NCBI RefSeq assembly: GCF_010730355.1
Contig: NZ_AP022576.1
Location: 434,001 to 498,000, forward strand
DNA length: 64,000 nt
Direction: 5' to 3'
From: Mycobacterium florentinum
Lineage (GTDB): Bacteria > Actinomycetota > Actinomycetes > Mycobacteriales > Mycobacteriaceae
A program made the position numbers and the translations under genes. Positions within the stretch are counted from its first letter, which is position 1, and every line of letters starts with the position of its first letter. The notes beneath the pieces are model-generated. The model was not told the origin of the DNA and did not search any database. It saw only the letters and a program-made list of their open reading frames with translations. This document shows positions 1-64,000 of the stretch, one piece after another.

Positions 1-583
1 TGATCGCCCACCCGCACGCGTTGTAGTGGCCGTAGATACCGGTGCGGCCCACCCCGAGTACCGAGTTGATGCCCCGAAACCATTCGAGTGCAAGGGTATT
101 CCAGGTGTTTTGGTCGATATCGTCGTCGACGCTGAAGAAGATCGGCGCCGAGTTCGGTCCCCCTGCCGCGGCATGCAACTGCTGAGCCGTTTGTGCGTCC
201 GCCACACCGCCGTCGTGTCCACGGGTGAGGTCTGACGGGGTGGCGGGCCATCCGGGCTTGCCGTACTGGAAGTTGCTGACGATCTGCAGACCTGCGGCGC
301 GTAACGAGTCCGCGTACTCGCGGGTGATGGGCTTCGCCTCGAAATGTGCTCCCGGGCGCTCCGCGGAGACGTAGTTGATCACCCCGGCGTACCCGGCCGC
401 CTTGATCTCGTCCGGCGCGATCCGCTTCTCGGCGAAGTCGATCAGCTGAATGTCGGCGGCCGACACGCTGGGCGCCTCGACGGTTGCGGCCAGGCTCAGC
501 AGCGCCGGTGCGAGGGCATACTTGAAGACCTCGCGGCGCGGGACAGTCCGCTGCCCATCGCGTGGTGCAGCCGAATCGGGCAC
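1..583 (-). CDS. DUF1906 (glycoside hydrolase-like) Tat-exported protein, C-terminus cut by window edge
   Basis: The N-terminus has a twin-arginine motif (PRREVFKYAL, about residues 15-24) followed by a hydrophobic stretch and an Ala-rich cleavage region, so export by the Tat pathway is likely. The mature part begins with a beta/alpha-barrel-like segment (IDFAEKRIAPDEIKAAGY), then NYVSAERPG and FFSVDDDID, which match the DUF1906 family represented by the M. tuberculosis secreted protein Rv2525c. The enzymatic substrate of this family is not settled; cell-wall glycans have been suggested. I chose the GTG at 583: a TACCAT box at 590-595 lies 6 bases upstream, which fits a leaderless transcript starting at the GTG. 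The last part of the protein lies beyond base 1. Confidence 0.8.
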   Translation of the reverse strand, partial: MPDSAAPRDGQRTVPRREVFKYALAPALLSLAATVEAPSVSAADIQLIDFAEKRIAPDEIKAAGYAGVINYVSAERPGAHFEAKPITREYADSLRAAGLQIVSNFQYGKPGWPATPSDLTRGHDGGVADAQTAQQLHAAAGGPNSAPIFFSVDDDIDQNTWNTLALEWFRGINSVLGVGRTGIYGHYNACGWAI

Positions 584-605
584 CGCGCGATGGTAGCAAA
601 ATCGG

Positions 606-1397
606 CTATAGTCCCCGCTCCTGTAGCCACGACAGGATGCGCTCGGCAACCGTCTCCCACCCAGGCCCCAGCATCATCTCGTGTCCCAAGCCCGGGAAGA
701 TGCGTGCTTCGGTGCCATAGGCCCTGGCCGTTGCGCGCACGTCGGGGGGAGGATAAATCCCGTCCTGCTCTGCCCCGAGCACCAGAAGCGGCGTCGTCAC
801 GCGGGTGGGCTTGACCAAATTGAGAGCCACCATGTCGCCCAGGATCGCCCGGATGCTGTCGGGTTGAAGCCGCTCCATGCCTTCGACCACTAGGGATTCG
901 GGTGTCGACGGTGAAAAGAACATGTCGCGCGCGCCCGCCAGCGTCCCGCCGCACATGTCGGCCGGCCGGCCGGTCACCGCGAATTTGTTGCAGCCCCATG
1001 GGTGTCGGCGCATTGAGCGCAACACAGACCGCAGATGTCCGCGCGGCGGTGCGGACGCCACCAGCACTCCCGCGGGCGCCTCGTTGTGTTCCAGATACTT
1101 CTGCACGATGAAGCCGCCCATCGAATGTCCGATCGGAATTGGCTGCGGTGCAACCTTATTGGCAATCGAGGTGACGTCTTCGACGTAGTCCGAGATCGAG
1201 CACCAACGCAGGGGTTTGTCCACCGGGCTACCGCCGTGGCCGCGATAGCTGGGCGCTACGACACGAAACCCGTGCTCCGCAAAATAGTCCAGGAAGTGGA
1301 CATCCCAGCACCATGCGCCTTGGAAGCCGCCGTGCACGAAGAGCAACGGGTGGGGGTGCTCTTCGGTCGGTTGGCCCTTGTCGATGAGTTCCAGCAT
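606..1397 (-). CDS. alpha/beta hydrolase
   Basis: A 263-residue alpha/beta-hydrolase fold protein. The oxyanion segment HGG is at residues 22-24, the nucleophile elbow GHSMGG puts the serine at about residue 92, an acid sits in GAEQDG near residue 205, and the histidine in GLGHEMM near residue 240. No signal peptide is visible, so it is probably cytoplasmic. It lies 94 bases downstream of the GMC oxidoreductase on the same strand and may be co-transcribed with it, which hints at oxidation followed by hydrolysis of the product. The substrate cannot be read from the sequence; lipase, esterase or C-C hydrolase activity are all possible. Confidence 0.85.
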   Translation of the reverse strand: MLELIDKGQPTEEHPHPLLFVHGGFQGAWCWDVHFLDYFAEHGFRVVAPSYRGHGGSPVDKPLRWCSISDYVEDVTSIANKVAPQPIPIGHSMGGFIVQKYLEHNEAPAGVLVASAPPRGHLRSVLRSMRRHPWGCNKFAVTGRPADMCGGTLAGARDMFFSPSTPESLVVEGMERLQPDSIRAILGDMVALNLVKPTRVTTPLLVLGAEQDGIYPPPDVRATARAYGTEARIFPGLGHEMMLGPGWETVAERILSWLQERGL

Positions 1398-1491
1398 GAG
1401 GTCGAATTCCTATCGTGGCGTGGGTGATTGGTCAGTATGGATTCGCTGCCACACGCGTGGCGGCTGGTCCGCGGCCGGACATCCGTTGTTG

Positions 1492-3045
1492 TCACATCCG
1501 GTGCTGTGACTTGATAAAGTGCGCGGCGCGCTCGCCGATCACCACACAGGGCGCCATGGTGTTGCCGCTGGTGATGCGGGGCATGATCGATGCATCCGCG
1601 ACGCGCAGATTCTCGATTCCGTAGACGTTGAGGCGTCCGTCGACCACCGACATCGGGTCGCGCCCCATCTTCGCCGTCCCCGATTCGTGCCAGTAGGTGG
1701 TCACCGCGTTGCGCAGGTAGGTTTCCAGCTCGTCGCCGGTCAGGTCTCCGGGCATCACCTCGCGCGTGACGAACGGGCGCAGCTCCGCGGAATTGCCGAC
1801 CTCACGCAGGGCTTCGATGCAGGCGATCCCCGTCTTGACATCGTGGGGATCGGACAACGCATTCGCCTCGATCCGAATCGGGTCGTCGGGGTCCGGGCCC
1901 GACAAGTGCAACCGGCCACGGCTTTTGGGATGTGTCGGGGAGCCGAACAAGATCCAGCTATTTTGCGGCAGGCCGTATTTCGCGGTGTTTTCCGGAGTGG
2001 ACATGGCGAAGGACCCCAAACAGGCGAACAGGTCTGGCCCGTCGAGATCGCCGAGTCCGGAGTCCCAGAACAATGCCGCCCCCGCCTGGGTGCTGCCTTG
2101 TACGCCGTCGGGAAATGCCCATACGCAGCTGAAGCCGTAGTGGTCTTGCAGGTTGCGTCCCACCCCGGGCAGGTGCTGGCGAAGCGCGACTCCGGCCGCG
2201 CGCAGTTCGTCGGCATCACCGATTCCCGACTGCATCAGCACCTTGGGGGTGTGAATCGCCCCGAGCGAAAGCACCACCTCGGTGTCCGCCGTCACGTGAT
2301 GGATCTTGCCGTCATGGAGGACTTCGACGCCGGTGGCCCGATTGCCGTGGAATGTCACCCGTTTCACCAGGGCATGCGGCACCACGGTCAGGTTCGGCTT
2401 ATCCAGATGAGGAGCCGTGTAGGTGCGGAATACCGAGAGGCGCTTGCCGTCGTGGTATCTCACATCGGTGATCGCGGCGCCGCGCATCTCTTCCATCAGG
2501 CGACCGTTGGGGCTCTGATAGGTCGGAATTCCCAATGTCCTGGCCGCTTTCACGGTCGCCGTGGCGACCGGATGCGGGTCGGGTGTCGGCTGCACGAAGA
2601 CGGGCCCTCCCCTGCCGCGATGATTCGGCTCACCCGCGCCCTGCCAGTCCTCAATCTGCCGGTACAGGTCCAGGACCGCGTCGTAGCCCCAGGCCGCTTC
2701 ACCGGATTCGGACGCGAAATGGTCCCAGTCGCTGCGGTGCCCGCGGGCCCAGATCATCACATTGATGCTGGACCCGCCGCCGAGCACCTTGCCCATCGAG
2801 AACGGGACCGAGCGTCCGTGCAGTCTCGGGTCGGGTTCGGACACGAAACCCCAGTCGCGTTCGCTGCCCAGGTTTAACGGCCACTGGGTCGCGTCGGTCA
2901 CGGTGGGGACGTCATCGCTGCCGCCGGCCTCTAGGAGTAAGACCGTCACATCGGGGTTTTCCGCCAACCGTCCGGCGACGGCTGAACCCGACGACCCCGC
3001 CCCGCACACGATGACGTCGTAGCTTGGCTCTAATACCGACTTCAC
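1492..3045 (-). CDS. GMC-family FAD oxidoreductase (choline dehydrogenase-like)
   Basis: A 517-residue flavoprotein of the glucose-methanol-choline family. The N-terminal Rossmann motif GAGSSGSAVAG (about residues 15-25) binds FAD, GGGSSIN follows near residue 90, and the C-terminal catalytic region contains YWHESGTAKMG and the ITSGNTMAP motif, with the usual His and Asn of the family. Members oxidise primary or secondary alcohols to aldehydes or ketones; the substrate here is unknown. The start is GTG at 3045, supported by AAGGAG 6 bases upstream; there is no better ATG. A 28-bp imperfect inverted repeat at 3062-3089 lies immediately upstream and may be its operator. Confidence 0.9.
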   Translation of the reverse strand: MKSVLEPSYDVIVCGAGSSGSAVAGRLAENPDVTVLLLEAGGSDDVPTVTDATQWPLNLGSERDWGFVSEPDPRLHGRSVPFSMGKVLGGGSSINVMIWARGHRSDWDHFASESGEAAWGYDAVLDLYRQIEDWQGAGEPNHRGRGGPVFVQPTPDPHPVATATVKAARTLGIPTYQSPNGRLMEEMRGAAITDVRYHDGKRLSVFRTYTAPHLDKPNLTVVPHALVKRVTFHGNRATGVEVLHDGKIHHVTADTEVVLSLGAIHTPKVLMQSGIGDADELRAAGVALRQHLPGVGRNLQDHYGFSCVWAFPDGVQGSTQAGAALFWDSGLGDLDGPDLFACLGSFAMSTPENTAKYGLPQNSWILFGSPTHPKSRGRLHLSGPDPDDPIRIEANALSDPHDVKTGIACIEALREVGNSAELRPFVTREVMPGDLTGDELETYLRNAVTTYWHESGTAKMGRDPMSVVDGRLNVYGIENLRVADASIMPRITSGNTMAPCVVIGERAAHFIKSQHRM

Positions 3046-3061
3046 GATGACTCCTTCATCC

Positions 3062-3089
3062 GGCTAGGTATAGTTATAGATATCTAGCC
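3062..3089. promoter_or_regulatory. imperfect inverted repeat upstream of GMC gene (candidate operator)
   Basis: Arms GGCTAG (3062-3067) and CTAGCC (3084-3089) pair perfectly, with three further inner pairs at 3069-3071/3080-3082, giving 10 of 14 paired positions. The repeat is 17 bases upstream of the GTG of the GMC oxidoreductase, AT-rich at its centre, and of the size bound by TetR-type dimers. No regulator gene is adjacent, so the protein that binds it is unknown. Confidence 0.4.
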
Positions 3090-3429
3090 ACGCGGACGTG
3101 AGCCGGACGGTTCACCGGTTTCGCGAATTTCCGCGTGACTAAACCCAATTCGGAGTCAGCGGCGACAAGGATGCCCCTTGTGACGTGAATTACTGCCGTT
3201 CGGCGGCGTTCATGAGGTGACTGGCGAGAAACCCGGGCCATATCCCCACCTTGCGGACCGCGCCTACGCCGGCAGGTGCTGGATCCCCTTGTTGCTCCCA
3301 ACTCGATTGGACGATAAGCGGTTTCGCCCATTGCGATCAACGGGCACCGTCGGTTTCCAGGGCGAACGGCGTGGGGGCTGATGCGGTTGTCGTTCGGTTG
3401 ATCACGAAAGTGAAGACTTTGCGGGCATC
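3090..3429. other. intergenic stretch without a recognisable gene
   Basis: About 340 bases between the end of the SDR gene and the operator-like repeat of the GMC gene. The open frames across it have no recognisable domain and read as antisense or out-of-frame shadows. I see no terminator hairpin followed by a T-run, no tRNA and no repeat. Confidence 0.4.
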
Positions 3430-4242
3430 TCATCGACTCGCATGCGTCGTCGCGGCGGCGGGCCGCAGCATTCGGGCGCTGATCAAGGCCGCAAGCCAGC
3501 CGGGTGAGAAGCGCCCGCCCGTAGTCATGACCCGGTTGCGCCAGCCGGGAACCACGACGGCGCGGCCTCGATCGAGTGCGCGCAGCCCGGCGGTCACCAC
3601 CGGTTCGGGTGCGGCCAGATGCCGGTAGATCGCGGTGTGCGAGACGTCCGATCCCAGCGCATCGACGAACCCCGTCCGGGTGGGCCCGGGGCACAGCGCG
3701 GTCACCGTGACGCCCGAGCCGCGCGTTTCGGCCCACAAGGCCTGGCTGAGCGAGAGCACGAACGCCTTCGAGGCGCCGTAGGTGGCCTGATAAGTCCCGG
3801 GCGCAAACGCGATCGTGGAGGCGACGTTGAGGATGCCGCCGCGTCCGCGGGCGAGCATCCCGGGAAGCACCGCGTGGGTCAGGCGGACCAGCGCATCGAC
3901 ATTGACCGCCACCAGTTCGTGCTCGCGGCGGGCGTCCAGCTCCGCAAATGGTCCGTAGGTGCCGAACGCGGCGTTATTGATCAGCACCTCGACCGGCCGT
4001 CCGTCGAGACGAGCCGCGAGGCTGTCGAAGCCGGCTTCGGTGCCGAGGTCGCCGACGGCGAGTTCGACGTCGACGCCCGCCGTCTGACGGACGCGCTGCG
4101 CGACCGCGCTGAGCCGCGCCTGGTCCCGTCCGGCAAGCAGCAGTGAGAAGCCCCGCTGGGCCAGCAGGTCGGCGAAGATCTCGCCGAAACCGGAGCTGGC
4201 GCCCGTGATCACCGCCCAGCCGGTCCTTGGTTGAGATGCCAT
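3430..4242 (-). CDS. short-chain dehydrogenase/reductase
   Basis: A 270-residue classical SDR. The cofactor motif TGASSGFG is at about residues 13-20, NNAAFG marks the NNAG region near residue 85, and the catalytic pair is in YGASK (Tyr and Lys near residues 155-160) preceded by NVASTIAFA. It probably reduces or oxidises a hydroxyl/keto group with NAD(P)H. The start at 4242 is preferred over an in-frame ATG at 4305 because AAAGGAG lies 6 bases upstream and the longer form would begin in AT-rich operator DNA. It is divergent from a TetR gene, with a perfect 9-bp inverted repeat between them, so it is probably the main target of that repressor. Confidence 0.9.
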   Translation of the reverse strand: MASQPRTGWAVITGASSGFGEIFADLLAQRGFSLLLAGRDQARLSAVAQRVRQTAGVDVELAVGDLGTEAGFDSLAARLDGRPVEVLINNAAFGTYGPFAELDARREHELVAVNVDALVRLTHAVLPGMLARGRGGILNVASTIAFAPGTYQATYGASKAFVLSLSQALWAETRGSGVTVTALCPGPTRTGFVDALGSDVSHTAIYRHLAAPEPVVTAGLRALDRGRAVVVPGWRNRVMTTGGRFSPGWLAALISARMLRPAAATTHASR

Positions 4243-4269
4243 TTCCGCTCCTTTCGAGGATGTGAATAT

Positions 4270-4295
4270 CATTAACATAGACCTGCATGTTAATG
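4270..4295. promoter_or_regulatory. TetR-type operator between SDR and tetR
   Basis: CATTAACAT (4270-4278) and ATGTTAATG (4287-4295) form a perfect 9-bp inverted repeat with an 8-base spacer. It lies between two divergent genes and overlaps a TAATGT box (4291-4296), which is 7 bases from the TetR ATG. Binding would block both promoters, giving autoregulation plus control of the SDR. Confidence 0.75.
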
Positions 4296-4303
4296 TCGTC
4301 AAC

Positions 4304-4927
4304 ATGCCAGGAAAGAAGTCCCCCGCGGCGACGAAGACCCGCCGGGACAGTTATCACCACGGCGATCTCAAGCGGGCGCTGACCAGTGCGGCACTGTCGT
4401 TGGTGGCGGAGCGGGGACCGAAGGGTTTCACCCTGACCGAGGCCGCACGCCGGGCCGGCGTCAGCGCCGCGGCGCCGTACCGCCACTTCACCGACAAGGC
4501 CCACCTGCTCGCTACCGTCGCCGAGCAGGGGTTTGTCGACCTCCATGCGACGTTGACCGCCGCCGTCGGCGCAGTATCGGGGCCGACTGACAAGCTGACC
4601 GCAATCGGTCGCGCCTACGTGCGCTGGGCCGTCGACCATCCGGACCAGTACCGGGTCATGTTCGGGGCGGATACCGACAAGGCCCGGCACCCGAGCCTGG
4701 CCGTCGCCGCAGGTCAAGCGTTCGGAGTCCTGCTTGACGCGATAGCCGGGTGCCAGGCCGCCGGGCTGCTTCGCGGCCAAGAACCGCTCAAACTGGCCGG
4801 ACCGCTCTGGTCGCTCGTGCACGGCATCGCTTCGCTTGCGAACGAGGGCGAGCTACGGAATGTGGGGATCGACCAAGACCCCGAGGGCATGGTCTCCGAT
4901 GCCCTGTCCGGCCTGTTCGATCGCTGA
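4304..4927 (+). CDS. TetR-family regulator with WHG-type C-terminal domain
   Basis: A 207-residue TetR regulator. The N-terminal helix-turn-helix spans about residues 17-62 (TSAALSLVAERGPKGFTLTE and the recognition segment SAAAPYRHF), and the C-terminal part AYVRWAVDHPDQYRVMFG and LWSLVHGIASL fits the TetR_C_33 (WHG) ligand domain. The ATG at 4304 is preferred to an upstream in-frame ATG at 4262 because the earlier residues would be encoded by the operator itself, and a TAATGT box sits 7 bases before 4304, suggesting a leaderless mRNA. It is divergent from the SDR and probably represses both. The inducer is unknown. Confidence 0.88.
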   Translation: MPGKKSPAATKTRRDSYHHGDLKRALTSAALSLVAERGPKGFTLTEAARRAGVSAAAPYRHFTDKAHLLATVAEQGFVDLHATLTAAVGAVSGPTDKLTAIGRAYVRWAVDHPDQYRVMFGADTDKARHPSLAVAAGQAFGVLLDAIAGCQAAGLLRGQEPLKLAGPLWSLVHGIASLANEGELRNVGIDQDPEGMVSDALSGLFDR

Positions 4928-5117
4928 ATCGGGGGCCCACTCGGCGGGTGGCCCAGCAAACAAATGCGCCCCCACATCGATCATCGCCGCGCCCATTGGC
5001 TCACAACATGTTCCGACTCTCGATTGCTTCCGCGCGACCCGGAGCAGTTATCCAGCGGACCTCGCCGGCACGCGAACATCGCCGAAACCTAACTATTGAA
5101 GGGCACCGATGGCGCGT
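4928..5117. other. intergenic region upstream of glycosyltransferase operon
   Basis: This stretch, part of a 321-base gap between tetR and the glycosyltransferase, shows no plausible coding frame, no stable hairpin with a T-run, and no repeat. The functional signals are at its 3' end (promoter and palindrome, listed separately). Confidence 0.4.
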
Positions 5118-5146
5118 TTGCGTCGATTAGCTGATCGAACTATAGT
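5118..5146 (+). promoter_or_regulatory. SigA-like promoter of the glycosyltransferase operon
   Basis: A -35-like TTGCGT (5118-5123) and a -10 TATAGT (5141-5146) are separated by exactly 17 bases, one of the best vegetative promoters visible in the window. It points at the glycosyltransferase gene at 5249, leaving a leader of about 95 bases. Confidence 0.6.
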
Positions 5147-5162
5147 CTGGACACATGTCCAG
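5147..5162. promoter_or_regulatory. 16-bp palindrome at the predicted start site
   Basis: CTGGACACATGTCCAG has 7-bp perfect arms (CTGGACA / TGTCCAG) around a 2-base centre. It begins directly after the -10 TATAGT, so a bound dimer would cover the transcription start. The binding protein is not identifiable from the window. Confidence 0.55.
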
Positions 5163-5248
5163 TTTGCTGTCAGGGAGTTCGGGAGCCCGTTGATCGCAAT
5201 GGATTTGGCGCCCTTCCGCGTTCGTTAACCAGCAAAGAAGAGTTGAGT

Positions 5249-6505
5249 ATGCGAATTGCCTTGCTGTCCTACCGTAGTAAGACCCATTGCGGCGGACAGG
5301 GCGTCTACATACGACATCTCAGCCACGGTCTGGTGGAACTCGGTCACGATGTCGAAGTGTTCTCCGGGCAGCCCTATCCGGAATTGCTTGATCCCCGGGT
5401 GCGACTGACCGAGGTTCCGAGTCTCGATATGTACCGCGAGCCCGACCCGTTCCGCATCCCCCGCCCCAGCGAGATCCACGACTCGATCGATCTCCGGGAG
5501 CTGCTGACCGTCTGGACGGCGGGTTTTCCCGAGCCACGTACCTTCACGCTGCGCGCCGCCCGGCTGTTGGCCGAGCGCGCATCCGACTTCGACGTCGTGC
5601 ACGACAATCAAAGTCTGGGAACTGGACTGTTGAGTATCGCGGCCGCCGGAATGCCGGTGGTGGCCACCGTCCACCACCCCATCACCCGCGACCGTGTGCT
5701 CGACGTTGCCGCTGCCAAATGGTGGCGGAAGCCGTTGGTGCGCCGCTGGTATGGCTTCTTGGACATGCAGCAACAAGTGGCGCGTCAGATCCCGGAGCTC
5801 TTGACGGTCTCGTCGTCGTCGGCCGCGGATATCATTTCCGATTTCGGTGTCTCCCCCGAACAACTCCACGTGGTGCCGTTGGGTGTGAACACCGAGCTGT
5901 TCAAACCGGGTTCGGGTCCACGGCAGCCCGGCCGCGTGATCGCGATCGCCAGCGCCGACACCCCGCTGAAGGGCGTCAGCACCCTGTTACACGCGGTCGC
6001 GAAGGCCCGCGTGAGCCGGGATGTCGAGTTGCAGCTGGTCGCCAAAGTGGAGCCAAACGGGCCCACCCACAAACTCATCGCCGAGCTGGGGATCTCGGAC
6101 ATCGTCCACATCACCAGCGGACTTACCGACGCCGAGCTGGCCGCATTGTTCGCCTCGGCCGAGGTCGCCTGCATTCCCTCGCTCTACGAAGGGTTTTCGC
6201 TGCCCGCCGTGGAGGCGATGTCGAGTGGTACACCGATCGTCGCGAGCCGGGTTGGCGCACTGCCCGAGGTCCTCGGGACCGACGGCGCCTGCGCCGAGCT
6301 GGTGCCGCCCGCCGACGTCGACGCGTTGACCCGCGCACTCGGCGAGCTCCTCGACTCGCCGGAAAAGCGCCGCAGTCTCGGCAAGGCGGGCCGGGCGCGC
6401 GCCGTCAGCGTGTTCAGCTGGGAGGCCGTGGCCGCGCAGACCGTGCGGATCTACGAGCAGGCGATCGCACGAAGGGCCGTCGTGCAAGGCGAACGGCAAT
6501 GCTGA
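5249..6505 (+). CDS. GT4-type glycosyltransferase
   Basis: A 418-residue GT-B glycosyltransferase. The N-terminal domain begins MRIALLSYRSKTHCGGQGVY with the Gly-rich acceptor loop (GGQG), the C-terminal nucleotide-sugar domain carries the family EX7E motif in EGFSLPAVE (about residues 314-322) followed by SSGTPIVAS. It should transfer a sugar from a nucleotide donor to an unknown acceptor at the cytoplasmic face. The ATG at 5249 is preferred over a TTG at 5243; AAAGAAGAG lies just upstream. Its stop overlaps the next gene by 7 bases (ATGCTGA), so the two are translationally coupled. Neighbouring methyltransferases suggest the product sugar is methylated or that the cluster builds a methylated glycan. 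Confidence 0.88.
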   Translation: MRIALLSYRSKTHCGGQGVYIRHLSHGLVELGHDVEVFSGQPYPELLDPRVRLTEVPSLDMYREPDPFRIPRPSEIHDSIDLRELLTVWTAGFPEPRTFTLRAARLLAERASDFDVVHDNQSLGTGLLSIAAAGMPVVATVHHPITRDRVLDVAAAKWWRKPLVRRWYGFLDMQQQVARQIPELLTVSSSSAADIISDFGVSPEQLHVVPLGVNTELFKPGSGPRQPGRVIAIASADTPLKGVSTLLHAVAKARVSRDVELQLVAKVEPNGPTHKLIAELGISDIVHITSGLTDAELAALFASAEVACIPSLYEGFSLPAVEAMSSGTPIVASRVGALPEVLGTDGACAELVPPADVDALTRALGELLDSPEKRRSLGKAGRARAVSVFSWEAVAAQTVRIYEQAIARRAVVQGERQC

Positions 6506-7237
6506 CAGTCGATTTCGAACGGCTCGGAATCGGGCCGTCCACCAAGGTGATCGACGTCGGCTGCGGAGCCGGCCGGCACACGTTCGAGGCGTACCGCCGC
6601 GGCGCCGACGTCATCGCGTTCGACCGCGACGAAGCCGAATTGGATTCCGTGGACACGATTCTGCAAGCGATGGCCGAAAGCGGTGAGGCGCCCGCCTCGG
6701 CGTCGGCGAAAGTGGTTGTCGGCGATGCGTTGAACTTGCCGTACCCCGATCAGACGTTCGACTTCGTCATCGCATCCGAAATTCTGGAACACGTCACGCA
6801 AGACGACGCCGCGATCGCGGAATTGATCCGCGTTCTCAAAGTCGGTGGCACACTGGCGGTTTCGGTACCTCGTTGGCTCCCCGAACAAGTGTGCTGGCTG
6901 CTGTCCGACGAATACCATGCCAATCTGGGCGGTCACATCCGCATCTACCGGGCCAGCGAATTGCGGGACAAGATCGCCGGCAGCGGGCTGGAATTGACGC
7001 ATACGCATCATGCGCACGCACTGCACGCGCCGTTCTGGTGGCTGAAATGTGCTGTAGGAGTGGAAAACACAGACCATCCCGCGGTGACCGCCTACCACAG
7101 ACTCCTGGTGTGGGATCTCATGCAGCGCCCGAGGCTCACCCGGATCGCGGAGTCGGTGCTCAATCCCTTCCTGGGCAAGAGCGTGGCGATGTACTTCACT
7201 AAACCGCGACACGCCGAAGCGACCCCGGGGTATTCAG

Positions 7238-7251
<14 letters not shown>
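6499..7251 (+). CDS. class I SAM-dependent methyltransferase
   Basis: A 250-residue methyltransferase with motif I VIDVGCGAGRH (about residues 17-27), the acidic residue of motif II in AFDRDE, VVGDALNLPY and the post-motif segment IASEILEHV. It looks like a Methyltransf_11 type enzyme. The ATG at 6499 overlaps the glycosyltransferase stop. The reading frame is open far upstream through the glycosyltransferase, but only the part from 6499 has protein-like content, so a fusion is rejected. The C-terminal half (FWWLKCAVG) is hydrophobic enough for membrane association. Substrate unknown; context suggests a glycolipid or glycan. Confidence 0.88.
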
Positions 7252-8987
<1,736 letters not shown>

Positions 8988-9088
8988 CTATCTGTCGGGC
9001 TGCCCTGGCCGACAGCGTGGTCAGGGTCTGCCGGGACCGGAGTTCACCCTGCCCGGCGGCGGCAGCGAGTTCGCCCTACCATCGTGCT

Positions 9089-9781
9089 GTGCGCGCTTTA
9101 CTTCTCGGTAAATCATTGGGTGTGTGCCTAGCGGCGGTCGTGATCGCGGGCGCACTGATATTGGCGCCGGCGGCCCTGCCGTCGGGGACGCCGGGTGCGG
9201 TGCCGACGGCTGCCGCCAGCTGTCCCCAGGTTCAGGTGGTGTTCGCCCGCGGCCGATACGAATCTCCCGGGCCCGGTGTGCTCGGCAACGCGTTCATCAA
9301 CGCCCTATCGTCGAAGGTCGGCAACAGGAGCTTCGGCTCGTACGCCGTCAAGTACCCCGCCGACACGCAGGTCGACATCGGCGCCAACGACATGAGTCAC
9401 CACATCCAGGACATGGCCAACAACTGTCCGGACACCCGCTTGGTTCTGGGCGGCTACTCACTAGGAGCGGCCGTTACCGACGTGGTGCTCGCCGCGCCCA
9501 TCGGCGCGTTCGGGTTCGACAGCCCGCTGCCGGCGGGTATGGATCAGCACATCGCCGCCGTCGCGCTGTTCGGCAACGGGAGCCAGTGGGTGGGGCCGAT
9601 CACGAACTTCAACCCGACTTACAACGACCGGACGATCGAGTTGTGCCACGGCGCCGACCCGATCTGCAACCCCGCCGACCCGAACACCTGGAAAGAAAAC
9701 TGGCCACAGCATCTCGCCGGTGCCTACATCGATGCCGGCATGGCCAACCAGGCCGCCGACTTCGCCGCAAGCAAGCTCTAG
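9089..9781 (+). CDS. secreted cutinase-family esterase
   Basis: A 230-residue cutinase/CULP. An N-terminal signal peptide (hydrophobic LGVCLAAVVIAGALILAP) is followed by the mature start CPQVQVVFARG. The nucleophile is in GGYSLGAAV (Ser near residue 123; canonical GYSQG, here Leu replaces Gln), with DPICNP and a His in QHLAGAYIDAG as the likely rest of the triad; four cysteines fit the family disulfides. It hydrolyses short or long-chain esters, possibly in the cell envelope. I chose GTG at 9089 rather than longer upstream frames: the signal peptide starts there and TACCAT (9077-9082) lies 6 bases upstream, as for the gene starting at 583. Ends adjacent to the facing phosphodiesterase. Confidence 0.9.
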   Translation: MRALLLGKSLGVCLAAVVIAGALILAPAALPSGTPGAVPTAAASCPQVQVVFARGRYESPGPGVLGNAFINALSSKVGNRSFGSYAVKYPADTQVDIGANDMSHHIQDMANNCPDTRLVLGGYSLGAAVTDVVLAAPIGAFGFDSPLPAGMDQHIAAVALFGNGSQWVGPITNFNPTYNDRTIELCHGADPICNPADPNTWKENWPQHLAGAYIDAGMANQAADFAASKL

Positions 9782-10576
9782 CTAGGCCGGCGACCACTCG
9801 TCGCGGGCGACCAGCACCTCACGCAGGAGGTCGGCGCGATCGGTGATGATGCCGTCCACGCCGATGTCGAGGAGGGCACGCATCGTTACGGGGTCGTCGA
9901 CCGTCCACGCGTGCACCTGACGTCCCGAGGCGTGCGCGGCGCGGACCAGGGCGGGCGTGATCACCGGCAGCCGGCCCAGTCGTGGCGGCAGTTGCAAGCA
10001 GTCGCTGTCGCGCAGCAACCGCCAGGCGTAGGCGCGGCTGGCCGGCGTTTTCGCCGCGACGAGCGCCGGGAACGCGACCGTGCCGGCCGAACTCGCGACG
10101 CGCTTGGACAGCAGGCCCAACGCGCGACGGCGGCGGCGGTCGGAGAACGACGTGACCAGCACCCGGTTGTGCGCGTTCAACCGTTCGATGACCTCGACGG
10201 TCGGTTCGATGGCCGACTCGGCCTTGATATCGATATTGACCCGCATGCTCGGCAGCTCGACCAGGAGCTGTTCCAGCGTCGGGATGGTCTCCCCCGCACC
10301 GAGATCTGCCGTGCGGACATCCCGCCAAGCAAATCGGTCGATCGCGTCCGGTAGCCCCGACTGCGCGGGGAGCCGGCGATCGTGCAGGATCACGGCCACG
10401 CCGTCCCGGGTCGCACGAACGTCCGTCTCGATGTAGCGGAACCCGAGCTTGGCGGCTTCGTGAAACGCGCCCATGGTGTTCATGGGAAACCTGAACGACG
10501 TGAATCCCCTGTGCGCCATCGCAATTCGCCCGGCACCGCGAAGGTACTCCAGGTCCGCCGCGTCGCCATCGCTCAC
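9782..10576 (-). CDS. glycerophosphodiester phosphodiesterase
   Basis: A 264-residue GDPD-fold protein. Catalytic signatures are AHRGF (His near residue 22), the metal pair in IETDVRATRDG (Glu and Asp near residues 50-52) and ILHDRRL (second catalytic His near residue 64); HAWTVDD near the C-terminus is the usual closing strand. It hydrolyses glycerophosphodiesters to glycerol-3-phosphate and an alcohol. There is no signal peptide. The start is GTG at 10576. The sequence resembles M. tuberculosis GlpQ2 (Rv0317c), and homologues of Rv0315 and Rv0314c are found 3-5 kb to the right, but in a different relative arrangement. Confidence 0.9.
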   Translation of the reverse strand: MSDGDAADLEYLRGAGRIAMAHRGFTSFRFPMNTMGAFHEAAKLGFRYIETDVRATRDGVAVILHDRRLPAQSGLPDAIDRFAWRDVRTADLGAGETIPTLEQLLVELPSMRVNIDIKAESAIEPTVEVIERLNAHNRVLVTSFSDRRRRRALGLLSKRVASSAGTVAFPALVAAKTPASRAYAWRLLRDSDCLQLPPRLGRLPVITPALVRAAHASGRQVHAWTVDDPVTMRALLDIGVDGIITDRADLLREVLVARDEWSPA

Positions 10577-10726
10577 GGGGTTCTAGGCTACGGCGTCCCG
10601 TCGGGCTCGGTGAAGGAAAGGGACAGACTGTACGCAATCCATGGCACGGCTGAGCCGTGAACTGCATTGACGTGGCAGCTGAGGCTGGGATTGAATGCAA
10701 TCCGCACCCAGTCGAGAGGACCCGCA

Positions 10727-11368
10727 ATGCCGCGCCTGAATCCTGTTTCCAGGGGTGAGGTCAACGACGAATTCACGCTGAAGATGTACGACTTCATGTT
10801 CGGCGACCGTGACCCGGTGGCCGAACCGGGCACCGTAGGCGGGACCCCGGGGAACTGGTGGACGGTGATGGCGCAATCCCCCGCTGCCCTGCGCCACGCC
10901 GTGCGGGGCTTTCGCCTGTACCGCGAAGAAGTCAGCATCCGGCCCGACCACCGCGAGCTCGGCCAGATCAGGGCCGGCTGGGTGGTCGGCAGCCAGTTCG
11001 TCTACTCCCAACATTGCAAGGCGTGCCGGTCGGCGGGGTTGTCCGAGGAGAAGATCGCGGCGATACCGTCCTGGGAAACCGCCGACTGCTTCGATCACAC
11101 CGAACGGCTGCTACTGGCATACGCGGATTGCCTTGCGGGCCAACATGGCCGGGTGCCCGAGCAGTTGTTCAACCAACTTCGGGAAGTATTCACCGATACC
11201 GAGATCCTGGAATTCACCTACACCACCACCATGTATGTCATGCACGCGATCATGTCGCGGGCGCTGCGCCTGGAGTTCGACGACGTCGATGACCCAATTG
11301 TGGAGGTCGAAGACCCCGAGGGCGGTGGAGTGCTCGACATCGGTGCCGCGACGTCGGGGGGTGACTGA
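10727..11368 (+). CDS. carboxymuconolactone decarboxylase / AhpD-like protein
   Basis: A 213-residue AhpD-like helical protein. The redox CxxC motif is in SQHCKACRSAGLSEE (Cys near residues 96 and 99), followed by a conserved His in DCFDHTERLLLAYAD. Such proteins act as alkylhydroperoxidases or as decarboxylase-fold enzymes in aromatic catabolism. The ATG at 10727 has GAGAGGA upstream; an in-frame earlier ATG at 10667 lacks any RBS. Its TGA overlaps the ATG of the next gene by one base, so it is translationally coupled to the GntR regulator, which probably controls it. Confidence 0.85.
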   Translation: MPRLNPVSRGEVNDEFTLKMYDFMFGDRDPVAEPGTVGGTPGNWWTVMAQSPAALRHAVRGFRLYREEVSIRPDHRELGQIRAGWVVGSQFVYSQHCKACRSAGLSEEKIAAIPSWETADCFDHTERLLLAYADCLAGQHGRVPEQLFNQLREVFTDTEILEFTYTTTMYVMHAIMSRALRLEFDDVDDPIVEVEDPEGGGVLDIGAATSGGD

Positions 11369-12063
11369 TGGCCAAGATGGATGGCCGATCGGACCTGGCC
11401 TATCGGCTCATCCGGCGCGCGATCACCAAAGGCGATTTCGAGCCGGGTTCGCGGCTCGTCGAACAGCGCATCGGCGAGATGTTCGACCTGTCCCGCACCC
11501 CGGTGCGAGAAGCCTTGCGGGCCTTGGCCGCCGACGGCCTGGTCGTCATCGAGCGAAACCGGGGCGCGGTAGTCGCGACAATGTCCGAGAGCGATATCCG
11601 CGACCAGTACGAGCTGCGCGCCCGACTGGAATCGCTGGCCGCCGAGCGTGCCGCGACCCGGATGAGCGCCGAGGGCATCGGCGCGCTCGACGCGGCGATC
11701 GCGGACTTCGACGCCGGAGTCGAGCTCGTGTCGAGTGGCTCACTGGATGCCGGTTGGCACCGAATCACGGCCGCCAACAGCGCCTTTCATCGAGCCGTCG
11801 TGAAGGGGTCGGCACATCGGCGACTGTCGGCGCTGCTCGTGCACGCGGTCGACATTCCATTGGTGTATCAGGTGTTCCGGCATCAGACGCGGCTCGAAAG
11901 CGAGCGCTCCAACCTTTTTCATCGGATGGTGCGTGATGCGATTGCCGCCGGTGAATCCGAGCGCGCCGGCGCCCTGATGGCCGAGCACATCATGCAGGGG
12001 CGCGACTGTGTGTTGGCGTCGCGTTCGCACACGCGTTCCGAAGCCGAAATCCACGCCTCGTGA
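11368..12063 (+). CDS. GntR-family regulator, FadR/FCD subgroup
   Basis: A 231-residue regulator with an N-terminal winged helix (GDFEPGSRLVEQRIGEMF, LSRTPVREALRAL at about residues 18-52) and a C-terminal helical FCD domain that contains Asp and His residues usual for metal and carboxylate ligand binding (IADFDAG, FHRAVV, HRRL, HRMVRDA). Members sense organic acids or acyl-CoA. It is translationally coupled to the AhpD-like gene (overlap ATGA-type). No inverted-repeat operator is obvious upstream of the pair. Confidence 0.9.
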   Translation: MAKMDGRSDLAYRLIRRAITKGDFEPGSRLVEQRIGEMFDLSRTPVREALRALAADGLVVIERNRGAVVATMSESDIRDQYELRARLESLAAERAATRMSAEGIGALDAAIADFDAGVELVSSGSLDAGWHRITAANSAFHRAVVKGSAHRRLSALLVHAVDIPLVYQVFRHQTRLESERSNLFHRMVRDAIAAGESERAGALMAEHIMQGRDCVLASRSHTRSEAEIHAS

Positions 12064-12090
12064 CCGTTGCCGTCGCTGAACGGGACGGCC

Positions 12091-12330
12091 TCAGACTTCG
12101 TAGGTGACCTGGTACCAGTGCCTGACCGGCTTGTGGGTCTTGTCGGCCTGGCCGGTGTCCGTCACCCTGACCACGTTGACGTCGGTCGCGCCGGGATTGT
12201 GGGCTTCGATGTAGCGCTGCAGCTCGTGAATGACCGCGCTATGCGGCTGATCCGGATTGGCCAGCGCCTTTGCTCGGTGTGTTCGCGCTACACCGAGAAT
12301 TATGCCGACGTACTCTTCGATATGCAGCAT
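12091..12330 (-). CDS. small hypothetical protein
   Basis: A 79-residue frame with a mixed, protein-like composition (EEYVGIILGVARTHRAKA, VRHWYQVTYEV) and a plausible RBS (AAGG about 9 bases upstream of the ATG at 12330). No domain is recognised. Its 5' end overlaps the 3' end of the membrane-protein frame at 12300-12611 by 31 bases, suggesting the two are translated from one message. Confidence 0.5.
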   Translation of the reverse strand: MLHIEEYVGIILGVARTHRAKALANPDQPHSAVIHELQRYIEAHNPGATDVNVVRVTDTGQADKTHKPVRHWYQVTYEV

Positions 12331-12611
12331 TCGCTATTACCTTGTCCCGCAAGCTGGTTGGCGGCCCGTCGCCGCCACCGCAAACCGATATAGCCGTTGA
12401 TGCGCGGTCCAGAGCTGAAGCTGTCTTGATAACCCGGCAGAAAAGTGGGCAGGACGTACGCGTAGGTGAACAATGCGGCACTGCCGAAACCGACGAACGA
12501 CGCGAATCCGGGAGCGCAGCGGTGTTGTCGCAGAACCAGCACCAATGCCACAACCACGAAAATGCCCTGGATAGTCCCGGCGGCCGTCACAGCGGCTGGC
12601 GATGCCGTCAT
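12300..12611 (-). CDS. small membrane protein, possibly truncated
   Basis: A 103-residue frame with two hydrophobic segments (GIFVVVALVLVL and FVGFGSAALFTYAYVLP) joined by a short basic loop. The part after GPRIN is basic and irregular, unlike the hydrophobic first 70 residues, which suggests that an original longer membrane protein lost its C-terminal half by frameshift or deletion. I cannot name the family. It is followed on the same strand by the 79-residue protein. Confidence 0.4.
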   Translation of the reverse strand: MTASPAAVTAAGTIQGIFVVVALVLVLRQHRCAPGFASFVGFGSAALFTYAYVLPTFLPGYQDSFSSGPRINGYIGLRWRRRAANQLAGQGNSECCISKSTSA

Positions 12612-12870
12612 CCCCCGTCGAAAGTGATCGACGCTATGCAGCCCGACGCCGCGACGAAGGCGATCATTGCCACCGCCAGGGAGCGGTCCGTCGGCAGCGG
12701 ATTCGAGTTGTTGGGAGAAGCAGACGGCTTTTGGGGTCGCAGGAATGCAACCGTGTTGGATTTACGCGCGCAGGGAGAACCGTCGAATGGTCACAAAACT
12801 GAGATCGCCAAATGCCCGGTTATGAGTTGGTGATAGCGGCGCAGTGCGGGATATCGGGGCAGGTAAGCGC
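12612..12870. other. region with only a doubtful open frame
   Basis: A 65-codon plus-strand frame runs from an ATG at 12636 to a stop at 12833, with no convincing RBS and no recognisable domain. It may be a gene relic. Nothing else is seen in this stretch. Confidence 0.25.
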
Positions 12871-13077
12871 TTACGCGGGGGTGTCGCCGCTGGAATACAC
12901 CTTGAAGTGACGGCTACCGACGGCGACCGCGTGGTCTACCTCGGCAGTGCCCCGACGGGCCCGGGCTGACGGGTGACGACGCATGGATTCGGTGCGTTCG
13001 CGTTCGCGTCGCTGGGCCGCAATCCAGGCCGGATGCGACTGAAGGAAAATAACCGTCGACCCTGGTGCATTCGCCAT
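12871..13077 (-). CDS. small basic hypothetical protein
   Basis: A 68-residue frame, rich in Arg (WIAAQRRERERTESMRRHP) with a C-terminal segment AVAVGSRHFKVYSSGD. The ATG at 13077 has a good GAGGAG 9 bases upstream, which is the main support; a TTG at 13086 is too close to that RBS. No domain is recognised. Confidence 0.4.
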   Translation of the reverse strand: MANAPGSTVIFLQSHPAWIAAQRRERERTESMRRHPSARARRGTAEVDHAVAVGSRHFKVYSSGDTPA

Positions 13078-13320
13078 GATTGTCAACTCCTCAGCCGCAA
13101 AGCGACGGACATGTTATGTGTTCGTGTCCAGGATGCCCAGGCAATCCTGAGACCAAACCACGCATGATCATGAGAATTGACCGTGAATTCATCCCAAATC
13201 CCGAGCTAGTGCCGTTTTGCCGGCCGTTTCGGGCCGTCAGCGATCCAAATGCTAACGACGGCCACCGACACAATTTCCGTTTCGACCCCGTACGACCGGG
13301 GCTGCTATCGTCGCTTGCTT

Positions 13321-14148
13321 ATGCCTGAGATGGACCGTCGCCGCATGATGCTGACGACAGGGATCGGCGTGCTGGCGGCCGCGCTGCCAATCCCTGAGGC
13401 CAGGGCTTATCCAGGGCGGATGCCACCGCCCAGCGCGCCCAGCGGGCAGGCGGGGAGCTACATCTTCTCCGACGAATTCGACGGTCCGGCCGGGTCGGCG
13501 CCCGATCCGTCGAAGTGGGCGATCGCAAAAGCCCGCGAGACGATCAAGGATCCGACCTATTGGGAGCTGCCCGAGCACATCGGGCAGTACCGCGACGACC
13601 GCAAGAACGTGTTCGTCGACGGCAATTCCAACCTGGTCCTGCGCGCGGCGAAAGACGGCCCCACCTACTTCAGCGGCAAGGTCCAAAGCCTGTGGCGCGG
13701 CGGCGTCGGCCACACCTGGGAAACCCGGGTCAAACTGAACTGCCTGACCCCCGGCGCCTGGCCCGCCTACTGGCTCGGCAATGACGATCAGGGCGAGATC
13801 GACGTGATGGAGTGGTACGGCAACCGCAGCTGGCCGTCGGCGACCACCGTCCACGCCAAGGCGAACGGCGGCGAGTGGAAGACCCACAACATCGCGGTTG
13901 ACGGCGGCTGGCACACCTGGCGATGCCAGTGGGACGAGGCCGGCATCAGGTTTTGGAAAGACTATTCCGACGGCGCCCAGCCGTATTTCGACGTACCGGC
14001 CAGCTCGCTACCGGATTGGCCGTTCAACGGCCCCGGCTACACGGTGTATCCGGTGTTCAACCTGGCCGTCGCCGGCTCCGGCGGTGGCGATCCCGGCCCG
14101 GGCACCTATCCCGCCGACATGCTCGTCGACTGGATACGCGTCTGGTAG
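13321..14148 (+). CDS. secreted GH16 beta-glucanase-like protein
   Basis: A 275-residue glycoside hydrolase family 16 protein resembling M. tuberculosis Rv0315. The N-terminus MPEMDRRRMMLTTG is a twin-arginine-like signal, followed by a hydrophobic stretch and ARA cleavage region. The GH16 active site is GEIDVMEW (nucleophile Glu near residue 159, Asp 161, acid/base Glu 164). It should be an exported endo-beta-1,3-glucanase-like enzyme. The ATG at 13321 is used; a TTG two codons upstream (13315) is also possible, and a TATCGT box at 13306-13311 implies a very short or absent leader. Neighbour on the right resembles Rv0314c, keeping part of the M. tuberculosis order. Confidence 0.88.
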   Translation: MPEMDRRRMMLTTGIGVLAAALPIPEARAYPGRMPPPSAPSGQAGSYIFSDEFDGPAGSAPDPSKWAIAKARETIKDPTYWELPEHIGQYRDDRKNVFVDGNSNLVLRAAKDGPTYFSGKVQSLWRGGVGHTWETRVKLNCLTPGAWPAYWLGNDDQGEIDVMEWYGNRSWPSATTVHAKANGGEWKTHNIAVDGGWHTWRCQWDEAGIRFWKDYSDGAQPYFDVPASSLPDWPFNGPGYTVYPVFNLAVAGSGGGDPGPGTYPADMLVDWIRVW

Positions 14149-14157
14149 CCGGGCGCG

Positions 14158-14823
14158 TCAGCCCGGTATGCGATCTCCGGCGAACCACGCGCTCGTCACC
14201 GAACGGGTCTGCGGCGGCGGAAAGTGCGCGCCCGGCGCTCCCAATTGACCGACCTTGACCGTCCACGTCGGTCCCGAGCGATCGTCTACGCAGGTCTGCG
14301 CGGTTGGCAGGCACAGGACAACGAGATGGGCGCCTCCGTCCCCGCACCAGTAGCCCCCGACGTAGCCGTCGTCTCGGCCGCCCCAGGCGCCGCCGTTGCG
14401 CAGCGAACAGCGGGTGCCGTCATCGAGGACGAGCGCATACGGTTCCGGTAAAGCCGGGGGTTGCACCGGCGGAAGCTGGCCGTTGTAGCTGACCCGATGC
14501 AATCGCTGGTCCCACGGATCGTCTACGCACAACAGCGCACCCGGCGTCGACGGCCAGCAGGTGCCGGCGCCGGCAGCGCTCGGAGAGCACGAGTAGACGT
14601 CTTCGGCCACCGCCGAGGGCGACGCGGTGCAGCCCTCGACGACGGGGACGTTGCCTTGGGCCGGGGTTTCGTGAAAGCCGTTGACGGCCTGCCCCTTGGA
14701 TCCGACGGCCACCGTGGTGATCTGCTGGGTGGGCGGCGGATCGGCCCACGCAGATCCGGCGAACCCGAGCATCACCATCACCATCACAAAGCTTGGCACC
14801 ACAGCAACTCGCGACGCGTCCAC
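14158..14823 (-). CDS. secreted protein of unknown function (Rv0314c-like)
   Basis: A 221-residue protein with a hydrophobic N-terminal signal (VVPSFVMVMVMLGFAGSAWA) and a mature part with several cysteines (EGCTASPS, YSCSPSAAGAGTCWPS, LLCVDDPW, TRCSLRNGG, YWCGDGG, LCLPTAQTC), consistent with a disulfide-stabilised exported domain. No enzyme family is recognised. The start is GTG at 14823, chosen because the signal peptide begins just after it. It converges with the GH16 gene, 9 bases apart, without a visible terminator. The order and orientation next to the GH16 gene recall Rv0314c-Rv0315. Confidence 0.7.
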   Translation of the reverse strand: MDASRVAVVPSFVMVMVMLGFAGSAWADPPPTQQITTVAVGSKGQAVNGFHETPAQGNVPVVEGCTASPSAVAEDVYSCSPSAAGAGTCWPSTPGALLCVDDPWDQRLHRVSYNGQLPPVQPPALPEPYALVLDDGTRCSLRNGGAWGGRDDGYVGGYWCGDGGAHLVVLCLPTAQTCVDDRSGPTWTVKVGQLGAPGAHFPPPQTRSVTSAWFAGDRIPG

Positions 14824-14876
14824 CGGGCTAACAATCCTCCACGTCGGCCGCAATGTGAATGGCAAACCAGCTCGGC

Positions 14877-15728
14877 TTAGACGGCCGCGATCGGCCGTGA
14901 GCCGGAATCCAGGGTTAGGCAGCGTTTTAGCAGTGTTTCGGTCGGTGGTTGGCGGAACGCCAGCACCATCTCCTCGCAACCGAGCCGCTCGAACTCCGGC
15001 AACAATGCCAGCTGTTCGTCCACCTGGCCGGCTTCGGCCGGATGCAGCGACAGCTGCGCCGAACGCAGGATCTCGGCCGGCGCACGCTGCACATCGGCGC
15101 ACGCCGCGTCGAGCTGGGCGTTGACGGTGCCCCACCGCTGCGGCCCCTCGTGTCCGGGCATGTTCCACATATCTGCGTGACGCGCGATGACGCGCAGCAT
15201 CTTCGGCTCGCTACCGCCGATCACGATCGGCGGGTGCGGGTACTGCAGAGGTTTGGGCCTGCACCGCGCCTCCTGGAGGGTGAAGAACTCCCCCGTGAAG
15301 GTGACCGTTTCCTGCGTCCAGAGCCTGCGAAGCACGGTCAGCGCCTCGTCAACCATCGCGACCCGGGTGCCGGGGCTGGGAAAGGCGATCCCGTACGCGC
15401 CATGTTCGTCCTCATGCCAGCCGGCGCCGAGCCCGAAGTAGAGGCGCCCACCGGAAATGTGGTCGACGGTGACCGCCATCTTGGCCATGGCCGCCAGGTT
15501 CCGGAACGTCACGCTGGACACCAGGCAGCCGATTCGCGCCCGCTTGGTGACCGCGGCCATCGCGGCCAGGGTGGTCCAGCCCTCGTAGGTCGGGTCGGTG
15601 TTTTCCTTCGGCCCGTGGAAATGGTCGTAATCCCACACCGTTTCGAAGCCCATGCGATCGGCGGTGCGCCACAACTGCTCAAGCTCGCGGTATTGGAAGC
15701 TCAGGTCGAATTTGACCGTGATGCGCAT
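14877..15728 (-). CDS. F420-dependent LLM-class oxidoreductase
   Basis: A 283-residue luciferase-like monooxygenase-fold protein (TIM barrel), with family motifs VWDYDHFHGP, GCLVSSVTFRN, FGLGAGWHEDEH and PIVIGGSEPKML. The close subgroup in mycobacteria uses coenzyme F420, so oxidation or reduction of an organic substrate with F420 is expected. The ATG at 15728 has TAGGAT 6 bases upstream, suggesting a leaderless message. It stands alone between a secreted protein and a methyltransferase gene. Confidence 0.88.
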   Translation of the reverse strand: MRITVKFDLSFQYRELEQLWRTADRMGFETVWDYDHFHGPKENTDPTYEGWTTLAAMAAVTKRARIGCLVSSVTFRNLAAMAKMAVTVDHISGGRLYFGLGAGWHEDEHGAYGIAFPSPGTRVAMVDEALTVLRRLWTQETVTFTGEFFTLQEARCRPKPLQYPHPPIVIGGSEPKMLRVIARHADMWNMPGHEGPQRWGTVNAQLDAACADVQRAPAEILRSAQLSLHPAEAGQVDEQLALLPEFERLGCEEMVLAFRQPPTETLLKRCLTLDSGSRPIAAV

Positions 15729-15887
15729 GCCGTGATCCTAGGATCGGCGGGCGCATTTTGGCAGGCGAACAATCCGCAATCCGATCTTGTCTCTCGATCG
15801 TAAGAGGCCGGACTCGCGGCATTAAAGAAACGTCTGGATGCGCGTTTTACTCGGTTAATACGTTGTGCAGGCTGATAGTTGGGCAGC

Positions 15888-16727
15888 TCAATGCGTGAGG
15901 AGGGCGATCGCACTCGAGGGATTGTTGCCCGGACTGCGCAGATCCGGCCGGGGCAGCCAGGCGAGCGGGCGCATCCATATCGGCAAGCGGCGCAATCGGT
16001 GGGCGGTGTGCAGTAGCGGTTGCGCTTCGACGGTCTGCCAGCCGAGGTCTTCGAAGAAGGCCAGCCCGTTCTCGGGTGCGAACTTGAACGGTGCGCTTTC
16101 GGCAATCCCGGCCATGTTCTTGTTGATTCGCTTCCTCAGGCCGGGAAAGGCGATGTCGAGCATCCACCAGGCGACCTCGGGTCGCTTGATCGCGTCCGAA
16201 AGCGCGGTGATGTCACGGTATTCGAGGTACATCGACAGACCCTCCGTCAGGACAAAAGCCTTCGTCGCCCCGTCCAGCGCCTCGTCGAAGAAGGCGTCTC
16301 GGGCGTTCGGATCGGCAAGGTCGACGGCGGTGCGGGTCAGCCGGCATCGCGGGGTCTGGTCGGCAAGCAGCTGTGTCTTCTCGGCGAGCAACTGGGGCAG
16401 GTCGGCCTCGATCCAGGTGAGCTCGGCCGGCAGGTCGAGCCGATACGGCCGGGTATCCAGGCCGGCGGCCAGATTCAGCACGCGGTCGCAGCCGTTGGCG
16501 AGTGCGTCGGCGATGGCGTCGTCGATCAGCTTGGTGCGCGCGACCAGCCACCAGCCGCTGCGATCCCTCCATCGAACTCCGGCAACGATCGCGCGGCCCT
16601 GCTCACCGGCCAGGAGCCCGGCGAGCGGGTCGTGGAACAACGCGTCGGTCCGGGCCGACTCGGTGGCCCGATGCAATGCCGTCCACCGGGCGGTGTCGGA
16701 AACGTGAGTGATGGTGTGCTCGGCCAT
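15888..16727 (-). CDS. SAM-dependent methyltransferase, mycobacterial LCMT-like family
   Basis: A 279-residue member of the large mycobacterial leucine-carboxyl-methyltransferase-like family (TIGR00027). Signatures are SARTDALFHDPLAGLLAG near the N-terminus, the SAM site VLNLAAGLDTRPYRLDLP (about residues 86-103), WIEADLPQLL and FVLTEGLSMYLE. The methyl acceptor is unknown for nearly all members. The ATG at 16727 has TATAAC 7 bases upstream, and the divergent gene has a TAGCGT box 6 bases before its ATG, so the 44-base gap seems to serve two leaderless promoters. Confidence 0.88.
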   Translation of the reverse strand: MAEHTITHVSDTARWTALHRATESARTDALFHDPLAGLLAGEQGRAIVAGVRWRDRSGWWLVARTKLIDDAIADALANGCDRVLNLAAGLDTRPYRLDLPAELTWIEADLPQLLAEKTQLLADQTPRCRLTRTAVDLADPNARDAFFDEALDGATKAFVLTEGLSMYLEYRDITALSDAIKRPEVAWWMLDIAFPGLRKRINKNMAGIAESAPFKFAPENGLAFFEDLGWQTVEAQPLLHTAHRLRRLPIWMRPLAWLPRPDLRSPGNNPSSAIALLTH

Positions 16728-16771
16728 AGGCAGCGTTATAGCATTCGCCGTCGCTGGCGTAGCGTGCGCTC

Positions 16772-17785
16772 ATGCCTGATGTGAATCGTCGATTCCTGTT
16801 GCGTGAGCGCCCCACCGGACGCATCGGTGCCAACACGTTCGAGCTCACCCAGGAACCGGTTCCCGAGATCGGCGAGGGCGAGGCGCTGGTGCGCGTCGAA
16901 TGGATTTCGCTCGATCCGACCAACCGGACCTGGATCAACGACACGCCGACCTACCTGCCGCCGGTGGGTATCGGCGAGGTGATGCGGGCCGGTGGGCTCG
17001 GCCGGGTCGTCGAATCCAAGAACCCCGATTATTCGGTCGGCCAGATCGTGCAGGGCCTGGTCGGCTGGCAGGAGTACGTCGTCGTCTCCGACACGAACCC
17101 GTTGTTCCCGGTCGACGTCGCCGACGGGGTCTCCCCGAGCGCCTACATGGGCGCGCTCGGGACAACCGGGCTGACCGCCTGGGTCGGGATCCGCGACATC
17201 GGTAAGCCGCAGCCCGGTGAGACCGTCGTCGTGTCGGCCGCCGCCGGCGCGGTGGGCTCGATCGCCGGCCAGCTTGCCAAGGCCGACGGCGCCCGCGTTG
17301 TCGGGATCGCGGGCGGCCCGGACAAATGCCGGCTGCTCACCGAGGAGCTCGGCTTCGACGCGGCCGTCGACTACCGCGCCGACGACTGGGCTGCTCAATT
17401 GCGGGCGGCGACGCCCAACGGCATCGACGTCGACTTCGAGAACGTCGGCGGGGTCATCATGGACGCGGTCTTCGCGCGCCTCAACATCCGCGCGCGCGTC
17501 GCGTTGTGCGGCCTGATCTCCGGCTATAACGAGTCCGAACCACCGCCCGGTCCGCGCGCGTTCGGCAATCTGCTGATCCAGCGTGCGACGCTGCAGGGCT
17601 TCATCGTTCTCGACCACCTGGGCCGGGCTCCCGAGGCGGTCCGCGAGATCTCCGGTCTGATAGCCGCGGGCAAGCTCACGCCGCTCGAGACCGTGGTCGA
17701 GGGCTTCGAACAGCTGCCGACCGCGATCAACATGCTGTTCGACGGCAAGAACGTCGGCAAGCTCATGGTCAAGACATCGGGCTAG
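16772..17785 (+). CDS. NADP-dependent MDR-family oxidoreductase (leukotriene B4 dehydrogenase-like)
   Basis: A 337-residue medium-chain reductase. The N-terminal GroES-like domain has ISLDPTNRTWIND, the Rossmann domain has VVVSAAAGAVGSIAGQLAK (about residues 153-171) with no zinc-binding cysteines, and the family feature ENVGGVIMDAV is present. This group reduces alpha,beta-unsaturated ketones or 15-oxoprostaglandin-like enones with NADPH. The ATG at 16772 has TAGCGT (16760-16765) 6 bases upstream, indicating a leaderless message. It ends 3 bases before the opposing small gene. Confidence 0.88.
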   Translation: MPDVNRRFLLRERPTGRIGANTFELTQEPVPEIGEGEALVRVEWISLDPTNRTWINDTPTYLPPVGIGEVMRAGGLGRVVESKNPDYSVGQIVQGLVGWQEYVVVSDTNPLFPVDVADGVSPSAYMGALGTTGLTAWVGIRDIGKPQPGETVVVSAAAGAVGSIAGQLAKADGARVVGIAGGPDKCRLLTEELGFDAAVDYRADDWAAQLRAATPNGIDVDFENVGGVIMDAVFARLNIRARVALCGLISGYNESEPPPGPRAFGNLLIQRATLQGFIVLDHLGRAPEAVREISGLIAAGKLTPLETVVEGFEQLPTAINMLFDGKNVGKLMVKTSG

Positions 17786-17788
17786 GGC

Positions 17789-18157
17789 TCAGAGCGTCGC
17801 GACGACAAGAACTTTCGAGCGGTCCCCGGGATCGACTCGCACCGGCACCTCGGCACCGACCGTGATGTGCGGCGCCGTCGACAGCTCGAGTGAAACGCGC
17901 CGGGTGGCGCGATAGGGGCCGTGATCGGGCAACCGCACGTCCAGGTCCAGCTCGTGCCACGACCCCAGCACCGTCGTCTCGACGTTTTCGCGGATCGCCA
18001 CGATCGTCGCGACGCCCGGGAGGCCGTCGCGCAGCAGCCTTTCCCGGTCGGTGCCCCGCGCGTGGAGTTCGGCGACGGCGTCGATCGCGTGCTGCTTGTC
18101 GGACCGCGTGACCCGCTGTCCCGCACTGGCTTTCTTTGCTCGTCCGAACCAGCCCAT
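17789..18157 (-). CDS. conserved mycobacterial hypothetical protein
   Basis: A 122-residue protein. After a basic N-terminus (MGWFGRAKKASAGQRVTR) there is a predicted beta-rich region (GVATIVAIRENVETTVLGSW, LDVRLPDHGPY, VSLELSTAPHITVG, VPVRVDPGDRSKVLV) that looks like a small OB- or beta-barrel-like domain. No catalytic motif and no signal peptide are seen. The ATG at 18157 has TACGCT 7 bases upstream. I do not recognise the function. Confidence 0.7.
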   Translation of the reverse strand: MGWFGRAKKASAGQRVTRSDKQHAIDAVAELHARGTDRERLLRDGLPGVATIVAIRENVETTVLGSWHELDLDVRLPDHGPYRATRRVSLELSTAPHITVGAEVPVRVDPGDRSKVLVVATL

Positions 18158-18286
18158 GCCGGTGAGCGTACGTCAATTGACAATCGTCGTGGTCAGCACG
18201 GGGTATGAAGGTAACAATTATCGTGTTTAGCTACAGCATTGGTTAGCTGGGATTGCCCAAAGCCCGGAAACTCGAGGACGGGACAC

Positions 18287-19753
18287 ATGAGCGAGGAACT
18301 CGGCGATCCCAATCCTGCTGCCGCGCAGCTGCACCGGGGCCTGATGAACCGTCACGTTCAGCTGATCGCGATCGGAGGCGCGATCGGAACGGGTCTGTTC
18401 ATGGGCGCCGGGCGAACCATCTCCCGCGCCGGCCCATCGGTGGTGGTGGTGTACGGGATCATCGGGTTCTTCTTGTTTTTCGTGCTCCGCGCGATGGGCG
18501 AACTGCTGTTGTCGAACCTGAACTACAAGTCGTTCGTCGACTTCGCGGGTGACCTATTGGGGCCCGCGGCAGGCTTTTTCGTCGGGTGGTCGTATTGGTT
18601 CGCCTGGATCGTCACCGGGATCGCCGAACTCGTCGCGATCGCGGGCTACCTGCAGTTCTGGTGGCCAGGTCTACCGGCCTGGGTGCCGGCGCTGGTCGCG
18701 TGCGGGCTGATCCTGCTGTTCAACTTGTTCAGCGTGCGCAACTTCGGCGAGATCGAATTCTGGTTCGCCTTGATCAAAGTCGTTGCGATCATCGGTTTGA
18801 TTGTCGTCGGCGTAGTCCTGGTGGCCACCAATTTCGTTTCACCGCAAGGTAATCCGGCGACGATCGAAAATCTTTGGAACAGCGGCGGATTCTTCGCGAC
18901 CGGTTTCATGGGGATGGTCGGTGGATTCCAGATCGCGTTCTTCGCGTTCGTGGGTGTGGAACTGGTCGGCACCGCCGCGGCCGAGACGGCGAACCCACGC
19001 CGCACCCTTCCGCGCGCGATCAATGCGGTGCCGCTGCGGGTTTCGATCTTCTACGTCGGCGCGCTGCTGGTGATCCTCACGGTCGTGCCGTGGCGGCGGT
19101 TCGCCGGCAACGAGTCCCCCTTCGTCACGATGTTCTCCCTCGCGGGGCTGGCCGGTGCGGCGTCTCTCGTCAACTTCGTCGTCACCACCGCCGCGGCGTC
19201 GGCGGCGAATTCCGGGATGTACTCCACCGGCCGCATGCTGTACGGCCTGGCCGACGAAGGCAGCGCTCCGGCGGTGTTCCGCCGGCTGAATCGCGGCGGC
19301 GTGCCGGCCCCCGCCCTGTTCGTCACGGCCGTCCTGCTGCTGACCGCCATCCCCGTGCTGCACGTCGGCGGTTCGGTGATTCGTGCTTTCACACTGGTCA
19401 CCACGATTTCGTCGCTGCTGTTCATGTTCGTGTGGGCGATGATCCTGGTCAGTTACCTCGTCTATCGCCGCCGGCACGCAGCGCGCCACGCGGAATCGGC
19501 GTTCAAGATGCCCGGTGGCCGGGTGATGTGCTGGGCCGCCTTCGCTTTCTTCGCATTCGTCGCCTGGACGCTCACGACGGAGAAAGACACCGCGATCGCC
19601 CTGGCCTGGTTCCCCGCGTGGTTCGTATTGCTGGCGATCGGCTGGCTGATCGTCCGGCGCCGCCCGAGTCAGGCCGAGCGCTACCGCCAGTTCCTGGCCG
19701 AGATGAACGGCCCGGTCGACGACAGGGCAGAAACGACGGCCCCGGCATCCTGA
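18287..19753 (+). CDS. cycA: amino-acid permease of the APC superfamily (CycA-type)
   Basis: A 488-residue integral membrane protein with about 12 transmembrane segments. The first carries the family motif AIGGAIGTGLFMGAGRTI (about residues 24-41), followed by GPSVVVVYGIIGFFLFFVLRAMGELL, and FFAFVGVELVGTAAAETANPRR in the middle. This is the amino-acid transporter family of CycA, which imports D-serine, D-alanine, glycine and D-cycloserine by proton symport. The ATG at 18287 (MSEELGDP) has GAGGACGG upstream; an in-frame ATG at 18239 is rejected because it adds residues unlike the family. Transport specificity within the family is inferred only. Confidence 0.85.
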   Translation: MSEELGDPNPAAAQLHRGLMNRHVQLIAIGGAIGTGLFMGAGRTISRAGPSVVVVYGIIGFFLFFVLRAMGELLLSNLNYKSFVDFAGDLLGPAAGFFVGWSYWFAWIVTGIAELVAIAGYLQFWWPGLPAWVPALVACGLILLFNLFSVRNFGEIEFWFALIKVVAIIGLIVVGVVLVATNFVSPQGNPATIENLWNSGGFFATGFMGMVGGFQIAFFAFVGVELVGTAAAETANPRRTLPRAINAVPLRVSIFYVGALLVILTVVPWRRFAGNESPFVTMFSLAGLAGAASLVNFVVTTAAASAANSGMYSTGRMLYGLADEGSAPAVFRRLNRGGVPAPALFVTAVLLLTAIPVLHVGGSVIRAFTLVTTISSLLFMFVWAMILVSYLVYRRRHAARHAESAFKMPGGRVMCWAAFAFFAFVAWTLTTEKDTAIALAWFPAWFVLLAIGWLIVRRRPSQAERYRQFLAEMNGPVDDRAETTAPAS

Positions 19754-19870
19754 CCTGCGGGTGCCCCTCGAAGGCCCGGACGTTGTTGGGATCGGTAGCC
19801 GGCGCGGGCGGCTCTACTTATCCCAACGACGCCGCCACCGAGGCGGCACCCCAGGAAAGGAAGACAGCAA

Positions 19871-20125
19871 ATGAACATCGTGCCGACCGGCATCCAGGAG
19901 CAGATCAACCGCGTCGATCGCCAACGGAGCCTGTATATCGGGATCAGCACCGGCCTGGTTGCGGTCTGGAGCTTTTTCCGGCTGATCTGGATGCTCTACA
20001 TCGGAATGACGTTTGGCTGGTTCTTCGGAGCGATGGCCTTCCAGCTGGTGCTGTGGGGTGTGATCGGCACCGCCGCGGCGGTGGCGTCCATCGGGTTCCT
20101 GACTCGTTACAACAAAGGTTCTTGA
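19871..20125 (+). CDS. small two-TM membrane protein
   Basis: An 84-residue protein with two predicted transmembrane helices (GISTGLVAVWSFFRLIWMLYI and WFFGAMAFQLVLWGVIGTAA, the second continuing into AAVASIGFL) and a short basic tail. The ATG at 19871 has AAGGAAG 7 bases upstream. It lies 117 bases after the permease, in the same direction, and just before the strong terminator at 20148-20176. No family is recognised. Confidence 0.7.
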   Translation: MNIVPTGIQEQINRVDRQRSLYIGISTGLVAVWSFFRLIWMLYIGMTFGWFFGAMAFQLVLWGVIGTAAAVASIGFLTRYNKGS

Positions 20126-20147
20126 GGCGTCTGACGGCCGTCGGAGG

Positions 20148-20176
20148 AGTCCCGGACCCGAGGGGGGTCCGGGACT
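20148..20176. terminator. bidirectional hairpin terminator
   Basis: AGTCCCGGACCC (20148-20159) and GGGTCCGGGACT (20165-20176) form a perfect 12-bp stem with a 5-base loop. It lies between the convergent ends of the small membrane gene (20125) and the aldehyde dehydrogenase (20199). The T-run is short, as is common in mycobacteria; because the stem is symmetrical it can serve both strands. Confidence 0.85.
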
Positions 20177-20198
20177 TTCCGCGTTGCGATAGCGGGAA

Positions 20199-21653
20199 TT
20201 ACAGCTGGATCCAGGCCGACTTCGTCTTCAGGTAGATGTCGAGGCCCTCTTTGCCGAACTCGTGTCCCCAACCCGACTGCTTGTGGCCGCCGAACGGCAC
20301 GTCGTGGTCGAAGACCAACTGGCAGTTCACCTGGACGCTGCCGGCGTGCAGCCGCTTGAGCATCCGGTGGGCCCGGCTGACGTTCTGCGTCCACGCGGTC
20401 GCCGCCAGGCCGTAGGTGGTGTTGTTGGCCAGCGCCACGGCCTCGTCTTCGTCGTCGAACGGCAGAATGGTGACCACGGGCCCGAAGATCTCCTGCTGGT
20501 AGAGCCGCATGCCCGTGTCGACGTTGGTGAGCACCGTCGGGTGCACGAAGTAGCCCTTGCGGTCCAGCCGGTAGCCGCCGGTGACCACCTCGACGCCGTC
20601 GCTGCGGCCTTCGTCGATGAAGCCCATCACCCGGGTCAACTGCTTCTGGCTGATCAGCGGGCCGCTGACGCAGCCTTCCTCGCTGGGAGCGCCCAGCTTG
20701 AAGGTGTTCGCCATCATCGAGATGCCCTCGACGACCTGGTCGTACACGCCGCGCTGAGCGAAGATCCGCGATCCGCAGACGCAGCCCTGGCCGGAGTGCA
20801 CGAAGATGCCCAGCGACGCCATCAGCAGGGCCTTGCTCATGTCGGCGTCGTCGAAGATCAGCACCGGTGACTTACCCCCGAGTTCGAGCGTGACCTTCTT
20901 CAGATTGTCGGCCGAGGCGCGCACGATCTCCTTGCCGACCTCAGTCGACCCGGTGAAGGCGACCTTTTCGACATCGGGATGCGCGGTGATCGCGGCTCCC
21001 GCGGTGTGGCCGTAGCCGGTCAGCAGGTTGACGACGCCCTCGGGGACGCCGGCCTCGTGGATCAGCCGGTCCAACAGCACTGCCGACAGCGGTGTCTCCT
21101 CGGCGGGCTTGACGAGCAGGCTGCTGCCCGCGGCCAGCGCCGGCGCAAGCTTCGCGCTCGCGTTGAAGATCGGGCCGTTCCACGGGAAGATCAGCCCCAC
21201 CACGCCGTACGGCTCCTTGAGCGTGTACGCGTGCATGTTGACGAACGTGTCGGTCGCGATGCCGTCGGTCTTCACGTCGTACGCGACGCCGTTGATCTTC
21301 GAACACCAACCCGCGTAGTAGCGGAAGAACTCCGAACAGGTCGACATCTGCAGCGTTGCCTGCATCAACGGCATGCCGGTGTTGAGCGAGTCGAGTTGGG
21401 CGAACTCGTCGGCGTGCTCGTCGATGAGGTCCGCGATCCGCCACAAGACCTTGGCCCGCTCGCGTCCGGGTAGGTCGGACCAGACACCCGATTCGAAGGA
21501 GGCCTTCGCCCGGGAGGCAGCCTCGTCGACGGCCTCCGGACCGCAGTCGGTGAATTCGGTGATCGTCTCTTCGGTCGCGGGGTTGATGATCGGAATGACC
21601 TCACCCGATCCGGGGCGCTTGCTGAGGTCGTCCAGTACTGCCTGCAGAGTCAT
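20199..21653 (-). CDS. aldehyde dehydrogenase
   Basis: A 484-residue NAD(P)-dependent aldehyde dehydrogenase. Signatures are FPWNGPIFNASAKLAPALA (the cofactor-binding region), FTGSTEVGKEI, the general base in VTLELGGKSP (Glu near residue 257), the catalytic Cys in GQGCVCGSR (near residue 291) and EIFGPVVTILPF. It oxidises an aldehyde to the acid. A second Cys two residues after the catalytic one is found in some members. The ATG at 21653 has GGGAAC upstream, and a near-palindromic 20-mer at 21707-21726 lies 54 bases upstream as a possible operator. It ends just before the hairpin terminator. Confidence 0.92.
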   Translation of the reverse strand: MTLQAVLDDLSKRPGSGEVIPIINPATEETITEFTDCGPEAVDEAASRAKASFESGVWSDLPGRERAKVLWRIADLIDEHADEFAQLDSLNTGMPLMQATLQMSTCSEFFRYYAGWCSKINGVAYDVKTDGIATDTFVNMHAYTLKEPYGVVGLIFPWNGPIFNASAKLAPALAAGSSLLVKPAEETPLSAVLLDRLIHEAGVPEGVVNLLTGYGHTAGAAITAHPDVEKVAFTGSTEVGKEIVRASADNLKKVTLELGGKSPVLIFDDADMSKALLMASLGIFVHSGQGCVCGSRIFAQRGVYDQVVEGISMMANTFKLGAPSEEGCVSGPLISQKQLTRVMGFIDEGRSDGVEVVTGGYRLDRKGYFVHPTVLTNVDTGMRLYQQEIFGPVVTILPFDDEDEAVALANNTTYGLAATAWTQNVSRAHRMLKRLHAGSVQVNCQLVFDHDVPFGGHKQSGWGHEFGKEGLDIYLKTKSAWIQL

Positions 21654-21706
21654 CTGTTCCCTTCCCGATCAACTCTGATCGAGCCCGGCGCTCCCGTGCC
21701 CGTATA

Positions 21707-21726
21707 TGCTGAGCACCTGCTTAGCA
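21707..21726. promoter_or_regulatory. near-palindrome upstream of aldehyde dehydrogenase
   Basis: TGCTGAGCACCTGCTTAGCA reads as two TGCTnAGCA half-sites around a CC centre, with 8 of 9 pairs matching. It is 54 bases upstream of the aldehyde dehydrogenase ATG and in a non-coding gap, so it is a good candidate operator. The cognate regulator is not adjacent. Confidence 0.45.
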
Positions 21727-21777
21727 TTGCGGGTGTGGCGCGGTCAAGATTGCGTCGTGCCGGCCGCGTCGGCGCGT

Positions 21778-22248
21778 CTAGCGCTTGGCCGCGCCGATCG
21801 CCTCGTGCACCGCCGAAACGCAGCCCGCCGCATCGGGTTCGGGCCCCAGCCCGACGTAATAACTGCCGGTTTGCTCGCCTGGGAAGCCGGTGATCGTGAA
21901 TCCGGCCGGATCGCCGTCGATGGTGTGCGTGGTCATCGACGCCTGCGCCAATGGCAGGGAGAGGACCGCGGTCCCGCGCTTGGCGCCTTCGGTGGCCACC
22001 AGCAGTTGGGTGGGATGCAGCACCACCGCGGTCCAATGCTCTTCGTCGGGATCGACCGGATTGGCGCGCCGGCGCAGTAGCTTGCCGAATGCCGAACTGG
22101 CCGGCGGGTTTTCGCTATGCGTGAGCCACACCCGCACGTCGTTGAGGTCGATCTGGTGGGCCGCGGCGTGCTCGGCCAACTTGCCGCAGATCGGGCGCGG
22201 CAGTTCGACGATTCGCGCCGGTCGGGTGTGACGCACATACAGCGGCAT
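21778..22248 (-). CDS. conserved hypothetical protein
   Basis: A 156-residue protein with no recognised catalytic motif. The sequence is compact and probably alpha/beta ([57 protein letters not shown]). The ATG at 22248 ([10 protein letters not shown]) is preferred over an in-frame upstream start at 22284 because the earlier residues lack an RBS. It is divergent from the transhydrogenase gene. I do not recognise the function. Confidence 0.65.
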
Positions 22249-22319
22249 GGGTGCATCATGCCCGCGGGCGAACCCGACCGCCATTCGCGCGGCCGGGCGT
22301 CGAGGCGTTGGATAGCAGC

Positions 22320-23627
<1,308 letters not shown>

Positions 23628-23632
23628 GCGCG

Positions 23633-24535
23633 TTAGGCGCCGACCAGCTCGGGGTGGAACTTGGACGCCATCCGGCGCATGCCGTCGTGCCAGTCGACCG
23701 TCGCGGCGCCGACGAGCTCGCGCATCCGGCTTGCGTCGGTGGGGTTGCCGCGCAGCGCCTGCTCGCTCTCCTCGAACACCGGCTCCTTGCCGACCAGTGA
23801 TCCCAGGAAGGTGCACCACTCCTGCAGGCTGACGGTCTGCTCCCCGCACCAGTTCAGGGTGGTCGCCGGGACCGACGCCACCTCGAACAGCTTCGGGATG
23901 GTGGCGATGATGTCGTCCTCGTGGATCGGGTTGTAGCGGGCCGGGCCGCCGGGCGGCACCGGAATCGGGATACTGCCCAGCACCATCTCCATGTGGTAGA
24001 ACGGCCAGCCGCCGTTGTCGCCGTACGGAACGTTGAGGCGGGCGATGGTCGTCGGTATATCCAGGGCACGCGCCATCGTCCGGGCGACCACCTCGCCGGC
24101 GATTTTCGAGATGGAATAGGTGGGGAACAACGGCTTGTGGTTATCGCCCAACGCGGCGTCCTCGGTCCGGATTTCGTCGTCCGGCGGGTCGTAGACGGCC
24201 CCAGATGAGCAGTGCACGAACGCTTTTGCGCTACGGCAATGGGCCATCAGGAGTCCGACGGATTCGGCGTTGGCCGCCAGATCCTTGTCCCAGTGCCCGC
24301 TCTTGGCCACCGCGAGATTGAGGACGTAGTCGAAGTCGTTTGGCAGACCGGCGAAGTCGCCGGCGGCCAGGTTGACCGTCTGGCACCGCACGCCCGCCTT
24401 CTCCAGGTCGTCGCGGACCGCGGGATTGGTGAATCGGGCGATGCCCCACACTTCGTTGTCGGTTGCCAGCGCCTTGGCGACGGGGGTGGCAACTTGTCCG
24501 GTCGGACCGGTGATCAGGATCTTTGAGCCGCGCAT
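23633..24535 (-). CDS. NAD-dependent epimerase/dehydratase family protein
   Basis: A 300-residue extended SDR. The Rossmann motif ILITGPTGQVATPVAKAL (about residues 6-23) is slightly divergent (GPTGQV instead of GGTGFV), LNLAVAKSGHW follows, and the catalytic region has HCSSGAVYDPP and the YxxxK pair in TYSISKIAGE. It probably acts on an NAD(P)-dependent sugar or small hydroxy substrate. The ATG at 24535 has TACCAT exactly 6 bases upstream (24542-24547), the same leaderless arrangement as at 583 and 9089. Confidence 0.85.
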   Translation of the reverse strand: MRGSKILITGPTGQVATPVAKALATDNEVWGIARFTNPAVRDDLEKAGVRCQTVNLAAGDFAGLPNDFDYVLNLAVAKSGHWDKDLAANAESVGLLMAHCRSAKAFVHCSSGAVYDPPDDEIRTEDAALGDNHKPLFPTYSISKIAGEVVARTMARALDIPTTIARLNVPYGDNGGWPFYHMEMVLGSIPIPVPPGGPARYNPIHEDDIIATIPKLFEVASVPATTLNWCGEQTVSLQEWCTFLGSLVGKEPVFEESEQALRGNPTDASRMRELVGAATVDWHDGMRRMASKFHPELVGA

Positions 24536-24594
24536 GCGCTGATGGTAGCGGGGGCTCGCCGTGCCCCGACGATCGGCGTAACGTCGCGCTCGTC

Positions 24595-25416
24595 ATGGCA
24601 GATTCGGTGCGGTTCGTCGACGCGAATGGGCTCAGATTCGCCTACCTCGAGGAGGGCTCGGGGCCCCTCGTGCTGATGCTGCACGGGTTCCCCGACACCG
24701 CGTATTCCTGGGACTATCTGCGCCCGCGAATCGCCGCCAAGGGCTACCGCGCGGTCAGCCCGTTCATGCGCGGCTATGACCCCAGCGGAATCCCGGAGCG
24801 CGACCCGGATCAGGAGACGCTGGCCCGCGACCCGCTGGCGTTGATCGAGGCGCTCGGGGCGCCCGACGCCATCGTGATCGGCCACGACTGGGGCGCGTCG
24901 GCCGCCTATGGCGCGGCCGCACTCGGCCCCGATCGCGTCAAAAAGCTTTTCGTCATCGGCATTCCGCACCCGGCGGCGCTCAAACCGACGCTGCGCAAGG
25001 TCTGGGGCGTCCGGCATTTCGCGGCCTACAAGCTGCCGGGCGCGCCGAACCGCTTCGCGCGCAATGACTTCGCGGCGCTGCCCGCCATTTACCGGCGCTG
25101 GTCCCCGACGTGGAACCCCGATCCGAGCGAGTTCGACGCCGTGCGCGCGACCTTCGCGAATCCGGCGAGTCGCAACGCCGCGTTCGGCTATTACCGCAAG
25201 CTCTCCCCGATTCCGAGTCCGTCGCTGAAGGCGCGGATCACGGTGCCCACGGTTGTCTTTGCCGGACTCGATGATCCGGTCGCCGAGCCCTCGGACTACC
25301 GGGGTGCCGCGCGGATGTTCGAGAACGACTACGTCGTCGAAGAGGTTCGCGGCGGACACTTCATGCACCGAGAACATCCCGAGGAATTCACCGATCGGTT
25401 GTTGACCCACTTGTAA
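24595..25416 (+). CDS. epoxide hydrolase-like alpha/beta hydrolase
   Basis: A 273-residue alpha/beta hydrolase of the epoxide hydrolase/haloalkane dehalogenase type: the HGFPDTAYSW oxyanion segment, and an Asp nucleophile in GHDWGASAAYGA (near residue 101), the late acid in GLDDPVAEP and the histidine in GHFMHREHPEEF. An Asp in place of Ser indicates covalent-ester hydrolysis of epoxides or haloalkanes rather than esters. The ATG at 24595 fits the family start. It is a separate gene from the EphB-type gene at 49013. Confidence 0.87.
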   Translation: MADSVRFVDANGLRFAYLEEGSGPLVLMLHGFPDTAYSWDYLRPRIAAKGYRAVSPFMRGYDPSGIPERDPDQETLARDPLALIEALGAPDAIVIGHDWGASAAYGAAALGPDRVKKLFVIGIPHPAALKPTLRKVWGVRHFAAYKLPGAPNRFARNDFAALPAIYRRWSPTWNPDPSEFDAVRATFANPASRNAAFGYYRKLSPIPSPSLKARITVPTVVFAGLDDPVAEPSDYRGAARMFENDYVVEEVRGGHFMHREHPEEFTDRLLTHL

Positions 25417-25488
25417 GCGGGTCGCCGCGCGCTGGGGCGGCCCAATTTCTGCTTCCGGCAGCCGGGGGCCTCGGTAGAATCAATGCCC

Positions 25489-26283
25489 ATGACATCCATG
25501 TCGCACGACCCGGCCGTTGCGCTCATCGGCGGGCAGCTGACGGCAATGGGAGCCGCCGCCGTCGCATCCGGTGCCGCGGCGGCGCCGGCGGTGACCGCGC
25601 TGATGCCCGCGGGCGCCGAGGAGGTCTCGATGCAGGCGGCAATGGCATTCGCCGCCGAGGCCGGCAAGGCACTGGCCGCACACGCCGCGGCCCACCAAGA
25701 GATTTCGCGCACGGGCGCGGCGCTGGTGAACATCACCCGGATGTATGCCCAGACCGACGCGACGGCGGCGGGCGCCTTGCAAACCAACGCGGCGCGCAGC
25801 ACCGCCGTCGGATTCGAAAGCGCCGGTGCGCCCATGTCGAGGTCGCTGGCCAGTCCGGCGCCGGCCACCCGGCTGCTGCGCGCCGAAGCGGTGCCCGGCG
25901 CGGCCGGGACGCCGGCCCGTACCCCGGCGCTGGCCAATCTGCTGGAAACGGCGGCCGTCGCGCCGACCCCCGCAGCCGCGGCCGGGACGGCCTCGATGCC
26001 CGCGGCCATGAACGCGGCGTCGACCCTGCTCAGCGCCGGCAGCGCGCCGCTGAGCACGCTGAGTTCGCTGGGCTCGTCGCTGGGATCCGTCGGCCAGGGC
26101 GGCCTGGGCGGCGCGACCGCGGGCGGCGCATCGGCAGGCGGGGCGGCCGCCAGTGCGGCGGGCGCGAGCGGAGCCGCCGCGGGCGGGGCCGGCCCGGCGC
26201 TGGCGTCCTCGCTGACCGACGACGACGGCAGCCCCGACACCAAGGACGCCGACGGCAAGCAAACGGGCGGGGAGCTGGTCTAA
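25489..26283 (+). CDS. PE-domain family protein
   Basis: A 264-residue protein whose first 90 residues look like a divergent PE domain: Ala-rich helical hairpin with PAVTALMPAGAEEVSMQAAM and HAAAHQEISRTGAALVNITRMYAQTD, ending with TDATAAG. The rest is low-complexity Ala/Gly/Ser/Pro, ending in DDDGSPDTKDADGK. It would be exported by a type VII secretion system. The ATG at 25489 is chosen because a TAGAAT box (25475-25480) sits 8 bases upstream; 25483 and 25498 are alternative starts. No PPE or Esx gene is adjacent, so its partner is not in the window. Confidence 0.65.
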   Translation: MTSMSHDPAVALIGGQLTAMGAAAVASGAAAAPAVTALMPAGAEEVSMQAAMAFAAEAGKALAAHAAAHQEISRTGAALVNITRMYAQTDATAAGALQTNAARSTAVGFESAGAPMSRSLASPAPATRLLRAEAVPGAAGTPARTPALANLLETAAVAPTPAAAAGTASMPAAMNAASTLLSAGSAPLSTLSSLGSSLGSVGQGGLGGATAGGASAGGAAASAAGASGAAAGGAGPALASSLTDDDGSPDTKDADGKQTGGELV

Positions 26284-26288
26284 GCGGT

Positions 26289-27473
26289 TTACAACCCGGG
26301 TTGGTCGTCGATGATGCCCAGCCAGATCTGCGCGGCGTCGATGGCCACTTTCTCGCTGATGAAGGCGTGCTGGGTTCCGGTGTAGATGTCGCGGAACGCG
26401 CGCTCGAGGCGGGTGCCCTCACGGATCGAGCTGGTCCCGGCGACCAGGTGCGCCCATTCGGCACAGCTTCGGGCCGTATCGGTGGCGTAGACGGCGGCCA
26501 CCCGCATATCCGCGCGCAGGCCAGGCGTCAGATCTTCGCCCGCGGCGACCGCGGCCTCGGCGGTGGTGAAGGCGTCCAGCACCAGAAGACGCGCGGCGCG
26601 CCAGGCCGCGCGATGGTGCGCCAGACCCTTCTGGAACGTGGGGCGGCTGGCCAGTGCGGCCATGTCGCTCATCCGGAATTTCGTGGCGGCAAGCTCCTGC
26701 ACGTCGTCGAGCATGCTCTTGGCCACGCCCAACGCCCACGACGCGTGCCCGGCGGCGGTGACCGGCATCAGGCCCATCCGGGTGGCCGGCGACGTCCCGC
26801 GATGTGGCGCGCGGGCGAACAGTTCGAAGGTGCGGCTCTGTGGGACGAACACGTCGGTGACGCTGTAGTCGTAGGAGCCGGTTCCCTTGAGTCCCTGGAC
26901 ATGCCAGCCGTCGTTGAAGCTGATCTGCTCTCGCGGCAATACGGCCACGTGCATCTCGGGCAGGCCTTCGCTGATCCAGCGCATCTCGCCGTTGTCCACC
27001 GGCAGAAATCCGGCCGCGACGTATTCGGAGTGGCCGATGCCGGAACCGAAACTCCACGCTCCGTTCAGCAGATAGCCGCCGTCGACGACGGTGCCCTGGC
27101 CGTTGGGAAAGAACTGGCCGCCCATCGTCACGCGGTTGTCGTGAGCGGTGAACACCTCGGCGAAACCCTCGTCGGGCAGATAGGCCGCCGCGGCGAACGA
27201 CGACGGCAGGTTCGCGATGCCGACCCACCCGAATGATCCGTCCTGCCAAGCCATTTCGATCCAGGTCTCGATCATCTCGGTGAACGACGGTTCGAGACCG
27301 CCGGCCGCTGCGGGGTTGAACGACGGCATCAGCCCGCTGGCCCACATCTCGTCCACGATCGGCGCGGAAAGCGTGCGGATCCGCTCGGACTCCGCGGCCT
27401 GCTCGGCCACGAGGTCGCGCATGCCGCGTGCCAGCGAGACCACACGGTCGCTCGTATCGGCTAACGACGTCAT
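26289..27473 (-). CDS. acyl-CoA dehydrogenase-fold monooxygenase (HsaA/flavin-dependent)
   Basis: A 394-residue member of the acyl-CoA dehydrogenase fold resembling HsaA-type flavin-dependent hydroxylases: MWASGLMPSFNPAAAGGLEPS, DGSFGWVGIANLPSSF, GQFFPNGQGTVVDGG, LKGTGSYDYSVTDVFVP and the C-terminal helix LVAGTSSIREGTRLERAFRD. Such enzymes use reduced FMN from a partner reductase to hydroxylate aromatic substrates. No partner reductase is adjacent. The ATG at 27473 has AAGGAG upstream. The gene is divergent from the NYN-domain gene. Confidence 0.8.
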   Translation of the reverse strand: MTSLADTSDRVVSLARGMRDLVAEQAAESERIRTLSAPIVDEMWASGLMPSFNPAAAGGLEPSFTEMIETWIEMAWQDGSFGWVGIANLPSSFAAAAYLPDEGFAEVFTAHDNRVTMGGQFFPNGQGTVVDGGYLLNGAWSFGSGIGHSEYVAAGFLPVDNGEMRWISEGLPEMHVAVLPREQISFNDGWHVQGLKGTGSYDYSVTDVFVPQSRTFELFARAPHRGTSPATRMGLMPVTAAGHASWALGVAKSMLDDVQELAATKFRMSDMAALASRPTFQKGLAHHRAAWRAARLLVLDAFTTAEAAVAAGEDLTPGLRADMRVAAVYATDTARSCAEWAHLVAGTSSIREGTRLERAFRDIYTGTQHAFISEKVAIDAAQIWLGIIDDQPGL

Positions 27474-27585
27474 TGGCGCTCTCCTTGTCGAACCCGGGAC
27501 GTTGATAGGGGTGACCGTACCAATTACTCAAAGTGTCCAGCCATCGAAATCGCGTGTTACCGAGCGTCGGCCCTACTGTGGGCTG

Positions 27586-27969
27586 GTGCGGTGGATCGTC
27601 GACGGGATGAATGTGATCGGCAGTCGCCCGGACGGTTGGTGGCGCGACCGCGAGCGCGCCATGGTCGCTTTGGTAGACAAGTTAGATGAATGGGCCTGCG
27701 CGCAAGGAGAGACGGTGACAGTGGTGTTCGAACGGCCGCCCAAGACCGCGATCACATCGACGGTGATCGAGATCGCGCATGCGCCCAAACCCGCCGCAAA
27801 CTCGGGTGACGACGAGATCGTCCGCCTGGTTCGAGCCGACGCCCGTCCCAACGAAATCCGGGTGGTGACATCCGACCGGGCGCTGACTCACCGGCTGCGC
27901 GGTCTGGGCGCATCCGTTTTCGCGTCGGAGCGATTCCGCGACCTCGTCGATCCGCGGGACCACCGATGA
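27586..27969 (+). CDS. NYN-domain (YacP-like) RNase-fold protein
   Basis: A 127-residue protein with the metal-binding VDGMNVIGSRPDGWWRDR near the N-terminus, VTVVFERPP, and the conserved NSGDDEIVRLVR and VVTSDRALTHRLRGLG, which together form the PIN-like NYN/YacP nuclease fold. It probably cleaves structured RNA. The GTG start at 27586 is chosen because TACTGT (27574-27579) lies 6 bases upstream, the leaderless pattern seen repeatedly here; no RBS is present. The last four bases overlap the start of the nitronate monooxygenase gene (CGATGACC), so the two are co-translated. Confidence 0.8.
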   Translation: MRWIVDGMNVIGSRPDGWWRDRERAMVALVDKLDEWACAQGETVTVVFERPPKTAITSTVIEIAHAPKPAANSGDDEIVRLVRADARPNEIRVVTSDRALTHRLRGLGASVFASERFRDLVDPRDHR

Positions 27970-28937
27970 CCGCCGGGGCCGAGCCCGCAACCAATCGGGT
28001 GTGTGAACTCGCGCAGATCGACATCCCGATCATCCAGGCGCCGATGACCTACATCGCCGGCGCCCAGCTCGCCGCCGCGGTGTCCAACGCCGGCGGGTTG
28101 GGAATCATCGAGACCACCTCCGATCAGGGGCGGGCCGACATCCAGCGGGTGCGCAGCCTCACCGGTGGATCGGTGGGCGCGAACATCGCGCTGCTGTTCA
28201 ACCGCGATCTGACGGTGATAGACCTGTTGGTCGCCAACGGTATTCGGTTCGTGACCACCTCGGCCGGGAGCCCCTCGCTGTTCACCGATCGGCTCCACGA
28301 TGCGGGCATCACCGTGTTCCACGTGGTGGGCACCCTGGCCGCGGCCAAGAAGGCCGTCGACGCCGGCGTCGACGGGCTGGTCGTCGAGGGAGTCGAAGGC
28401 GGCGGGTTCAAGAACCGATTCGGAGCGTCGACCATGGTGCTGCTGCCACTGGTGGCCGCCCACGTGGACGTCCCGATCGTGGCGGCCGGCGGAATCTGCG
28501 ACGCCCGATCGATGGCCGCCGCGCTGGTGCTCGGCGCCGAGGCGGTCCAGATGGGTACGCGGTTGCTGGCCTCGGCGGATTCGCCGGTGCACGGCAACCT
28601 CAAACAAGCCGTCGTCGCCGCCGACGAGACCGCAACGGTGCTGCTGCCACTGGACGGCAAGCGGATGATGCGCGTCATCCGCACGGCGGCCGCCGAAAAG
28701 CTGGATGAGTCAGCGTCTTTCGAGGAGGGCGGCGCGGCGCTGCAGCGGGTGCAGCGACTCTATTTCGAGGGCGACATGGACGCCAGCGTCGCCAACACCG
28801 GTCAGGTCGCCGGCCGGATCGACGACCTCCCGCCGGCCGCCGAGATCATCAAGCAAATGTGGACCGGCTGCCGCGAGGTGCTGGCCGCCACCGCGGATCG
28901 GCTCCGGCCCGGCCAGCCTAGCTCGGGTGGGTGTTGA
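27966..28937 (+). CDS. nitronate monooxygenase / 2-nitropropane dioxygenase family
   Basis: A 323-residue FMN-binding TIM-barrel protein. Motifs include IPIIQAPMTYIAGAQLAAAV, GGLGIIETTS, IRFVTTSAGSPS, FHVVGTLAAAKKAVDAGVDG, the FMN phosphate-binding AAGGICDARSMAAALVLGAEAVQMGTR segment, and a catalytic His-containing region. It oxidises nitroalkanes or acts as an enoyl reductase. It overlaps the upstream NYN gene by 4 bases and the opposing lipoprotein gene by 20 bases at its 3' end. Confidence 0.87.
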   Translation: MTAGAEPATNRVCELAQIDIPIIQAPMTYIAGAQLAAAVSNAGGLGIIETTSDQGRADIQRVRSLTGGSVGANIALLFNRDLTVIDLLVANGIRFVTTSAGSPSLFTDRLHDAGITVFHVVGTLAAAKKAVDAGVDGLVVEGVEGGGFKNRFGASTMVLLPLVAAHVDVPIVAAGGICDARSMAAALVLGAEAVQMGTRLLASADSPVHGNLKQAVVAADETATVLLPLDGKRMMRVIRTAAAEKLDESASFEEGGAALQRVQRLYFEGDMDASVANTGQVAGRIDDLPPAAEIIKQMWTGCREVLAATADRLRPGQPSSGGC

Positions 28938-29229
28938 CGGCGAAGTCGACTTGTTCGCCGTTGACCTTGGTGATCTTCATGTTCGCGGTGTACTCCTTGC
29001 CCTCCGGGCCGGTGAAGTGACAGTCGAACTGCACACCGACCTTGGCCTCGACGCCGTCGGGGCAATGCACATCGTTGGGATGAAAACCGGTCTGCTTGGC
29101 GACGACGTCGACCACCGATTGCGCCGCACCGTCGGGCTTGACGGTCGACTTGCTGCTGCAACCGGCGCCCACCCCACTCATCAGGCTGACGGCTGCGGCC
29201 GCCGCGGCAACCTGGGCGATACGCATCAT
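28918..29229 (-). CDS. DUF4333 lipoprotein
   Basis: A 103-residue small protein with an N-terminal signal and a lipobox-like LMSGVGAGC (Cys near residue 24), so export and lipid anchoring are likely. The mature part KPDGAAQSVVDVVAKQTG and FDCHFTGPEGKEYTANM is the DUF4333 fold, with two cysteines (DVHCPDG, FDCHF) able to form a disulfide. The ATG at 29229 has AAAGGAG upstream; a second ATG at 29226 is equally possible. Function unknown. Its 3' end overlaps the nitronate monooxygenase gene by 20 bases. Confidence 0.8.
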   Translation of the reverse strand: MMRIAQVAAAAAAVSLMSGVGAGCSSKSTVKPDGAAQSVVDVVAKQTGFHPNDVHCPDGVEAKVGVQFDCHFTGPEGKEYTANMKITKVNGEQVDFAVNTHPS

Positions 29230-29397
29230 CGCGCTACTCCTTTGTCTGCCGAGCCCGAGGCGAACGCGACGGGAATCGACAGGCTAACACGGGTCCGCGG
29301 TGACCCCACAGCTCAGAAGGTGCGGACGACCGGCACTGCAAACCAATGTTCGCATTCTCCGGAAACCCGGTGTCGGAGCCGGATACAGTGACCGCCA

Positions 29398-29892
29398 ATG
29401 GCTCTCAGATGTCTCTTGCGAGCCGCGTGGCCCGCCATGACCGCCGCCGCTGTCCTCGCGGCGCCGGTCGCCGCTGCGTCGCAGCCCGTCCCGCTCAACG
29501 GCGCGTACGACACCTTCCTCGACCATTCGAAGCAGATGTTCAACGGCCAACCGCGGCCCTCGGAGCCGTCGATACAGCCGGCCAGCTTCACCACCACGTG
29601 CGACGCATCCGGTTGCGTTGCGCACTGGCTGCTGGTGAACGGGCTGGCCGACAACCCCACCGCGCCCACGGCGTACGACTACCAGTGGTCCGACGACAGG
29701 TGGGTATCGAGCGCGGACTATCCGTTCCATTGCGACGACGCCAGCTTGGTCGACGCCAGGCGGTCCGATTTCCTGATGCCCAACGGTGACGGAAGTTTCC
29801 GTGGGGAGCGAACTTTTACCGTCGGCGCACCCGGATGCCCCGGCGACGGCCCCGGCGTCTACTGGCTGCCGTTTACGCTGACGCCCGGCTGA
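29398..29892 (+). CDS. secreted hypothetical protein
   Basis: A 164-residue protein with a signal peptide (LLRAAWPAMTAAAVLAAPVAAAS) and a mature part containing four cysteines (TTCDASGC, FHCDDAS, GAPGCPGDG) and the motifs DNPTAPTAYDYQW and DFLMPNGDGSF. It is probably an exported disulfide-containing domain of unknown function. A TACAGT box (29384-29389) lies 8 bases before the ATG, so a leaderless or very short-leader transcript is likely. It converges with the CAP-domain gene at the 3' end of the mce operon, 5 bases away. Confidence 0.7.
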   Translation: MALRCLLRAAWPAMTAAAVLAAPVAAASQPVPLNGAYDTFLDHSKQMFNGQPRPSEPSIQPASFTTTCDASGCVAHWLLVNGLADNPTAPTAYDYQWSDDRWVSSADYPFHCDDASLVDARRSDFLMPNGDGSFRGERTFTVGAPGCPGDGPGVYWLPFTLTPG

Positions 29893-29897
29893 TTGCC

Positions 29898-30554
29898 CTA
29901 CTGAGGCGGAATCCCGGGCGGTGGATAGACGCCGCGCAGGATCCACGGGAGCCAGTTGATGCCGTACTCGACCTCGTCGCTCGCGTCGTAGTCGGGGCTG
30001 GGATCGAGGGGGACGTTCTCCTGCAGAGCCACCGCCGGCGGCGGCACCGCCCTTGCCGGTGCGGCGGCAGGCCGATCGGATTGGCCGTATACGGCGACCA
30101 CCACGGTGCGATCCCGGGCATTCTCCGACCACACCCCGATCTGGCTGTTGGTGCAGTCGGACATGATCGCGAAATATCCGGGGTTGTAATACCACTGATT
30201 CATCACCTCGACGCCGCTGATCGCGACGGCGGGATTGATCGCGACGGTCTCTGCCACCCGCCCGTGGAAGCCGGCGGCGTTCGCGCGGTCTTGCGGGGTG
30301 GACCCGTCAGAGCCGATGTCGTCGTTGAGGTTTCGATTGTTCAGCACGTCGAGGGTGTGCCGTTGGGCGGCCAGTTGCAGCTGCGGGTTGATCTTGACGT
30401 CGTTGGTGCAGCCGGCTTGGTGCTGCACGGTGAACACGTTGGCAACCACGCCGTCGTTGAGCCGCTTGTTGTCGGCCTGTGCGGCGGGCGCAGGACATAC
30501 GGCACCGGTAGCCGTGCAGAACAATGCGCCCAGCGCCAGTGATCGATACCGCAT
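29898..30554 (-). CDS. secreted CAP-domain protein at the end of the mce operon
   Basis: A 218-residue exported protein. The signal peptide (MRYRSLALGALFCTATGAVC) is followed by a CAP/SCP domain with the conserved NPQLQLAAQRHTLDVL, DDIGSDGSTPQDRANAAGF, GVEVMNQWYYNPGY and NSQIGVWSEN, which correspond to the His/Glu-containing cavity motifs of the CAP family. CAP proteins bind sterols and lipids in several organisms. The C-terminal tail is Pro-rich. It starts 20 bases after the mce3F stop on the same strand, with AAAGGAAC upstream of its ATG at 30554, so it is probably the last gene of the mce operon. Confidence 0.78.
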   Translation of the reverse strand: MRYRSLALGALFCTATGAVCPAPAAQADNKRLNDGVVANVFTVQHQAGCTNDVKINPQLQLAAQRHTLDVLNNRNLNDDIGSDGSTPQDRANAAGFHGRVAETVAINPAVAISGVEVMNQWYYNPGYFAIMSDCTNSQIGVWSENARDRTVVVAVYGQSDRPAAAPARAVPPPAVALQENVPLDPSPDYDASDEVEYGINWLPWILRGVYPPPGIPPQ

Positions 30555-30574
30555 GTCATTGTTCCTTTCGATCG

Positions 30575-32029
30575 TCAGCTCCCCGGCGGAAGCAACATCG
30601 CTTGCCAGGTCTTGTCTTTCGGCGCGGTTTGCGCCAGGTCGGATCGCGTGTACTGACGGCCGCCGGGCCCGGTGTAGGTACCGGTGGCCGGGTCGTATTG
30701 GGCGGCGGCGATCGGTGGCGGTGCGGCGGGACTCGGCGCACGCGGCGGCGATCCGGGCGGCAACTGCGGGACATCCTGACCGGACAGCGTGGCGTTGGGA
30801 TCGCCCTTCCAGTTGAAGCCGTCGTTGAGCGGCACGTACTGTTCGTTGCTCTCGCACAGCTTCACGGTCGGTGCGCGCTTGCCGGGCACGGTTTCACACG
30901 GGATGTTCCGCGCCCCACGGACATTGAGCTGTGAGTCCTGCGGCACCCGGCAGTACAGGTCTCCGGCCGGGCGGCCCGGATAGTCCTCGGCCGTGGGGAT
31001 GCGCTGCTGCTGGGCCGGCAGGAACCCGGTGGCGCACGGTGGCGGCAGATTGAGGTTGAGGTTGAAGCTCAGATACTGACCCCGGTATGCCTGCTTGGTG
31101 TTGAGGTTGGCGAGGATGCCGGCCTGCTCGGCGCCGATGGCCATCGGGAACACGACCAGTAACTGCTCGAGGTCGTTTTGGTAGGTGAGTGCGACCTGGC
31201 CGACGCTGACGAGGTTGGCCAGCAGGATCGGCAAGGTGGGCTGCACGCGCTCGATCAGTTGACGCACCTCCCCCAAGGCGGGGCCGCCCGCATCGATGAC
31301 ATGCGCGACAGTTGGGTCGTGCGTTTGCAATTCGGTGGTGACCGTCGCCAGGTGGGCTGCCCAGCCGGCGATCGCGTCCGAGCTGCGGTTCTGCGAATCG
31401 AGCACCGGTCGCGCCTGATCGATCAGCGCCACCAGCGGATCGAGATTCGTGCGCGCGTCGCCCGCCAGATCCGACGTTCCGACGATCAGCCGGGAAAGCT
31501 CCGGCCCGAGCCCGCCTACCGCGGTATAGGACTCGTCGACGACGGTTTTCAGGTTGTCGCGCGGGATCGCCCCCAACGCGGTATTCGCCGCGCTGAGAAG
31601 GGCATTGATGTCGGGCGGCACCGAGGTAGCGGCCAGCGGAATCACGTCGCCGTCCTTCAGCGGCCGCGAAGTAGCGTTGCGGGGCAACAACTCGACATAC
31701 GATTCGCCGATCGCGGTGTGGCTGTGCACCTCGGCTTTGAGGTCCGACGGAATGTCGATGCCGGACTTCAGCGAGAGCACGGCTTGCACGCCGGTGTCGG
31801 TCAGCCCGACCGATTCCACCCGGCCCACTTCGAAACCGCGATAGGTGACGTTGCCGGTGCCGTAGAGACCACCGGATTCCGGCAGCTCCATCTTCACCGT
31901 GTAGCGGCCGACGCCGAACAACATGGCCGGCAGTTTGACGAAGTGCAGGAAGGTGATCGCCAGCACGGCCAGCGCAATCACGGTGAAAACGGCCAGTTGC
32001 ACGATGATTCGTCGCGGCAGATGCAGCAT
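30575..32029 (-). CDS. mce3F: Mce-family protein F
   Basis: A 484-residue Mce protein with one N-terminal transmembrane segment (IIVQLAVFTVIALAVLAITF) and a Mce/MlaD domain (YTVKMELPESGGLYGTGNVT, GRVESVGL). The helical tail and the Pro-rich C-terminus ending in TWQAMLLPPGS are as in known MceF proteins. It forms part of the hexameric Mce needle that moves lipids from the outer envelope to the YrbE permease. It is the last mce gene, directly after mce3E (TAG then ATG, no gap). The subscript 3 comes from similarity of the neighbouring MceE and from the nearby Mce3R; it is not proven. Confidence 0.85.
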   Translation of the reverse strand: MLHLPRRIIVQLAVFTVIALAVLAITFLHFVKLPAMLFGVGRYTVKMELPESGGLYGTGNVTYRGFEVGRVESVGLTDTGVQAVLSLKSGIDIPSDLKAEVHSHTAIGESYVELLPRNATSRPLKDGDVIPLAATSVPPDINALLSAANTALGAIPRDNLKTVVDESYTAVGGLGPELSRLIVGTSDLAGDARTNLDPLVALIDQARPVLDSQNRSSDAIAGWAAHLATVTTELQTHDPTVAHVIDAGGPALGEVRQLIERVQPTLPILLANLVSVGQVALTYQNDLEQLLVVFPMAIGAEQAGILANLNTKQAYRGQYLSFNLNLNLPPPCATGFLPAQQQRIPTAEDYPGRPAGDLYCRVPQDSQLNVRGARNIPCETVPGKRAPTVKLCESNEQYVPLNDGFNWKGDPNATLSGQDVPQLPPGSPPRAPSPAAPPPIAAAQYDPATGTYTGPGGRQYTRSDLAQTAPKDKTWQAMLLPPGS

Positions 32030-33172
32030 CTAGGGCCCCTGATCCAGGTGGTAGGGCGCGATCAGCGGATTGCCGGGGGTGCCCCGATAGCCCGACGTGC
32101 ACGGGCTGGGGAATTGGCCGATGGTGCGGCCCCACTGCAGCTCGAGCTGGGTCAGGTGGCATTCCCATCGAGTGCCGGTCAACAGGCCCTGGTCGATTCG
32201 GCTGAGCGTGAGATCGACGATCGCGGTCAGGTTGGCGTAATCGCCGCGCTGGAAATTCTGGAATGTCTCGTTCGGAAACGGGAAGGTCGCCAACAGGGAC
32301 AGTGATCGGGTCAGGGCGGGTCCCGCGTTGGCGAGCGACTCCAGCACCGGTCCGACCTGCTGCAGCTCCTTGACCAGGTTGGCTTTGGTCTTGTTGACCG
32401 AATCAACGGTCAGCGCACTGAATTTGCTCAACTGATCCGCCGCCTCGACGAGCTTGCCGCGCTCCTCATTGAGGACCGCGAGGGCGTCGGGGACGGTTGC
32501 CAGAGCGTGGTCCAGGACCGGTTGTTGGGCGGCGAACTTCCCCACCACGCGGTTCAGGCTTTCGGTGGCCGCGATGATGTCACCGGACTGGTCGTTGAGA
32601 TACCCGGAGAACTTGTCCAGCTGTGAGATCAGGCTGCGCACGTCTTGTTCGCGGCCGCGGAAGGCCGTACTCAATGCCTCGGTGATGTCCTGTATCTGAC
32701 CCAGTCCGCCGCCGTTGAGCACCAACGACAGCGCCGCCAACGTCTGCTCGGTGCTGGGGTAGGCGCCGCCGCGCGCCAGCGGAATGACCGAGCCGCCGCG
32801 CAATTGTCCCTGCGGCGCTTCATTTTTCGGAGAGCTGAGTTCGATGTGATACGAGCCCAGTAAGCTGGTGGTGCCGATCTTGGCCGTTGCGTTAGCGGGT
32901 AACGTGACGCCCCGGTCGAGCTGCATGGTCACCAGCGCATGCCAGCCCTGACGCTCGATCTTGGTCACATGGCCGATCGTCACGTCGGAAACCCGGACCC
33001 GCGAGTTCGGTTGAATGTTGTTGACATCCGGCATCTGCGCCTGGACCACAAACGACCCCGGCCCCTCGCCCTGGGTTCCGGGCAGCGGCAGCGAATTCAG
33101 CCCATGCCAACCGCAGCCGGATATCCCGGCCGCGAGCAGGACCGTAAGCAGGCTCACCGCCACGCGTTTCAT
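32030..33172 (-). CDS. mce3E: Mce-family lipoprotein E
   Basis: A 380-residue lipoprotein of the Mce complex. The signal peptide ends in a lipobox AAGISGC (Cys near residue 20). The Mce domain starts SFVVQAQMPDVNNIQPNS and continues RVSDVTIGHVTKIE, followed by a long helical region and the C-terminal sequence FPSPCTSGYRGTPGNP. It contains an RGD tripeptide in FQRGDYANL, which may be chance. The sequence closely resembles the Mce3E (LprM) type as I remember it (for example GWHGLNSLPLPGTQG). Its ATG overlaps the mce3D stop (TGATG). Confidence 0.85.
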   Translation of the reverse strand: MKRVAVSLLTVLLAAGISGCGWHGLNSLPLPGTQGEGPGSFVVQAQMPDVNNIQPNSRVRVSDVTIGHVTKIERQGWHALVTMQLDRGVTLPANATAKIGTTSLLGSYHIELSSPKNEAPQGQLRGGSVIPLARGGAYPSTEQTLAALSLVLNGGGLGQIQDITEALSTAFRGREQDVRSLISQLDKFSGYLNDQSGDIIAATESLNRVVGKFAAQQPVLDHALATVPDALAVLNEERGKLVEAADQLSKFSALTVDSVNKTKANLVKELQQVGPVLESLANAGPALTRSLSLLATFPFPNETFQNFQRGDYANLTAIVDLTLSRIDQGLLTGTRWECHLTQLELQWGRTIGQFPSPCTSGYRGTPGNPLIAPYHLDQGP

Positions 33173-34461
33173 CAGCCACCCCCCGGCGGCGTCATCATGC
33201 CGCGCAGGCCCGCGGCCGGGTCGCTCGCGACCGTCTCGCTCGCCGGCGCACCGGGAGCCGGTGGTGGCGCGTTCGCGGCGGGCGGAACGTAGTCGGGTCG
33301 CATCGAATCCTCGCTGTAGGTAACCTCATTGGGCCGCGCCTGCGCGCCGACGAAGAGGTTCTCGCCGATCGGCGGGTAGTTGTACTGGCGGTTCTTCACG
33401 ATCGGCGCCATGTATTGCGCGCAGAGTTTCGCCGCCTGCTCGCCCCCCAATCGGGAGGCGGCCTGAATTGCGCCGCACAGGAACGCGATTGGGTTGGACA
33501 TGTTGCTGCCGGCCAGTGCACCGGTCAGCGCGCCGTTGGCCGGCTCGAAGATGTTGTTGAAGTTCTGCAACACCGTCGGGCTGATGTGCAGTGTCTGCTT
33601 GATGTCGTCGAGGCTGTCGACGAGCACCTTGCTGATCGACGTGAGCTTGTCCGATGCGGTGCCGATCACCTCGCGGTTCTCGGCGGCGAAGCTCTGCACG
33701 TCGCCGACCACCGCGTTGAGGTCCTCGGCCGCGTGGGCGACCTTGTTGGGATCGTCGCCCAGCAGCGAGGAGACCACGGCCAGGTTGTGGTTCAGCTGCT
33801 CGAGCAGATCGGCGCTGTCACGCAGCGCCGTCACCAGCGTCGACAGATTCTTCAAGGTGGAGAAGATGTCTCTGCTGTGGTCGCCGAGCGCCGAAATCGC
33901 CTGTGAGAGCTTGATAATGGTGTCGCGGATGGTGGGGCCCTGTCCGCGCAGGTTGTTCGCGGCGGTATTGATCAAGGCGCCGAGTGTGCTGACCCCGCCC
34001 GGCTGGGTGGGCTTGAGCAGTTCGGTCAACCGCTGAACTTGCGTGCGGAGGTCATCCCACTCGACCGGTACCACGGTGCGATCCTGGCCGATGACCGCCC
34101 CGTCGGCCATGATGGGACCGCCGGTATAGGGCGGCGTCAACTGAATGGCCCGGCCCGATACCAATTGCGGCGACAGGATCGCGGCCTTGGCGTTGGCGGG
34201 AACCTTGTACTTGCGGTCGAACGAGAACGTGATTTTGGATCGCAAGGGTTCCGGCTCGATCTTGAGGATGGTGCCCACCGGCACACCCCGGATGCGGACG
34301 TCATCACCGGCGAACACGCCATTGCTGTTGTCGAAGTACGCGACCACGACGGTGCGGGCGGCCTCGCCCGCGGTGCGCATCGCGACGATCACGCCCGCGA
34401 CGAGCACCAAAATGAGGCTGGTCGCCAGCACCGACCGAGACCGTCGGAGTTTCGTTGTCAC
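33172..34461 (-). CDS. mce3D: Mce-family protein D
   Basis: A 429-residue Mce protein. A transmembrane segment (SVLATSLILVLVAGVIVAMRT) is followed by the Mce domain (VVAYFDNSNGVFAGDDVRIR, GVPVGTILKIEPE), a long helical part and a Pro-rich end (ANAPPPAPGAPASET). The GTG at 34461 is used because it overlaps the mce3C stop by GTGA and the residues from VTTKLRRSR on match the family; longer upstream frames are shadows inside mce3C. It forms part of the Mce hexamer in the lipid transporter. Confidence 0.85.
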   Translation of the reverse strand: MTTKLRRSRSVLATSLILVLVAGVIVAMRTAGEAARTVVVAYFDNSNGVFAGDDVRIRGVPVGTILKIEPEPLRSKITFSFDRKYKVPANAKAAILSPQLVSGRAIQLTPPYTGGPIMADGAVIGQDRTVVPVEWDDLRTQVQRLTELLKPTQPGGVSTLGALINTAANNLRGQGPTIRDTIIKLSQAISALGDHSRDIFSTLKNLSTLVTALRDSADLLEQLNHNLAVVSSLLGDDPNKVAHAAEDLNAVVGDVQSFAAENREVIGTASDKLTSISKVLVDSLDDIKQTLHISPTVLQNFNNIFEPANGALTGALAGSNMSNPIAFLCGAIQAASRLGGEQAAKLCAQYMAPIVKNRQYNYPPIGENLFVGAQARPNEVTYSEDSMRPDYVPPAANAPPPAPGAPASETVASDPAAGLRGMMTPPGGG

Positions 34462-35729
34462 GGTTGGCCTCCCGGTGCCAGCGCGGGCGGCCCGGGCGGT
34501 GGACCACCGGGCGGCGGGGCCGGCGGCGGCTCCCGATAGGGGTAGCAGCCGGGACCGGGCAACGGCACGCCGGGCGGACCGCACGGATGATCGCCGGGGT
34601 TGCCGGTGATGGCGTCGGGCAGATTCAATCGCGGCTCGCCACCCTGGCCGGTCCGCGGATATGGGACCGGCAACGGCGGCGTTGCGGGCTGGCCGGTCGG
34701 GGGATCCGTCAGCTGCGACGGGAGCAGGGTCGCCGGGTCCAGCCCCAGGTCGGAGAACGCGGCACTGATGAAGGGCTGAACGAACTGGCCCGGTAACAGA
34801 TTCACCACATACGCCTTGAAGAAGGGGCCTGACGACAGGGACTCGCCCAGCGACATGACGTAGGAGTTGATCAGCGGAATAGCCTTCTGCACGCGCTCTT
34901 TTCGGTTCTCGACGATCGCCAGCACGCCGTTGAGCTTGTCCAGCGCCGGTCGCAGTTGCTGTCGATTTTCGGCGATAAACCCTTGCAGCTGCCGCGAGAC
35001 CGCCGAGATGTTCGTCCAGATCTGATCCAGGGCGGAACTCTGGGTCCGCAGCTGCGCCAGCACCGCATTGGTGTCGCGCACCAGGGTGACGATCTCGTCG
35101 GTGCGCTTGGCCAGCACGCCGGTTGCCTTGGCCGCGTTGTCCAGCAGGCTGCGCAGTTGGGCGTCGCGGTCGTCGAGCGTTTGGGCCAGTCGGGCAACCC
35201 CTTTGAGCGCGCTGCGGAAATCCGCCGGCGTATCGGCGAAGGTCTGCGACATGGTGTCCAGCGATTCGGACAGCCGGTTGGTGTTCAGCCCGCTGATCGT
35301 GGTGGCCAAATCACCCAATGCGTCCGGTAATTGGTAGGGCGACGTCGTCCGCTCGATGGGGATGGGCCCGTCGAGCCGACCCTCGCCGCGCGGGATCACG
35401 TCGAGGAACTTGCTGCCCAGTAAGCCTTTGGTTTTGATCGACACCTCGGTGCGGTTTCCGAGCCGAACATCGTCGTCGACCTTGAACGTGACCAGCACAC
35501 CGGGGCCGGTGAGCTCGATGCTGGACACCTTGCCCACTGGGTAGCCCGAGACTTCGACGGTGTTGTCGGTTCGCAACCCGCCGGCGTCGGCGAAATACGC
35601 GGAAACTCTATTGCCCTGATCGAGAAAGGGCAGGTTCTGGTATTGCAATGCGCCCAGCACAATTGCGGCGATGGCCACGATGCCGACCGCACCGATGATC
35701 AGCCGCTTGCGTTCCGGCAGTGATGTCAT
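34458..35729 (-). CDS. mce3C: Mce-family protein C
   Basis: A 423-residue Mce protein. The N-terminal membrane helix (LIIGAVGIVAIAAIVLGALQ) precedes the Mce domain (RVSAYFADAGGLRTDNTVEV, GYPVGKVSSIEL). The C-terminal third is extremely Pro/Gly-rich (PPPAPPPGGPPPGPPALA). The ATG at 35729 (MTSLPERKRL) is preferred because it overlaps the mce3B stop (ATGA); the open frame extends upstream to 35819 only as a shadow. Its stop overlaps the mce3D GTG. The tight coupling of C, D and E suggests stoichiometric assembly. Confidence 0.85.
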   Translation of the reverse strand: MTSLPERKRLIIGAVGIVAIAAIVLGALQYQNLPFLDQGNRVSAYFADAGGLRTDNTVEVSGYPVGKVSSIELTGPGVLVTFKVDDDVRLGNRTEVSIKTKGLLGSKFLDVIPRGEGRLDGPIPIERTTSPYQLPDALGDLATTISGLNTNRLSESLDTMSQTFADTPADFRSALKGVARLAQTLDDRDAQLRSLLDNAAKATGVLAKRTDEIVTLVRDTNAVLAQLRTQSSALDQIWTNISAVSRQLQGFIAENRQQLRPALDKLNGVLAIVENRKERVQKAIPLINSYVMSLGESLSSGPFFKAYVVNLLPGQFVQPFISAAFSDLGLDPATLLPSQLTDPPTGQPATPPLPVPYPRTGQGGEPRLNLPDAITGNPGDHPCGPPGVPLPGPGCYPYREPPPAPPPGGPPPGPPALAPGGQP

Positions 35730-36754
35730 TTCGGTGCACACCGCCCGCTGGCCTGACCGGCGACCTTGATGTAGACGGGCTGGCCGCCCTTGCCGTTGAC
35801 CTTGAGCACGACGTCGCACAGGTAGAAGGCGAAGAAGTCGCCGTACATCCCCTGGCGGGTCAGCGCCTGGTATTTGTCCGGCAGCGTGTTGAGCAGATTG
35901 TCGAGGTAGTCGTGATCGGCCAGTGCGACGTCGGCCACCCGATCGGTCTCGTGAACCACCTTCGAGAACGGCGCGCGCGCCTGCGACAGCAAGTCGGTGA
36001 TCGAGGCGGCCGCTGCGTTCGTGTAGGCCACCGCGTTGGAGATGTCCGTCTTGCGTTCGGCAAGCCCGTGCACCAGCTGCGACAGCGATGTGACCGCCTT
36101 GTCCAGCCGATCACTTTGGCCGCCAAGCGAACCCAGCACCACATTGAGGTTGTTGACCACTTGCCCGATGAGCTGATCGCGGTCCGCCAAGGTATTCGTT
36201 ACGGCCGCGGCCTGATCGAGAAAAGATGTGATGGTGGGGCCTTGGCCCTGAAACATCTGCAGCAACTGCTCGCTGAGCGCGTTGACCTGCTCGGGGTTCA
36301 GCGCGCGAAACAACGGCTTGAAACCGCCGATCAGGGCATCGAGATCCAGCGCGGGTTTGGTGCGGGCCAGCGGAATCGTTTGGTGCGGGTTGAGTATGGC
36401 CAGCCCGCCGGCCCCTTCTTCCAGCGCCAGATAACGGTCGCCGAACAGGTTGTCGTACCGGATCACCGCCTCGGTTCCCTGGGTGAGGGTGACCGAATTG
36501 TCGGCGGTGAACTCGACGCGCACCGTCGCGTCGGGGTTGATAGAGATCTTTTCGACTTTGCCGACCTCGACGCCGGCGATGCGCACCAGCTTGCCCTCCC
36601 TGAGGTTGGACACATTGCTGAACTCGGCGTAGTACGTCTTGCCGTCACCGAAACGAATCTCGCCGAACACGGCAACCAACAAGGCCGCGGTCAGCAGGCA
36701 CACCGACAAGAAGATGCCCAGGCGCACTGCGACGCCTTTCAGGTTCTCCTGCAT
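35726..36754 (-). CDS. mce3B: Mce-family protein B
   Basis: A 342-residue Mce protein with an N-terminal membrane helix (RLGIFLSVCLLTAALLVAVFG), the Mce domain (KTYYAEFSNVSNLREGKLVR, IAGVEVGKVEKISI) and a long helical tail. It is the shortest of the six Mce proteins here and lacks the Pro-rich extension. The ATG at 36754 has GGAGAGC upstream, and its stop overlaps the mce3C ATG by four bases. Confidence 0.87.
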   Translation of the reverse strand: MQENLKGVAVRLGIFLSVCLLTAALLVAVFGEIRFGDGKTYYAEFSNVSNLREGKLVRIAGVEVGKVEKISINPDATVRVEFTADNSVTLTQGTEAVIRYDNLFGDRYLALEEGAGGLAILNPHQTIPLARTKPALDLDALIGGFKPLFRALNPEQVNALSEQLLQMFQGQGPTITSFLDQAAAVTNTLADRDQLIGQVVNNLNVVLGSLGGQSDRLDKAVTSLSQLVHGLAERKTDISNAVAYTNAAAASITDLLSQARAPFSKVVHETDRVADVALADHDYLDNLLNTLPDKYQALTRQGMYGDFFAFYLCDVVLKVNGKGGQPVYIKVAGQASGRCAPK

Positions 36755-36793
36755 CGTTGCTCTCCTGCTTGGTCTTTGGTGGTTCGGGTGGGA

Positions 36794-38143
36794 TCACGGT
36801 GGCGGGGCGGGGCCGGGCGGTGGGGCCGGCGGCACTCCCGGCCAGAGCGGTACTCCGCCGGGTCCGTACAGCGCCGCCCCGTATGGCGGGCCCCCCGGGT
36901 TGGGCCCGACGGCCGGCCCGGGAATGCACTGGCGGATTGAGGGTGGTTGCGGCACGGCACGGGTCACCGGGAGGTAGTCCGCCCAACAGGGATGCCCGAG
37001 GCCGGGATTCGGCCTGATATCCAGCCCGGTCCCCCATCCGGTGTTGGTGACGAGCTCGCGCACCGGGAAGTTCTTGCTGGCATCCGGCAGTGATCCACAG
37101 CCCGGCTTGCCGCCGGGGCCGCCCTTCGCCGCGACGAGCGGCACGTTGTCGGGAAACACGTAGGGGTCGTTGCCCAGCAGCAACGCCACGTCGAGTTGCA
37201 GCGTGCGACCGTCGGCACCGCCCCACGCCGAATACCCACCGTTGTCGAGATACCACTTGGTGCCCTGCAGGAAGCAGGTGTACTCGGGGTTGTATTTGAA
37301 CAGCAGGTTCGTGGTCGGCTCGAGGATGTTGACCGATGCGACGAGATTGTCCCTGCTGTACCCAAGCAGGTTGGCGCCGGAATTGGACACGCCAATGACG
37401 TTGAGCAGCAGGCTATCCAGTTGATTTGCGTGATTCACGACGGTCGTGCTGGTCGTGCTGGCGGCGTTCAGGATTGTCAGAATGTCTTGGGCGGCAGCAT
37501 CATAGGTGTCGCCGAAGATCTTCAGGGATCTCCAGTCCTGACGGATGGTCTCGCTGCGCTCGTTGAGTGCCGTCAGCACCTGGTTGAGGTCGGTGGTGGT
37601 TTTGCCTATCCGCTCGCCTTGGCCGCGTACGGCATCGGCTACCGCGGTCAGCACCGCGTTCAGTTTGAGCGGATCGATCATGTTGAGCAGGTCCACGACG
37701 TTTTCGAATACGGTGTTGATCTCCGTGCTGACATTCTTCGAATGCAGGACTGCTCCGGCCGACAATCGCGCCCGGCTTGGGTTCTGCGGTATCACCAGGT
37801 CGACGAACTTGGCGCCGAACGCGGTGGTGGCGCTGATCTGTGCCTCGACATTGGCCGGGATATAACGGATTTGATCGGGATCGATCTCCAGCTTCAGGCT
37901 GGTCCCGGTTTTGTCGTCGCCGATCTGGTTGACCCGGCCCACTTGTACGCCGCGCATCATCACCTTGGCGCCGGTGTCCATCACCAGTCCCGACCGGTCC
38001 GCGGTCAGCGTCACCGGCACGAAGGACCGCAGCGTGCCGTTGAACGACATCGCCGTCACGAGGACCACCACACCGATCGCCCCCAGCAGGATCAGCGTCC
38101 ACCACGCGTCGTGCAGACGGTGTTTGGTTGGCCCGCGACTCAT
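36794..38143 (-). CDS. mce3A: Mce-family protein A
   Basis: A 449-residue Mce protein, first of the six. A membrane helix (LILLGAIGVVVLVTAMSF) is followed by a Mce domain (VTLTADRSGLVMDTGAKVMM, RGVQVGRVNQIGD), a helical region, a segment with several Cys (YTCFLQG, KPGCGSLPD, GHPCWADY, IRQCIPG) and a Pro/Gly-rich end. It starts 4 bases after the yrbE3B stop region, consistent with one transcript. With MceB-F and YrbE it builds an envelope-spanning lipid import machine powered by an Mkl-type ATPase, which is not in this window. Confidence 0.87.
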   Translation of the reverse strand: MSRGPTKHRLHDAWWTLILLGAIGVVVLVTAMSFNGTLRSFVPVTLTADRSGLVMDTGAKVMMRGVQVGRVNQIGDDKTGTSLKLEIDPDQIRYIPANVEAQISATTAFGAKFVDLVIPQNPSRARLSAGAVLHSKNVSTEINTVFENVVDLLNMIDPLKLNAVLTAVADAVRGQGERIGKTTTDLNQVLTALNERSETIRQDWRSLKIFGDTYDAAAQDILTILNAASTTSTTVVNHANQLDSLLLNVIGVSNSGANLLGYSRDNLVASVNILEPTTNLLFKYNPEYTCFLQGTKWYLDNGGYSAWGGADGRTLQLDVALLLGNDPYVFPDNVPLVAAKGGPGGKPGCGSLPDASKNFPVRELVTNTGWGTGLDIRPNPGLGHPCWADYLPVTRAVPQPPSIRQCIPGPAVGPNPGGPPYGAALYGPGGVPLWPGVPPAPPPGPAPPP

Positions 38144-38147
38144 GCCG

Positions 38148-38999
38148 CTAGCTCGCCAGGTGGAAGTTCGGGGACTGGCCGTAGATGGCCAGCGTCATGA
38201 TGACGATCGCGATCGACGCGAGGACCATCGAGGCACGCACGGCCCGGCCGACGGCCTCCCCGACCCCGGCGGGCCCGCCGTGCGCGGTATACCCGTAGTA
38301 GGTACACACCAGCATGATCATCAGCGAGACCACGACGACCTCGAACGACGACCAGAGCACATCGGTCGGGCGCAGGAACGTATTGAAGTAGTGGTCGTAC
38401 ACACCGGAGCCCTGCCCGTACACAGCCGTGGTCCCGATGCGGGCGGCGAGGTAGGCCGTCATGAGCCCCACGCAAAATAGCGGGATCGCCACGACCACGC
38501 CCGCCAGCACTCGGGTGCTGGCCAGGTAGCTGACGCTGCGGATACCGATCACCTCGAGCGCGTCGATTTCCTCGTTGATCCGCATCGCCCCCAGCTGGGC
38601 GGTGGCGCCGGCGCCGACGGTGGCGGCCAGCGCGACCATGACGGTACCCGGCTGAATCTCGCGGGTGTTGAAGAACGCCGACGCGAAGCCGGTGAGGGCT
38701 TCCACGCCCACCGAGGCGAACTGGTTGTAGCCCTGTACCGCAACGATCGCGCCGGTGGTCATCGCCAAGAATCCGACGATGACGACCGTTCCGCCGATCA
38801 CCGCGAGAGTCCCGACGCCCAAACCCATTTGCGCGATGACCCGCAGCAGCTCGCCGCGGTAGTGCATGACCGCGTCGGGAATCCCCGCGACGGCGCTGGC
38901 ATAGAACCGTACCTGTGAGCCCATCCGATTCCACTCGCCCACAACCGAATCCGTCAAGCGTTGGACCTGTCGTGGGCCGCTCGGAACACCAACCGTCAT
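38148..38999 (-). CDS. yrbE3B: YrbE-type permease subunit B
   Basis: A 283-residue MlaE/YrbE permease with five or six hydrophobic helices. Typical features are VVGEWNRMGSQVRFY, GTLAVIGGTVVIVGFLAM, VGVEALTGFASAFFNTREIQ, and the conserved coupling-helix region LGAMRINEEIDALEVIGIRS that contacts the ATPase. It forms the transmembrane channel with YrbE3A. The ATG at 38999 follows the yrbE3A stop by 9 bases. Confidence 0.9.
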   Translation of the reverse strand: MTVGVPSGPRQVQRLTDSVVGEWNRMGSQVRFYASAVAGIPDAVMHYRGELLRVIAQMGLGVGTLAVIGGTVVIVGFLAMTTGAIVAVQGYNQFASVGVEALTGFASAFFNTREIQPGTVMVALAATVGAGATAQLGAMRINEEIDALEVIGIRSVSYLASTRVLAGVVVAIPLFCVGLMTAYLAARIGTTAVYGQGSGVYDHYFNTFLRPTDVLWSSFEVVVVSLMIMLVCTYYGYTAHGGPAGVGEAVGRAVRASMVLASIAIVIMTLAIYGQSPNFHLAS

Positions 39000-39008
39000 C
39001 GGTTCACC

Positions 39009-39872
39009 TCACGACACCATGAACGGCATGCCGATGGCGGTGACGATGATGTTGATGACGAACAAGACGATGAAGGCAAACACCACCGTCTCGTTGACCG
39101 CCCTGCCGACGCCGGCCGGGCCACCGCCCACCGACATCCCCTTGTAGCAGGCGATCAGGCCCGCCATCAGCCCGAACAGCGTTGCCTTGATCATCGAAAT
39201 GATCACGTCGATCGTGTGGGTGAGGGTGGTCAGGCCCGCCACCCATGCGCCCGCCGAGACGTGCATCAGAAAGACCGAGCAGAAGAACGCGCCGATCAAG
39301 CCTGTCGCGGTCACCACCGAACTCAGGGCGAGGGAGACCGTCGTCGCGGCCAGCACGCGCGGAACCGCCAGCGCCTGAATCGGGTTGATGCCCATCACCC
39401 GTAGCGCGTCGAGTTCCTCCCGGATGGTGCGCGCACCCAGGTCGGCACACATCGCGGTGGCGCCCGCGCCCGCTACGACCAATACCGTGACAATCGGGGC
39501 ACTTTGGTCCACGGTGAAGATCGCGCAACCGGTGCCCGAGAAGTCCGCCGCGCCGATGTCGGTGAGCAGGACATTGAACAAGAAGCCCGAAATCACCGCC
39601 CAGGGGATCGTCATCAATACCCCCGGCAGTGTGGACACCCGGGCGACAAACCAGCACTGCAGCAGGTATTCCCGCCACGCGAACGGTGGCCTGAAGATGG
39701 ACACGAAGGTCTCCGCCGACATCACGAAGAAATCGCCCATCGCGCGGACCGGCTTCGCCGCCTGATCGACCACCATCACCATCGCGCCGGGCACCGCCTG
39801 GATTCGACGCCGTGTCGTCGGGTGGAGTTGCTCACGTTGCCCCCCGGACAGGTCGAAGTGGACGAGTGACAT
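39009..39872 (-). CDS. yrbE3A: YrbE-type permease subunit A
   Basis: A 287-residue permease with the MlaE signature GATAMCADLGARTIREELDAL and MGINPIQALAVPRVLA, plus several hydrophobic helices. It heads the mce operon. The ATG at 39872 (MSLVHFDLSGGQ) is chosen from the homologue pattern; TACCCT lies 5 bases upstream (39878-39883), so a leaderless start is possible, although an Mce3R-like operator about 100 bases upstream suggests another promoter there. In M. tuberculosis yrbE3A is divergent from mce3R; here a P450/aldehyde dehydrogenase module lies between them. Confidence 0.88.
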   Translation of the reverse strand: MSLVHFDLSGGQREQLHPTTRRRIQAVPGAMVMVVDQAAKPVRAMGDFFVMSAETFVSIFRPPFAWREYLLQCWFVARVSTLPGVLMTIPWAVISGFLFNVLLTDIGAADFSGTGCAIFTVDQSAPIVTVLVVAGAGATAMCADLGARTIREELDALRVMGINPIQALAVPRVLAATTVSLALSSVVTATGLIGAFFCSVFLMHVSAGAWVAGLTTLTHTIDVIISMIKATLFGLMAGLIACYKGMSVGGGPAGVGRAVNETVVFAFIVLFVINIIVTAIGMPFMVS

Positions 39873-39973
39873 CCGCGAGGGTACGCGGCACGCGGCCATG
39901 ATGTCCATAGCCAATACGCATAATTTCGGATGACTCGTTCGCAAAGGACGAAGCAAAACAGCACTTATGTGTG

Positions 39974-39995
39974 ATGATGTATCTAGATAGTACCG
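39974..39995 (+). promoter_or_regulatory. Mce3R-like operator, site A (upstream of mce operon)
   Basis: ATGATGTATCTAGATAGTAC begins at 39974; its core TATCTAGATA (39980-39989) is a perfect 10-bp palindrome. The same word, with one mismatch over 16 bases, is found upstream of the LEH-mce3R pair (45428), and a related one between the mel2 and echA13 operons (53838-53859, minus strand). It is the only AT-rich signal in the 224-base gap between the ferredoxin gene and yrbE3A. Binding by Mce3R is inferred, not shown. Confidence 0.6.
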
Positions 39996-40096
39996 TCGTT
40001 GCGTCGGGCGAGTCGCCGCGTGCGCGGCCGTCCCGGGGGTTTTTTGCGGGCCCGCCTCCGGGCCGTTTCGCGTTGGCCGGGCCGAGCCTCATCCGG

Positions 40097-40303
40097 TCAC
40101 TCCGGAACCAACTGCAGCGCCCCCGACGGGCACAGTTTGACCGCGTTATGCACCCTGCGCGCGACGTCGGATTGGGCCGCGTTCGGGACCTCGTCGGCGG
40201 CCAGCAGCACGACGCCGTCGTCGTCCTGGTCGAAGAATTCGCCGGCGGTCATCACGCACATTCCGGCGGACATGCAGATCTCGCGGTCCGCGGCGATTTT
40301 CAT
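40097..40303 (-). CDS. 3Fe-4S type ferredoxin
   Basis: A 68-residue ferredoxin. The cluster ligands are in REICMSAGMCVMTAG (Cys near residues 10 and 16) and KLCPSGAL (Cys near residue 57), as in the 3Fe-4S ferredoxins that feed mycobacterial P450s. The ATG at 40303 overlaps the SnoaL stop by ATGA, and the SnoaL ATG likewise overlaps the P450 stop, so the three proteins are made together. It should pass electrons from a ferredoxin reductase to the P450. No dedicated reductase is adjacent. Confidence 0.88.
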   Translation of the reverse strand: MKIAADREICMSAGMCVMTAGEFFDQDDDGVVLLAADEVPNAAQSDVARRVHNAVKLCPSGALQLVPE

Positions 40304-40707
40304 GAGAAGGCCTGCAGGGTCAGCGCCGAATTCATGAAGTCGCGGAAGTGCAGCCACCGACCGTCGCGCAACGTAATGATGTGCGCGAACTCGGATTCCC
40401 ATTCGTGTCCGGTGGCCGGGCGCCGGAAACGTTGACGGCCCCAGGTGGCGAGTTCGTCGCCCTGGGCGATGAACTTCCACGCCTCCATCTCGACGATCTC
40501 GATGTGCTGCCCGACCGTGGCGAAGAACATCGTCGCTTCGTCGATGCCGCGGTAATCGCCAGCATACGGGATCTTTTCGGTGCCGTAGTAGGTGATTCGC
40601 ACCTCGGGATCGAGGTGACGCAGCGCGGTCTCGAGGTCGCCGGCCGGCACCGCGATGTAGATGGCTTTGGTCGCCTCGATATTGCGCGACTCGATGGTGG
40701 TTGTCAT
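40300..40707 (-). CDS. SnoaL-like (NTF2-fold) protein
   Basis: A 135-residue cone-fold protein (EATKAIYIAVPAGDLETALRH, EVRITYYGTEKIPYAGDYRG, GHEWESEFAHIITLRDGRW, HFRDFMNSA). SnoaL/NTF2 proteins catalyse cyclisation, dehydration or hydrolysis in small lipid or polyketide chemistry, or only bind a hydrophobic ligand. The ATG at 40707 overlaps the P450 stop by 4 bases and the stop overlaps the ferredoxin ATG, so it is co-translated in the middle of a P450-SnoaL-ferredoxin operon. It may hold or process the P450 product. Confidence 0.8.
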   Translation of the reverse strand: MTTTIESRNIEATKAIYIAVPAGDLETALRHLDPEVRITYYGTEKIPYAGDYRGIDEATMFFATVGQHIEIVEMEAWKFIAQGDELATWGRQRFRRPATGHEWESEFAHIITLRDGRWLHFRDFMNSALTLQAFS

Positions 40708-41969
40708 GAAAGGTGAAGGGGCAGACGGACATAGGCATGCGTCAGCAGGCTGGCGGTCTGCTTGGTGCCGGGATCGTCGGTCAGGGCGATCGTCTGGTAG
40801 CGATCCAGTACGGCGTTGAGTACCGCCATGACCTCCAGCCGGGCCAGTGATGCGCCGAGGCAGAAGTGCAGTCCGTGACCGAGCGAAAGCTGCTGGCGGA
40901 TGTTCGGCCGATCGATGTCGAGTCGATCCGGATTCGCAAACACCGCGGGATCCCGGTTGGCCGAACCGAAGAACAACGCCACCCACTCCCCCTTGCGGAT
41001 CAGCTTGCCGTCGATCTCGACGTCGCGGGTCGCGATGCGGAACAGGCGTTGCGGCGGCCCGTCGAGCCGAAGTGTCTCCTCGACAAAGGGATTCAGCAGG
41101 GTGCGGTCGGCGCGCAGGCGTGCCTGGACCTCGGGCTCGCGCGCCAGTGCGTGCAGCAGGTTGCCAATCAGAAAGGTCGTGGTCTCGCTGCCGGCCACCA
41201 CGAGGGTGACGCAGAACCGCACGATTTCCTCCGGCGTCAGCCGCTGCCCGTCCACCTCGGCGCGCAGCAGCGCCGAAATCAGGTCCTCGGCGTCCTCCAC
41301 TCCTTCGCTGTCGTCACCGCTCTCCCGCTCCGCCAGCCGGGCGGTGTGCTCGGCGAGCCGGGTGGCGAACGTCGTCACCATCTCCTCATTGCTGGCGATG
41401 CGTTCTTCGGGGGTCAGCGATGACGAGAGCATGAAGGCGTTGGCCCACCGCCGAAACCGGACATGATCGCCGTCTGGCAATCCCAGCAGGCGCACCATGG
41501 CCCGGGTCGGAACCTCGGCGGCGAATTCCATCACCTCCACGGTCGGATCGCCGCCGTCATCGAGTGACGCGAGCAGCTGCGGGATCAGCTCGCCCAGCCA
41601 ACCCTCGAGTTTCTTGACGCGGCGCGGCGAGAACGCCTGGCTGACCAGCTTTCGTTCCACCTCGTGCTTGGGCGGGTCGGTATTGACCAGCATCAGGCTC
41701 GGGGCCGACGAGGCCTCCTGCAGGGGATCGCGCGACGAGAAGGTGGTGCTGTCCTTGGCGGCCTCGAAGACCTGGTCGTAGCGGAAGAGCGCCCACGCGG
41801 TCACGGGCTCGTCGGCACCGGGAATGGTTCCCGGCGGCCAATCCCGATACCCCGCAACGGGTGAGAGCTTTCTCAGCTGTTCATACAGCGGATACGGATT
41901 GGCGACGCCAACTGGTGTGGGAAGCAATTCGATGGCTGAAACCGATTCCGAAACGGATGCTGAGGACAT
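40704..41969 (-). CDS. cytochrome P450
   Basis: A 421-residue P450. The I-helix oxygen-activation motif is VVAGSETTTF, the K-helix is EETLRLDG, and the heme loop is LGHGLHFCLGASLAR with the heme Cys near residue 370 (Leu replaces the usual first Phe). It hydroxylates an unknown hydrophobic substrate; its placement next to mce genes and SCP2 suggests a sterol or terpenoid. The ATG at 41969 has AGAGG 9 bases upstream; in-frame GTG 41987 and TTG 41999 are alternatives. A CCCCnAACGGGGG box at 42005-42018, shared with the SCP2-ALDH operon, lies about 35 bases upstream of the ATG. Confidence 0.92.
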   Translation of the reverse strand: MSSASVSESVSAIELLPTPVGVANPYPLYEQLRKLSPVAGYRDWPPGTIPGADEPVTAWALFRYDQVFEAAKDSTTFSSRDPLQEASSAPSLMLVNTDPPKHEVERKLVSQAFSPRRVKKLEGWLGELIPQLLASLDDGGDPTVEVMEFAAEVPTRAMVRLLGLPDGDHVRFRRWANAFMLSSSLTPEERIASNEEMVTTFATRLAEHTARLAERESGDDSEGVEDAEDLISALLRAEVDGQRLTPEEIVRFCVTLVVAGSETTTFLIGNLLHALAREPEVQARLRADRTLLNPFVEETLRLDGPPQRLFRIATRDVEIDGKLIRKGEWVALFFGSANRDPAVFANPDRLDIDRPNIRQQLSLGHGLHFCLGASLARLEVMAVLNAVLDRYQTIALTDDPGTKQTASLLTHAYVRLPLHLS

Positions 41970-42004
41970 GCGATCAGCCTCTGTCACGCGCGGCGGCAAA
42001 TCGA

Positions 42005-42018
42005 TCCCCCGTTGGGGG
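42005..42018 (-). promoter_or_regulatory. CCCC-AAC-GGGG box upstream of the P450 operon
   Basis: On the minus strand this reads CCCCCAACGGGGGA. Matching words, CCCCGAACGGGGGAAG and CCCCAAAGGGGAAG, lie upstream of the SCP2-ALDH operon (45294-45309 and 45272-45285). The box is nearly palindromic and sits between the divergent P450 and GAF-LuxR genes, so the LuxR protein is the prime candidate for binding it. Confidence 0.55.
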
Positions 42019-42084
42019 GGACTCCTGCCCCCTTACGAGGTGAATTTCTGATTTCCGCCCTGCCACGGCGCTGCCCAGAGGAAA

Positions 42085-43299
42085 GTGAGCATCGTGATTG
42101 GTGTCAACGTCGACGATGTCATTTCCGGAATGTCCGATCCCCCCGCGCCCAACGCGCTCGCCGACGGTAACCATCCCGGTTGGGCGTCGCGTCCGGCCCG
42201 GGAATCGGAGGCCGCGCGCCGCTACCGCGAGGCATTTCAAGAATGCGACGTCGATCCCACCGACGACCCGTTGGCGGTGGTGGCCGAGGCCATCGACACC
42301 AAGGCGGCGATCGTACGTAATGCGTTGGAACCGCACGGGGATGAGCACGCGCTCAACGCACTCGACGGGTTGCTGGACCTGTGCTCGCTGGAGAGGGAGC
42401 TGATCGAGGACGGTGCCAAGCGGCGCACCTTCGCATTGCTGGCCGTGCAGGAAGGCTTGAGCAAGCTACGTGCCGTCGACGATGTCGCGACGATCGTCGA
42501 TCGGGCGCCACGCGAGATGGTGGAATCGTGTGGATTCGACCGTGCCGTGCTCTTTCGTGTGCACGAGGGCCGAATGGTCATGGAATCAGCGTATTTCGGT
42601 GAGGACACCGAGGGCGCCGAGAAGATGGTCGCCTTCGCGCAGTCCGTCGCACCCCTGCTGGATCACATGCTGATCGAAACGCAGATGATCCGTCGCCACG
42701 CGCCCGCGATCGTGCGCGACGCCCGCAACGACCCGCGGGTCAACCGGCCGATCATCGATTTCTCGCTGACGCATTCGTACTGCGCGGCTCCGATCATGCC
42801 GACGGGCAAGGTGATTGGGTTCCTGCACGCCGACCGGCTTTACTCGGGCCGCATTGTCGACGAGATCGATCGCGACACGGTATGGGCATTCGCCGAGGGT
42901 TTCGGCTACGCCTACGAACGCACGGTCTTGCTGGAGCGAATGCGCCGCCAGCACGACGAGGTCCAGCGGGCATTGGCGTCCGCGGACCAGGCGGCTCGCG
43001 CGCTGCAGGACGCGGACCTGGACCTGCGCAAGATCGAGCCGGTCGAACGCAGCCCCGCCGCACGGTCATTGGCCGAGGTGCAGACGCGGGTGATGACGAT
43101 GCTGACGCGCCGTGAGGTCGAGGTCCTCCGGCTGATGGCGGCCGGCCGCACCAATCAGCAGATCGCCGATGAGTTGGTGATCTCGGCGGGCACGGTCAAG
43201 TCTCACGTGAAAAGGGTGCTGCGCAAGCTGAACGCGACCAACCGCGCGGAGGCGGCGTCGGCGTATGTGCGCCTGGCCAGTGTGCCCGAAGTGGGTTGA
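42085..43299 (+). CDS. GAF-domain LuxR-type regulator
   Basis: A 404-residue regulator. A GAF-like sensory domain spans about residues 120-290 ([59 protein letters not shown]), followed by a coiled helix and a C-terminal LuxR helix-turn-helix ([33 protein letters not shown]). The start is GTG at 42085 with AGAGGA close upstream; the GTG at 42094 is an alternative. It is divergent from the P450 operon and adjacent to the SCP2-ALDH operon, which share a CCCC-AAC-GGGG box, so it probably activates both. The ligand sensed by the GAF domain is unknown. Confidence 0.85.
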
Positions 43300-43302
43300 C
43301 AC

Positions 43303-44826
43303 TCAGCCGATGTCGGCGTTTCCGAGCAAGACGTCGTACGGCTTGGCCTCGCGTCCGCCGGACAGGTCCAGGTGCACCGTTTTGACCTCCGTGTAGGCAT
43401 CGAGCGCGTCGGGGCCCAGTTCGCGTCCGATCCCGCTTTGCTTGTAGCCGCCGAACGGCAGCCGGCAGTTGATCTGGTGTGCGTCGTTGATCCACACGCT
43501 GCCGGACCGAATCTGTTCGGCCATCGCCAATCCCCTGGCGTTATCCGATGTCCAGATGCTGGCCGCCAGGCCGTAATCGCTGTCGTTGGCGATCGCGACG
43601 GCTTGTTCGTCGTCGTCATACGGGATGACCACGAGCACCGGGCCGAAGACTTCCTCGCGCGCGATCGCCATGTCGTTGGAGACGCCGGTGAGAATTGTCG
43701 GCGCGACCCAGAACCCCTTGTCGAACGATCCACCGGTGATCGCTTCTCCACCCAGCACGACGCTGGCGCCGGCCGCTCGCGCCTCGTCGACGTAGGTCAG
43801 GATGCGAATGCGCTGCGCCGCGTCGATCACCGGACCCAGATCGGTATCCCAGTCGCGGGTCGGGCCGACCACGATCGTTTTCGCGCGCCCCACGAGGCGC
43901 TCGACGAACTCGTCGTGCAGTGCGGCGGGAACCAGTGCGCGGGTGCCGGACTCGCAGATCTGACCCGAGTAGGCGAAGCAGCCGTAGAGCACTCCGTCGA
44001 CGGCCAGCTCGAGGTCGGCGTCGTCGAGAACAATCGACGGGCCCTTGCCGCCCAGCTCGAGGGTCACCTGTTTGACCGTGCTCGATGCCAGCCGCATGAT
44101 TTCGCGTCCGACCGCGGTGGAGCCGGTGAACGCGATCTTGCCGACGTCGGGATGCGAGGCGAGCCGCGCCCCGGCAACGTGGCCTTCCCCCGGGACGACG
44201 TTGAGTACGCCCTCCGGCAAGCCGTTGCGTTCGGCGATGCGGGCGAATTCCAGGATCGACAGCGGGGTGTGTTCGTCGGGCTTGACGACGACGCTGTTGC
44301 CGGCCGCGAGTGCCGGCCCTATCTTCCAAATGGTCAGCAGCAGGGGGAAATTCCACGGCGTTATCGCGCCAACGACACCGATCGGCTCGCGATGCACGAC
44401 GCTTTGACTGAGCACGGGGAAGGTCTCGACCGGTGCGGGCCGTTGCCATGCGTAGTTCTCGGCGAGGTCGGCGAAATAGCTGAAGTGACTCAGCGCGTAC
44501 CCGATGTGAAATCCGGTCGCCAATCGGATGGTGGCACCGTTGCAGGCCATCTCCAGCTCGATGAGTTCATCGCTGGCCTGGTTGGCCGCGGCAGCGATCC
44601 GGCGCATCACCTCGGCGCGATCCTGCGGTGTCGCGCGCGACCAGGTGCCCCGCTCGAAGACGGCCTTGGCGGTCGTGACCGCCGCATCGACATGTGCCGC
44701 ATCGCCTTGCGCGACGGTCGCGATCAACCTCTCGTCACCGGGGTCGAAGATCTCCATTCGCCGGTCGGAGTCGACCGGCCGGCCGCCGATCAACATCGGG
44801 TGGTGCGGGACAGTCACGGTGGTCAT
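43303..44826 (-). CDS. aldehyde dehydrogenase
   Basis: A 507-residue NAD(P)-dependent aldehyde dehydrogenase. Markers are TPWNFPLLLTIWKIGPAL, FTGSTAVGREI, VTLELGGKGPSIV (general base Glu), the catalytic Cys in GQICESGTRALV, and EVFGPVLVVIPYD. It oxidises an aldehyde, probably one made from the P450 or LEH products. The ATG at 44826 lies only 4 bases after the SCP2 gene stop (44831), so the two form one operon; the longer frame to 44859 is a shadow. It converges on the LuxR gene with a 3-base gap. Confidence 0.92.
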   Translation of the reverse strand: MTTVTVPHHPMLIGGRPVDSDRRMEIFDPGDERLIATVAQGDAAHVDAAVTTAKAVFERGTWSRATPQDRAEVMRRIAAAANQASDELIELEMACNGATIRLATGFHIGYALSHFSYFADLAENYAWQRPAPVETFPVLSQSVVHREPIGVVGAITPWNFPLLLTIWKIGPALAAGNSVVVKPDEHTPLSILEFARIAERNGLPEGVLNVVPGEGHVAGARLASHPDVGKIAFTGSTAVGREIMRLASSTVKQVTLELGGKGPSIVLDDADLELAVDGVLYGCFAYSGQICESGTRALVPAALHDEFVERLVGRAKTIVVGPTRDWDTDLGPVIDAAQRIRILTYVDEARAAGASVVLGGEAITGGSFDKGFWVAPTILTGVSNDMAIAREEVFGPVLVVIPYDDDEQAVAIANDSDYGLAASIWTSDNARGLAMAEQIRSGSVWINDAHQINCRLPFGGYKQSGIGRELGPDALDAYTEVKTVHLDLSGGREAKPYDVLLGNADIG

Positions 44827-44830
44827 GGAC

Positions 44831-45232
44831 TCAGGCCACCCCGCGATCTTTGTCGGCAATCTTGGCCCGGTACATCGGGAACAGCGGCTTGGTCAGCGGG
44901 ATGAGCCGCAACAGCTTGCCGATTTGGCCCTTGGCCTTGACCTGGCCCTTGGCCAGCCCGACGGTGAGGTTGTAGTCACCGCGCCAGAATCGGTCCGCCA
45001 CATCGGCGGGCATCGTCATGGTGATATCGGGCTTGAGATCGCTTGGGCCGCAGATGACTTGGAAATCTTCGCGCAGCGCGACGGTGAGTTCGTAGTCCGG
45101 ATCGGTGTAGATGACCCGCAGCACGATGTTGGCGGCCCGGAATTTGGGTCCCGACTGCGGGTGTTCTCCCGCCTCGCGAAAGACGCCGCCGATGTACCTG
45201 TCGATCTCGCTGGGATCGCTGAAGAAACTCAT
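44831..45232 (-). CDS. SCP2 sterol-binding domain protein
   Basis: A 133-residue protein with an SCP2-like fold (LRVIYTDPDYELTVALREDF, ITMTMPADVADRFWRGDYNL, VGLAKGQVKAKGQIGKLLRL). SCP2 domains bind sterols and fatty acyl chains; here it may deliver the substrate or product to the P450 and ALDH. The ATG at 45232 is used because the domain begins just after it; the frame to 45343 is an overlap artefact. Upstream lie two CCCC-AAC-GGGG type boxes (45272-45285, 45294-45309). Confidence 0.8.
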   Translation of the reverse strand: MSFFSDPSEIDRYIGGVFREAGEHPQSGPKFRAANIVLRVIYTDPDYELTVALREDFQVICGPSDLKPDITMTMPADVADRFWRGDYNLTVGLAKGQVKAKGQIGKLLRLIPLTKPLFPMYRAKIADKDRGVA

Positions 45233-45271
45233 GATCGGCAATGCAATCACCGCGGCGACGTCAGGGTTAGT

Positions 45272-45285
45272 CCCCAAAGGGGAAG
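45272..45285 (+). promoter_or_regulatory. CCCC-AAC-GGGG type box 1 upstream of SCP2-ALDH operon
   Basis: CCCCAAAGGGGAAG, a near palindrome 40 bases upstream of the SCP2 ATG. A second copy starts 22 bases further on (45294), two helical turns away. Both resemble the box upstream of the P450 operon. Confidence 0.5.
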
Positions 45286-45293
45286 TCTTGGTG

Positions 45294-45309
45294 CCCCGAA
45301 CGGGGGAAG
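45294..45309 (+). promoter_or_regulatory. CCCC-AAC-GGGG type box 2 upstream of SCP2-ALDH operon
   Basis: CCCCGAACGGGGGAAG matches the P450-side box (CCCCCAACGGGGGA on the minus strand) at 12 of 13 aligned positions, the best agreement of the three copies. Tandem copies 22 bases apart fit cooperative binding of a dimeric regulator. Confidence 0.55.
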
Positions 45310-45427
45310 CGCGGACGGTGGCGATACGCGTCCGGGGCGACAACCGCCCGGCATATGTCCATGATCAGTATGGCTCTGCGCGCTGCCTGAAGCGATGAAT
45401 TGCGGTGTTATCGCGTATATATGTCAA

Positions 45428-45449
45428 ATGATGTATCTTGATAATCCGA
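45428..45449 (+). promoter_or_regulatory. Mce3R-like operator, site B (upstream of LEH-mce3R)
   Basis: ATGATGTATCTTGATAATCC (45428-45447) matches site A (39974) over ATGATGTATCTnGATA with a single mismatch. It contains GATAAT, which could be the -10 of the LEH gene whose ATG is at 45496. The downstream mce3R gene makes this a likely autoregulatory site. Confidence 0.6.
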
Positions 45450-45495
45450 TACAAATTACGCCAGCGCGGCAAATGCTCAAGGAGGAGCCGTTCGC

Positions 45496-45888
45496 ATGAC
45501 CGATACCAAGGAAGCAAGCGAGAGGCTCGTCCGAGACTTTCTGGGGTCCTGGCAGGCGCGCAGCCTGGAGAACATCTGCAGCGGCTTTGCCGATGACGCG
45601 GTCTACCACAACGTGCCGGTGGCGCCGATCGAGGGCATTGCCGGCATCCGTGCGGTATTCCAGGCGTTTCTGGACGCGTTCGCCGATGCCAAGCTGGACA
45701 TCCTCTCACTCGCCGCGGCGCCCGGTTTGGTGCTCGTCGAACGTATCGACTACTTCACGATGAACGACGGCCGGAAAGTCGTGCTCCCGGTGACCGGGGT
45801 GTTCGAGGTCAAGAACGGCAAGATCGCCCGGTTCAGCGATTACTTTGATCTGGCGGACTTCGAGGCGCAGAGCGGAATGAAGCTGTAG
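45496..45888 (+). CDS. limonene-1,2-epoxide hydrolase-like (LEH/SnoaL fold) protein
   Basis: A 130-residue LEH-fold protein. The key residues of limonene epoxide hydrolase (Arg-Asp pair and a second Asp) are recognisable in [20 protein letters not shown] and [20 protein letters not shown], so epoxide hydrolysis is chemically possible. The ATG at 45496 has AAGGAGGAG-like RBS (CAAGGAGGAG) 8 bases upstream. It is 53 bases upstream of mce3R in the same orientation, preceded by the Mce3R-like site B, so the pair is probably one autoregulated unit. Confidence 0.82.
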
Positions 45889-45941
45889 CCGATGCGTCTG
45901 GCAGGATTGGTAGTTCGCGCGCACGAAGGGGGCTCGAGTCG

Positions 45942-47144
45942 ATGGGGACCACCAAGGCCCTAGCTCAACCCGTCAGGCGCCGGCCGAAGGACCGAAAGCA
46001 GCAGATTCTCGAGCAGGCCGTCGGGCTCTTCACCGAGCGGGGTTTCCACTCGGTCAAGTTGGAAGACATAGCCGAGGCGGCGGGAGTCACCGCGCGCGCG
46101 TTGTATCGCCACTACGACAACAAACAGGCACTGCTCGCCGAAGCGATACGAACCGGCCAGGATCAGTATCAAATTGCGCGCCGCCTCACCGCCGGCGAGG
46201 CCGAGCCGACGCCTCGACCGCTGAGCATCGAGCTACCGGACCACATCGCCGCGGCCGTCGCATCGCGATCGCTGGCGGTGTTGTGGCAGCGCGAGGCCCG
46301 TTACCTCAACGAGGGCGACCGCGCCGAGGTCCGGCGCCGCATCAACACGATCGTCGCCGGGATGCGCGACAACGTCGTGCTGGAGGTGCCGGGCCTGAGT
46401 CCGCAGCACGCGGAGCTGCGCGCGTGGGCGGTGGCCAGCACGCTGACCGGCCTGGGGCGGCACAATCTCACCCTTCCGGCCGATGAACTCAAAGACCGCC
46501 TTTACCAGGCGTGTATGGCCGCGGCGCGGACGCCTCCCGTCGCCGAGTTGACGCCGCTGGATGCGGCGCGCGACGACGGTGATGTGTTGTTCTCCCGGTA
46601 CGAAACCCTGCTGGCCGGGGGCGCCCGGCTGTTCCGTGCGCAGGGCTATCCGGCCGTCAGTACCAGTGAGATCAGCAAGGCGGCCGGCATCGCGGGTCCG
46701 GGTCTCTATCGATCCTTCTCTTCCAAGCAGGCCATCCTGGACGCGCTCATCCGCCGGCTCGACGAGTGGTGGAGCCTCGAGTGCATCCGCGCTGTGCGAA
46801 CCAACTCCAAAGCCGCGCAACGTCTTCGGGGCCTGGTTCAGGGGCATGTCCGGATCAGCCTGGATGCCCCCGACCTAGTTGCCGTTTCGATCACCGAGCT
46901 GCCCCACGCGTCGGCCGAGGTGCGCGACGGATACCTGAGAAATCAGGCCGACCGTGAAACCGTGTGGATCGAGCAGATCACCCGGCTGGTACCGCAGACC
47001 ACCGCCGTCGAGGGGCGACTGCTGGTTGCCGCGGCAATCAGTTTTATCGAAGACGTCGCGCGCACATGGCATCTCACGCAATTCGTCGGAGTGGCCGACG
47101 AGCTCACCGCCATTGCGATGTCAATCCTGACCAGCCGGGCCTGA
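45942..47144 (+). CDS. mce3R: double-TetR-domain regulator Mce3R
   Basis: A 400-residue protein with two TetR units in one chain: a first DNA-binding domain at about residues 18-65 ([40 protein letters not shown]) and a second at about 210-260 ([39 protein letters not shown]), each followed by its own ligand domain. This architecture and sequence are those of Mce3R, the repressor of the mce3 operon and of the mel2/fadE17-fadE18 genes in M. tuberculosis. All expected targets lie in this window. One chain can bind asymmetric operators, which fits the asymmetric motif AyGAwGTATCTwGmTArT. It ends 11 bases before the facing SDR gene. Confidence 0.93.
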
Positions 47145-47155
47145 GGCGCGACCGC

Positions 47156-47926
47156 TCACCACAGTGCGGCGATGGTTCCACCGTCGGCGATCTGCGTGGT
47201 TCCGGTGATCATCGACGCGTCGTCGGACAACAGGAATGCCACGATGCTGGCCATCTCCTCGGGTGCGGCCATCCGGCCCTGCAGGCGCGCGATCATGTTG
47301 CTGGCGCCGCCTTCGCCCAGCGTCTCGTCGAATGTCGTCATCGCGATCTGTTGCATCGGGGTGTCGACGAATGCCGGCAACAGTGCGTTGGCCCGGATGT
47401 TGGACGAACGCAGCTCCGCGGCGGTGATGCGGCTGAGATGGCTGACGCCGGCCTTGGACATGCCGTATGCCCCGCTGCCGCCCACGCCGATATGGCCGGC
47501 GAGCGACGACATGCTGACGATCGCCCCGCCGCCCCGCTCGACCATCCTCGGCGCCGCGTGCTTCGTGCACAGCCAGGCGCCGCGCAGGTTGATCGCGATG
47601 ACACGATCGAAGTCCTCCACGGTGGTGTCGAGTAGCGATGCCATGTGGACGACGCCGGCATTGGCGACCAGTTTGTCCACGCCGCCGAACGCCCTGACGC
47701 AGGCCTCGACCATGCCGATGACCTGCGTCTCGTCGCTGACGTCCACCCGATAACCAATTGCGCCGGGACCGATCTCGGCCGCGGCCGCATCCGCCGCGCC
47801 TCCGTTGATGTCCGCGCACAGCACGCCACAACCCTCGGTGGCAAGTCGCTGGGCCACCGCGAGGCCGATCCCGGCGCCGGCGCCGGTGACGATCGCGGCC
47901 TTACCGGCCAGGTCTGGATGGTTCAA
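47156..47926 (-). CDS. short-chain dehydrogenase of the mel2-like operon (Rv1941-like)
   Basis: A 256-residue SDR with cofactor motif TGAGAGIGLAVAQRL (about residues 13-27), the NAG region VANAGVVHM, and catalytic YGMSKAGVSH (Tyr and Lys near residues 155-160). The start is TTG at 47926, which overlaps the ribA1 stop (TTGA) and gives exactly the length recalled for Rv1941. Frames further upstream are shadows inside ribA1. It is the last gene of the five-gene operon and probably oxidises a secondary alcohol formed by the upstream oxygenases. Confidence 0.85.
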   Translation of the reverse strand: MNHPDLAGKAAIVTGAGAGIGLAVAQRLATEGCGVLCADINGGAADAAAAEIGPGAIGYRVDVSDETQVIGMVEACVRAFGGVDKLVANAGVVHMASLLDTTVEDFDRVIAINLRGAWLCTKHAAPRMVERGGGAIVSMSSLAGHIGVGGSGAYGMSKAGVSHLSRITAAELRSSNIRANALLPAFVDTPMQQIAMTTFDETLGEGGASNMIARLQGRMAAPEEMASIVAFLLSDDASMITGTTQIADGGTIAALW

Positions 47927-48993
47927 CCCACGGCCGCCAGCGCTTCGGTTGCTATGCCGTGCTCGCGAATTGCCCCGAACATCACAAGGCCGAATCCTGG
48001 CATGTCGTCGGAGAGTTGGAGGGCATACAACCCGAGGTCGCGCAGAATCCACGCCACGGTCTCCGGCATCGGGTCACCGGCAGCGTCGCGCCGGGCGAAC
48101 AGGCCACAGGCCCGCGGCGGCCCGCACGGGCGCAGGTAGATCACCACGCCGCTGCCCTGCGCCGACATCCGGGCCAGTGCGGTGTTGAGTTCGCCGCCGC
48201 ACCGGCACGCCTTCGAGCCGAACACGTCCCCCGTCAGGCACTCGACGTGGACGTGCAGCGGCACGGGGACTCCGGCATCCGCCGAGCCGATGATCATCGC
48301 CAGATGCTCGCCGCCATCGGTTCCGCGGAAGCCGATGACGCGTGAATCGCCCGCCCAGGTGGGCAGGACGGTCTCGGTCAGCCGGGCGACCTGAGGTTCG
48401 GTCCGGCGCCGGTAGGCCACCAGCTCGTCGATCGAGACGACCGGCAGCCCATGTTCGATGGCGAATTCGGTCAGCTCGGCACCGCGCGCCATCAGCGTGG
48501 GATTGCGCCGCGAGACGATCTCGCACACAGCGGCCGCCGGTCGGCGCCCGGCGAGGCCGGCGAGGTCGACGGCTGCTTCCGCGGGGCCGTGCCGGCCCAG
48601 CACCCCGTCGCTGCCGGCCCGCAGCGGCACCACGTGTCCCGGGCGATGGAAATCGGCAGCCGCACCGGTGCCGGACGCCAGCGCGGCGATCGTGCGGGCG
48701 CGGTCCGTTGCCGAGATTCCCGTGCCGCTCCCGCGAACGTCGACCGACACGCAGATCGCGGTATTCCGGTGGGACATCGGCGGGAGGTTCAGCCGGTCGC
48801 ATTCGGATTCGGGCAGCGCGACGCGCACGTATCCGGAGGTGTGGCGAACCATGAACGCCAGCAGCGGTGGGGTGGCGGCGTCGGCGGCGAACACAAGATA
48901 GCCGTCGCCGTCCGAATCGCCCTTGACGACAACGGGTTGGCCCGTAGCTATCGCCGTGATCGCGCGCAGCACCCGCACGTCGGTGGTCTTCAT
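47923..48993 (-). CDS. ribA1: RibA1-like protein, degenerate DHBP synthase/GTP cyclohydrolase II
   Basis: A 356-residue protein with an N-terminal DHBP-synthase-like domain (residues 1-205) and a C-terminal GTP-cyclohydrolase II-like domain. The DHBPS part keeps TGISATDRARTI and LAFMVRHTSGY, but the ENEGD metal motif is replaced by GDSDGDGY (25-32) and the GHTEA metal His by GPAEA (135-139). The GCHII part keeps the zinc cysteines 252, 263 and 265 (ECLTGDVFGSKACRCG) but the GxEGRGIGL loop is replaced by LRPCGPPRACGL. Both active sites therefore look inactive. In the mel2 locus this gene is the luxH-like member; it may bind flavin or GTP rather than make riboflavin. Confidence 0.9.
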   Translation of the reverse strand: MKTTDVRVLRAITAIATGQPVVVKGDSDGDGYLVFAADAATPPLLAFMVRHTSGYVRVALPESECDRLNLPPMSHRNTAICVSVDVRGSGTGISATDRARTIAALASGTGAAADFHRPGHVVPLRAGSDGVLGRHGPAEAAVDLAGLAGRRPAAAVCEIVSRRNPTLMARGAELTEFAIEHGLPVVSIDELVAYRRRTEPQVARLTETVLPTWAGDSRVIGFRGTDGGEHLAMIIGSADAGVPVPLHVHVECLTGDVFGSKACRCGGELNTALARMSAQGSGVVIYLRPCGPPRACGLFARRDAAGDPMPETVAWILRDLGLYALQLSDDMPGFGLVMFGAIREHGIATEALAAVG

Positions 48994-49012
48994 CCGTGCT
49001 CCCCCGCGGTTC

Positions 49013-50083
49013 TCATGAACCCAGCCCGCTCAGGAAATCGAGCAATAACCGGTTGGTCTCCTCCGGCGCTTCCTGCTGAATCCAGTGCCCGACATCGGCA
49101 ATCATGTGGATACCGCGGCAATCCGTCATCACGTCGGCCGTGCGCTCGACGGCCTCGGCGCCCCAGGTGGTACCGACGTCGTACTGGCCGCCGATGAACA
49201 ATGCGGGCGGCGTGAGCGGTTTGCCTTCTTGATCGGCCAGGTCGTGCCAGTCGTTGTCGATGTTGTGATAGAAGCTCAACGGTCCGCCGAAGCCGGAACG
49301 CTCGAACTCCCCGGCGTAGAAGTCGGCATCGTCGTCGGTGAACCAGACCGGCATCGTTTCCGGATAGACGAAGGCGTCCTTGAGCTTTGCGCCTTCGGAC
49401 ATGCACAGCGGGCCGGCGCGAATCACGTCGATCGGGTCCATGGACGCCAGGTCGACTCCCGCGTCGACCGCTGCCTTGGTGGCCGCGATCATCCCCTCAC
49501 CGGAGACCGTGTACGTCAGCCCCACTAGCCAGCCGCGCACGTCCTCCTCGATTTCGGCGATGATCCCGTCCTGCGCGGAGAAGTAGTCCTGATACCAAAT
49601 CCGGCCCTCGCCCGCGAGCTCGATGTGGTAGTCGTTGGGACGGTGCTCGCCAAACGGGCTGCCCGGCAAGCCGATTACGCCCCGACCCGCGAACGGAACG
49701 CTGATCCCCACCACCCCCGCGCACCTTTGGGGGTGCAGCCACGCGAAGGTCCATGCGACGGGCGCACCCCAGTCATGACCGATGACGATCGCTTTGTCGG
49801 CGCCGTACGCGTCGACGACGCCGAGCACATCACCGACCAATTCCTTGATGCGGTAGGCCGATTGGACGCGGTACTTCGACGACCGTCCATAGCCGCGCTG
49901 ATCGATCGCCACCACGCGATAGCCCGCGGCGGCGAGTGCGGGAATCTGGTTGCGCCACGAGTACCAGGACTCCGGAAACCCGTGCAGCAGCACAACCAGC
50001 GGGCCCTCTGGGCTGGGGGGGCCGTCTTCGACGGCATGAATGCGCGTACCCCGACAGTCCAAAAACCGATGAACCTGCGACAT
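49013..50083 (-). CDS. ephB: epoxide hydrolase EphB
   Basis: A 356-residue alpha/beta epoxide hydrolase closely resembling M. tuberculosis EphB (Rv1938). The Asp nucleophile is in GHDWGAPVAW (Asp104), the oxyanion segment is HGFPESWYSWRN, ring-opening tyrosines lie in the cap (RIWYQDYFSAQ, SFYHNIDND), and the acid-His pair is in GGQYDVGTTWG and VGHWIQQEAPEE. It opens an epoxide to a diol. The ATG at 50083 matches the homologue (MSQVHRF). It lies 19 bases before ribA1; the flavin reductase gene found between them in M. tuberculosis is absent. Confidence 0.93.
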   Translation of the reverse strand: MSQVHRFLDCRGTRIHAVEDGPPSPEGPLVVLLHGFPESWYSWRNQIPALAAAGYRVVAIDQRGYGRSSKYRVQSAYRIKELVGDVLGVVDAYGADKAIVIGHDWGAPVAWTFAWLHPQRCAGVVGISVPFAGRGVIGLPGSPFGEHRPNDYHIELAGEGRIWYQDYFSAQDGIIAEIEEDVRGWLVGLTYTVSGEGMIAATKAAVDAGVDLASMDPIDVIRAGPLCMSEGAKLKDAFVYPETMPVWFTDDDADFYAGEFERSGFGGPLSFYHNIDNDWHDLADQEGKPLTPPALFIGGQYDVGTTWGAEAVERTADVMTDCRGIHMIADVGHWIQQEAPEETNRLLLDFLSGLGS

Positions 50084-50107
50084 CATCTTCGCCTTCCTGG
50101 TCGAGTA

Positions 50108-52642
50108 CTACAGAGTTTGGCCCGGCACGGAACCGCCCACGGCGACAAGCCGTTCCGCGGTATCCGCGACCGGTACCGTCCGATTTTCGAAATTGCGGGC
50201 GATCAGAGTCTTCTGACCCGACAATCTGGTCCGCGCCCATTTGCCGATGACACGGCTGGCAACCCCGGGCGTCATCAGCGCCAGCGGGGGCTTGACGAGG
50301 TGGACGACCGCCAAGAACTCGCGATAGGCGTCGAGATCGTCGTGCACCAATTCCATCAGGCGATCCATGTACCAGGTGAGGATCCGGAAATAGAAGGGGC
50401 GCTTCTTGTCGACGTCTTTCATCCAGTCGAAGCGCAGGTTCTGTTCGCGGATCACGAACCACGCCGTGTGGGCCAACTTCGCGATCTTCTTGTAGTAGCG
50501 GCGCGGCAGATCTTGGTGGTCCGGGCCGTATTTGCCCAGCAGCACCTGCATCTCCCGAACTTCCTTGAGCGCCAAACTCATACCCAAGCCGGACACCGGG
50601 TCGGCGCTGGTGTACGCGTCGCCCACGGCCAGCAGCGCACGGGGCAGGTGGCGCTTGCGCTCGTAGTGCAACCAGAGCATGTTCGGATAGCGGAAGTTGT
50701 AGATCGCCGAGGCCGGCTCGAGTCCGTCGATGTTTTCTCCGACCACCGGAGAGGGCATCAGGTTGGCGAATTCGCGGAACTCCCGGGCGGTGCGCGGTGG
50801 TGAGTAACAGTTGTATGCCACCAGCGATGTCGACAGGATGGTGCGAGAGCTGTCGGTGTAATACTGCGCGGCGTAGGTGTCCTCGAAGGGGCGATACGCG
50901 TAGCAGATCACCATGACCTTGTCCTGCCACTGCCGGTCCGGCGGAACCCGGTGCTGCATCGTCGAGTAGAAGCAGTTGATGATGTCCTGCTCGACTTCGG
51001 GTGCCCCGATGCCGATGCGATCCAGGAATTCCGGGACGCGGGTGTTCTTGCCCGATGCGTCGACCACGAATTCGGCCGGCAGCACCTCGAAACCGCCGTC
51101 CTTGCTGACGGCAACCCCGATGATGGCGTTGTTCGCCCGGTCGAAGACGAGGTCGTCGACCTCCGACTCGTAGCGGAAGTCGATCCGCGGCTCGTCGTCA
51201 AGGCGGCGCCGTACACACCACTCCAGCAACGGCCGTCCCGCACAGACGATTTCGATATCGCTGGTGCCGGGCTTCTTCCAGCTTCCGCCCAACCGGATTC
51301 GGTATTGCGCGGCCATGTCGACCTTGAACGCGCCCTCGCGCACCATGTCGTCGACGATGCCCGGAAAGAACCGCTCCAACTCGATCTGGCCGGCGGTCAG
51401 CAAGTGGTGCAGGTGCCAGCCCTGCGCGGCACCGGGTCTGCCCTCGCGGCGACGATGCGGATCGTCCTTCTCGAGCACGATCACCCGATCGAAAGTCTCG
51501 GTGAGCACCTTCGCCGCGGCGATGCCCGCAATGCTGCCGCCGATGACCACCGCGGTCCCGCGACCACGCCGGCGCACATCGGCAATGTCGATGCCGGCCT
51601 GATCGAGGTGAACCGGACCGCGGCGCCGCGCCGCCCCGGTCGGGACGAACTTCTCGTAGTAGAGCCCGACGCGATGGAACCCGTTGTTGTCCAGCCAGGT
51701 TCGGGTGGCTTCGACCATCGGGGCCGGACCGCACAGATAGACGTCGGCGTCGCCACCGGCCAGCATGTCCTCGCTCAGAAGATCCGTGACCAGGCCGGTC
51801 GAACCGTGCCATTCGGCGTCCGGACGCGCGACGATGACGTGCACCTCCACTGCCGTCACCCGGTTGCGCAGCGCCTTGAGCTCGTCGAGCTTGCACAGGT
51901 CTTCGCTAGAGGTCACGCCGTAGAGCAAGGAGACGGGGTGGGCGGTGTCGGCGCTCAGGCTCTCGGCCATCGCCAGGATCGCCGACAACCCCGTGCCGCC
52001 GGCGACCAGGATCACCGGCCGGACGACGGGACGCAGACCGAAGTTGCCCTTGCTGCACCGCAGGGCGATGTGGTCACCCGGCTTGGCGCGATCGCGCAGG
52101 TAGTTCGACATCACCCCGTCGGGCAGCAGCCGGATGATGAATTCCAGTTCACCGCTGCCGTCGGCGGGATGAGCGTAGGAGTAGTTGCGCCAGGTATTGG
52201 TGCCGGGCACCTGCAGCTGGGCGAACTGACCCGCCTGGTAGTTCAGCGCCCCGGTCGTCAACGAGACCTTCACCCGCAGCACCGCGGTGCTGGGCGACAA
52301 CAAATCGACCCCGGTCACCACGCCGTCACAGGTAACCAGCAGTGCCGCGTTGTCGTCGGCCGGATACTGCAGTTCGATCCGGCAGTCGGAGGTGGCAAAC
52401 GTCTGACAGGTCAGGATCTTTCGCGCATCCCGCTCCACGTCGGACAGGCCTTCGGTGCGGCCCATCTCGTACTCGCCCGCGGTGCAGGTGGCCACGCAGG
52501 TGCCACAGATTCCGCTTTGGCATTCGCTGACGATGGCCACGCCGTGTTCCTCGGCGGCATCCAGGACGGTCTGGTCCGGCCGCACCGGCATCGTCTTATG
52601 CGTTCCGTCCGAATACCCTACGGTGACTTCGCGATCCGCCAT
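50108..52642 (-). CDS. three-domain oxygenase: ferredoxin/FNR reductase fused to FAD monooxygenase (Rv1937-like)
   Basis: An 844-residue multidomain flavoprotein. Residues 1-95 form a plant-type 2Fe-2S ferredoxin (ECQSGICGTC and LTC; Cys 41, 46, 49 and 79). Residues 100-340 form a ferredoxin-NADP reductase module (RNYSYAHP for FAD, AGGTGLSAILAMAE and CGPAPMVEA for NAD). From about 365 a FAD-dependent oxygenase follows (VVIGGSIAGIAAAKVL, GRPLLEWCVRRRL, VGDAYTSADPVSGLGMS). It may therefore be self-sufficient, taking NAD(P)H electrons to a hydroxylation site. The ATG at 52642 is supported by GGGAGAGGGCG upstream. Part of the mel2-like operon; the luxG-like member. Confidence 0.9.
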   Translation of the reverse strand: MADREVTVGYSDGTHKTMPVRPDQTVLDAAEEHGVAIVSECQSGICGTCVATCTAGEYEMGRTEGLSDVERDARKILTCQTFATSDCRIELQYPADDNAALLVTCDGVVTGVDLLSPSTAVLRVKVSLTTGALNYQAGQFAQLQVPGTNTWRNYSYAHPADGSGELEFIIRLLPDGVMSNYLRDRAKPGDHIALRCSKGNFGLRPVVRPVILVAGGTGLSAILAMAESLSADTAHPVSLLYGVTSSEDLCKLDELKALRNRVTAVEVHVIVARPDAEWHGSTGLVTDLLSEDMLAGGDADVYLCGPAPMVEATRTWLDNNGFHRVGLYYEKFVPTGAARRRGPVHLDQAGIDIADVRRRGRGTAVVIGGSIAGIAAAKVLTETFDRVIVLEKDDPHRRREGRPGAAQGWHLHHLLTAGQIELERFFPGIVDDMVREGAFKVDMAAQYRIRLGGSWKKPGTSDIEIVCAGRPLLEWCVRRRLDDEPRIDFRYESEVDDLVFDRANNAIIGVAVSKDGGFEVLPAEFVVDASGKNTRVPEFLDRIGIGAPEVEQDIINCFYSTMQHRVPPDRQWQDKVMVICYAYRPFEDTYAAQYYTDSSRTILSTSLVAYNCYSPPRTAREFREFANLMPSPVVGENIDGLEPASAIYNFRYPNMLWLHYERKRHLPRALLAVGDAYTSADPVSGLGMSLALKEVREMQVLLGKYGPDHQDLPRRYYKKIAKLAHTAWFVIREQNLRFDWMKDVDKKRPFYFRILTWYMDRLMELVHDDLDAYREFLAVVHLVKPPLALMTPGVASRVIGKWARTRLSGQKTLIARNFENRTVPVADTAERLVAVGGSVPGQTL

Positions 52643-52670
52643 TGGTTCGCCCTCTCCCGACCTGGAGCCG

Positions 52671-53780
52671 TTAGACGATCGCAGCGACCGGCTTCTTGGC
52701 AATGCGCGCGTTGAGTCTGGGCATCACTTCTTCGGCCAGCAGCCGCAGCGATTCCTTCCACGGTCCCGGGTTGTCGCTGTAGTCGAACCCGAGCACCAGC
52801 AGGTGACCGAACCCGCCCACCTGGTCGTAGGTGGCTTCGAGCTTGTCGACCACCGTCTGGACCGAGCCGACCACGAAGGTGTTTTCGGCCAGGTACTCCG
52901 GTGTTACGTCGTCGTCGGGCACCGAGGGGTTGTGCTTGTAGAACTTGGTCATGCCGAACATGCGGAACGTGGGCAGCGTGTATTCGCGCATGGCGCGACC
53001 CATCGTGCCGTCGACCGCGTAGCGGAAGGCCTGCTCGTCGGTCTCGGCGACGAGAACCTCACGCACCAACCGCCAGTCGCGGCGATCGGGAGTCCGGCCG
53101 CTGCGTTCCGCGCCTTCGAGCACCGCGTCCCAGTGGGTGGCGACGTATTCGGCGTTGAGGTCGAGGCTCATCGGTAGGTAGCCGCGCTCGCCGGCAAGCT
53201 TGAGAGTCTCGGAGCCCGCGCTGAATCCGGTGACGCCGATCGGAGGGTGCGGCTTCTGGAACGGCTTGATATGACGCTTCATCAGGCCCTCGAACATCGG
53301 CGCGATCCCGTTGGCGTTCCAGTACTTTCCGCGGTGCTCCCAGGGCTCGTCTTCGGTCCAGATGCGCAACATGATCTCGAGCGCCTCACGCGTCATCTCG
53401 CGGTGCTCGCCGTTCTTTCCGTCCACGTCGTAGAGTGCCCAGTCACCCGGGATTCCACTGGCTCCCACACCCAGCATGAACCGGCCCTGGGCGAGGTGAT
53501 CGAAATAGGCGACACGATGGGCTAATTCGACCGGATGGTGGTACGGCAGCAGATGCGCGCCGGGCGCCAGCTTGATGTTCTTGGTCCGCAGCAGCGCCTG
53601 CGCCAACAGCAGGTCGGGGGCGCAGATCGGCTCCCAGGGCACGGTGAAATGTTCCCCGACCCACGCTTCGACGTACCCGAGTTGATCGGCCAGCTCGATC
53701 ATGTCGAGGTCCCATTGGGTGGCGTCATAGAGGCTCTGCTCCGGTGGATGGGCCGGCATCAGGAATATTCCGATCTCCAT
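52671..53780 (-). CDS. luciferase-like monooxygenase, first gene of the mel2-like operon (Rv1936-like)
   Basis: A 369-residue bacterial luciferase-fold flavin monooxygenase: MEIGIFLMPAHPPEQSLYDA, YVEAWVGEHFTVPWEPI, LGVGASGIPGDWALYDVDGK and PPIGVTGFSAGSETLKLAGE are typical. It needs reduced FMN from a partner; no free reductase gene is in the operon, so the reductase module of the Rv1937-like protein or a distant reductase must supply it. The ATG at 53780 has GGGAAGG upstream. A TTGTAA-17-TAGTAC promoter on the minus strand contains the Mce3R-like site C. Confidence 0.9.
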   Translation of the reverse strand: MEIGIFLMPAHPPEQSLYDATQWDLDMIELADQLGYVEAWVGEHFTVPWEPICAPDLLLAQALLRTKNIKLAPGAHLLPYHHPVELAHRVAYFDHLAQGRFMLGVGASGIPGDWALYDVDGKNGEHREMTREALEIMLRIWTEDEPWEHRGKYWNANGIAPMFEGLMKRHIKPFQKPHPPIGVTGFSAGSETLKLAGERGYLPMSLDLNAEYVATHWDAVLEGAERSGRTPDRRDWRLVREVLVAETDEQAFRYAVDGTMGRAMREYTLPTFRMFGMTKFYKHNPSVPDDDVTPEYLAENTFVVGSVQTVVDKLEATYDQVGGFGHLLVLGFDYSDNPGPWKESLRLLAEEVMPRLNARIAKKPVAAIV

Positions 53781-53837
53781 GGGGCAAACCTTCCCGTTTC
53801 TTGTTAGCCGCGTACCTGCTTCAGTAGGTATACCACA

Positions 53838-53859
53838 GTACTAGCAAGATACTTCGTTA
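53838..53859 (-). promoter_or_regulatory. Mce3R-like operator, site C (mel2/echA13 divergent region)
   Basis: The minus strand reads ACGAAGTATCTTGCTAGTAC, matching sites A and B in the core GTATCTwGmTA. It lies in the spacer of a TTGTAA-17 bp-TAGTAC promoter for the luciferase-like gene, so binding would block that promoter. Confidence 0.6.
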
Positions 53860-53884
53860 CTTACAAGAGCCAATTTGCATGGGA

Positions 53885-53904
53885 ATTTACCGATACTTCG
53901 TTCA
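53885..53904 (-). promoter_or_regulatory. second half-matching Mce3R-like site D
   Basis: The minus strand reads AACGAAGTATCGG at this position. The word GATACTTCGTT on the plus strand occurs at 53848-53858 (site C) and again at 53892-53902, 44 bases apart, about four helical turns. Only the AACGAAGTATC half matches the longer motif. Confidence 0.5.
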
Positions 53905-53992
53905 TGTTAGCGCGTATTGACTATGGACATCCTGACGGAGTGCCGCGTAACCTCGCACAGGTCACCGGTTTGGCGCGCAGTAAGGAGCGGTC

Positions 53993-54934
53993 ATGAACGT
54001 CAACGGACTCCGTCCGGTCGATCGTCGGGAGAGTTCCGGGCCGCAATTCGACTTCATCGACTACGAGACACTCGACGACGGCCGGATCGCGGCGATCACT
54101 CTGGATCGCCCGAAACAACGCAACGCGCAGACGCGCGGAATGCTGGTCGAGTTGGATGCCGCCTTCGGGCTGGCCGAGGCCGACGACGCGGTCCGGGTCG
54201 TGATCCTGCGGGCGGCGGGTCCCGCCTTCTCGGCGGGTCACGACCTCGGGTCCGCAGACGATGTGCGGGAACGCTCACCCGGCCCGGACCAACATCCCAC
54301 CTATCAGTGCAACGGTGGGACGTTCGGCGGGGTGGAGTCGCGCAATCGTCAGGAGTGGCACTACTACTTCGAAAATACGAAGCGGTGGCGCAACCTCCGC
54401 AAGATCACCATTGCCCAGGTCCACGGCACAGTCCTGTCGGCGGGCCTGATGCTGGCCTGGTGCTGCGACCTGATCCTCGCGAGTGAGGACACCGTGTTCG
54501 CCGACGTGGTCGGCACCCGGCTGGGCATGTGCGGGGTGGAGTATTTCGGCCATCCGTGGGAATTCGGCCCGCGCAAAGCGAAGGAACTACTGCTCACCGG
54601 GGACTGCATCGGCGCGGACGAAGCGCACGCGCTGGGGATGGTCAGCAAGGTGTTTCCGTCCAGCCAATTAGGCTCTAGCACAATAGAATTCGCTCGACGA
54701 ATCGCCAAGGTCCCCACCATGGCGGCGCTGCTCATCAAGGAGTCGGTGAACCAGACCGTCGATGCGATGGGCTTTACCACCGCGCTGGATGGCTGCTTCA
54801 AGATCCACCAGCTCAATCACGCCCACTGGGGTGAAGTCACCGGTGGCAAGCTGTCGTACGGAACGGTTGAGTACGGACTCGACGACTGGCGCGCCGCCCC
54901 GGAGATCTTGCCCGCGACCAAGCACCAACCGTGA
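53993..54934 (+). CDS. echA13: enoyl-CoA hydratase/isomerase family protein (EchA13-like)
   Basis: A 313-residue crotonase-fold protein. The first oxyanion loop is FSAGHDLGS (near residue 80) and the second VHGTVLSAGLMLAWCCDLIL; the usual catalytic Glu positions are changed (ADVVGTRLGMCGVEYF), so hydration activity is not certain and an isomerase or hydrolase role is possible. It heads the operon with fadE17, fadE18 and the double ligase, and is divergent from the mel2-like operon across the Mce3R-like sites, as Rv1935c is in M. tuberculosis. GGAGCGG lies 4 bases before the ATG. Confidence 0.85.
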   Translation: MNVNGLRPVDRRESSGPQFDFIDYETLDDGRIAAITLDRPKQRNAQTRGMLVELDAAFGLAEADDAVRVVILRAAGPAFSAGHDLGSADDVRERSPGPDQHPTYQCNGGTFGGVESRNRQEWHYYFENTKRWRNLRKITIAQVHGTVLSAGLMLAWCCDLILASEDTVFADVVGTRLGMCGVEYFGHPWEFGPRKAKELLLTGDCIGADEAHALGMVSKVFPSSQLGSSTIEFARRIAKVPTMAALLIKESVNQTVDAMGFTTALDGCFKIHQLNHAHWGEVTGGKLSYGTVEYGLDDWRAAPEILPATKHQP

Positions 54935-54949
54935 GTCCGGACGCCATCA

Positions 54950-56182
54950 GTGGACATCACCTACCCACCCGAAGCGCAAGCTTTCCGGTACCGGATTCGC
55001 GCCTTCCTCGCTGAGCACCTCCCGCCCGGCTGGATGGGGCCTGGAGCACTGCCGCCGGTCGAGCGCGAGGCGTTCGGGTCGCGGTGGCGGCGGGCTCTGT
55101 TGGCCAGCGGGCTGGTCGCCGTGTCGTGGCCGACGGAATACGGCGGGGGCGGTCTCTCCGCGGTCGAACAACTGGTGCTGGCCGAGGAGTTCGCCCGGGC
55201 CGGTGCGCCCGAGCGGGCCGAAAACGACCTGCTGGGGATCGATTTGTTCGGCAACACGCTGATCGCCCTGGGCACCGAGGCGCAGAAAAAGCGTTTCCTG
55301 CCCCGGATCCTCACCGGTGAAGATCGCTGGTGCCAGGGATTCTCGGAGCCGGAGGCCGGCTCCGATCTGGCATCGGTACGGACCAGGGCCGTGCTCGATG
55401 GCCAGCAGTGGGTGATCAACGGGCAAAAGACCTGGACGTCGGCCGGTCTGACCGCCAACTGGATCTTCGTTCTGGCCCGCACGAATCCCGAGGTGCCCAA
55501 GCACAAGGGTCTGTCCTTCTTGCTGGTGCCAATGGAACAACCCGGCGTCGAGGTTCGCCCGATCGTCAACGCGGCCGGACACTCGTCGTTCGGCGAGGTC
55601 TTTTTCACCGATGCCCGCACCGCAGCCGCCAACGTCGTGGGCGGGGTGGGAAACGGATGGCCGACCGCGATGACGGCACTGGGGTTCGAACGCGCTTCGC
55701 AGCTCACCACCGCGGCCATCGATTTCGGCCGCGACTTCGAGCGGCTGTGTGCACTCGCGGCCGAACGTGGCATGAATACCGACCCGCACATCCGAGACGA
55801 GTTGGCATGGTGCTATTCCCGGATACAGATCATGCGGTACCGGGGCTACCGCGGCCTCACCTTGTCGCTCAACGGGCGACTGCCCGGCCCCGAGGCGGCG
55901 ATCACCAAAGTCATTTGGAGCGAATACTTCCGGCGCTATACCGATCTCGCCGCCGAAATCCTGGAACTGGATGCGCTCGGCCCGGCGGGACCCGGAAACG
56001 GCGGGGCGCGCCTGGTCCCGGAAGCGGGCACGCCGAACTCCCCCTCGTGCTGGATGGACGAGCTGCTCTACTCCCGGGCGGCCACGGTCTACGCCGGCAG
56101 TTCGCAGATTCAACGCACCCTGATCGGCGAGCAACTACTCGGGCTCCCCAAGGAACCACGCCGGGAAGCCAGGCAAGGCTGA
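54950..56182 (+). CDS. fadE17: acyl-CoA dehydrogenase FadE17-like (catalytic-type subunit)
   Basis: A 410-residue acyl-CoA dehydrogenase. Signatures are [20 protein letters not shown] (FAD/substrate region), [20 protein letters not shown], and the C-terminal [18 protein letters not shown]. The start is GTG at 54950. M. tuberculosis FadE17 and FadE18 form an alpha2-beta2 heterotetramer that acts on steroid side-chain type acyl-CoAs; this is the larger subunit. It is 15 bases after echA13 and 8 bases before fadE18, so one operon. Confidence 0.88.
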
Positions 56183-56190
56183 CACCTCCA

Positions 56191-57270
56191 ATGGACTTTG
56201 GCTACAGCACCGAACAAGACGACTTCCGCGCGTCGCTGCGCGGCTTCCTTCGCGAGCACGCCGGCGATCCGCGCAGCACCGAAGCGGCCCGGCTCTGGAA
56301 ACGGCTCTGCGCCGAGCTGGAGCTGCCGGCCCTGCACACGCCCCCGGAATATGGCGGGATCGGCGCCACCCTCGTCGAAACCGCGATCGCCTTCAGCGAG
56401 CTGGGTCGCAGGCTGGCCCCCGTCCCCTTCGCCGCGACGACGTTCGCGATCGAGGCGATTCTCCGGCTGGGCGATGACGAGCAACGCAAAAGCCTGCTGC
56501 CCGGCCTGCTTTCCGGCGAGCAGATCGGCGCGTTCGCCGCCAGCGGCCACCGCGTGACCGATTCGTCCACCGCGACGGTGAGCGCGCAGCGCCACGGCGG
56601 CCGAGTCGTACTCACCGGCGAGTGCACCGCGGTGCTGCACGGCGGCATCGCCAATCTTTTTGTGGTGCCGGCCCTGGTCGACGACGCCACAGTGCGCCTG
56701 CATGTCGTTGCCGCCGACGCGCCCGGGGTCACGGTCGTCGGTCTGCCCTCGTTCGACATCACCCGCCCGGTCGCCACGCTGCGGCTGGCGCAGGCCCCGG
56801 CCGATGCCTTGACGGCCGGCTCCCCCGACGACATCCAGCGGGTGCTGGACGTGGCGCGGGTGCTGCTGGCCGCCGAGATGCTCGGCGGCGCCGAGGCGTG
56901 TCTCGAGCGTTCCGTCGAATATGCAGGTAGGCGAGAGCAATTCGGCCGTGCCATCGGATCGTTCCAGGCAATCAAGCACATGTGCGCCGAGATGCTGATC
57001 GAGATCGACGCGACTCGCGCGGCAGTGATGTTCGCCGCGATGAGTGCGGCCGGCGGCGACGAGCTGCAGGTCGTTGCTCCGCTGGCCAAGGCACAGGCCG
57101 CCGATACTTACGTGTTGTGCGCCGGCTCCGCCATGCAGGTCCACGGCGGCATCGCCTTCACCTGGGAGCACGATCTGCATCTGTACTTCCGCCGGGCCAA
57201 GAGCACCGCGGCGCTGTTCGGTAGCAGTGCGCGGCACCGCGCGCTGCTCGCCGACCGCGCGGGCCTGTAG
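56191..57270 (+). CDS. fadE18: acyl-CoA dehydrogenase FadE18-like (partner subunit)
   Basis: A 359-residue acyl-CoA dehydrogenase-fold protein, shorter than FadE17. It has the N-terminal helical domain (STEQDDFRASLRGFLREHAG), a weakened middle beta domain, and the C-terminal YAGRREQFGRAIGSFQAIKH and QVHGGIAFTWEHDLHLYFRR (the latter contributes to FAD binding). It should pair with FadE17 as the smaller subunit. The frame is open far upstream, but protein-like sequence begins at the ATG at 56191. It precedes the fused ligase by 6 bases. Confidence 0.88.
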   Translation: MDFGYSTEQDDFRASLRGFLREHAGDPRSTEAARLWKRLCAELELPALHTPPEYGGIGATLVETAIAFSELGRRLAPVPFAATTFAIEAILRLGDDEQRKSLLPGLLSGEQIGAFAASGHRVTDSSTATVSAQRHGGRVVLTGECTAVLHGGIANLFVVPALVDDATVRLHVVAADAPGVTVVGLPSFDITRPVATLRLAQAPADALTAGSPDDIQRVLDVARVLLAAEMLGGAEACLERSVEYAGRREQFGRAIGSFQAIKHMCAEMLIEIDATRAAVMFAAMSAAGGDELQVVAPLAKAQAADTYVLCAGSAMQVHGGIAFTWEHDLHLYFRRAKSTAALFGSSARHRALLADRAGL

Positions 57271-57276
57271 GAATCC

Positions 57277-60200
57277 GTGGCTGACACCGGCATCACGTTC
57301 AGCGACGTCCTGGCGCGCCATGCCCGGGTGCGGCCCGACAATCTCGCCCTGGTCGATTCGCGCCGGCGGTGTACTTTCGCACAACTCGACGATCGGGTGA
57401 CGCGACTGGCGAATGTGCTGTCCGCGAACGGAGTTCGGCCGGGCGACCGCGTCGCCGTGGCCGGCCTGAATTGCCTTGAGCTGATCGAAGTCTGGCTGGC
57501 CACCCTGCGGCTGGGAGCCGTGGCGGTGCCGGTCAACTTCCGGCTGGTCTCCGACGAGATCGCGCATGTGCTGGCCGATAGCGGTGCGGTCGTCGTGGTC
57601 GTGGACCCGGCATGTGCCACGGCCGTCGCGCAGGCGCGCGCCAAAGCGCCGACGGTCGCGGCCGTCCTGACGATCGGCGACGGCCTGGACCAACTCGTCG
57701 CCGCGGCAGACGGTCTCGCGCCCGACGTCACGGTCGCGGACGAGGCGCCCGCGTTCATCATGTACACCTCGGGCACCACGGGCTTTCCGAAGGGCGCGGT
57801 GATCACCCATCGCAACCTGTACCTGCATGCGGTGAGCGTGATCGCCACGCTCGGCCTCGGCGGGGACGACAACTGCTGGATGGCGCATGCGCCGCTGTTC
57901 CACGTCGCGGGCGTGTCGGGGATGTTCCCGACGTTCCTGACCGGCGGCAGCGTCGTCGTTCCGCCATCGGGTGGCTTCGACCCCGAGGCCACCGTGCGGA
58001 TGATCGCCGACGAGCGGGTCACCTCGTGCTGGATGACGCCGGCGCAATGGCAGCTGGTCTGTGCCCTGCCAGATCTACCGTCGCGCCACCTCGGCGGGCT
58101 GCGTCGCGTCTGGTGGGGCGCGGCCCCCGCGTCAACCACGTTGCTGCGCACGATGTTCGACACGTTTCCGGACGCCGAGGTGATCGCCGCCTTCGGGCAG
58201 ACCGAGTGCAGCCCCATCACGTGCCTGCTGCGCGGCGAGGACGCGATCCGCAAGATCGGATCGGTGGGCACCCCGATGCTCAATGTCGAGGTTCGCATCG
58301 TCGACGACGAGATGAACGACGTCGCCCCGGGCGAAGTCGGCGAGATCGTCTACCTCGGGCCGTTGCTGATGAAGGAATACTGGAACCGGCCCGTCGAGAC
58401 CGCCGAGGCCTTCCGGGGCGGCTGGTTTCATTCCGGCGATCTGGTCCGCCAAGACGGCGAGGGCTACATTTATGTCGTCGACCGCAGGAAAGACATGATC
58501 ATCTCGGGCGGAGAGAACATCTACAGCGCCGAGGTGGAGAACGTCGTGGCAGCGCACGACGAGGTCGCCGAGGTCGCGGTCATCGGAGTGCCCGACCCGA
58601 AATGGGGCGAGATCCCGATGGCGGTGATCGTCCCGCACGATCCTGCGAATCCGCCGACCGACGGCGAAATCGAGGCGCACTGCCGCGCGCATCTCGCTGC
58701 GTACAAGCGTCCGCGCCGTGTCGTGATCGTGGAAGCCTTGCCGCGCAACGCCAATGGCAAGGTGCTCAAGAACGATCTGCGGCGCCGGTACGGCGCCCCG
58801 GATTCCTACGACGCCGGTCCGGTCGACACTGCGCTGTTGGACGAGACGATCGGGGCGAACTTCGAGCGCACCGCGCTGGCGCACCCGAATGCCGAGGCGC
58901 TGGTCGACGTGGCCGGCGGCCGCCGATGGACCTACATCGAACTCAACGCCGAGATCGATTGTGTGGCCCGCGCATTGATGGCCGTCGGCATCCGGCCCGG
59001 GGACAGAGTCGGAATCTGGTCGCCCAACTGCCCGGAATGGACGATCCTGCAGTACGCCACGGCCAAGATCGGCGCGATCCTCGTCTCGGTCAACCCCGCG
59101 TATCGCACGCACGAGCTATCGCACGTGCTGCGCGATTCGCAGACGCGGCTGTTGGTGTCCGCGACGACCTTCAAGACCTCCGACTATCGGGCGATGATCG
59201 CCGAGATACGTGCCGAGCTGCCCGGATTGGTGGACGTCGTGTTCCTGGGCACCGACGACTGGCAGCGATTGCGACAGCGGGCCAACGCCGTAACCGGCGA
59301 CGAATTGCGATGCCGGCTGGCCGGACTGAACCCCGGCGACCCGATCAACATCCAATACACCTCGGGCACAACGGGTTCCCCCAAGGGTGCGGTCCTGTCG
59401 CACCGCAACATTCTCAACAACGGGTACTTCGTCACCGAATGCATCGGCCTACGGCCCGGGGACCGGCTGTGCATCCCGGTGCCCTTCTACCACTGCTTCG
59501 GCATGGTGATGGGCAACCTGGGCTGCACCACGCACGGCGCCACGATGGTGATTCCGGCGGCGGGTTTCGATCCCGCCGCGACGCTGGAAGCGATCGAATC
59601 CGAGCGCTGCACCGGTCTCTACGGCGTGCCCACCATGTTCATCGCGATCCTCGGCCACCCCGATCTGGCGCGCCGCGACATGTCGTCCTTGCGGACCGGG
59701 ATCATGGCCGGCGCGTCGTGTCCGGTGGAGGTGATGCGTCGCTGCGTCGACGAACTGAACCTGGCGGAGCTGTCCATTGCGTACGGCATGACGGAGACGT
59801 CCCCGGTGTCCTGTCAGACCCGGATCGACGACGACCTCGCGCACCGGACCGCCACCGTGGGCCGGGTCCATCCGCACGTCGAGATCAAGGTCATCGACCC
59901 CGGCACCGGCGAGACCGTCAAGCGCGGCCGGCCGGGCGAGCTGTGCACGCGCGGCTACTCGGTGATGCTGGGCTACTGGCACGACGAGGCCAAAACCCGC
60001 GAGGTGATCGATCACGACGGCTGGATGCACACCGGCGATCTCGCGGTGATGCACGACGACGGCTATTGCGCGATCGTCGGGCGCATCAAGGACGTCGTCA
60101 TCCGCGGCGGCGAGAACCTCTATCCGCGTGAGATCGAGGACTTCCTGCACACCCATCCCGACATCGACGACGTGCAGGTCGTCGGTGTTCCCGACGCCAA

Positions 60201-60411
60201 ATACGGCGAGGAGATCTGTGCCTGGATCAAGATGCGGCCGGACCGCCGGCCGTTGGACGCCGACGCCGTGCGGGCCTTCTGCGCGGGGAAACTCGCGCAC
60301 TACAAGATTCCCCGCTATGTCCACATCGTCGACGAGTTCCCGATGACCGTCACCGGAAAGGTGCGCAAGGTCGACATGCGGGCCGAAACGGTCCGGCTGC
60401 TTGGGTTATGA
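57277..60411 (+). CDS. fused double acyl-CoA/AMP ligase (two FadD-type domains in one chain)
   Basis: A 1044-residue protein made of two complete ANL-superfamily ligases. Domain 1 (about 1-510) has [13 protein letters not shown] (163-174), [18 protein letters not shown] and the C-terminal Lys in [11 protein letters not shown] (about 494). Domain 2 (about 515-1044) has [12 protein letters not shown] (about 693-704), [23 protein letters not shown] and TGKVRKVDM. All key residues are present in both, and no carrier-protein domain lies between. The two halves differ enough to be separate subfamilies; the second resembles FadD35-type ligases. The start is GTG at 57277, 6 bases after fadE18. It probably activates two different acyl substrates, or one at both ends, for the adjacent FadE17-FadE18. 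Confidence 0.92.
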
Positions 60412-60418
60412 CCCGAAG

Positions 60419-60916
60419 CTAGGCGCCCAGCGCGGCGAGCGCCGCGTCGTAATCGGGCTCCTCGGCGATCTCGGGCACCAGCTGCGCGTAGGCAACGTTG
60501 CCGTCGGCGCCGATCACCACGACGGCCCGGCCGAGCAGGCCGGCCATCGGACCGTCGGTGATCGTGATGCCGTAGTCCTCGCCGAAGCTGTCCCGGAACG
60601 CAGATGCCGTGGTGACGTTCTCGATGCCCTCCGCGCCGCAGAAGCGCTTCTGCGCGAACGGCAGGTCCTTGGACACGTTCACCACGGTCGCACCGCCTCC
60701 GGCGGCACGCTCGTTGAATTTCCGTACGCTCGTCGCACACACCGGGGTGTCCACGGACGGAAAGATGTTCAGCAGCACGGACTTACCGCTGAACTGGTCG
60801 CTGCTGACCGCGCCCAGATCGGAGCCCGTCAAATTGAAGGCTGGGGCTTTCGATCCGACGGCAGGAAGCTCGCCGATGGTGTTGATCGGGTTTCCACGCA
60901 AGGTTATCTGTGCCAT
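60419..60916 (-). CDS. tpx: thiol peroxidase Tpx
   Basis: A 165-residue atypical 2-Cys peroxiredoxin. The peroxidatic Cys60 is in [16 protein letters not shown] and the resolving Cys93 in [10 protein letters not shown], as in M. tuberculosis Tpx (Rv1932). It reduces hydroperoxides using thioredoxin. The ATG at 60916 gives the homologue length; an upstream ATG at 60922 would add two residues. It converges on the double ligase gene with a 7-base gap. In the oxygenase-rich neighbourhood it may protect against peroxide made by uncoupling. Confidence 0.93.
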
Positions 60917-60982
60917 GGGCACAGTCTGCCAAGGCCGACCGAGCGACCCCCGGTCAGGTCCGATGTCCTGATTTGTGGGGTA

Positions 60983-60992
60983 CTAGGCCTAG
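60983..60992. promoter_or_regulatory. 10-bp palindrome between tpx and GlxA-type regulator
   Basis: CTAGGCCTAG, a perfect palindrome in the 108-base gap between tpx and the divergent AraC-type gene. It could be an operator of that regulator; short palindromes of this size also occur by chance. Confidence 0.3.
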
Positions 60993-61024
60993 ACGACACG
61001 CCCGCTTCGGCCAACACTGAATCC

Positions 61025-61975
61025 ATGGTTCGCAAGGTCGTTATCGTCGGCTTTCCGGGTGTGCAGGCACTCGACGTCGTCGGGCCCTACGACGTCTTCA
61101 CCGGCGCCTCGCTGCTGACCGACGGTGGCTACGACGTCGTTCTGGCCTCGGTTGACGGCCGGCCGATCACCACCGCGACGGGCCTCGGGTTGGTCGGCGC
61201 GCCACTGCCCGACCCCGGCGGACCGATCGACACCGTCGTGTTGCCCGGCGGCAGTGGCGTCGACGCCGCTCGGCGAGACGCCGACCTGCTGGCCTGGATC
61301 AAAGCCGTCGCGGGCAGTGCGCGCCGCGTCGTCACCGTCTGTACGGGCGCCTTCCTGGCCGCCGAGGCGGGCCTGCTGGACGGCTGCCGCGTGACCACAC
61401 ACTGGGCCTTCGCCGAGCGGCTGGCCCGTGAGTTCCCGGCCGTCGAGGTCGATCCCGATCCGATCTTCGTCCGGAGTTCCGACACGGTATGGACGGCCGC
61501 GGGTGTCGCGGCGGGTATCGACCTGTCGCTGTCCCTGGTCGAAGACGACCACGGAACCGAGACCGCGCAGACCGTCGCCCGCTGGATGGTGCTGTATCTG
61601 CGCCGCCCCGGCGGGCAGACCCAATTCGCGGTGCCGGTGTGGACGCCGCGCGCCAAGCGCACCTGCATCCGCGAGGTGCAGGAGGCCATCGAGTCGCAAC
61701 CCGGTGCCGCGCACAGCATCGGTGATCTGGCCCGCCGGGCCGCGATGAGCCCGCGGCATTTCACCCGGGTGTTCACCGACGAGGTCGGCGAGGCGCCGGG
61801 CCACTACGTCGAACGGGTCCGCACCGAAGCCGCGCGCCGGCAGTTGGAAGAGACCGGCGACACCGTCGTCGCGATCGCGGCCCGATGCGGCTTCGGCACC
61901 GCGGAAACCATGCGGCGCAACTTCATTCGTCGTATCGGGGTTTCTCCCGATCAGTACCGCAAGACGTTCGCCTAG
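61025..61975 (+). CDS. GlxA-type regulator (DJ-1/PfpI domain plus AraC HTH)
   Basis: A 316-residue regulator with an N-terminal DJ-1/PfpI domain (VVIVGFPGVQALDVVGPYDV, nucleophile-like Cys in VTVCTGAFLAAEAGLL near residue 106) and a C-terminal AraC helix-turn-helix (SIGDLARRAAMSPRHFTRVF, CGFGTAETMRRNFIRRIGVS). It corresponds to Rv1931c in the neighbouring M. tuberculosis order. It is followed after 17 bases by a second DJ-1 gene, so it probably regulates that gene. The ligand is unknown. Confidence 0.87.
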   Translation: MVRKVVIVGFPGVQALDVVGPYDVFTGASLLTDGGYDVVLASVDGRPITTATGLGLVGAPLPDPGGPIDTVVLPGGSGVDAARRDADLLAWIKAVAGSARRVVTVCTGAFLAAEAGLLDGCRVTTHWAFAERLAREFPAVEVDPDPIFVRSSDTVWTAAGVAAGIDLSLSLVEDDHGTETAQTVARWMVLYLRRPGGQTQFAVPVWTPRAKRTCIREVQEAIESQPGAAHSIGDLARRAAMSPRHFTRVFTDEVGEAPGHYVERVRTEAARRQLEETGDTVVAIAARCGFGTAETMRRNFIRRIGVSPDQYRKTFA

Positions 61976-61992
61976 CTGAAAGGACCGCACCG

Positions 61993-62748
61993 ATGACCCA
62001 AATCGCTTTTGTGGCCTACCCCGGATTCACCGCGCTGGACATGATCGGCCCGTACGAGGTGCTGCGCAACCTGCCGGACACCGAGGTGCGATTCGTGTGG
62101 CACGAACCCGGGCCGATCACCGCCGACTCCGGGGTTCTGGTCATCGGCGCTACGCATTCGCTGGCCGAAACCCCGACGCCCGATGTCGTTCTCGTGCCGG
62201 GCGGTCCGTCGACTCCGGTGCACGCCCGCGACGAGGTGCTGCTGGACTGGCTGCGCAGGGCGCATCGGACCGCGAGCTGGACGGCATCGGTGTGCTCGGG
62301 CTCGGTCATCCTGGCCGCCGCCGGACTGCTCGAGCGTCGGCGGGCGACGTCGCATTGGCTGGCGCTGCCCCTGCTGAAAGGGTTCGGCGCCACCGCGGTC
62401 AGCGACGAACGAGTGGTACGCGCGGACAACGTCATCACCAGTGCGGGGGTGTCCGCGGGACTCGACCTCGCGTTCTGGCTGGCCGGTGAGATCGGCGGCG
62501 AGGGCCGCGCCAAGGCGATCCAGCTCGCCATCGAATACGACCCGCAGCCGCCGTTCGACTCCGGGCACATGTCGAAGGCGTCGGCAACCACGAAAGCCGC
62601 TGCCACCGCCTTGCTCTCGAAGGACAGCGCCAAGCCGGCCAACCTCAAGGCGACGACGATGATCGCCTGGGATCAGGCGCTGTCGGCGGTCCGGTCCCGC
62701 CGGCGCAAGCGCCAGCCGGACCTCGCCGCGGTTTCTCCGAAGGCCTAG
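61993..62748 (+). CDS. DJ-1/PfpI family protein, isonitrile hydratase-like
   Basis: A 251-residue DJ-1 fold protein (IAFVAYPGFTALDMIGPYEV, Cys in ASVCSGSVILAAAGLLERRR near residue 101, followed by ATSHWLAL, a motif seen in isonitrile hydratases). A C-terminal extension of about 55 residues (ATTKAAATALLSKDSAKPAN, then a basic tail) is additional to the usual fold. The ATG at 61993 has AAAGGACC upstream. It is the second of a tandem pair with the GlxA-type regulator (as Rv1930c follows Rv1931c). Its stop overlaps the facing SnoaL gene by 4 bases. Confidence 0.85.
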   Translation: MTQIAFVAYPGFTALDMIGPYEVLRNLPDTEVRFVWHEPGPITADSGVLVIGATHSLAETPTPDVVLVPGGPSTPVHARDEVLLDWLRRAHRTASWTASVCSGSVILAAAGLLERRRATSHWLALPLLKGFGATAVSDERVVRADNVITSAGVSAGLDLAFWLAGEIGGEGRAKAIQLAIEYDPQPPFDSGHMSKASATTKAAATALLSKDSAKPANLKATTMIAWDQALSAVRSRRRKRQPDLAAVSPKA

Positions 62749-63224
62749 TGCGAGTTCGGTTGCAGGAACTCGGTGGACGCGAACTGCCCGCCGGCCTGCA
62801 TCCAGGCCGCCACGGCGCCGGGCGCATCGCGGTTCGGGTTGTAGATGTCTTCCTCGCTGGAGAACAGGCCGTTGCCGGCGTAGACCAGTCGAGTCCAGTT
62901 CGGGAACCAGAACGGCTCCCCGTTGGGGTCGGTCGGGTGGTCGAGCAGGTTCTTGATCATGATGACGACGGCATCGTTGTCGTCATCGTAGGCAATCCAG
63001 TCGCTGGGAAAGCGCATGTGCGGGAACGGGGCCATCACGGCGACGATCCATTCCCGTACCGCTTCGCGGCCGTGAAAGACGCCGTAATGGTGTTCGATGT
63101 AGACAACGTCCTCAGTGAATAGATCCGCGAAAGGCGCCCAGTCGCCGGAGGCGCTGCACCCTTCCGCCACGGTGGTGTAGTGCTCGACGGCTTGCTCGAT
63201 TTCGGCCCTGCTGAACTTGCCCAT
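62745..63224 (-). CDS. SnoaL-like (NTF2-fold) protein, KstR-type promoter
   Basis: A 159-residue protein with NTF2-fold signatures (EQAVEHYTTVAEGCSASGDW, FADLFTEDVVYIEHHYGVFH, REAVREWIVAVMAPFPHMRF). The tail extends to the C-terminus after EEDIYNPNRDAPG. The ATG at 63224 is used; a TAGTGT box 7 bases upstream overlaps a KstR-like operator, suggesting cholesterol-responsive repression. It is divergent from the SDR gene that shares the operator. Enzymatic role unknown. Confidence 0.78.
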   Translation of the reverse strand: MGKFSRAEIEQAVEHYTTVAEGCSASGDWAPFADLFTEDVVYIEHHYGVFHGREAVREWIVAVMAPFPHMRFPSDWIAYDDDNDAVVIMIKNLLDHPTDPNGEPFWFPNWTRLVYAGNGLFSSEEDIYNPNRDAPGAVAAWMQAGGQFASTEFLQPNSH

Positions 63225-63235
63225 AGCGGACACAC

Positions 63236-63249
63236 TAGAACGTGTTCTG
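63236..63249. promoter_or_regulatory. KstR-like operator
   Basis: TAGAACGTGTTCTG fits the KstR consensus TnnAACnnGTTnnA at all positions except the last base. Its 12-base core AGAACGTGTTCT is a perfect palindrome. It lies in the 58-base gap between the SnoaL gene (minus) and the SDR gene (plus) and overlaps the TAGTGT box of the former. Confidence 0.7.
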
Positions 63250-63282
63250 GTTTTTGGTGGCCCGTCTGGATGGGGATATCGA

Positions 63283-64000
63283 ATGAGCGTCTTGGACTTG
63301 TTTGATCTGCGCGGCAGGACGGCTTTGGTGACCGGGGCGTCTGCCGGTATCGGCAAGAAGGTCGCGGAGGCATACCTGCAAGCGGGTGCCCAAGTGGCCA
63401 TCGCGGCGCGGCATACGGAGGTCTTGGAAAAGGTCGGCGCGGAGCTTGCCGCGGCCGGAGGCACGGTCCTGCCGATCACGTGCGACGTCACCCAACCCGA
63501 TCAGGTGAACCGAATGGTCGAGCGGGTGACCACGGAGTTGGGTGGCATCGACATCGCCGTTTGCAACGCCGGGATCATCACCCTGAAGGCCATGCTGGAC
63601 ATGTCGCCGGAGGAGTTCCAGGCCATCCAGGACACCAATGTGAACGGCGTATTCCTCACCGCGCAGGCGGCGGCCCGGGCGATGGTCGGCCAGGGCCGCG
63701 GCGGCGCGATCATCACCACGGCCTCGATGTCGGGCCACATCATCAACGTCCCGCAGCAGGCGGGCCACTACTGCACCTCCAAAGCCGCGGTCATCCACCT
63801 GACCAAGGCGATGGCCGTCGAGCTCGCGCCGCACAACATCCGGGTGAACAGCGTCAGCCCGGGCTACATCCTCACCGAACTCGTCGAACCGATGGTGGAG
63901 TACCACCGGCTATGGGAGCCGAAAATCCCGCTCGGCCGCATCGGCCGGCCGGAGGAACTCGTCGGCCTCTACGTCTATCTGGCCAGCGACGCATCCAGCT
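63283..64000 (+). CDS. short-chain dehydrogenase (Rv1928c-like), 3' end cut by window edge
   Basis: The visible 239 residues form a classical SDR: TGASAGIGKKVAEAYLQAG near the N-terminus, CNAGIITLKAM, and the catalytic region TTASMSGHI and HYCTSKAAVIHL, ending within PEELVGLYVYLASDASS. It closely resembles Rv1928c as I recall it. A GGGGAT lies just before the ATG at 63283. It shares the KstR-like operator with the divergent SnoaL gene. The end is beyond the window. Confidence 0.87.
   Translation, partial: MSVLDLFDLRGRTALVTGASAGIGKKVAEAYLQAGAQVAIAARHTEVLEKVGAELAAAGGTVLPITCDVTQPDQVNRMVERVTTELGGIDIAVCNAGIITLKAMLDMSPEEFQAIQDTNVNGVFLTAQAAARAMVGQGRGGAIITTASMSGHIINVPQQAGHYCTSKAAVIHLTKAMAVELAPHNIRVNSVSPGYILTELVEPMVEYHRLWEPKIPLGRIGRPEELVGLYVYLASDASS

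What the first reader, a model, noticed from the sequence alone, without database searches (positions are those of the whole stretch)
39974..53902. One asymmetric motif marks the mce3 operon, LEH-mce3R and the mel2/echA13 divergent promoter: a contiguous Mce3R regulon
Seen directly: ATGATGTATCTAGATAGTAC (39974, upstream of yrbE3A), ATGATGTATCTTGATAATCC (45428, upstream of LEH-mce3R) and ACGAAGTATCTTGCTAGTAC on the minus strand (53838-53859), consensus core GTATCTwGmTA, plus a half-site at 53892-53902. Mce3R is known to repress the mce3 operon and the Rv1933c-Rv1941 genes in M. tuberculosis. Here the motif is found at every expected target plus a likely autoregulatory site. A two-headed TetR protein fits an asymmetric site.
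Basis: partly seen in the sequence, partly recalled or inferred. Interest (0 to 1): 0.8.

Follow-up and report, generated by a model that had tools for sequence, protein, structure and literature searches.

The report
Paired-box operators of the Mce3R repressor
In this mycobacterium one repressor's binding boxes sit at three promoters of a single lipid-metabolism gene cluster, and each turns out to be half of a two-box switch with a nearly constant 76-base spacing that recurs in related mycobacteria.

Summary
Only four exact core matches exist in the 6.2 Mb genome; the fourth overlaps the edge of another TetR gene's palindrome.

In relatives, a B model trained on one promoter class and tested on the others finds its best match, within 300 bp on either strand, at 75-78 bp from box A in 120 of 120 cases. 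A composite B-gap-A pattern is in 57 of 58 genomes with mce3R and 1 of 239 without. Boxes are 69-96% identical between species, the spacer about 30%. Box B carries the -35 of the leftward promoter (yrbE3A, echA13).

This matches the two cooperative 25-bp Mce3R sites published for the M. tuberculosis mce3 promoter (PMC11667970) and extends them to mel2/echA13 and mce3R's own promoter. A known regulon with a sharper operator rule.

The parts
39901..39919 (+). Box B1 of the mce3 (yrbE3A) operator, ATGTCCATAGCCAATACGC
   Evidence: 76 bp 5' of A1; pair score 76.0 bits; best B match in the cross-validated test
39974..39996 (+).
39878..39907 (-). Leftward promoter of yrbE3A: -35 TGGACA (39907-39902, inside box B1), 18 bp, -10 TACCCT (39883-39878)
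   Evidence: TANNNT 18 bp from the -35 in 40 of 43 yrbE3A operators; control rate 0.0003 per position
45355..45373 (+). Box B2 of the LEH-mce3R operator, ATGTCCATGATCAGTATGG
   Evidence: 76 bp 5' of A2; B score 26.8 bits
45428..45450 (+).
53835..53857 (-).
53912..53930 (-). Box B3 of the mel2/echA13 operator, ATGTCCATAGTCAATACGC
   Evidence: 76 bp 5' of A3 on the minus strand
53924..53953 (+). Promoter of echA13: -35 TGGACA (53924-53929, inside box B3), 18 bp, -10 TAACCT (53948-53953)
   Evidence: TANNNT 17-18 bp from the -35 in 51 of 51 mel2/echA13 operators
45942..47144 (+). mce3R, double-TetR repressor, 400 aa; 82% identical to the solved M. tuberculosis Mce3R, with the published HTH contact residues
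   Evidence: PDB 9b7y, E 1e-209; alignment
45496..45888 (+). LEH, limonene-1,2-epoxide hydrolase-like, probably in one unit with mce3R
   Evidence: Pfam PF07858, E 2e-21; co-transcription inferred
39009..39782 (-). yrbE3A (MlaE permease), first gene of the mce3 operon; start codon uncertain, frame open to 39956
   Evidence: Pfam PF02405; divergent to LEH-mce3R in relatives without the inserted block
47156..53780 (-). mel2-like operon: luciferase-like (52671-53780), Rv1937-like, EphB-like, Rv1940-like, Rv1941-like genes; Rv and mel names are recalled, families
53993..57270 (+). echA13-fadE17-fadE18-like genes (enoyl-CoA hydratase, acyl-CoA dehydrogenases); gene labels recalled, the last not tested against a family library
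40097..45232 (.). Block between the mce3 and LEH-mce3R operators: ferredoxin, SnoaL, P450 (-), LuxR/GAF regulator (+), aldehyde dehydrogenase, SCP2 (-). No two-box operator inside it

Best explanation
The motif is box A of a two-box Mce3R operator (B, about 76 bp, A, same orientation) at three promoters of one cluster: mce3, LEH-mce3R and mel2/echA13. Mce3R monomers each use two different helix-turn-helix heads to bind one asymmetric box (known from the M. tuberculosis structure). The Mce3R homodimer binds B and A together, cooperatively. Box B covers the -35 of the leftward promoter (yrbE3A or echA13), and box A lies at the rightward promoter (LEH-mce3R or mel2), so one complex shuts both directions. 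Shown here: the boxes, their spacing, conservation, the overlap of box B with a conserved promoter, and co-occurrence with mce3R. Inferred: that Mce3R of this species binds them, that box A overlaps the rightward promoter, and that the fixed spacing reflects one dimer bridging both boxes.
For: Two-box model: 138 hits in 65 loci (1.31 Mb), 0 in the same sequences reversed; 137 of 138 are upstream of mel2/echA13, yrbE3A or LEH/mce3R, the other is at a locus edge with a yrbE3A-type leader. In 118 of 138 both boxes reach 14 bits. Offsets: 76 bp 89, 77 bp 41, 75 bp 4, 78 bp 4 (only 75-78 was allowed in that scan). Spacing without that limit, cross-validated: 120 of 120. Co-occurrence with mce3R: 57 of 58 genomes against 1 of 239, Fisher p 5e-59; of 107 hits 102 lie on the contig of an mce3R copy, within 15 kb of one, 4 on other contigs of fragmented genomes, 1 in the genome without mce3R. 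Box identity 0.69-0.96 against spacer 0.30-0.32. Leftward -10 at 17-18 bp from the -35 in box B in 51 of 51 mel2/echA13 and 40 of 43 yrbE3A operators. Published for M. tuberculosis: two 25-bp asymmetric sites 53 bp apart; full probe 2.4 nM, without region 1 49-59 nM, without region 3 above 100 nM; homodimer. Published DNA-contact residues conserved.
Against: No binding or expression data for this species. M. tuberculosis DNA was not among the genomes I could read (best identity to its Mce3R 87% in 396 genomes), so the match to the published regions is by position. My spacing is 76 bp start to start; the published figures imply 78. Loci and control genomes are related, so the p-value overstates independence (L010 and L110 are near copies; L130 and L131 are further contigs of the genomes of L002 and L003). 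At the mce3R promoter the boxes are weaker: both reach 14 bits in 29 of 42 there, in 8 of them box A is under 5 bits so the hit rests on box B (a ninth such hit, in L116, lies between yrbE3A and LEH), and one locus of 60 (L120) shows none. Part of box B's conservation may be promoter conservation.
Confidence: 0.88

Rival explanations
1. The boxes are conserved core-promoter elements (a -35 in B, a -10 in A) of divergent promoters, and Mce3R binds elsewhere or nowhere special.
For: B contains TGGACA with a TANNNT 17-18 bp downstream in most mel2/echA13 and yrbE3A operators; A contains TATCTT, itself a TANNNT. Where the block has removed the rightward gene, box A is weak in some relatives (7 of 19 under 24 bits, 2 of them under 14).
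Against: Conservation spans about 18-20 bp per box. In 12 of 19 loci with the block, the window included, box A1 keeps 29 bits or more although no rightward gene follows it. In the mce3R class, which there includes the one edge hit, B is kept while the leftward -10 is absent in 30 of 44. Footprints and EMSA in M. tuberculosis show two such bound regions.
Confidence: 0.06
2. The boxes are operators of another regulator of the cluster, such as the LuxR/GAF protein in the inserted block.
For: A LuxR-type gene lies in the block.
Against: The boxes are in relatives where the LuxR gene was not found in the fetched stretch (e.g. L012, L016, L031-L036), and they track mce3R in 57 of 58 genomes.
Confidence: 0.02
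3. Chance similarity in AT-rich intergenic DNA of related species.
For: Some relatives are close.
Against: The spacer beside box B is no more alike than chance (about 0.30), the reversed-sequence control gave 0 hits, and the cross-validated spacing held in 120 of 120.
Confidence: 0.01

Closest known systems
M. tuberculosis Mce3R operator at the mce3R-yrbE3A intergenic region (PMC11667970; abstract, passages and sections 17, 18, 20 read)
   Same: Two asymmetric sites with a fixed gap upstream of yrbE3A, a double-TetR repressor, a conserved element between the sites.
   Different: Here the same pair is also at mel2/echA13 and LEH-mce3R, in many species; in the window clade a block of genes separates the mce3 pair from the LEH-mce3R pair.
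Mce3R regulon of M. tuberculosis (Santangelo 2009, doi 10.1099/mic.0.027086-0; not read, seen only as cited in PMC11667970, PMC11036813, PMC9044949 and PMC4482099)
   Same: mce3, mce3R itself and the mel2 genes as targets (the range Rv1933c-Rv1941 is from the finding and recall).
   Different: Here the targets lie in one contiguous cluster.
Ordinary TetR-family operators (KstR, KstR2, BkaR)
   Same: TetR-family repressors, several of lipid or branched-chain metabolism.
   Different: Those are palindromes (PMC4482099, passages read); this one is a direct pair of non-palindromic boxes.

Membership tests
Mce3R (double TetR repressor) | One chain with two TetR units and two HTH heads | tested here: met
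   Full-length match to PDB 9b7y, E 1e-209; TetR families hit both halves
Mce3R (double TetR repressor) | DNA-contact residues of both heads (published R9-R11, K13, R15, R49, R53, H54, K58; R219, P253, Y256, R257, K262) | tested here: met
   Same residues at the aligned places of the solved protein
Mce3R regulon operator | Two non-palindromic sites of about 25 bp with a fixed gap upstream of yrbE3A | tested here: met
   B1/A1, 76 bp start to start; the published gap of 53 bp implies 78
Mce3R regulon operator | Sites at the Rv1935c-Rv1936 (echA13/mel2) promoter and at mce3R itself | tested here: met
   B3/A3 and B2/A2 in the window; over the scanned loci 51 of 51 and 59 of 60, the latter including hits with a degenerate box A
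Mce3R regulon operator | Binding by Mce3R in vitro | not testable with these tools
   No wet experiment possible
mce3 operon | YrbE and Mce proteins, divergent from mce3R | tested here: met
   MlaE, MlaD and Mce4_CUP1 families; directly divergent in relatives without the block, separated here by it

The most novel reading that the evidence does not exclude
The nearly invariant B-76-A layout is a built-in clamp: one Mce3R homodimer, each monomer holding one asymmetric box, ties the two boxes of a divergent promoter into a small DNA loop or wrap, so both directions are repressed as one unit. This single operator code is the whole direct regulon across mycobacteria, including species that have lost mce3.
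Probability: 0.4. Interest if true: 0.65.

Novelty: new member of a known kind. Interest (0 to 1): 0.45.

Why it matters
It turns an operator described as large and complex (PMC4482099, passage) into a rule (two defined boxes, 75-78 bp apart) that predicts the Mce3R regulon in a genome. It makes the published looping idea directly testable through spacing. It also shows mce3R outside the pathogens: the repressor and its boxes occur in species such as M. sphagni and M. vinylchloridicum (recalled as environmental) that have no mce3 operon near mce3R, against a statement in PMC11667970.

Tried and rejected
Half-site at 53892-53902: rejected, in the window only, 1 of 51 operators. Fourth genome match at C1:5190649: overlaps the edge of a palindrome before another tetR gene, taken as unrelated. 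Conserved leader peptide read from the ATG inside box B: rejected, since ATG becomes ATA and stops appear in relatives; the conserved stretch is better read as -35 and -10. Idea that mel2 was the first target and mce3 was added later: not supported; in the Mce3R tree the mce3-less rapid growers are nested, so loss is likelier, though several backbone forks are not firmly supported. The M. gordonae group counts there as 'no_mce3' only because its second two-box operator, probably that of mce3, lies 13-15 kb away. Extra regulon members: a relaxed composite pattern in the own genome gave the same three places only. Rfam: nothing at 39000-55000 at the gathering threshold. M. tuberculosis operator itself: no genome with its Mce3R was among the 396 searched. 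SCP2-ALDH as a further target of B2: left open; no -10 at the expected distance in the window (sequence).

Rows dropped: L124-L128 as duplicates of L006, L021, L037, L017, L001; L042, a short partial match to a Nocardioides protein, was not used. The two Pseudonocardia loci (L038, L039) were kept among the 65 and have no two-box hit.
Full report
What was checked. The core GTATCTWGMTA with up to one mismatch has 4 matches in the window against 0.37 expected, and only 4 exact matches in the 6.2 Mb genome, 3 of them here. With up to one mismatch allowed the genome has 25 matches and the reversed control 50, so looseness destroys specificity. The fourth exact match overlaps the edge of a palindrome upstream of a different tetR gene and is taken as unrelated.

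Genes. The protein at 45942-47144 matches the solved M. tuberculosis Mce3R (PDB 9b7y) over nearly its whole length, E 1e-209, 82% identical with the published DNA-contact residues of both heads unchanged. LEH (45496-45888) is a limonene-epoxide-hydrolase-like protein. The mce operon runs leftward from yrbE3A; the mel2-like operon runs leftward from 53780 and ends 11 bp from the convergent mce3R; echA13 and acyl-CoA dehydrogenases run rightward from 53993. Gene names beyond the family names are recalled. In relatives without the P450/SnoaL/ferredoxin/LuxR/ALDH/SCP2 block, yrbE3A is directly divergent from LEH-mce3R, the arrangement of mce3R and mce3 described for M. tuberculosis.

One search returned 42 loci with a relative of mce3R (two Pseudonocardia and one partial Nocardioides match among them); 28 further stretches came from unnamed mycobacterial genomes. 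After dropping 5 duplicates and the Nocardioides locus, 65 loci including the window (1.31 Mb) were scanned. The motif recurs upstream of the same genes, in the same orientation. Its consensus, about AATGATGTATCTTGCTAGTACTGT, is not palindromic over its length; sites were first picked by the core, so only the outer columns are independent evidence.

The partner box. A weight-matrix scan showed a second, weaker resemblance 76 bp 5' of the main site at two window promoters, and the same register gave it at the third. In the first tabulation the best match to the box-B pattern within about 100 bp upstream of box A lay at 75-78 bp for 107 of 108 sites; the exception was the LEH site of L104, where a matrix later gave only a weak B at 76 bp (8.3 bits). 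The test was then made fair: box A sites of 14 bits or more were taken without regard to B (121 in 65 loci; 120 at the three promoter classes, 1 at a locus edge), a B model was trained on mel2 promoters and tested on the others, and vice versa, over 300 bp either side and both strands. The best match was at 75-78 bp, same strand, in 69 of 69 and 51 of 51. A two-box model with 75-78 bp spacing finds 138 operators and none in the reversed sequences; in 118 both boxes reach 14 bits. By locus: 51 of 51 mel2/echA13 promoters, 40 of 40 yrbE3A promoters, and 59 of 60 mycobacterial loci at LEH or mce3R; L120 is the miss. The last class is the weakest: in 8 of its 42 hits box A is under 5 bits and the hit rests on box B. 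In some species one pair serves both yrbE3A and LEH-mce3R.

Genome-wide co-occurrence. Of 297 mycobacterial genomes, 58 have mce3R at E 1e-60. The single-box 15-mer is in 51, all among those 58, reversed control 0. The composite two-box pattern is in 58 genomes, reversed control 0: 57 with mce3R plus one probable chance match in GC-rich DNA (G149); the missed one, G031, has the pairs with a variant box A (L104). Of 107 matches, 102 are on the contig of an mce3R copy and within 15 kb of one (for two in G125 that is its second, partial copy); 4 lie on other contigs of fragmented genomes and 1 is G149. In the own genome even a relaxed composite gives only the three places. So by this pattern no distant target is visible; weaker or single-box targets would be missed.

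What is under selection. Between species, boxes are 0.73-0.92 (B) and 0.69-0.96 (A) identical, the spacer next to B 0.30-0.32, about chance level; a middle stretch (AAAT..CGAAGCAAA-like) is 0.46-0.66. That middle element may be 'region 2' of PMC11667970; its role is unknown.

Promoters. On the strand opposite to box B, TGGACA (one base from TTGACA) is followed after 17-18 bp by TANNNT in 51 of 51 mel2/echA13 and 40 of 43 yrbE3A operators, and in 14 of the remaining 44. So box B overlaps the -35 of the leftward promoter. Box A lies 65-114 bp before the mel2 start codon and contains two TANNNT words in 51 of 51 mel2 operators, so its overlap with the rightward -10 is plausible but not settled. 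That the boxes are more than promoter parts is suggested by A1, which keeps 29 bits or more in 12 of 19 loci where the block leaves no rightward gene behind it (8 to 23 bits in the other 7), and by B boxes kept without a leftward -10.

Mechanism. PMC11667970 (abstract, passages and sections 17, 18 and 20 read) reports that each Mce3R monomer binds an asymmetric 25-bp site with two different heads, that two such sites 53 bp apart lie upstream of yrbE3A, that the full probe binds at 2.4 nM, probes without region 1 at 49-59 nM and the probe with regions 1 and 2 only above 100 nM, and that Mce3R is a homodimer. [quoted passage not shown] in the window that place is box B1, and box A1 takes the place of region 1. 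This assignment is by position. The most likely working is cooperative binding of the dimer to B and A, closing both divergent promoters at once. Looping between sites is the authors' suggestion; they note their probes were too short for it. The near-constant spacing found here supports a bridged complex but does not prove it.

Evolution. In a tree of 62 Mce3R proteins, 14 rows of rapid growers (13 without an adjacent mce3 operon, 1 with too short a contig) form one nested clade, support 97/92, so loss of mce3 is likelier than later gain; backbone forks are partly weak and the root is by midpoint. In that clade the mel2/echA13 pair is in all loci where that region was fetched, and a pair at mce3R in 13 of 14, with a degenerate box A in 5. 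mce3R is found in species such as M. sphagni and M. vinylchloridicum, recalled as environmental, whereas PMC11667970 calls its orthologs exclusive to a subset of pathogens.

Known and new. The regulon, autoregulation and the non-palindromic two-site operator at mce3 are published for M. tuberculosis. Santangelo 2009 was not available and may contain part of the mel2 motif, since PMC11667970 says it predicted motifs in both intergenic regions. Of 64 held papers with the word Mce3R, 40 were listed and 6 opened, in passages or sections; a narrower search listed 3. None of what I saw states the common 76-bp pair at all three promoters, which is not proof that it is unpublished. Hence a new member of a known kind, with a sharper rule.

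Noticed in passing
window 39942-39958 (+) and 53874-53890 (-): A third conserved element (AAAT..CGAAGCAAA-like, then CTT) lies between boxes B and A, clearest at yrbE3A and mel2/echA13; it does not score as an A or B box. Possibly region 2 of the published operator.
   Followed up: partly
window about 39835-39875 (-): Downstream of the yrbE3A -10 a short stretch reading (M/V)SLVHFDLSGG is conserved; in many relatives it stops soon after, here it stays open into yrbE3A. Could be a small leader peptide or a transcript-start element.
   Followed up: partly
window 57277-60411: A 1044-aa open frame looks like two acyl-CoA ligase units end to end (two YTSGTTG motifs in the translation).
   Followed up: no
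window 50108-52702: An 864-aa frame joins a ferredoxin/FAD/NAD reductase (Fer2, FAD_binding_6, NAD_binding_1) to a second half with only a weak FAD-binding match.
   Followed up: no
window 40097-45232: The P450/SnoaL/LuxR part of the block occurs in more relatives than the ALDH/SCP2 part, so it may have been assembled in steps.
   Followed up: partly
G125 contig C1, about 5683-14818: A second, partial mce3R copy with its own two operator pairs, a likely duplicated cluster.
   Followed up: no
L043 4656-4678: Palindrome GATACAGACTA-G-TAGTCTGTATC between a probable membrane-protein gene and a tetR-like gene, a probable operator of that regulator.
   Followed up: no
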